The notes below the pieces were generated by a model. It was not told the DNA's origin. It ran no database searches and was given only the letters and a program-made list of their open reading frames with translations. Both the position numbers and the translations under genes were made by a program. Positions 1-21,206 of a DNA stretch of 21,206 bases are shown one piece after another. Source of the DNA: a virus; the IMG/VR virus record IMGVR_UViG_3300035698_026182, positions 1 to 21,206 of that record. One strand, 5' to 3'. The number at the start of each line of letters is the position of its first letter. Positions within the stretch are counted from its first letter, which is position 1.

Positions 1-687
1 CCAAAACTGAAGAAACATAACATTAATGTGATAAACTTGAATCCGAAATCTGCCCTCAACTGTTTCGAGAAACAAACCATTTCAACTCTGGAAAGCCGAA
101 AAAGTAACGCAATGGTAGTAAGTTTCTATACGGAAAACACAGGCTATGAGAATGAGGCGAATAGACTTGCACAATCATTGGAGTTATTCGGGATTAACTA
201 TGATATTCAGAGTGTGACGAATTTCGGTGACTGGTGGAAGAACACGAATTATAAAGCAACATTTATGCTAGAGATGCTAAGAAAGCATCCTGAGAAGAAC
301 CTCATTTGGATGGATGCAGACAGTGTGTTAAGGAGATATCCTGAACTCTTCCACACCATCGATGCAGACATAGCCGTCCACACGGTTGACTGGAAAGATT
401 ATCCCCATATTAATAAATCCAGTTCAGAAATGCTTTCCGGAACCATTTATATCAAAAACACAGAACAAATGCACGAGTTTGTACAGGAATGGATAAACCA
501 GATTAAGGCGGATAAACGGGTAATCGAGCAGGTCAATCTCAGGAGAGTAGTTGGGAGATACAAGGATAGGATTAAGGTTGTAAATTTACCTGCGGAGTAT
601 TGCACGATTTTCGACACCATGGCAACAGTAGCCGATCCAGTAGTAGAACAACTTCAAGCAAGCAGACGACTCAAGGGAACATTATGA
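1..687 (+). CDS. GT-A-type glycosyltransferase, 5' end cut by the window
   Basis: Probable nucleotide-sugar-dependent glycosyltransferase of a kind common in phage glycan clusters. The reading frame is open to base 1, so the true start may lie upstream; a GTG at 28 would give 219 residues. Numbered from that GTG, a Rossmann-like start (MVVSFYT) appears only at residue 29, followed by a D96-A-D98 motif (WMDAD) typical of metal and nucleotide-sugar binding in GT-A enzymes. An SGTIY segment lies near 137-141, and the C-terminal LPAEYC...QASRRLK segment closes the domain. Related proteins usually begin at about the MVVSFYT position, so the preceding residues suggest an N-terminal extension or the tail of another domain. 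The stop overlaps the next start (ATGA at 684-687), pointing to translational coupling. Family placement is by motif only; the sugar and acceptor are unknown. Confidence 0.75.
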   Translation, partial: PKLKKHNINVINLNPKSALNCFEKQTISTLESRKSNAMVVSFYTENTGYENEANRLAQSLELFGINYDIQSVTNFGDWWKNTNYKATFMLEMLRKHPEKNLIWMDADSVLRRYPELFHTIDADIAVHTVDWKDYPHINKSSSEMLSGTIYIKNTEQMHEFVQEWINQIKADKRVIEQVNLRRVVGRYKDRIKVVNLPAEYCTIFDTMATVADPVVEQLQASRRLKGTL

Positions 688-1814
688 AATGGGATGGAAA
701 GACACCATTAGACCAATATGATGACGGGGTGATCCTCAACAACATTCCCCTAAATCATCCAGTAATTCTTGCATCACTTAATGTAAAGAATGTGCAGAAT
801 AGTGCTTGGTGGGGGAAAGTAGATAGGATTGTGAAGGGCTTTGATCAGAGGAAATTCCAACCCATCTACTATTGTAAAAAGTGTAACTGGATTGAGAATG
901 GCGGACATAGAATTGCAGTAGCAAAAAAGCTTGAACGAAATATCATTTCAGTTCAAATACATAATTCCTGTATAAGTAACATGACTTGGGTACATTCGTA
1001 CCGGGGAAACTGGAATCCTCCGTGGGGACAAAAGCTTCCATTTGTGGATATCGTGATTCCCACCCTCGGGAGACTTGATGAACTGGAAACATGTTTGAAT
1101 CATATCTATGCTGCCCTCATTCCCCGAGTTTCCGTGCATGTTTATTTCTCTGATCTAAATGAATTGAAGAAATTCCGCAAAACTTATGGAGAAGAGGAAT
1201 GGTTGAATTACTATTTTTATGGAAAAAGTGGTAAAGACTTTAACATGACAGAATTTTGGCACATCCATATGAGGAAGATGAAAGCAGATATCATGGGGTA
1301 CTTTGTAAACGATCAGGAAATGGATAAAGATTGTATTAGATTTGCCATACATGAGTTCATGAAGTCATTTCCGGACGGTGATGGTGTTGTCGGGGTGAGC
1401 ACGATTGCTCCAGTTGATATGGAATCTTTCGGGGAAAAGTATAAAGCCGGGGACTCAATGCCACACGTTGGTTGTGCTTTCATTGGGAAGAAATTCGCTG
1501 CTCGATTCCCAAATTTCCAGTTCTTCTGCCCGGATTACTTCCACATGTTTCCAGCCCGCGATCTCCTGAAAACTGCAAAAGAGTGGGAAAGAGTGAAGTT
1601 GAGTAAGAAGTCAAAGGTGAGGCACAGGCGAATTGGCTCATTAGATAAAAAACCGGATAAAATATTTAATTCATTACGGGATAGATTCAAGAAGAACGAC
1701 TTGAAAGTGTTTAGAGCACGGGAAAAACGTGATCTCTGCTGGGGTTTAGATTGGACATTAATAAGAGAGGATGTGCTACATGAGAAAGATCGATTTAACA
1801 TTAAAGTTGTTTAG
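684..1814 (+). CDS. ParB/Srx-like domain fused to a GT2-like glycosyltransferase
   Basis: A 376-residue two-domain protein. Residues about 14-95 look like a ParB/sulfiredoxin-type fold: a PVILASL strand, then a GGHRIAVAKKL segment (73-83) matching the GHR(R/I)..A nucleotide-binding motif of ParB-like proteins. From about 119 a GT-A domain begins (VDIVIPTLGR), with NDQ (209-211) in the place of the usual DxD and a C-terminal WGLDWTLIRED motif (353-363). The start at 684 is chosen because its ATG overlaps the upstream stop (ATGA) and follows AAGGGA; an in-frame ATG at 600 would overlap the upstream gene by 88 nt and add a low-complexity Ser-rich stretch. The GT half resembles the protein at 3378-4076 along its length. 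ParB-like folds can hydrolyse CTP or phosphorylate serine, so a kinase or nucleotide-binding role is possible; chromosome partition is unlikely here. Confidence 0.72.
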   Translation: MKWDGKTPLDQYDDGVILNNIPLNHPVILASLNVKNVQNSAWWGKVDRIVKGFDQRKFQPIYYCKKCNWIENGGHRIAVAKKLERNIISVQIHNSCISNMTWVHSYRGNWNPPWGQKLPFVDIVIPTLGRLDELETCLNHIYAALIPRVSVHVYFSDLNELKKFRKTYGEEEWLNYYFYGKSGKDFNMTEFWHIHMRKMKADIMGYFVNDQEMDKDCIRFAIHEFMKSFPDGDGVVGVSTIAPVDMESFGEKYKAGDSMPHVGCAFIGKKFAARFPNFQFFCPDYFHMFPARDLLKTAKEWERVKLSKKSKVRHRRIGSLDKKPDKIFNSLRDRFKKNDLKVFRAREKRDLCWGLDWTLIREDVLHEKDRFNIKVV

Positions 1815-2409
1815 AAAGGTTATGACAGGTGTAGAATCACTGACACCGAGAGATTATGATTTACTAAACCATTCAGCCTCTAAATGGAAAACCCTGAAAC
1901 CCTTGGTAAACTGGAAAGGGAAAACCGTTGTTGATGTGGGCTGTCACGTTGGCTACATGATACTGCAAGCAAGGAAGCTTGGGGCAAAACACACAGTTGG
2001 AGTCGATTTCCGTTCTGATGTATTAAGTGTTGCAGAAGATATTGGTGGCATAAACCAAATGGACAGTGTTGTATTCAAGACTGCCTGGCTGAAAGACTTC
2101 CCAGTGGCATCATTTGACATAGTCATGTGCCTAGGTGTCCTACATAAATTTGAACCTTCTGACTACATTAAGCATTTGAAACAATTATGTGGCATGTGTA
2201 GGGAAACCCTCGTGATAGAGATGCAAGTATTACCGGGTAATAAGAAATACCTGAACGTGATTCACGAAGGCGGATTCTGGAAAACCCGCACACAGGTATC
2301 ACCAAATTGGTTAACTAATCAAATCGAGGGGAATGGTTTTGAAATAACTAACAGGATAGTATCTAAGCTATTTCCGTATCGACAAACTTGGATAGCGAGG
2401 AGAAAGTAA
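1780..2409 (+). CDS. Class I SAM-dependent methyltransferase (CmoB/Methyltransf_9-like)
   Basis: A 209-residue soluble methyltransferase. Motif I is VVDVGCHVG (50-58), motif II is near GVDFR (74-78), and a FDIVMCLGVLHK segment (112-123) corresponds to the motif after the adenine-binding region. The spacing and the MGVLYH-like segment recall CmoB and the DUF1698/Methyltransf_9 group, but nothing suggests a tRNA substrate here. Among glycosyltransferases it more likely O-methylates a sugar or glycan (inference). The ATG at 1780 is preferred over the one at 1771 because AGAGAGG sits about nine bases before it and directly abuts 1771. It overlaps the preceding gene by 35 nt and the next gene by one base (TAATG). 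Confidence 0.78.
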   Translation: MRKIDLTLKLFRKVMTGVESLTPRDYDLLNHSASKWKTLKPLVNWKGKTVVDVGCHVGYMILQARKLGAKHTVGVDFRSDVLSVAEDIGGINQMDSVVFKTAWLKDFPVASFDIVMCLGVLHKFEPSDYIKHLKQLCGMCRETLVIEMQVLPGNKKYLNVIHEGGFWKTRTQVSPNWLTNQIEGNGFEITNRIVSKLFPYRQTWIARRK

Positions 2410-3023
2410 TGAATCCACATCATCAATCTGATTATGAGTTTAAGTTGGATAATCGTGTATTTCGAGAATGTCTGCAAGCTGTCGGTCTAATTCATGGAGA
2501 TTTTGTTGAACTTGGAGTCTTCCGTGGTAACTCATTAATGGAAGTTATTAGGACAGGGAAGAATCAGGGTAAACATGTTCATGCATTCGATAGTTTTCGT
2601 GGAATGGCAGAACCGGTAAAAGAGGATATGGAGCCTGAAACCAACCATACTATATATCCAAAATGGTATTTGGATCAAGGTGGTCCTGAATACCTTATAA
2701 ATAGATTATCAAAAAGTGGTTACACTGAATCTGATTATACTATTTGGGCTGGTTTCATCCCGGAAATCTTTGGCACTGTTAAAGACAAACTTACATTCTC
2801 ATTTGCCTATGTAGATTTAGATCATTATAAACCAACAAAATATGCTCTTGAATGGGTATGGGAAAGGTTGTCACCACTCGGTCTTATGGTCTGTGACGAC
2901 TTCTTCATATCACAACTTTGGGGAACATCAACATTGGCAATTACAGAGTTCATAGAGAAACATGTAACCGAATTTGATATCGCCAGACGTACCGGTAGAA
3001 GGATTATCTTCAGAAAGAGGTAG
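2409..3023 (+). CDS. TylF/macrocin-type O-methyltransferase
   Basis: A 204-residue SAM-dependent O-methyltransferase of the TylF/MycF family, whose known members methylate sugar hydroxyls on macrolides or polysaccharides with a divalent metal. Visible signatures are FVELGVFRGNS (32-42, SAM binding), AFDSFRG (59-65), AYVDLDHY (133-140), where Asp residues probably bind metal, and VCDDF (161-165). The length is near the family norm of roughly 200-250. The start at 2409 overlaps the preceding stop by one base and follows a GAGG about eight bases upstream; an in-frame ATG at 2388 lies inside the previous gene. With its neighbours this is the second methyltransferase of the cassette, so the glycan is probably O-methylated. 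Exact substrate unknown. Confidence 0.85.
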   Translation: MNPHHQSDYEFKLDNRVFRECLQAVGLIHGDFVELGVFRGNSLMEVIRTGKNQGKHVHAFDSFRGMAEPVKEDMEPETNHTIYPKWYLDQGGPEYLINRLSKSGYTESDYTIWAGFIPEIFGTVKDKLTFSFAYVDLDHYKPTKYALEWVWERLSPLGLMVCDDFFISQLWGTSTLAITEFIEKHVTEFDIARRTGRRIIFRKR

Positions 3024-3028
3024 AAGTT

Positions 3029-3388
3029 ATGAAACGTGAAAAGAAAGTTTGGGGTCACACGACAGAACTTTTCCGGAACAACACGACATCCACGCATTAC
3101 ATTGAAATCGATGAAGGAGGATACTGTTCAGAGCATAAACATGCTCAAAAAACTAATGTATTCTATATAATTGAGGGCATACTTGAAGTAACTATCTGGG
3201 ATGATGCAGGAAATTACGTAGTCGAGTTGAGACCTGATGCCGGTTACGTTAATACACTACATATACGATTCGGGCAATGGCATAAGTTTCATGCTGTAAC
3301 AGATGTGAAATGCATCGAGATATACGAATATCTTTATGATGGTGTTGACATTGAGAGACGTAAAGAGGGAGGGATGGATGAAAATTGA
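3029..3388 (+). CDS. Single-domain cupin protein
   Basis: A 119-residue small beta-barrel protein. Cupin motif 1 is EHKHAQKTNVFYIIEG, with H36 and H38; the usual Glu ligand position carries N43. Motif 2 is FGQWHKFHA, with H85. Cupins of this size beside glycosyltransferases are often sugar-phosphate or nucleotide-sugar isomerases/epimerases, or sugar-sensing proteins. The missing Glu leaves open whether this one binds a metal. The start is supported by GAAAGAGG eight bases upstream and a five-base gap after the previous stop. Its last 11 bases overlap the next glycosyltransferase gene. Fold call is fairly safe; function is inference. Confidence 0.75.
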   Translation: MKREKKVWGHTTELFRNNTTSTHYIEIDEGGYCSEHKHAQKTNVFYIIEGILEVTIWDDAGNYVVELRPDAGYVNTLHIRFGQWHKFHAVTDVKCIEIYEYLYDGVDIERRKEGGMDEN

Positions 3389-4076
3389 CATTGTAATTCC
3401 AAGTCACAATAGACCAACAAAACTTAAAAAATGTTTGAATTCAATAATGGGAAATATGGTAAGTAAATGTACAGTTTATGTGTACTTTTCAAGTAAATTC
3501 GATATGCAATTTACTGTTATGAAATATGGTACACATCCATGGTTGAAGTACCGACTTTATGAACCTGAGTTTCACGCCGCAGAGTTCTGGAACTCTCACT
3601 TGAAAACTTGTGATGCTGACATTTTCATGTATCTCACTGATGACGTTCAGCTTCATCCGGGATGCCTGAGTACTGCCCGAACACGTTATCTACTGAACTT
3701 TCCCAATTTTGATGGAGTCTTAGGACTTAATCAGGCAAACTTTCCCCCAAACGTTAAAGCAGCACAAGGGGCATTTGGCATGATCGGGAAGAATTATTTT
3801 AATCAGTTTCCGGATAATGCCGTCTTCTGCCAAGACTTCTATTGTATGTATGTGGATAGTGAGATGGAGTTACTTGCAAGAAAGCACAACAGATTCTACT
3901 TTAGTCAGGAGGCAAAGTTGGATCATTTTCATCCGGCAGTAAATCCATCCTACATGGATGAAACGAATAAACACATTAGAAGATTTCAGGGAAAGGATGA
4001 TAAAGTGTGGAAGGAAAGAAGGAGAAGGGGTTTGCTCTGGGGAAATGATTTTGAACTTATAAGGGACACACTATAA
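3378..4076 (+). CDS. GT2-like glycosyltransferase, paralogue of the 684-1814 GT domain
   Basis: A 232-residue GT-A protein. It opens with MKIDIVIPSHNRP, the classical first strand, and carries YLTDDVQ (85-91) as the likely metal/nucleotide-sugar motif, LDHFHP (181-186), and a terminal WGNDFELIRD (221-230). The order VDIVIP, CLNxI, VYFS, EFW, DI, NFP, WGxDxxLIR is shared with the C-terminal domain of the gene at 684, so the two are probably an old duplication; this copy lacks the ParB-like domain. The ATG at 3378 lies in a purine-rich AGAGGGAGGGATGG context and is preferred to an in-frame ATG at 3336, which would overlap the cupin gene more. The end overlaps the next start by one base (TAATG). 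Confidence 0.8.
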   Translation: MKIDIVIPSHNRPTKLKKCLNSIMGNMVSKCTVYVYFSSKFDMQFTVMKYGTHPWLKYRLYEPEFHAAEFWNSHLKTCDADIFMYLTDDVQLHPGCLSTARTRYLLNFPNFDGVLGLNQANFPPNVKAAQGAFGMIGKNYFNQFPDNAVFCQDFYCMYVDSEMELLARKHNRFYFSQEAKLDHFHPAVNPSYMDETNKHIRRFQGKDDKVWKERRRRGLLWGNDFELIRDTL

Positions 4077-4843
4077 TGTATTTTACTATTGTCATGCCAA
4101 CGCGGGACAGACTTGATTTATTGTATAATACAATCTGTAGTATCCGGGATACTGCGAAAAACCTAAACTCATTCGAACTAATCATCATTGCTGATATCGA
4201 TGACGTTAGAACCCAAGATGCAATAGCAAGTTGGTGGGGACAGTTTAATGGGATGAATATACGTTTCCTAATCCGTGAGAGAAGCCAAAACATCTCACAT
4301 GATTACTATAACTGGGTATTCCTGAATAAGTCACCAGTCACTCCACAGGGAAAAGTTTTCTGGGTAATCGGGAATGACGTGGTATTCCTAACACCAGACT
4401 GGGATGAACTGGCAAGAACCTCAATTGAGAACTACCTGAAGAAACGCCCTGACCGAATCCTTTATGCTTTCCCAAAAGATATTTCGCGGAATAAACCTCA
4501 CCTTTCTGAATTCAACTGGGGGTGGTTTCCTATATTAACACGTGAAACAGTGAAAGCATTGAACTATTTCATGCCGGAACAATATCCTTCTTGGGGAGCA
4601 GATGTTCTTCTTGGGACAATTTTTAGTAATAAGGAAGTTAATCGGTCATTAGAACTCCCAATCCAACTTGACCATATCTGTTATCATTCATATAAAAACA
4701 TCAAACAGGATCATCTGGGGAAGAGGATGTCAGATCATTTTAATAAATTAGAGCAACGCCAGCTAAGAAACGGTTTTAGCGCCTGGGGAATTCCATTGGC
4801 AATTAATAATTTGAAGGAGGCAATACATGGAATGGTCAAATAA
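4076..4843 (+). CDS. GT2-like glycosyltransferase
   Basis: A 255-residue GT-A glycosyltransferase. It begins MYFTIVMPTRDR, followed by an ELIIIADIDD strand, and has IGNDVVFLTPDW (98-109) in the position where GT2 enzymes place the DxD-like motif. It is more distant from the two neighbouring GTs and lacks their terminal WGxDxxLIR signature; it may belong to a separate subfamily. No membrane helix is visible, so it should act in the cytosol. It starts with ATG overlapping the previous stop (TAATG), with AAGGGA upstream, and its 3' end overlaps the radical SAM gene by 17 nt. Donor and acceptor cannot be read from sequence. Confidence 0.78.
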   Translation: MYFTIVMPTRDRLDLLYNTICSIRDTAKNLNSFELIIIADIDDVRTQDAIASWWGQFNGMNIRFLIRERSQNISHDYYNWVFLNKSPVTPQGKVFWVIGNDVVFLTPDWDELARTSIENYLKKRPDRILYAFPKDISRNKPHLSEFNWGWFPILTRETVKALNYFMPEQYPSWGADVLLGTIFSNKEVNRSLELPIQLDHICYHSYKNIKQDHLGKRMSDHFNKLEQRQLRNGFSAWGIPLAINNLKEAIHGMVK

Positions 4844-5912
4844 GAATAAGTTTAATAGTTTCAACTCTTGGAAAGGTTTACTTTATGCGGACTGGTATAA
4901 AGGGATTGTAAAGGGTAAATTTCACCCACCGGTCGAAGCCTCCCTTGATCCAATTCATGCCTGTAATCTCAAATGCCAACACTGTAATGCCCATAGATAT
5001 ATGAAAGGGAAAACTCCTGACCGTATGACAAATGCCCATCTAATCAACCTTGTCCAGTTCCTCGGTGATTGGGGAGTGAAGGCAATATGTTTCGGCGGTG
5101 GAGGTGAACCCACCCTCCATTCAGAATTGAAAACTGCAATAATTGAAACCAGAAAATCAGGGATGGAAGCAAGTATTGCAACAAACGGAACAAAGCTAAA
5201 TGGTAACTTCCTCGATGTAATTCCACTCCTACGTTGGATCGGTGTATCCGTGGATGCCGCTACACCAGAAACATATAAGAAATTGAAAGGTGTGGATAGA
5301 TTCCGGGATGTAATCGGGAATCTCATACGGGTGAGTAAGGATTCGGGTAACTGTGATGTTTCTTACAAATTCCTAATTTCCTCCCTTAACCAACATGAGG
5401 TATATGATGCGTGTAAGTTGGCAAAAGAAATCGGTGTCCGGGATTTCCATGCTCGCCCTATGGATTTTCATCATCAGGGTATGGGGAAAGAGCTAGATGG
5501 AAAACTTGCAAATGTAAATATAGATCTCGTCCTTGAACAAATGGAAAAATGTCATGAACTAGAGGATGAGAATTTCCGGGTCTTCACGGTAATACATAAA
5601 TTCAATAAAGACTTCCTATCAGATAAGAGTTTTTCACAATGCTTCGGCGCCCCCTTAGTTATTCAGTTGTGTGCAGACGGGAATGTTTATTTTTGTGTGG
5701 ATCAACGCCATCAGAAAGATTTCATCCTCGGACAGCATTTCCCAAACCCAAAAAATATCCTAACGTTCTGGGGAAAAGAAAGACATCAGGAACTCGTGTT
5801 CGGGGATACCCCGGAAAAATGTTTCACCCGTTGCACATTTGGTGTCTACTGTGAACAATGTGAGAAGTTGTTCTGGGATAACGAGGATCCGATGTGTTGG
5901 AGGTTTATATGA
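4827..5912 (+). CDS. Radical SAM/SPASM enzyme
   Basis: A 361-residue radical SAM protein. The 4Fe-4S/SAM motif is CNLKCQHC (C46, C50, C53; CX3CX2C) and the SAM-binding glycine-rich segment is GGGGEPTLH (90-98). A C-terminal Cys-rich region (C272, C282, C290, C332, C336, C342, C345, C357) has the spacing of a SPASM/twitch domain that binds auxiliary clusters. SPASM enzymes act on peptides (cross-links, heme-like cofactor precursors) or on small molecules such as aminoglycoside-type sugars, where they dehydrogenate or epimerise. No short precursor-peptide gene is seen nearby, so a sugar or glycan substrate fits the neighbours better (inference). A strong AAGGAGG lies six bases before the ATG. 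It overlaps the next cupin gene (ATGA). Confidence 0.88.
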   Translation: MEWSNKNKFNSFNSWKGLLYADWYKGIVKGKFHPPVEASLDPIHACNLKCQHCNAHRYMKGKTPDRMTNAHLINLVQFLGDWGVKAICFGGGGEPTLHSELKTAIIETRKSGMEASIATNGTKLNGNFLDVIPLLRWIGVSVDAATPETYKKLKGVDRFRDVIGNLIRVSKDSGNCDVSYKFLISSLNQHEVYDACKLAKEIGVRDFHARPMDFHHQGMGKELDGKLANVNIDLVLEQMEKCHELEDENFRVFTVIHKFNKDFLSDKSFSQCFGAPLVIQLCADGNVYFCVDQRHQKDFILGQHFPNPKNILTFWGKERHQELVFGDTPEKCFTRCTFGVYCEQCEKLFWDNEDPMCWRFI

Positions 5913-6223
5913 AAGTTGTAGAAAAGCGTTGGGGATGTGAGATTTGGTGGGCGAATACAAGATATTATCTTGGGAAGCTACTTGTAATAAAACCAAATAT
6001 GTGTACAAGTCTTCATGTTCATAAGGAAAAGGATGAAACGATGTACGTGCTTCATGGAGGGTTGGAAACAAAGGGGGATGTAGGAAATAAGTTATACGCG
6101 GCAGGTGGAGTGTTACGGATTCTGCCATTCCAAACACACAGGTTAATTGCTGGACCAGAGGGACTTACATTAATTGAAGTGAGTACCCCGCATCCGGAAG
6201 ACAGTATGAGGGTAGAATTATGA
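5909..6223 (+). CDS. Cupin of sugar-phosphate isomerase type
   Basis: A 104-residue single cupin. The start KRWGCEIWW...YYLGKLLVIKP resembles the cupin of type II mannose-6-phosphate isomerase/GDP-mannose pyrophosphorylase proteins, which begin WGyE and bind metal. Motif 1 is complete (H36-V-H38-xxxx-E43), and motif 2 supplies H77 in LPFQTHRL, so four metal ligands are present, unlike the cupin at 3029. A ketose/aldose or epimerase reaction on a sugar phosphate is plausible. The ATG at 5909 sits inside the previous stop (ATGA) with GGAGG about five bases upstream, favoured over an ATG at 5894 inside the radical SAM gene. Its own stop overlaps the next start (ATGA). Confidence 0.78.
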   Translation: MKVVEKRWGCEIWWANTRYYLGKLLVIKPNMCTSLHVHKEKDETMYVLHGGLETKGDVGNKLYAAGGVLRILPFQTHRLIAGPEGLTLIEVSTPHPEDSMRVEL

Positions 6224-6597
6224 AACGAGATGCAGGTGATATTGTTGACCGGTTTGCAATTGCAACGTTGAAACTGGTAAATATATGTAAAGAAGAAAGC
6301 TGGTTAGAATATGTAATGTTCTCAAATGGTTTCATGGATTTATGTGAGAGGCATCCGAAAAGCAATCTAACTAACTATCTCTATAAGATGATTCTGATTA
6401 ATCGTGAAATCTGGAATTTAGAATCCGATGTTCGACAGGGGGCACTCGATAATGACCCGACCGAAGTTGGAAAACGTGCAATTAGGATTCGAGGGAAAAA
6501 TAGTATCAGGATAAATATAAAGAACGAAATTAATAAACTTGTTGGGGAAGGAGTACAGGATGTCAGGAGAAACCACCTTAGCCAAATTGAAGAGTAA
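6220..6597 (+). CDS. Small conserved-looking protein of unknown function
   Basis: A 125-residue, probably all-helical soluble protein. Its start (AGDIVDRFAIATLKL) and its end (EVGKRAIRIRGKNSIRINIKNEI) have the look of small helical proteins seen in polysaccharide and phage glycan clusters, loosely like DUF6165, but I cannot assign a family firmly. There is no catalytic motif, signal peptide or membrane segment. It is bound tightly into the operon: its ATG overlaps the preceding stop (ATGA) and its last 38 bases overlap the transketolase gene. It may be an accessory subunit of one of the enzymes beside it; that is a guess from position. Confidence 0.65.
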   Translation: MKRDAGDIVDRFAIATLKLVNICKEESWLEYVMFSNGFMDLCERHPKSNLTNYLYKMILINREIWNLESDVRQGALDNDPTEVGKRAIRIRGKNSIRINIKNEINKLVGEGVQDVRRNHLSQIEE

Positions 6598-7384
6598 AGC
6601 TAATCAAATCCGGAAAGACGTGTTGGAGATGTGCAGTCAGGCAGGCACGGGACACGTCAATAGCAGTTATTCTATAGTAGAAATACTCGTAGCACTTTAT
6701 CATGGAGGAATACTTAATCATGACCCAAAAAATCCGGACAAAGATTCCCGTGATAGATTCATCCTCTCTAAGGGACAAGCAAGTCCAGTCCTCTATTGCG
6801 TCCTCGCCGATGTGGGTTATTATCCACGAGACTGGTGTGACGGCTTTAATGCAGATGGCGGGAAATTTGCTGTTCATCTCCAACATACAGTACCCGGAGT
6901 AGAACTGACCACAGGTTCACTTGGACACGGGCTCGGTGTTGCAGCAGGAATGGCTCACGGGTTAAAGCTGAAACGTGAACTTCCCTTTGTGTTCTGCATC
7001 ATCGGGGACGCCGAATGTTATGAAGGAAGTATCTGGGAAACCGCTGCCTTCGCCTCCCATAATCGATTGAATAACTTAGTTGTTTTCCTCGACCGTAACT
7101 GCCTCGGCGCCACAGATTTCACAGAGAATGCCTGTTCACTGGAGGATTTTGAAGCAAAATGGGATGCATTCGGCTGGGATACAGTTCGAATTGACGGTCA
7201 TTCATTTGTGGAACTTGCCCAAGTTCTTCATAATGTAAAAGGAAGATCTTCCACGCAACCTCTCATGATTATTTGTGACACGATAAAGGGAAAAGGGATA
7301 GAGGAATTAACGAATGCTCCACTCTGGCATTCAAAGACACCAACTGGTGAACAGGCTAAACAAGCAATGGAGGAATTATCATGA
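6560..7384 (+). CDS. Transketolase, N-terminal (TPP-binding) subunit
   Basis: A 274-residue homologue of the N-terminal half of transketolase, as found in split enzymes. It should bind the diphosphate of thiamine diphosphate and Mg. Visible motifs: AGTGHVNSS (28-36), PGVELTTGSLGHG (112-124), the TPP motif from GDAECYEG (149-156) to DRN (178-180), DTIKGKGI (240-247) and H257. GDA replaces GDG. In the segment normally written SKGHA the His is Gln (Q73), a position close to substrate in transketolases. The start at 6560 has AAGGAG six bases upstream and matches the usual N-terminal helix, although it overlaps the previous gene by 38 nt. The C-terminal partner follows directly (ATGA overlap). It may transfer a two-carbon unit in making an unusual ketose or branched sugar. 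Confidence 0.9.
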   Translation: MSGETTLAKLKSKANQIRKDVLEMCSQAGTGHVNSSYSIVEILVALYHGGILNHDPKNPDKDSRDRFILSKGQASPVLYCVLADVGYYPRDWCDGFNADGGKFAVHLQHTVPGVELTTGSLGHGLGVAAGMAHGLKLKRELPFVFCIIGDAECYEGSIWETAAFASHNRLNNLVVFLDRNCLGATDFTENACSLEDFEAKWDAFGWDTVRIDGHSFVELAQVLHNVKGRSSTQPLMIICDTIKGKGIEELTNAPLWHSKTPTGEQAKQAMEELS

Positions 7385-8268
7385 CAATGCGAGATGCGTT
7401 CTTTCACAGTATAGTAAATCGAGCATCGATGGGGAATAAACTTGTTATTGTAACCGCGGATATGTCTGCACCTGCCCTCGATGATTTTCGAACAAATTAT
7501 CCACATCGTTACATTAATGTTGGAATAGCTGAACAATCCATGATCCTCACAGCATGTGGACTTGCAAACGAAGGTTTCATTCCAGTCTGTTATGCCATAC
7601 AACCGTTTGCTTCATTAAGGTGTTATGAACAGATTAAGGTGATAGCAGCCCTCATGAATATCCCAATTATGATAGTAGGTGTGGGAGCCGGATTCAGTTA
7701 TGAGGATAGCGGTCCCACTCATCATGCCCTGGAGGATTTGGCAATTATGAGAATCCTCCCAAACATGACAGTTTGGAATCCCTCAAGTAATCATTTGGCT
7801 GTACGGATAGCTGATGAAGTTGGGAAAGGATTGATGTATGTAAGATTGGATAGGAAGGATCTCCCAGAAATTTATCCAAAACCAAATGATTTGAACTTTG
7901 ACTCTATCAGCCATTTCGCAGATGGATTTGATGTATCTAAATGGTCAGGTTGTCATCAATGGATTGTTTCAACAGGTAACATGGTGCATACAGCACTTGA
8001 AGTAACAAAGGAAACTGATGTTGGAGTAATTGATGTGTTTAAGTTTCCTTTTGATGAAAGCAAATTTAGAAATGTGATAGGCGATGAGGATTTTGTAATT
8101 GTTGAGGAAAACAATTCTCGTGGTGGATTAGCTGCAGCAGTGTACGAAGCACTTAATAAGAAACACCGCGGCGTTCCAAGTTACGATTACGTTTATGGTG
8201 GTAGAGGAAACATTCAAAAGTTCTATGGTTTAGATAAGGAGGGAATCACAAAATGGTTATCGGATTAA
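7381..8268 (+). CDS. Transketolase, C-terminal (pyrimidine-binding) subunit
   Basis: A 295-residue homologue of the Pyr plus C-terminal domains of transketolase. It carries the catalytic glutamate of the TPP pyrimidine site in NVGIAEQ (E51), FASLRCYEQIK (76-86), and the SYEDSGPTHHALEDLA segment (106-121). This complements the N-terminal subunit encoded just upstream, and the two should form a heterotetramer as in other split transketolases. The ATG overlaps the upstream TGA, giving coupled translation and equal amounts. The length is usual for this subunit. Both halves keep their cofactor motifs, so an active enzyme is likely. Split transketolases are normally chromosomal; finding both in a phage late region is unusual. 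Confidence 0.9.
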   Translation: MTMRDAFFHSIVNRASMGNKLVIVTADMSAPALDDFRTNYPHRYINVGIAEQSMILTACGLANEGFIPVCYAIQPFASLRCYEQIKVIAALMNIPIMIVGVGAGFSYEDSGPTHHALEDLAIMRILPNMTVWNPSSNHLAVRIADEVGKGLMYVRLDRKDLPEIYPKPNDLNFDSISHFADGFDVSKWSGCHQWIVSTGNMVHTALEVTKETDVGVIDVFKFPFDESKFRNVIGDEDFVIVEENNSRGGLAAAVYEALNKKHRGVPSYDYVYGGRGNIQKFYGLDKEGITKWLSD

Positions 8269-9470
8269 TTCGACCAGATAGCAAAATGCAGAACTATCAA
8301 AACCTCACATCATTATCTGCAATAGAACCTCCTCATTGGATGGCATGTAGAGTTAAAGATCTTCAACGGCTACATGATGACGTGATAATCTGGGATGCAC
8401 AAGTAGATGAAGTTAGTCCAGACATGTCAGGGTGTGATGAAATTGAAATCTGGGCAACCGGAGTCCACCCGTCCGCTTGGATTCAGGAACAGGCAGGGGT
8501 AGATAGGCTCAAATTAAAAACAACGAATGTAACCATAATTGACCATTTACCCTTTGATGCAAAAAAGGTTTCCCCGGACTGGTCACTTTTCAACATGAAT
8601 AAGTACCATGCTCATAACTGGCAAACTTGGGGAAGCAAACAAACGTTAGCTCCATACGGAACTGTCCATACTTCCGTTTCATGCCCATATAAATGCAAGT
8701 TTTGTACCATCCACAGTTATTATGGAACAAAGTACGCTACACGCTACATTGAATCCGTTGTAAATGACCTGAATGTTTTATCTAATTCAGGAGTGAAGAA
8801 TGTCAAGGTGATGGATGAACTCTTCCTTACAAAGAAATCTGGTGACCTTCTGAAAGCAATAATAAACGAAACGGAAAATAATTTTAACATTTGGGGTTAT
8901 TCTCGCGTAGATACACTTCCAGATAATTTGGGCATTGTAAAGACTGCTGGAGTTAATTGGATTTGTCTTGGCATTGAATCCGGAAACCAAGAAATCCGAC
9001 AATCCATGAATAAAGGTAAATTCACAAATGAAGATATTCGTAACTCGGTAACGCGACTGAAGGATGCTGGAATCTCTGTCCTTGGTAACTTCATGTTTGG
9101 TTTCCCAGATGACACATTCTCTACTATGCAGGAAACCCTAGACCTTGCAATAGAGTTAAATTGTGAATATAGTAATTTCTATTGTGTAGTGCCCTATCCT
9201 GGAACAGAGTTGGAAAGTTATGCAAAAGAACAGAAATGGGAATTACCGAAAGAACCATCACAGTACGCTCAATACTCTTATGACTTCCTACCTCTCCCAA
9301 CAAAATACTTAACCGCAAAGGAAGTATTGAAGTTCCGTGACACTGCTTGGTTGAAATATCACAAAAACACGGAATACCTGCAAATGGTTCTCAGGAAATT
9401 CGGAATGGATGTGTTGAAGGAAATCAATGAAATGACAAGCAGGAAATTGGAGAGGAAATTATTGCCTTGA
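8253..9470 (+). CDS. Radical SAM enzyme with B12-binding-like N-terminus
   Basis: A 405-residue radical SAM protein. The first 100 residues resemble the Rossmann B12-binding domain of the B12-dependent class (LSAIEPPHWMA at 21-31, VIIWDA at 44-49), but no DxHxxG cobalamin-ligating motif is present, so it may be degenerate. The cluster motif is CPYKCKFC (C144, C148, C151). After it come a VKVMDELF segment, ICLGIESGN, and NFMFGFPDDT, typical of this superfamily. Many relatives methylate unactivated carbons or rearrange sugars and lipids; the precise reaction cannot be told. SD AAGGAGGG lies about nine bases before the ATG, and the gene overlaps the transketolase gene by 16 nt. It ends overlapping the TTG of the next gene. 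Confidence 0.85.
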   Translation: MVIGLIRPDSKMQNYQNLTSLSAIEPPHWMACRVKDLQRLHDDVIIWDAQVDEVSPDMSGCDEIEIWATGVHPSAWIQEQAGVDRLKLKTTNVTIIDHLPFDAKKVSPDWSLFNMNKYHAHNWQTWGSKQTLAPYGTVHTSVSCPYKCKFCTIHSYYGTKYATRYIESVVNDLNVLSNSGVKNVKVMDELFLTKKSGDLLKAIINETENNFNIWGYSRVDTLPDNLGIVKTAGVNWICLGIESGNQEIRQSMNKGKFTNEDIRNSVTRLKDAGISVLGNFMFGFPDDTFSTMQETLDLAIELNCEYSNFYCVVPYPGTELESYAKEQKWELPKEPSQYAQYSYDFLPLPTKYLTAKEVLKFRDTAWLKYHKNTEYLQMVLRKFGMDVLKEINEMTSRKLERKLLP

Positions 9471-10153
9471 TTCGTTTAACTGAAAAGATCGCCGGTAGAA
9501 CCGTTTGCATCCTCCTCCATGGAGCCTCTATAAAGGGTATTCCGGAACATGCATTGAATGGAAAAGACTGGTGTTATGTGTCACTAAATGATTTCATGTT
9601 TGTTGAAGCCCTGATGAAGAAAGAACTCGAAGTTGTTCTCATAACAAGTGAAGTGGAAATCGTGCGAAAGTGTGTTGATGTTGCTGTATTCTTAGACAGG
9701 AATCCAACAAATCTATTTATCACAACAACTTGGGCACTCGGGGCATTAATGGAAAAAAGTAATGGATTTGTCAAGAAATACCGGAATCAGATAATCCTGG
9801 TTCCACGTCCTCCATTCCTCCCAATTAAGGATAATGTTGCACGACCGAATTCCGTGACTATCCTTTTCCTTACTCTTGCAGATGCCGGTGTGAAGAAAAT
9901 CGTGGTACTGGGCATGGATGGATGTGAATATGGGAAGTCAATAGTGGAACAAAAACGGACTTATATAAATCAGGAATTATTTGATTCACATGGAAACAGG
10001 AAGACGGCAATAATGATAGATACTATGGTGTTCAATAAACATTTTCCAGAGTTATTTAAGGGAAAGAACTGTGAAATCCTGAACTGTTCTCCGGGATCCC
10101 ACATAACCGTTATCCCTCAAATAACACACGAGTGTTTGACAGAAATGTCTTGA
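9467..10153 (+). CDS. DUF115/MAF-like glycosylation protein (tentative)
   Basis: A 228-residue soluble protein, last in the cassette. It has a Rossmann-like start, AGRTVCILLHGASI (9-22), a central KKIVVLGMDG (143-152), and a C-terminal NCSPGSHITVIPQIT (206-220). This layout recalls DUF115 proteins: the motility accessory factors that transfer nonulosonic acids onto flagellin in the cytoplasm, and the MptE-like pyrophosphokinases. GT42-type sialyltransferases share the fold, so assignment stays tentative. The start is a TTG at 9467 overlapping the previous TGA, with GAGAGGA about ten bases upstream; no ATG is better placed. Its stop codon is shared with the -35 box of the promoter at 10150. 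Confidence 0.55.
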   Translation: MIRLTEKIAGRTVCILLHGASIKGIPEHALNGKDWCYVSLNDFMFVEALMKKELEVVLITSEVEIVRKCVDVAVFLDRNPTNLFITTTWALGALMEKSNGFVKKYRNQIILVPRPPFLPIKDNVARPNSVTILFLTLADAGVKKIVVLGMDGCEYGKSIVEQKRTYINQELFDSHGNRKTAIMIDTMVFNKHFPELFKGKNCEILNCSPGSHITVIPQITHECLTEMS

Positions 10154-10178
10154 CAATAACGAAGGTTTGGTGTATCTT
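10150..10178 (+). promoter_or_regulatory. Sigma70-type promoter ahead of the structural module
   Basis: A perfect -35 box, TTGACA (10150-10155), is followed by exactly 17 bases and TATCTT (10173-10178), four of six matches to TATAAT including the TA at positions 1-2 and the final T. A start of transcription near 10185 would leave a leader of about 13 bases holding the GAGGA ribosome site of the gene at 10198. It lies in the longest intergenic gap of the window (44 bases), and the -35 box overlaps the TGA of the preceding gene. No terminator hairpin is seen here, so cassette transcription may read through. Confidence 0.6.
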
Positions 10179-10197
10179 ACAAAACGAGGAATGAATT

Positions 10198-10662
10198 ATG
10201 GCATTGGCAGTTGGAACAAATAGTTGGGTAACTGAGGCAGAGGCAAATCTTTACTTCGATGACCGCGTTGGAATAACTGATTACTGGGTAGATGATGCAG
10301 ATGAAAATCCCCGTGCACTTATCACGTCATATAAGGAACTGAATAACTGTGGGAAATACTCATTTCCCGTCGTGGCAACCCAAGTGATGAAGGATGCCCA
10401 ATGTGAATATTCCCTCCACTTACTCATCCATACACCCGATCGGGCAATCCGGGAAGGCATACAAGCACAAAGGGTTGTGAAGGCAGGGATTGTAAAGGAA
10501 GAGTATCATCGAGAGGGTAAAGGGATAATTATTCCGCCCTTGGTCGCAAGCCTCCTTTCCACCTATGAACTTGAGAAACCTTTCCACATTTTCGATATTG
10601 AACGGGATGAGGAGCAGAAAACAGATTATAATGCACCGGGTAATTTAGATAGAGATGTATAA
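10198..10662 (+). CDS. DnaT-like phage head/neck protein
   Basis: A 154-residue protein opening LAVGTNSWVTEAEANLYFDDR, the signature of a phage family listed under the name putative DnaT-like ssDNA-binding protein. Those genes sit between capsid and neck genes, so a head-tail connector or head-completion role is more likely than replication. The middle (about 40-110) is helical with a conserved-looking VMKDAQCEYSLHLL stretch. It is the first gene after the promoter at 10150, with GAGGA eight bases before its ATG, and opens the structural module. It is of usual length for the family. Confidence 0.72.
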   Translation: MALAVGTNSWVTEAEANLYFDDRVGITDYWVDDADENPRALITSYKELNNCGKYSFPVVATQVMKDAQCEYSLHLLIHTPDRAIREGIQAQRVVKAGIVKEEYHREGKGIIIPPLVASLLSTYELEKPFHIFDIERDEEQKTDYNAPGNLDRDV

Positions 10663-10674
10663 AAAGGAGAAATT

Positions 10675-11013
10675 ATGATAAATGCACAAGATTATTTTCT
10701 AACACGATTAATTGACCTTGGTGGACTCCGAACAGGAAGTGCCGAAGTTGTAAAGACGATGTATTGCAGGGATGTGTACCTATCTTTCGGGAAAGCAGCA
10801 GGTGGAAATGACGTATTGGTGATTGAGGGAAGTCTCGACAACACGGAAGACTCCTACGATAACCTTGATGCAAACGATGAAAACGTCACCCCGACAACGG
10901 GGAAAACAACATTGTATCTCTTAGAGGGATTTCTACCACCCTATGTCAGGATTCGGAAAGTCTCCGGGGAAAATCAGATTGCAATTAAGTTGTACATTGG
11001 AGGGGTATCATGA
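10675..11013 (+). CDS. Small virion-type beta protein, function unknown
   Basis: A 112-residue protein without a family I can name. The VLVIEGSLDNTEDSYDNLDAN segment (about 43-64) and the closing PYVRIRKVSGENQIAIKLYIGG look like a beta-sandwich of the kind found in small capsid decoration or accessory virion proteins. Position between the DnaT-like gene and the neck genes supports a structural role (inference). AAAAGGAG lies six bases before the start. The stop overlaps the next ATG (ATGA), so the two are probably made together. Confidence 0.65.
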   Translation: MINAQDYFLTRLIDLGGLRTGSAEVVKTMYCRDVYLSFGKAAGGNDVLVIEGSLDNTEDSYDNLDANDENVTPTTGKTTLYLLEGFLPPYVRIRKVSGENQIAIKLYIGGVS

Positions 11014-11582
11014 AAGACCTAAAAGATACAACTGATGTAGCACAAATCACGGCATTGAATGATCTATCTGTAGCACAGGTGAGGGAACAGGATGATGCTT
11101 CTCTTGTTGCCTACAATGCAGCTAATGGAACAGAACTTGCAGTAGTGGACACGAATGTGGACGAGCTTCTAGTCGAGGAACAACACATCACGTCTATATT
11201 CCCAGAGGACTCAGATGAGACTGTGACATTGGTAGCCGGTACGCCTGCTAATACATGGAGTGCATGGGCACGTATAGTGGATAATATGCTAGGGTATTTG
11301 GATGATAACGCAGCTACAATGAATATGCACATATCCACCATTATGGTAGAGGACTCTTCAGTAAAAGACAAGATATATATGTTAGAGATTGCATACGGGT
11401 CGGCACATACGGTGGTGTCGAGACAACGGTATATGGCACAGAACACTAAGGTTGGGACAGTCCAACAGGCGAAGGTCAGGGCGGAACATATACCTGTCGG
11501 GGAGCTAATATATTATCGTGCTAAATGTGAAACGGCAAGTGCCACAGTACAGGTACATTTCCGTTATCACACACACGCGTAA
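11010..11582 (+). CDS. Putative virion structural protein
   Basis: A 190-residue protein. The first 60 residues are polar and probably helical (KDTTDVAQITALNDLSVAQV). The rest appears as a beta domain that begins SIFPEDSDETVTL near residue 62 and ends in VPVGE-like and VHFRYHTHA segments. Similar layouts occur in phage head-accessory or fibre-type proteins, with an N-terminal attachment part and a C-terminal beta domain, but I cannot name a family. It is coupled to the preceding gene by ATGA. No enzyme motif or membrane segment is visible. Confidence 0.65.
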   Translation: MKDLKDTTDVAQITALNDLSVAQVREQDDASLVAYNAANGTELAVVDTNVDELLVEEQHITSIFPEDSDETVTLVAGTPANTWSAWARIVDNMLGYLDDNAATMNMHISTIMVEDSSVKDKIYMLEIAYGSAHTVVSRQRYMAQNTKVGTVQQAKVRAEHIPVGELIYYRAKCETASATVQVHFRYHTHA

Positions 11583-11592
11583 GGGATGAATT

Positions 11593-11745
11593 ATGCCAAC
11601 GCCAAGAGAGGGAGAAGGAAAACAGAAATTCATATCACGTTGCATCCCTTACCTTTTTCACCGCGAGGGAGAAAAGGATAAAGGGCATGCTTGGCAAAAA
11701 TGTAATGGGATATACGAGCAATGGTTGAAGAGGAGAAGGAAATGA
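11593..11745 (+). CDS. 50-residue phage protein with SRC...C pattern
   Basis: A short frame beginning MPTPREGEGKQKFISRC and ending KCNGIYEQWLKRRRK. The layout (Pro/Glu-rich start, F-I-S-R-C, then an H and a second Cys before an aromatic) matches a small motif known in phages both as a stand-alone protein and as a tail on capsid-protease or portal-region proteins. C17 and C37 with nearby His residues could bind a metal. Support for a real gene: AAGGGATGAA before the ATG, a start ten bases after the previous stop, and an ATGA overlap with the head-closure gene that follows. Function unknown. Confidence 0.75.
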   Translation: MPTPREGEGKQKFISRCIPYLFHREGEKDKGHAWQKCNGIYEQWLKRRRK

Positions 11746-12077
11746 TTGGACCATACCTGATAAACTCTATTACACTTAAACAGTTCAAAGGGGAAGATGA
11801 ATGGGGAACACCTAAAGATCGAACAAGTGTAACCGTGAAATCGAGGATTGATTATAAAAATCGACAAGTAGAGAATGAAGCAGGTGAGCTCGTTGTGAGT
11901 AAGGCAAAGGTGTTCATGCGACCAAGAACGATTACTCGAACAGGTTTTGCATTAAGAGCCACGAACACGATTGCATATGAAGACCTAATCACGGATGACG
12001 GAATCGACCATGCCATAATTCTAATTGGGAAAGCACAAGATTTCTCAGTTAGATTCCTGGAGGTATATATTGCATGA
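11742..12077 (+). CDS. Head-closure/head-tail joining protein (putative)
   Basis: A 111-residue, mainly beta protein. The run VKSRIDYKNRQVENEAGELVVSKAKVFM is typical of small head-closure (stopper) and minor capsid proteins of siphoviruses, which cap the connector after packaging and give the tail its docking surface. The start at 11742 overlaps the previous TGA (ATGA) and follows AGAGGAGAAGGAA; an in-frame ATG at 11721 would overlap the previous gene further. The next gene overlaps by ATGA. Order with the gp10-like and terminator genes supports the neck assignment. Confidence 0.68.
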   Translation: MIGPYLINSITLKQFKGEDEWGTPKDRTSVTVKSRIDYKNRQVENEAGELVVSKAKVFMRPRTITRTGFALRATNTIAYEDLITDDGIDHAIILIGKAQDFSVRFLEVYIA

Positions 12078-12514
12078 ATTTTTACCTTGATACAAAAGAT
12101 TTTGACCGTAAATTTACCAACTTCATGGATAACAAATCCAAAACTGCCCTTAGGGAAGGGTTAGGGAAAGCCGGAGAAGCCTTGATGAATGATATAAATT
12201 GGGAAGAACCAAAAGCTCCTGAACTCACATCTGCACTCCGCTCTGCCATAAGTGTATTTGTGAATAAGTTTCTCCGAAAAACATCTATCGCTCTCCGGAA
12301 ACCCGACCTGTCTCCAGACCCAAAACTGAAACCTCTTCGCTCTTGGATGGAAACGATACCACCGAACACGGAACAGGCAGCAGTGGTGGTGAATGTACCG
12401 TATGCAGCTTTCCAACATGCAACGTATCATAAAGGTTATATGAGTAAGAAGTTATACAGTAATGCACGGAAATACTTAAAGATTATCTCTGATGAAATAA
12501 AGAAGGTTAGATGA
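12074..12514 (+). CDS. HK97 gp10-like neck/tail-completion protein
   Basis: A 146-residue protein. An N-terminal helix (FDRKFTNFMDNKSKTALREGLGKAG) leads into a beta domain with AAVVVNVPYAAFQHATY (about 102-118), the V-N-V-P-Y-A-x-x-Q-H signature of the HK97 gp10/tail-completion family. A basic helix ends the chain. These proteins sit at the head-tail interface. Overlaps by ATGA at both ends place it in one translational unit with the head-closure and tail-terminator genes. Length is normal for the family. Confidence 0.8.
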   Translation: MNFYLDTKDFDRKFTNFMDNKSKTALREGLGKAGEALMNDINWEEPKAPELTSALRSAISVFVNKFLRKTSIALRKPDLSPDPKLKPLRSWMETIPPNTEQAAVVVNVPYAAFQHATYHKGYMSKKLYSNARKYLKIISDEIKKVR

Positions 12515-12921
12515 TTAAGGAATTAACAAAATACATAGATAATAATTTAGCAACCCTCACCCTTGGAACCAATTTATTCGCTGGTAAGATCCCCCCGAGT
12601 GTCGAGGGACAAGCTGTTGTAGTAGAACGTAGTGACCCGGGACTCAGAAGTGCCTCTCATGGTTTACTTGACACTGGACAAACCCCCTTTAACATTATTG
12701 TTCGGGGTGCCATGGGTGCAGGTTATCCTACTCCTGAAGCCTTAGTCAATTCAATCTTCACATTCCTTCACGGAAAAACACAAGTAGAGTTACCCGTGGC
12801 CGGGTCTGGAGTAACGTACCTCGTGAATATAGGTTGTAATGACCCCTACTATATTGGCGTGGATGATAAGAAACGTGATTCATTCATTTTACCTGTAATG
12901 GTCACGCGAGCAGAAAATTAA
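12511..12921 (+). CDS. Tail terminator / minor capsid protein (putative)
   Basis: A 136-residue alpha/beta protein. An N-terminal helix (IKELTKYIDNNL) is followed by AVVVERSDPG, FNIIVRGAMGAGYPTPEALVNSIFTFLHG and a C-terminal strand ILPVMVTRAEN. This matches the tail-terminator/minor-capsid group, in which the ring formed ends the tail tube and joins the neck. It lies in the expected place, between the gp10-like gene and the tube gene, and starts in an ATGA overlap. Sequence conservation is low in this family, so the call rests on layout and order. Confidence 0.7.
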   Translation: MIKELTKYIDNNLATLTLGTNLFAGKIPPSVEGQAVVVERSDPGLRSASHGLLDTGQTPFNIIVRGAMGAGYPTPEALVNSIFTFLHGKTQVELPVAGSGVTYLVNIGCNDPYYIGVDDKKRDSFILPVMVTRAEN

Positions 12922-12938
12922 TAGAAGGAGTATAAATT

Positions 12939-13460
12939 ATGGCACTTGGACCATTAGGCGACATAGGACCATGCCAAATTTACTGGAATAGCACGGTAAT
13001 CACTTCCCTGCTTGAAGGTGGGGCAACTTTCCGCTTTACCGGGGGAGTATCTCCCGATGTGAAAGAGGCGGAATTCGGAAATACCCCACTCGATGGTATC
13101 TTTACTGGTTATGAACAGGTTGAGTTCGAAGCACCATTTACCCGACTCACTTATGCAAATCTGGCAAAGATAATCCCCGGTGGAAGTAATTCAGGTGGTG
13201 AAAGTGGTAATGTTGCAGTATTCGCTCATATCATTGTGGGTGCAAGTTTAGTATCCCTGGCATCGGAACTAATAGTGAAAAGGATTGTAAATGGCGTTAT
13301 AGATACCAGTCGGAAATACTGGTTACACATTCCACTTGCATACCCGATTCCACAATTCGACATTCCATACAACCTCAATGATCAGCGAGGCTTTATGGTC
13401 TTATTCAAATGTTATGCCAATGAAACAACTGGTTTAGTATGGCACGTTGGCGATCACTAA
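12939..13460 (+). CDS. Major tail tube protein
   Basis: A 173-residue beta-rich protein beginning MALGPLGDIGPCQIYW. The GVSPDVKEAEFGNTPLDG segment (about 36-53) and EQVEFEAPFTRLT are typical of tail tube subunits: an early strand pair, an exposed loop, then a beta barrel. It follows the terminator and precedes the chaperone pair, the usual siphovirus order. AGAAGGAG lies about nine bases upstream of the ATG, a good site as expected for an abundant virion protein, and the gene does not overlap its neighbours, unlike most here. Confidence 0.8.
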   Translation: MALGPLGDIGPCQIYWNSTVITSLLEGGATFRFTGGVSPDVKEAEFGNTPLDGIFTGYEQVEFEAPFTRLTYANLAKIIPGGSNSGGESGNVAVFAHIIVGASLVSLASELIVKRIVNGVIDTSRKYWLHIPLAYPIPQFDIPYNLNDQRGFMVLFKCYANETTGLVWHVGDH

Positions 13461-13474
13461 GATAGGAGGCAGTA

Positions 13475-13789
13475 ATGCCAAAAATGAACATTGATGAACT
13501 CACGGAAAAAGTGTTTGAACCCATTGAGTTTACCCTTGATGGGAAAGACTACAAAATCACAACACTACCATCTGAAGCACTCGACACAATTATGGATGCA
13601 ACGGAAAACCCGTCAAAAATCCGCGGTTCATTTGCTCAATTGATTGGTGGGAATGAAAAGGATTTCAAGAAAACTGATTTCCGGAAACTCGTTGCTGCCG
13701 CGGGGTTTATAATGAACGCTGTCCGAGATCAGATTCAGTCATACCAATCAAAAAACGTGCAAGGGGAAGATGTAACCCAGAAAGTGTAA
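13475..13789 (+). CDS. Tail assembly chaperone (gpG-like)
   Basis: A 104-residue product read without frameshifting. The N-terminal FEPIEFTLDGKDYKITTLPSEALDTIMDA is typical of G-type chaperones, which coat the tape measure and recruit tube subunits. Codons 92-94 are TCA AAA AAC, a slippery site; a -1 shift there bypasses the TAA at 13787 and joins the frame at 13756-14040, giving a GT fusion of 188 residues. AGGAGG lies upstream of the start. Position between tube and tape-measure genes is the standard one for G/GT. Confidence 0.85.
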   Translation: MPKMNIDELTEKVFEPIEFTLDGKDYKITTLPSEALDTIMDATENPSKIRGSFAQLIGGNEKDFKKTDFRKLVAAAGFIMNAVRDQIQSYQSKNVQGEDVTQKV

Positions 13790-13819
13790 TTGCCAACACC
13801 TTCCCTGGTCGGTTTACAT
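13750..13819 (+). promoter_or_regulatory. -1 programmed frameshift signal with candidate stem/pseudoknot
   Basis: The heptamer A_AAA_AAC (13750-13756) lies in the zero frame of the chaperone gene and is a canonical X_XXY_YYZ slippery sequence. Six bases later GGGAAG (13764-13769) can pair with CTTCCC (13800-13805), extendable by a G-U pair. The adjoining ATGTAA (13770-13775) is the exact complement of TTACAT (13814-13819). The strand order makes this a pseudoknot if both stems form, although there is no linker between the two 5' strands, so they may instead alternate. Pairing was found by eye; no energy was calculated. Confidence 0.82.
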
Positions 13820-14040
13820 GGCAAGAATTAGAAACTATGGACCCTCGGTTGATAGCACATTTTTACGCTGAAGCCGAGGGAGTCCATCGACAGGAAATGG
13901 CAAGGACAGCACAGGCAGTGGCAGCAGGGTTCAGTGATAAGGCAGGATATGCTAATTTCATCCACAGCCTTGAACTGTCAAAGCCAAAACAGGAAGATTA
14001 TGATGACACTTGGGAAATACTTAGAATGGCAGGGGGATAG
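13756..14040 (+). CDS. Frameshift extension of the tail chaperone (gpT-like part of GT)
   Basis: This frame has no start near its beginning and is open from before the slippery site to the TAG at 14040. Entered by a -1 shift after AAC, it adds 94 residues to the first 94 of the chaperone, beginning RARGRCNPESVIANTFPGRF and containing ELETMDPRLIAHFYAEAEGV and a helical, acidic end. In phages with this arrangement the T part binds the tape measure and tube subunits. An ATG at 13837 could in principle start a separate 67-residue protein, but it has no clear SD, whereas the frame extends unbroken to the heptamer. Confidence 0.82.
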   Translation, partial: RARGRCNPESVIANTFPGRFTWQELETMDPRLIAHFYAEAEGVHRQEMARTAQAVAAGFSDKAGYANFIHSLELSKPKQEDYDDTWEILRMAGG

Positions 14041-14048
14041 AAAAGGTA

Positions 14049-16496
14049 ATGTTTGGAATAAATGTCGGTAGAATCATTGGTTATCTGACACTCAACACGA
14101 AAGGCTGGGATAAGAAGAACCGGAGCATCAAGGCTGACCTGAAAGTTCTTGGCCGGGAAATGATGTATCTCGGAACCGCCATCACAGGTGTTATGGCAGG
14201 GACAGTGAGGGAATTTGGTACTTTTGATAAGGCTATCCGGGAAGCAACCGCTGTTACGGCAGGATTAACTACTGGTGAATTTCTCCAAATGCGGGAAATG
14301 GCAGAGGAGATGTCCATTGCTCTAAATAAGGCTGCCACGGAAACCGCAACAGGATTCTACTATCTCGGTTCTGCGGGTCTTTCTGCAACCGAACAGATGC
14401 AATCCTATAACACTGTAGTTAGCCTTGCACGTGCCCTCACAGTTGATGTTGGTGAAGCAGCAGAGGGACTCGTGGACATCATGAGAGCATTTAACATTGA
14501 ATTCTCACGATCCGCAGAAGTTGGAAACACATTAACTGCCGCTATCACGACATCTAATCAAGTCTTCGGAGACTTGGACAAAGCCCTTTCCTATGTATCA
14601 GCAACCGCATCCCTTGCCGGTAACACATTAGAGGAAACATCAGCAGTGCTTGGTATCATGGCAAATGCTGGAATCAAGGGATCACTCGCTGGCACAGTAT
14701 TTAGACGTGCCATCATTAATATGCTTGCTCCGTCATCTGCAATGCGAGACCTTCTACATGAATTAGGAGTTGCTGTGTTTGACATGACTGGAAAATCAAG
14801 GAAATTCGCAGACGTGTTCGGGGATGTATCTGAGGCGATTAAGGGAACCAGTGATGAATATCGAGGTATGGTGTTCCGCGTTCTCTTTGGAGTCCGAGCC
14901 ATCGGTGGTATGATTAAGGTATTTGATGCGGGTCGGGAAGGGCTTCGGGATTATACGAATCAATTATATGATATGAAAACTGCCCTCGATGATGTGACGA
15001 AATGGCAAATGAAGGCGTTCCTCCATCAAATGGGACAAGTCTGGAGAAGAGTGCAGAAGCTTGCCCGAACCATTGGAGAAACCCTTGTCCCCACACTTCA
15101 GGACTTAGGAAAATGGATGGATAGGCGGGCTGTACAATTTGAAAATTGGATAGAGCAAAATAAAGAATTAACTGCATCCGTGATTAAATGGACTACTGCA
15201 ATTGGAGCATCATTGATTCCACTTGGGTTACTCTTAATAGTTTTACCTAACATCGTTACAAGCATTGGATTACTCTATGCTGCTTTCACAGGACTTATTG
15301 TCCCAATTCTTTTAGCCGTTGCTGGATTTTATGCAATTCGAGCAGCTTGGGACATTTCATGGAAAGACATGGAAGGCACAGTAAACAACTTTGCTAAAGA
15401 ATTTAAGGGGTTCTTGGGACTTCTCGGGATTAATTGGGAAAGCACAACCAACTTCCTGACAAGGGCATTCCGGACTTTCGTTGACTCAGTCTGGGACGGT
15501 TGGGTGAGAATAGGACTTATATTACACGGGTTGGGTCAAATAGTTAAGAAAGATTTAGGATTCAAAGCCACAGACCCGTTCATATTTTTCCGTGCTGCAG
15601 GGCGAAAACAAAAATTTGAGGTAGCAGACGAATTGAAACTAACTCTTGTGGACATGGGTATGAAGATGAAGGATTTTGCCAAACACGATGTAAATTTGTT
15701 GAAAGTAGAACTCGGGAGTCTAAAAGACAAAATTCTATCCCTAATTCCAGCTCTTGCTGAACTCCTTAACATTTTCTCAGGCAAAAGGAGAAAAGGATTC
15801 GAGTTAGACTTTGACTGGGAAAGACCAGATTGGGTAAAAGATTTATTTGCGCCTCTTCCAAAATACACTGATACGGCAACAAGTGAATTTACAAAAAAAT
15901 GGAAAGAAGCAACATCAGCAGTTGCCGAAAACTTTAAGACTATGCTTTGGGGAATCGAACGAATTCAACAAGACATAGTTTCCGGGTGGGAACAAGCAAT
16001 TGGGAAAATGATGCAAAGAGGATCATCTTTCGCCGATTTCATGAAAGACATTTATGATGTAATTTATCAGTCCTTTGTTGACTTTGTTTCTAAAATGATA
16101 GCACAGAACTTATTACTTATGACAATGGATGAAAAAGCACGGAAGAAATATGAAACGGGACATCCTGGAATACTATCAGGATGGAATGTGATTGAAGCTC
16201 TAACTGGCTGGCGACCACGAACTGAAGAAGAAAAAGCACAACATGGACGTTATGGAACTTTTATGGAAAAACAAGAGGAAAAGGGAGGTCTTTATACACC
16301 AGGGTTTCAAATGCCCCCATGGGAAGGAGCACAAAAGCAAGCAATTGAGGTCAAAATCACAAATCCTCCAGGGATACCATTAACTGGAACTGCCAGAACA
16401 GAATCAGGTGGTGCTGGAAAACAGGCAGTACTTGGAATTACGTTGGAATTAGCAGAAGAGGATGCAACATTTAGAGAGATATTCGTGAATAAATAA
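14049..16496 (+). CDS. Tail tape measure protein
   Basis: An 815-residue protein. Residues about 55-330 form the TP901-type tape-measure core (FGTFDKAIREATAVTAGLTTGEF, then AEGLVDIMRAFNIEFSRSAEVGN and LAGNTLEETSAVLGIMANAGIKG). Residues about 380-432 are strongly hydrophobic, enough for two or three membrane-crossing helices, as in tape measures that leave the tail and enter the inner membrane during DNA injection. The rest is helical, with an amphipathic, Lys-rich C-terminal part. At the usual 0.15 nm per residue the tail would be about 120 nm long (estimate). It follows the chaperone pair by nine bases; AAAAGG precedes the ATG. No lytic transglycosylase or peptidase motif is seen. Confidence 0.9.
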   Translation: MFGINVGRIIGYLTLNTKGWDKKNRSIKADLKVLGREMMYLGTAITGVMAGTVREFGTFDKAIREATAVTAGLTTGEFLQMREMAEEMSIALNKAATETATGFYYLGSAGLSATEQMQSYNTVVSLARALTVDVGEAAEGLVDIMRAFNIEFSRSAEVGNTLTAAITTSNQVFGDLDKALSYVSATASLAGNTLEETSAVLGIMANAGIKGSLAGTVFRRAIINMLAPSSAMRDLLHELGVAVFDMTGKSRKFADVFGDVSEAIKGTSDEYRGMVFRVLFGVRAIGGMIKVFDAGREGLRDYTNQLYDMKTALDDVTKWQMKAFLHQMGQVWRRVQKLARTIGETLVPTLQDLGKWMDRRAVQFENWIEQNKELTASVIKWTTAIGASLIPLGLLLIVLPNIVTSIGLLYAAFTGLIVPILLAVAGFYAIRAAWDISWKDMEGTVNNFAKEFKGFLGLLGINWESTTNFLTRAFRTFVDSVWDGWVRIGLILHGLGQIVKKDLGFKATDPFIFFRAAGRKQKFEVADELKLTLVDMGMKMKDFAKHDVNLLKVELGSLKDKILSLIPALAELLNIFSGKRRKGFELDFDWERPDWVKDLFAPLPKYTDTATSEFTKKWKEATSAVAENFKTMLWGIERIQQDIVSGWEQAIGKMMQRGSSFADFMKDIYDVIYQSFVDFVSKMIAQNLLLMTMDEKARKKYETGHPGILSGWNVIEALTGWRPRTEEEKAQHGRYGTFMEKQEEKGGLYTPGFQMPPWEGAQKQAIEVKITNPPGIPLTGTARTESGGAGKQAVLGITLELAEEDATFREIFVNK

Positions 16497-16505
16497 AGGA
16501 GAATC

Positions 16506-16874
16506 ATGGCAGCTACATTTCCAAGCTTAACAGGACCGCCTTCCGGACCAGATGTACTTGAGTTCACGGATACGATTTCCACGAATCCAACTATTCGGTC
16601 TCCGAAAGACGCGGGTTACGTTCAAACCCGTGCACGCTTCACCCGGTATCCTCGTCAATGGCATATTGTATATACTGGATTAACAGTGGCAGACAGAAAC
16701 GATATCCGCACTCATGAAGAGGATCGCGGCGTTGGCGGAGACTCGTTCAACTGGACGAATCCTGACGATGACGTTGCCTACACTGTTCGTTTCCTCACCA
16801 AAGTTCTATACAGGGAATGGGAACAGACCGATTATAACCGTTGGGTGGTAAGTTTCGACCTTGAGGAGGTATAA
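16506..16874 (+). CDS. Minor tail tip protein, gpM/DUF2460-like
   Basis: A 122-residue beta protein. The pattern RARFTRYPRQWHIVYTGL...DRNDIRTHEEDRGVGGDSFNWTNPDDDVAYTVRF, ending WVVSFDLEEV, matches short phage tail proteins in which an R-F strand, an aromatic W, a G..SF.W.(N/D)P turn and a closing W.(V)SF.L.EV recur; lambda gpM and DUF2460 proteins show it. These act in the tail tip below the tube. AAAGGAG lies before the ATG, and the stop overlaps the next start (TAATG). Confidence 0.72.
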   Translation: MAATFPSLTGPPSGPDVLEFTDTISTNPTIRSPKDAGYVQTRARFTRYPRQWHIVYTGLTVADRNDIRTHEEDRGVGGDSFNWTNPDDDVAYTVRFLTKVLYREWEQTDYNRWVVSFDLEEV

Positions 16875-17740
16875 TGGCGAAGACACTTCCCACAGGAATC
16901 ACGACACAGAAAAATGCAATCTCCACTTCTGGTGCTTGGCTCACACTCATAGATTTATTTTACCCGGGATCCATAATACCGGATCACAGATTAGTTAATA
17001 ATAATAAAGACCTCAGATATGGTAGAAACACTTATACGGCTACTCCATTATCAGTGTCACAGGTGAAGGAGAATATTCGTGGGGAACTGCCTAAGACTAC
17101 ATTAACGATTTTCGATGTTAATCAGGATCTCCGGGATGACCTACAAACTCATGATGGCTTCTCTGGCGGAGAAGTACAGGTTCGAGCAATCTATTTTGAT
17201 AATGCAGGTAATTCCACAGAAACCAATATACTCGAATACTTTACTATCCTCGAAGTCGTGGCAACTGATGAAAGTGTTGTATTTCAAATTGGTGTAACAG
17301 CACCCCTCTCTAAACGATTCCCCCGGGACAAATACGTCTCCACAATCTGCCGTCATCGTTTCCGGGACGGCATGTGCCAATTTACTGGAGGAATACTTTC
17401 GAATACCGGCATCGCCTTCGTTCAGAGGGACAATGACTATGATTACATCTACACATTAAGTGCAAGCGATACCATCTTCTTCCGTGCTGATCAGATAATT
17501 AGAATTACTGGAAGTGCAAGTAATAATCATGATTACAGAATCAAATCTGTAACTACTAATAACGTCCTCAATCATACTTATATTAATTTTGATACAGAAG
17601 TGAATCTTATTTCTGAAGCCGCGGGTGCCGCTGTCACAATTACGGTCATCTGTGATAAAACCATTTCAGCTTGCCGAGCCAACAATAACTCCACACGTTA
17701 TGGAGGCTCCCCCGGAGTCGCGGAGGGCATCTATGGATAG
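16874..17740 (+). CDS. Minor tail protein, gpL-like, with four-Cys iron-sulfur motif
   Basis: A 288-residue tail-tip protein. The N-terminal half (to about 155) has the DUF1833/gpL look, including the FDVNQDLRDDL and VSVTAPL-type strands. Four cysteines lie as two pairs: C159 and C168 around the RHRFRDGM segment, and C260 and C267 in ICDKTISAC, followed by NNSTRYGGSPGVAEGIYG. In lambda gpL four such cysteines bind a [4Fe-4S] cluster in the mature tip; the same is expected here. A GAGGAGGT stands four bases before the ATG. It ends eight bases inside the next gene. Order M-L-J matches the lambda tip. Confidence 0.85.
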   Translation: MAKTLPTGITTQKNAISTSGAWLTLIDLFYPGSIIPDHRLVNNNKDLRYGRNTYTATPLSVSQVKENIRGELPKTTLTIFDVNQDLRDDLQTHDGFSGGEVQVRAIYFDNAGNSTETNILEYFTILEVVATDESVVFQIGVTAPLSKRFPRDKYVSTICRHRFRDGMCQFTGGILSNTGIAFVQRDNDYDYIYTLSASDTIFFRADQIIRITGSASNNHDYRIKSVTTNNVLNHTYINFDTEVNLISEAAGAAVTITVICDKTISACRANNNSTRYGGSPGVAEGIYG

Positions 17741-20396
17741 AAACACAGCCACAGGTTTGGGAAGTGCATGGGCACTTTTCTCAATGGTAAACCCATTAAA
17801 ACTTGCAAATCCAGTAATTTATTTTGCATCAGTTGCAGTGTCATTTATACTTGCTCCATACTTTCAACCGAAAAATCAGAAAACAGATGCAGATAGCCAA
17901 AGTTACAACTGGAAGAGACCGGGAAATCTTACGGCTTCCAATAACCTTCCTATACCAGTCGTGTACGGAAAAACACGTGTTACACCTGTAATAAAGAATC
18001 AGTTTATGACAATTGGGGGAGACGGTGAATACCTGAATACCTTGTATTCATTCACTGGTCATAAAATAGACGAAATAGACGTATATGATGTTGCTTACGA
18101 AGGTGCTTATAGTACAACATCACCTATTGTAAAGTGGTCATCTCTTTATCCAGGACAAACATTCAAATGTATAAGAAATGGGGCAATTGGAAGCTGGATT
18201 CAATACATTGGCCGTACAGATCCACCCTATGACGTATTAGGAAGTTATTGGATGGTTTGGCACGGAACAGGAGCAATAACTGACATTGAGATAAATGGAA
18301 ACACAATTGATGATTCTATAACAGGTAATAATGATAACATCAATTACGAGACTCGCCCAGGGCTTGCAAATCAGGTATTGATTGACGGATTCGACCGAAC
18401 ATATTCAAACCTGCCACAGACAACTACATTATCACTTGATTCCTGGGTAACTGTCCAAACCAGTTCACTTGTTGCCCAAAATATAGAAGTCACGGTATCT
18501 TTCCCGTCAGGATTATACGGGTATATCAATAGTAACCGCTTGGTTAAACGTGACGTTCGTATTGATTTGGTCTACCGAGAAATAGGAACTACTAGATGGT
18601 TAAGGTTTGAAGATAAAGACTGGAATCAAATACAAGGTGCGTACTCAAAATACATTAATGAATTCAATTATGCAATGAGTTACATGATTTTTCAGGAACG
18701 AATACAGCCATTTCGTGTAACTTTCAAGGCAAAACCAAAAGGTGAATATCTTGATACTGAAAAACAATATGAGATAATGATTCGGAAACGATTACCAAAT
18801 GGCGAACTTGCCAATTCCGTGACTACTGTTGAATTGACAAACGTTGCAACAATCTCCTACGCCCAAGATAGTGATTCAGATGGGGAAATAGATGGATTAG
18901 TGTATCCGGGCGAGTCACTCCTTGGAATGAAAATCAGAGCAACTGAAGAACTACATGGGAGTATAGATTTAACCGGAGTCGTAGAACGCTCCACAGTAAA
19001 GGTGCATAACGGCACATCATGGGTGAACATGGATGCAAACATACACGCCTGGGCTGTATATGACATCCTTGCAAACGGGCATCCCGATCATCCATGTTAC
19101 CCAAACACAACAAATGACGCAGACGAAATCATGGGTGTGTATGGTGCCGGAGTAAGTTATGAAAGGCTCGATTATGCTTCCTTCCTCACTTGGGCAAATG
19201 CCACTGGACCAGATGGGTTAGATTACGAATTGAATATCGTGTTTGATTCCTTCACAACTATCTGGGACGCTATTCTCAAAATCTGTATAGAGGGTCGCGG
19301 GATAGTATTTCCGGTCGGGTCGAAATATAAAGCCCTTCCGGACATCCCAACAGACGCAACAAACCTTTTCTCCATGGGAAATATCGATTTAGGAACTTTC
19401 AAAAAACAATGGATAGATAAGGCTAAAAAAGCAAACACGATTGAGATTACCTTTTTCGACGAAGACAGAGATTATGAGAGGTCAACTTTCGTAGTTCGAA
19501 CATCCGACTGGGACACATCCACGGAACTGAAAGATGCAATTCGCCTATCCCTGAATGGGACTACAAATTACAATCAGGCAGTTGGACTTGGAATATACTA
19601 TCTAAATTGTAATGAATTACTAAATCAAGCCGTTTCATTCATTTCCGATGTGGAAGCATTGGATTTGGAAGTTGGCGATGTACTTTATGTACAGCATGAT
19701 ACGTTGACCGGTACAGGTGGAAAGGTTGTATCATATAATGCCGGAACTGGCGATGTGACTCTGGATAAGGCTATAACTATGGTAACGGGAAAAACATATG
19801 AACTCTATATCCAACACAGTGATGGAACTATTGACCATAAATATCCGTTCTCTGGAAACGGTTCTTTCACCATTCTTACCGGGACTGGCTGGACAACGAA
19901 TCCAGCTCTCCACGATAATTGGGCATTTGGAGAGACAGGAAAAGCAGTGAAGTTGTTCCGCGTTGTGGATATTTCCCGAGACAGTGAATACAAACGCATC
20001 ATTTCCTGCTTAGAATATAACGAAGCAGTTTATGATTCCCGGGCAGGTGGAGACCTTGGAACAGCAAATGTCCCTAAAATTGCACCGGATCGTGACCAAC
20101 CAGACCGGAAACCATTTAACACGGCATCATCCCTGTCAGTATACGAGGTGTTATCCAGAAACAGAGCAACTGGCGAATATGAATCCTCGATTAGCGTCTC
20201 ATGGCAACCAGACGAGGGCGATCCCACGGGTGAATGGGAAGTTAGTTATCGGGATGTTGATGCAAATGACCCGGATTGGAAAGGTGAATGGGATACGAAC
20301 ATTCCATACGATAAATATGAAAGAGTTGAACATAACGGATATACATATATAAGTTTAAGTGATACTAATTTGGGAATTGAACCAGTTAATATATAG
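17733..20396 (+). CDS. Tail tip attachment protein, gpJ-like
   Basis: An 887-residue central tip/host-specificity protein. An N-terminal hydrophobic, Gly/Ala-rich stretch (about 9-44) recalls lambda gpI. Then a Pro-rich turn and NNLPIPVVYGKTRVTPVI (about 70-87) mark the start of the J-type hub. Long beta-rich regions follow, with IRATEELHGSIDLTGVVER and KRIISCLEYNEAVYD typical of J. Near the end is a fibronectin-like part (SSLSVYEVL) and a short CBM5/12-like module (WKGEWDTNIPYDKYERVEHNGYTY), which stops just after GIEP without its usual final Trp. The ATG at 17733 follows GCGGAGGG and overlaps the L gene by eight bases; an upstream ATG at 17625 lies well inside L. The protein should contact the host receptor. 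Confidence 0.85.
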   Translation: MDRNTATGLGSAWALFSMVNPLKLANPVIYFASVAVSFILAPYFQPKNQKTDADSQSYNWKRPGNLTASNNLPIPVVYGKTRVTPVIKNQFMTIGGDGEYLNTLYSFTGHKIDEIDVYDVAYEGAYSTTSPIVKWSSLYPGQTFKCIRNGAIGSWIQYIGRTDPPYDVLGSYWMVWHGTGAITDIEINGNTIDDSITGNNDNINYETRPGLANQVLIDGFDRTYSNLPQTTTLSLDSWVTVQTSSLVAQNIEVTVSFPSGLYGYINSNRLVKRDVRIDLVYREIGTTRWLRFEDKDWNQIQGAYSKYINEFNYAMSYMIFQERIQPFRVTFKAKPKGEYLDTEKQYEIMIRKRLPNGELANSVTTVELTNVATISYAQDSDSDGEIDGLVYPGESLLGMKIRATEELHGSIDLTGVVERSTVKVHNGTSWVNMDANIHAWAVYDILANGHPDHPCYPNTTNDADEIMGVYGAGVSYERLDYASFLTWANATGPDGLDYELNIVFDSFTTIWDAILKICIEGRGIVFPVGSKYKALPDIPTDATNLFSMGNIDLGTFKKQWIDKAKKANTIEITFFDEDRDYERSTFVVRTSDWDTSTELKDAIRLSLNGTTNYNQAVGLGIYYLNCNELLNQAVSFISDVEALDLEVGDVLYVQHDTLTGTGGKVVSYNAGTGDVTLDKAITMVTGKTYELYIQHSDGTIDHKYPFSGNGSFTILTGTGWTTNPALHDNWAFGETGKAVKLFRVVDISRDSEYKRIISCLEYNEAVYDSRAGGDLGTANVPKIAPDRDQPDRKPFNTASSLSVYEVLSRNRATGEYESSISVSWQPDEGDPTGEWEVSYRDVDANDPDWKGEWDTNIPYDKYERVEHNGYTYISLSDTNLGIEPVNI

Positions 20397-20404
20397 GAGG
20401 TGGC

Positions 20405-20866
20405 ATGGATTCATACTTTAAGATTTTAGCAGAACTTTACGGGAAATTAATAACACCGGGCGGGAAAATCCTGGACTTAGGATTACTTAGTTCCAGATAT
20501 ATCACGGATGCTTATGCGGAATACTACATTAATTGTTTACTCGGAACAGAAACAGGTATTGCAGATTTCAAATATCATGATTCTGGAACTGGAACTACCG
20601 CAGAGGCTGTCGGAAACACCACCCTGGAAACCCCGACAGGAATAGCCCGAGTAACTGGCACACAGGTACAAGGAGCAACAGTAAAGACGTTTCAGAGTAT
20701 TGCAACAATTACCTATGATGGTAATTATGAAATCACAGAATGGGGAATATTCAATGCCCTTACAGGTAACACCCTTATGGATAGAGCAGTATTTACAGCG
20801 AGATCAGTAGCAAACGGATATCAATTTCAATTCACTTACAATCATACCGCATTAAGCGGTGGATAA
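20405..20866 (+). CDS. Phage tail-fibre-region structural protein
   Basis: A 153-residue protein of a kind common next to tail-tip genes. The middle FKYHDSGTGTTAEAVGNTTLETP (about 57-79), then RVTGTQVQG, the segment YEITEWGIFNALTGNTLMDRAVF and the end FTYNHTALSGG form its recognisable beta domain. The first 45 residues are probably helical and may attach it to the tip. AGGAGGT sits six bases before the start, and the gene begins eight bases after gpJ, so the two are probably made together. Exact role (fibre base, receptor-binding or decoration) cannot be told. Confidence 0.75.
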   Translation: MDSYFKILAELYGKLITPGGKILDLGLLSSRYITDAYAEYYINCLLGTETGIADFKYHDSGTGTTAEAVGNTTLETPTGIARVTGTQVQGATVKTFQSIATITYDGNYEITEWGIFNALTGNTLMDRAVFTARSVANGYQFQFTYNHTALSGG

Positions 20867-20877
20867 GGAGAAGTACA

Positions 20878-21206
20878 ATGGCAGGACAGATGACGAAAGA
20901 AGGTCTCAGGGAATTATCTGATGCAGTCTATTTAGACAACGCTACCCCTGAAGACAAAGAAGTAATTTTATTCTCGAACGATGAAGCAATTACGGATGCA
21001 ACTGTAAACGCTGACCTCACTGAAATCACAACCGTTGGTGGGGAAAAGGTTACATTGACCAAGGCAAACTGGGATGTCGCAACAGATGCCGACCCAGTGG
21101 TTTCCACGTACCAGACGGGAACTGGCGTGGTATTTAACATCACAGGCGATTTAACCGTGTATGGTTGGGCTGTCAAGGGTGTGACCAGTGACAAGATTTA
21201 TGGTGC
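20878..21206 (+). CDS. Tail-fibre-region protein, 3' end cut by the window
   Basis: A frame open from ATG 20878 to the window end (109 codons seen). The ATG has AAGGAG seven bases upstream and lies eleven bases after the previous stop. It begins MAGQMTKEGLRELSDAVYLDN and continues with EVILFSNDEAITDATVNADLTEI, a Trp in KANWDVA and GDLTVYGWAVKG. This pattern (a short helical start, then LF.N...., ..AdltE...GG, W, and a Y-G-W strand) is seen in small phage proteins encoded after tip genes. It is probably a virion component of the tail. The complementary-strand frame across it is a shadow. Confidence 0.72.
   Translation, partial: MAGQMTKEGLRELSDAVYLDNATPEDKEVILFSNDEAITDATVNADLTEITTVGGEKVTLTKANWDVATDADPVVSTYQTGTGVVFNITGDLTVYGWAVKGVTSDKIYG

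Follow-up and report, generated by a model that had tools for sequence, protein, structure and literature searches.

What does a phage do with a sugar-building pathway that lies directly beside its structural genes? The question is raised by a viral contig of 21,206 nucleotides, which was analysed in its entirety and is called the window below. Few cases of phage virion glycosylation are known, and the locus is considered here with respect to its gene content, its position in related phages and the possible acceptor of its product.

A sugar-building cassette in a structural operon

Gene calls and profile searches of the window reveal a sugar-building cassette of 14 genes at positions 1-10153, all on the + strand. 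A sequence-only reading had described it as overlapping same-strand genes, and all 14 are present at that place: of its 13 internal junctions, 12 are overlaps of 1-44 bases and one is a gap of 5 bp. The end of the cassette is separated by 44 bp from the start of the head-tail adaptor gene s15 (10198-10662, + strand; phrog_477, 1.9e-4), which forms the right border of the island here and in relatives. Connector, neck, tail terminator, tail tube, tape measure (TMP) and tail tip J genes follow on the + strand (10675-20866), confirming the phage structural neighbourhood claimed earlier. The cassette encodes four glycosyltransferase-like proteins, two methyltransferases, two cupins, two radical SAM enzymes, a split transketolase, a DUF4254 relative and a sialyltransferase/Maf-like protein. 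Family matches, some of them weak, bear out the transferases, methyltransferases, cupins, radical SAM enzymes and transketolase halves of the sequence-only reading.

The earlier call of the first gene is amended. The window is the whole contig, and its left end cuts g01 (1-687; PF03407, 1.1e-6). What remains of this gene, the C-terminal half of a fusion of GT42/MptE-like and Nucleotid_trans domains, is 44-46% identical to the C-terminal halves of proteins of 490-501 aa in the relatives L003 and L004. The full-length counterparts in relatives (~490-518 aa) consist of a GT42/MptE-like and a nucleotide-sugar transferase domain and directly follow the presumptive major capsid protein (MCP) gene; therefore, the cassette represents one defined locus, from the MCP to the adaptor. 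The GT42 motifs were examined in relatives, as the window's own copy of that domain is cut off. The family profile A5 can be aligned with both motifs of the Cst-I/II sialyltransferases (E about 1e-3), and the motifs GxGPSLK and SG..LA.aLG.k.iYL.G.D are found in its alignment to Cst-II. The gathering score of the MptE-like (Maf_flag10) family PF01973 is not reached (27.8 bits for L004 against a cutoff of 34.6, E 2.5e-6), and the structural matches of the domain's AF2 model are weak, sialyltransferases coming after thiamin pyrophosphokinase. A possible docking peptide of ILTISDL-like repeats ahead of the GT42 domain was rejected as a general feature, being present in 13 of 71 proteins.

The last gene, g14 (9467-10153), had been labelled DUF115-like, and this label holds weakly. 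It has no Pfam match, and the predicted fold of its AF2 model is close to Cst-I (2p2v, the best Foldseek match, prob 0.99), Cst-II and Maf (5mu5, prob 0.90). Its identity to proteins of L004, L005 and L030 is 33-37%. The profile comparison of the GT42 and g14 families reached a probability of 20% only, so the kinship of both families rests on fold matches.

Between these two genes lie the remaining transferases and the modifying enzymes. The product of g02 (684-1814) combines an N-terminal domain, in which a ParB/Srx-like 'GGHRIAVA' motif was recognised by eye, with a glycosyltransferase domain; it has no Pfam match, and its homology to g06 spans residues 121-364. Both g06 (3378-4076; PF00535, weak at 4.5e-4) and g07 (4076-4843; PF00535, weak at 0.011) are GT2-like glycosyltransferases conserved in relatives. 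The methyltransferases are the SAM-dependent g03 (1771-2409; PF08003, 2e-13) and the TylF-like O-methyltransferase g04 (2406-3023; PF05711, 5.8e-11). The cupins are the WbuC-like g05 (3029-3388; PF07883, 2.1e-6; TIGR04366, 1.1e-8, below cutoff) and the small g09 (5909-6223; phrog_7851, 8.5e-15; PF07883, weak at 0.0066). The DUF4254-related g10 (6220-6597) has no convincing PDB match, and PF14063 is matched by 5 of the 7 members of its family (best 1.4e-5).

Enzymes that may act on the carbon skeleton

Two radical SAM enzymes with the CxxxCxxC motif are encoded. The first, g08 (4827-5912; PF04055, 1.6e-17), is the most conserved gene of the core, with 64-71% identity to its relatives in L004 and L003. 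The second, g13 (8253-9470; PF04055, 6.6e-19), is of a B12-dependent-like type, its best NCBIfam match being PhpK (8.6e-30, below cutoff) and its PDB match AprD4 (6fd2). The transketolase is divided between g11 (6560-7384; Transketolase_N PF00456, 1.2e-33), with the ThDP-site motif GDA...LDRN, and g12 (7381-8268; Transket_pyr PF02779, 4.8e-26; Transketolase_C PF02780, 6.8e-9), with the GIAEQ motif. As in the split-chain transketolase 6yak, the best PDB match of g11 (2.4e-59), the N- and C-terminal chains are separate and ThDP motifs are present; unlike 6yak, g11 and g12 are viral and lie inside a putative glycosylation island.

No g08 relatives were found when 84,980 prokaryote genomes were scanned by motifs with the g08 profile; the scan needs exact peptide patterns and may overlook distant ones. 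No close cassette is present in the annotated phage collection: g08 gives weak radical SAM matches, and g13 matches Streptomyces phage SF3 only. Transketolase matches in that collection were set aside, as the records were unrelated or bacterial-looking. A viral sugar pathway with a split transketolase and two radical SAM enzymes points to uncharacterised sugar chemistry. In two relatives, L003 and L005, the presence of NeuB (1.4e-72 and 4.9e-80) and a CMP-sugar synthetase (cytidylyltransferase) points to nonulosonic-acid chemistry; Pfam searches found neither in the window.

A fixed position with variable contents

Five more divergent phage contigs share the core with little change in gene order and with protein identities of 41-71%; some of these contigs are truncated or have reading frames that are broken in part. 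The common arrangement of the core is MCP, GT42-Nucleotid_trans, methyltransferase and glycosyltransferase genes, radical SAM, in some cases a cupin, DUF4254-like, transketolase N, transketolase C, radical SAM, and finally g14 or NeuB-NeuA. This recurrence excludes chance as the origin of the cassette, and the gene-order check suggested by the sequence-only reading finds the genes in order, not scattered.

The presumptive MCP is assigned from the order TerL-portal-decoration-MCP and from weak matches (phrog_24071, function unknown); its sequence matches nothing in the PDB. With this protein as the sole anchor of a scan, a GT42-like gene is found in 55 of the 61 scorable lineages (90%), always first or second after the MCP, with a median gap of 75 bp. 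The GT42 and MCP distances correlate (Mantel 0.29, 0/2000 permutations). The island behind the MCP measures 1.4 to 14 kb (14.3 kb in L005), and its sugar genes, which include GT2, methyltransferases, NDP-sugar epimerases and LicD, differ widely between lineages, while the first gene is nearly invariant. Empty versions of the locus occur in two lineages, with 100 and 327 bp instead of the island, and 34 bp separate the MCP homologue of the distant relative MACPNOA1 from the start of the next annotated gene. In SU10-type phages, which are unrelated, a related module adjoins the capsid or portal genes; in the SU10-type podophage contig L011, relatives of the radical SAM gene and of g10 follow the SU10 MCP. 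The literature searched contains no description of an MCP-adaptor sugar island.

Virus particle or host surface

The cassette is probably a virion-glycosylation island of a large, uncultured lineage of siphophages, in which it takes up the locus from MCP to adaptor. The sequence-only reading had inferred a modified sugar made and attached either to a virion protein or to the host surface; the glycan cassette in a structural operon stands, and of the two targets the virion is favoured. Four observations argue for it: the fixed MCP-adaptor position, the GT42/Maf-like gene beside the MCP in most lineages, the lack of membrane and lipid-carrier proteins in the window cassette, and the SU10-type module.

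The strongest competing explanation, although unlikely, is remodelling of the host surface (O-antigen or capsule conversion) that excludes competing phages, the late-operon place serving expression timing only. DUF4254, WbuC-like cupins, TylF and NDP-sugar epimerases, all present in the cassette or the islands, are typical of surface polysaccharide loci. Serotype-converting gtr cassettes are likewise phage genes that alter glycans, but the window cassette is without their membrane flippase and bactoprenol/lipid-carrier transferase. By transmembrane check and Pfam, no flippase, bactoprenol glucosyltransferase or other lipid-linked transferase, or polymerase is recognisable in it; its sole 19-aa segment over 1.9 lies in the transketolase core, and no transmembrane protein is encoded. 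Wzx, Wzy and Gtr families are also missing from the 25 commonest Pfam families of the island unknowns. Attachment to a virion protein within the cytoplasm therefore fits better, and serotype conversion is ranked low because these membrane proteins are lacking. Nor is a late structural position with near-invariant MCP adjacency expected for serotype conversion.

Decoration of a tail or receptor-binding protein instead of the capsid appears less likely still. It would agree with the right borders of the islands, which are neck and tail genes, and with the tail-region cluster of the Caulobacter jumbo phage CcrColossus, where a tail-protein gene precedes a GT42-like gene (annotated alpha-2,3-sialyltransferase; 32% identity across 35% of the query) and genes for an NDP-sugar transferase, a methyltransferase and a GT9. 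This cluster resembles the island in its genes and its structural neighbour, but it is small, adjoins a tail gene and has no annotated transketolase or radical SAM enzyme. In the window's lineage the GT42-like gene tracks the MCP, not the tail genes, and related genes follow the MCP in L011 as well. Taken by itself, the place beside the MCP might mean no more than that insertions are tolerated there. A mere landing place for auxiliary metabolic genes of host origin, without a particle-related role, would suit the widely differing contents; it is very improbable given the near-invariant first gene, the core identity between distant phages and the motif-based prokaryote scan, in which no relative of g08 was found.

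For virion glycosylation, we infer the protein activities, the sequence of steps, the sugar and its acceptor; the cassette most likely builds an unusual sugar and attaches it to the virus particle. Its proteins would act in the cytoplasm while heads are being assembled. One unusual sugar may have its carbon skeleton or stereochemistry altered by the split transketolase, both radical SAM enzymes and the cupins. Transfer of the sugar would fall to the first protein and the Maf-like g14, with hydroxyl groups on a virion protein as acceptors; the likeliest such protein is the MCP, whose gene lies just upstream. The glycan could be extended by g02, g06 and g07 and capped by the methyltransferases.

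Relation to known systems and the capsid as a glycan carrier

PMC11256854 relates that mycobacteriophages Che8 and Rita carry a glycan covalently on the major capsid protein, with phage-encoded glycosyltransferases (Freeman et al. 2023, as cited there), and that in the related phage Maravista such genes are located near the genome's 3′ end. The glycosyltransferases of the window are also encoded in the phage genome. In contrast to these phages, its lineage has transferases directly behind the MCP, headed by a GT42/Maf-like protein, and transketolase and radical SAM genes may join them. A second likeness is to the Maf/GT42 (MptE-like, PF01973) flagellin glycosyltransferases, and it lies in the Cst-I/II motifs, in the match between the g14 model and Maf 5mu5, in the NeuB and CMP-sugar synthetase that some relatives encode, and in a gene adjoining that of a very abundant self-assembling protein. 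The first protein of the island differs in being a two-domain fusion with Nucleotid_trans, where Maf has three domains; it also has a capsid gene as neighbour and scores below the Pfam cutoff.

It is possible, though somewhat short of probable, that the whole tailed-phage lineage coats its capsid in flagellin style (Maf/GT42) with nonulosonic-acid-like or carbon-rearranged sugars, the transferase gene being fixed by the capsid gene and the sugar genes exchanged between lineages. With such a coating, virus particles would vary in glycan type as bacteria vary in O-antigen; virion glycosylation would become a lineage trait, with a testable model of capsid glycan variation. The fixed capsid-adjacent locus, with its near-invariant GT42/Maf-like gene and variable island, is found in dozens of uncultured lineages.

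Gene content of the cassette

The window is the full record of the viral contig (21,206 bases), and positions 1-10153 are taken up by fourteen plus-strand genes (g01–g14), with 12 of the 13 junctions overlapping. These are followed 3′ by the genes of the adaptor, connector, neck, tail tube, tape measure, and tail tip. The gene list proposed by the sequence-only reading was borne out when families were assigned by Pfam, PHROGs, NCBIfam, and gene-to-gene homology. It comprises four glycosyltransferase-like proteins (g01, g02, g06, and g07, with weak GT2 signals), two methyltransferases (g03, g04), two cupins (g05, g09), two radical SAM proteins (g08, g13), the N and C halves of a transketolase (g11, g12), and a DUF115/GT42-like protein (g14). 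The single unknown of that reading, g10, is DUF4254-related in five of seven family members. The cassette proteins are soluble enzymes only, and the catalytic motifs are intact in the transketolase and radical SAM genes.

The first gene is cut by the contig end. Its counterpart in the related phage contigs L003 and L004 (490-501 aa) combines an N-terminal GT42/MptE-like domain with a C-terminal Nucleotid_trans domain and lies directly 3′ of a 340-350 aa protein, the presumptive major capsid protein (MCP). Because of this placement, the cassette fills the MCP-to-adaptor interval, and what the window is missing of gene 1 is probably limited to the first ~255 residues. The MCP assignment is positional, following the order TerL, portal, decoration protein, presumptive MCP, adaptor. 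PHROG 24071, the family of this protein, is of unknown function; a single weak match lies on the capsid side, and sequence comparison with the PDB gave no match.

The MCP-anchored locus

A locus scan anchored on the MCP, independent of the sugar genes, covered 69 lineages at 95% MCP identity, of which 61 were scorable, either because the island was closed or because the contig ran on for at least 1.2 kb past the MCP. The GT42-like gene is present in 55 of these. It ranks first after the MCP in 50 and second in nine, short contigs included, at a median gap of 75 bp. Closed islands in this set span 1.4 to 9.4 kb; the L004 and L005 islands, which were scored from other loci, extend to 11.0 and 14.3 kb. 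The simplest islands (L058, L052) carry a single GT42-fusion gene, and that of L021 carries a single protein of 1021 aa in which GT42, two Nucleotid_trans, methyltransferase, and GT29-sialyltransferase-like segments are combined. L080 and L094 have no island, with 327 and 100 bp in its place, and the distantly related Microcystis phage MACPNOA1 has no sugar gene in the interval from the MCP homologue to the next annotated gene. For 96 island proteins that otherwise had no label, the families seen most often are GT2, methyltransferases, NAD-dependent sugar epimerases, and LicD. MCP and GT42 distances are correlated (Mantel Spearman 0.29, 0/2000 permutations), which is consistent with co-inheritance plus exchange.

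Capsid glycosylation is reported as established in mycobacteriophages Che8 and Rita (PMC11256854). The fixed MCP-adjacent locus headed by a GT42/Maf-like gene, its spread over dozens of lineages, and its transketolase/radical SAM content are new; no description of such an island was found in the literature searched.

The conserved core and a prophage-like member

The same core lies between MCP and adaptor in L004 (10.96 kb) and recurs with local changes in L003, L005, L006, and L009; the L003 and L009 contigs stop within the island, and the L006 frames near the transketolase N half are partly broken. L002 is the same virus as the window on another contig (100%). Protein identities to relatives are 64-71% for g08, 49-64% for g11, and 47-53% for g13. 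NeuB and a cytidylyltransferase are additional in L003 and L005. On the MCP tree, transketolase-bearing islands group within a single 23-row section. At least three changes are needed there, which would fit a single gain followed by losses as well as two or three gains.

In its 14015-16137 stretch, the L005 island also holds a right-handed beta-helix protein and, just 5′ of the adaptor, a 66% homologue of the window's last gene (at 20878). A ParB/Srx-like domain, recognized by eye from a GGHRIAVA motif, is joined to a glycosyltransferase in the window (684-1035), a cupin in L004 (4929-5630), and a methyltransferase in L009 (7546-8535): a single domain reshuffled across sugar enzymes of three kinds.

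A Candidatus Aminicenantes MAG (G001) contains one lineage member (L166-L168) at about 353-389 kb of a contig 415 kb long (C30:353000-389000), with carbamoyltransferase, tRNA-Arg, peptidase S9, and NAD(P)H-hydrate dehydratase genes on its flanks. From this setting, the lineage appears to include at least one prophage of that group. A second copy lies on contig C10.

Resemblance to Cst and Maf enzymes

For the SIALYLTRANSFERASE link, the GT42-like family profile aligns with Cst-I and Cst-II of C. jejuni at the motifs GxGPSLK and SG..LA.ALG..IYL.G.D (E 0.001-0.004). In the AF2 model of g14 (pLDDT 72), Cst-I is closest, and Cst-II and Maf 5mu5 are also matched. The GT42 domain model (pLDDT 75) is less clear, as thiamin pyrophosphokinase ranks first and sialyltransferases lower. 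Maf enzymes use CMP-activated nonulosonic acids to O-glycosylate flagellin and have a central domain similar to Cst-II (PMC11339370). Caulobacter phages encode distant homologues whose annotation is alpha-2,3-sialyltransferase; in CcrColossus, the order is tail-protein gene, GT42-like gene, then NDP-sugar transferase, methyltransferase, and GT9. A low-confidence N-terminal arm ahead of the GT42 domain carries ILTISDL/LSMSDL-like repeats, one to three per protein, in 13 of the 71 proteins (L018:8807-10075, L030:11122-13239, L054, and others), a possible docking peptide.

Proposed function

The biochemical function proposed for the island is inferred. The split transketolase and radical SAM enzymes would alter the sugar skeleton, methyl groups would cap the sugar, and it would be transferred in the cytoplasm to a virion protein, most likely the MCP. 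A second line of support comes from two SU10-type podophage contigs. In L011 (5879-11306), relatives of g08 and g10 lie 3′ of the MCP, and in L014 (8683-16140), relatives of g13, g08, and g10, together with a two-part ThDP enzyme, immediately precede the portal. Thus, unrelated phages keep the radical SAM/g10 module near capsid genes, an arrangement that would favor modification of a virion protein. On a different phage contig (L180:5203-12735), a g13 homologue (41%) belongs to an operon that also encodes GT-like proteins, another radical SAM protein, and a protein resembling NDP-sugar epimerases.
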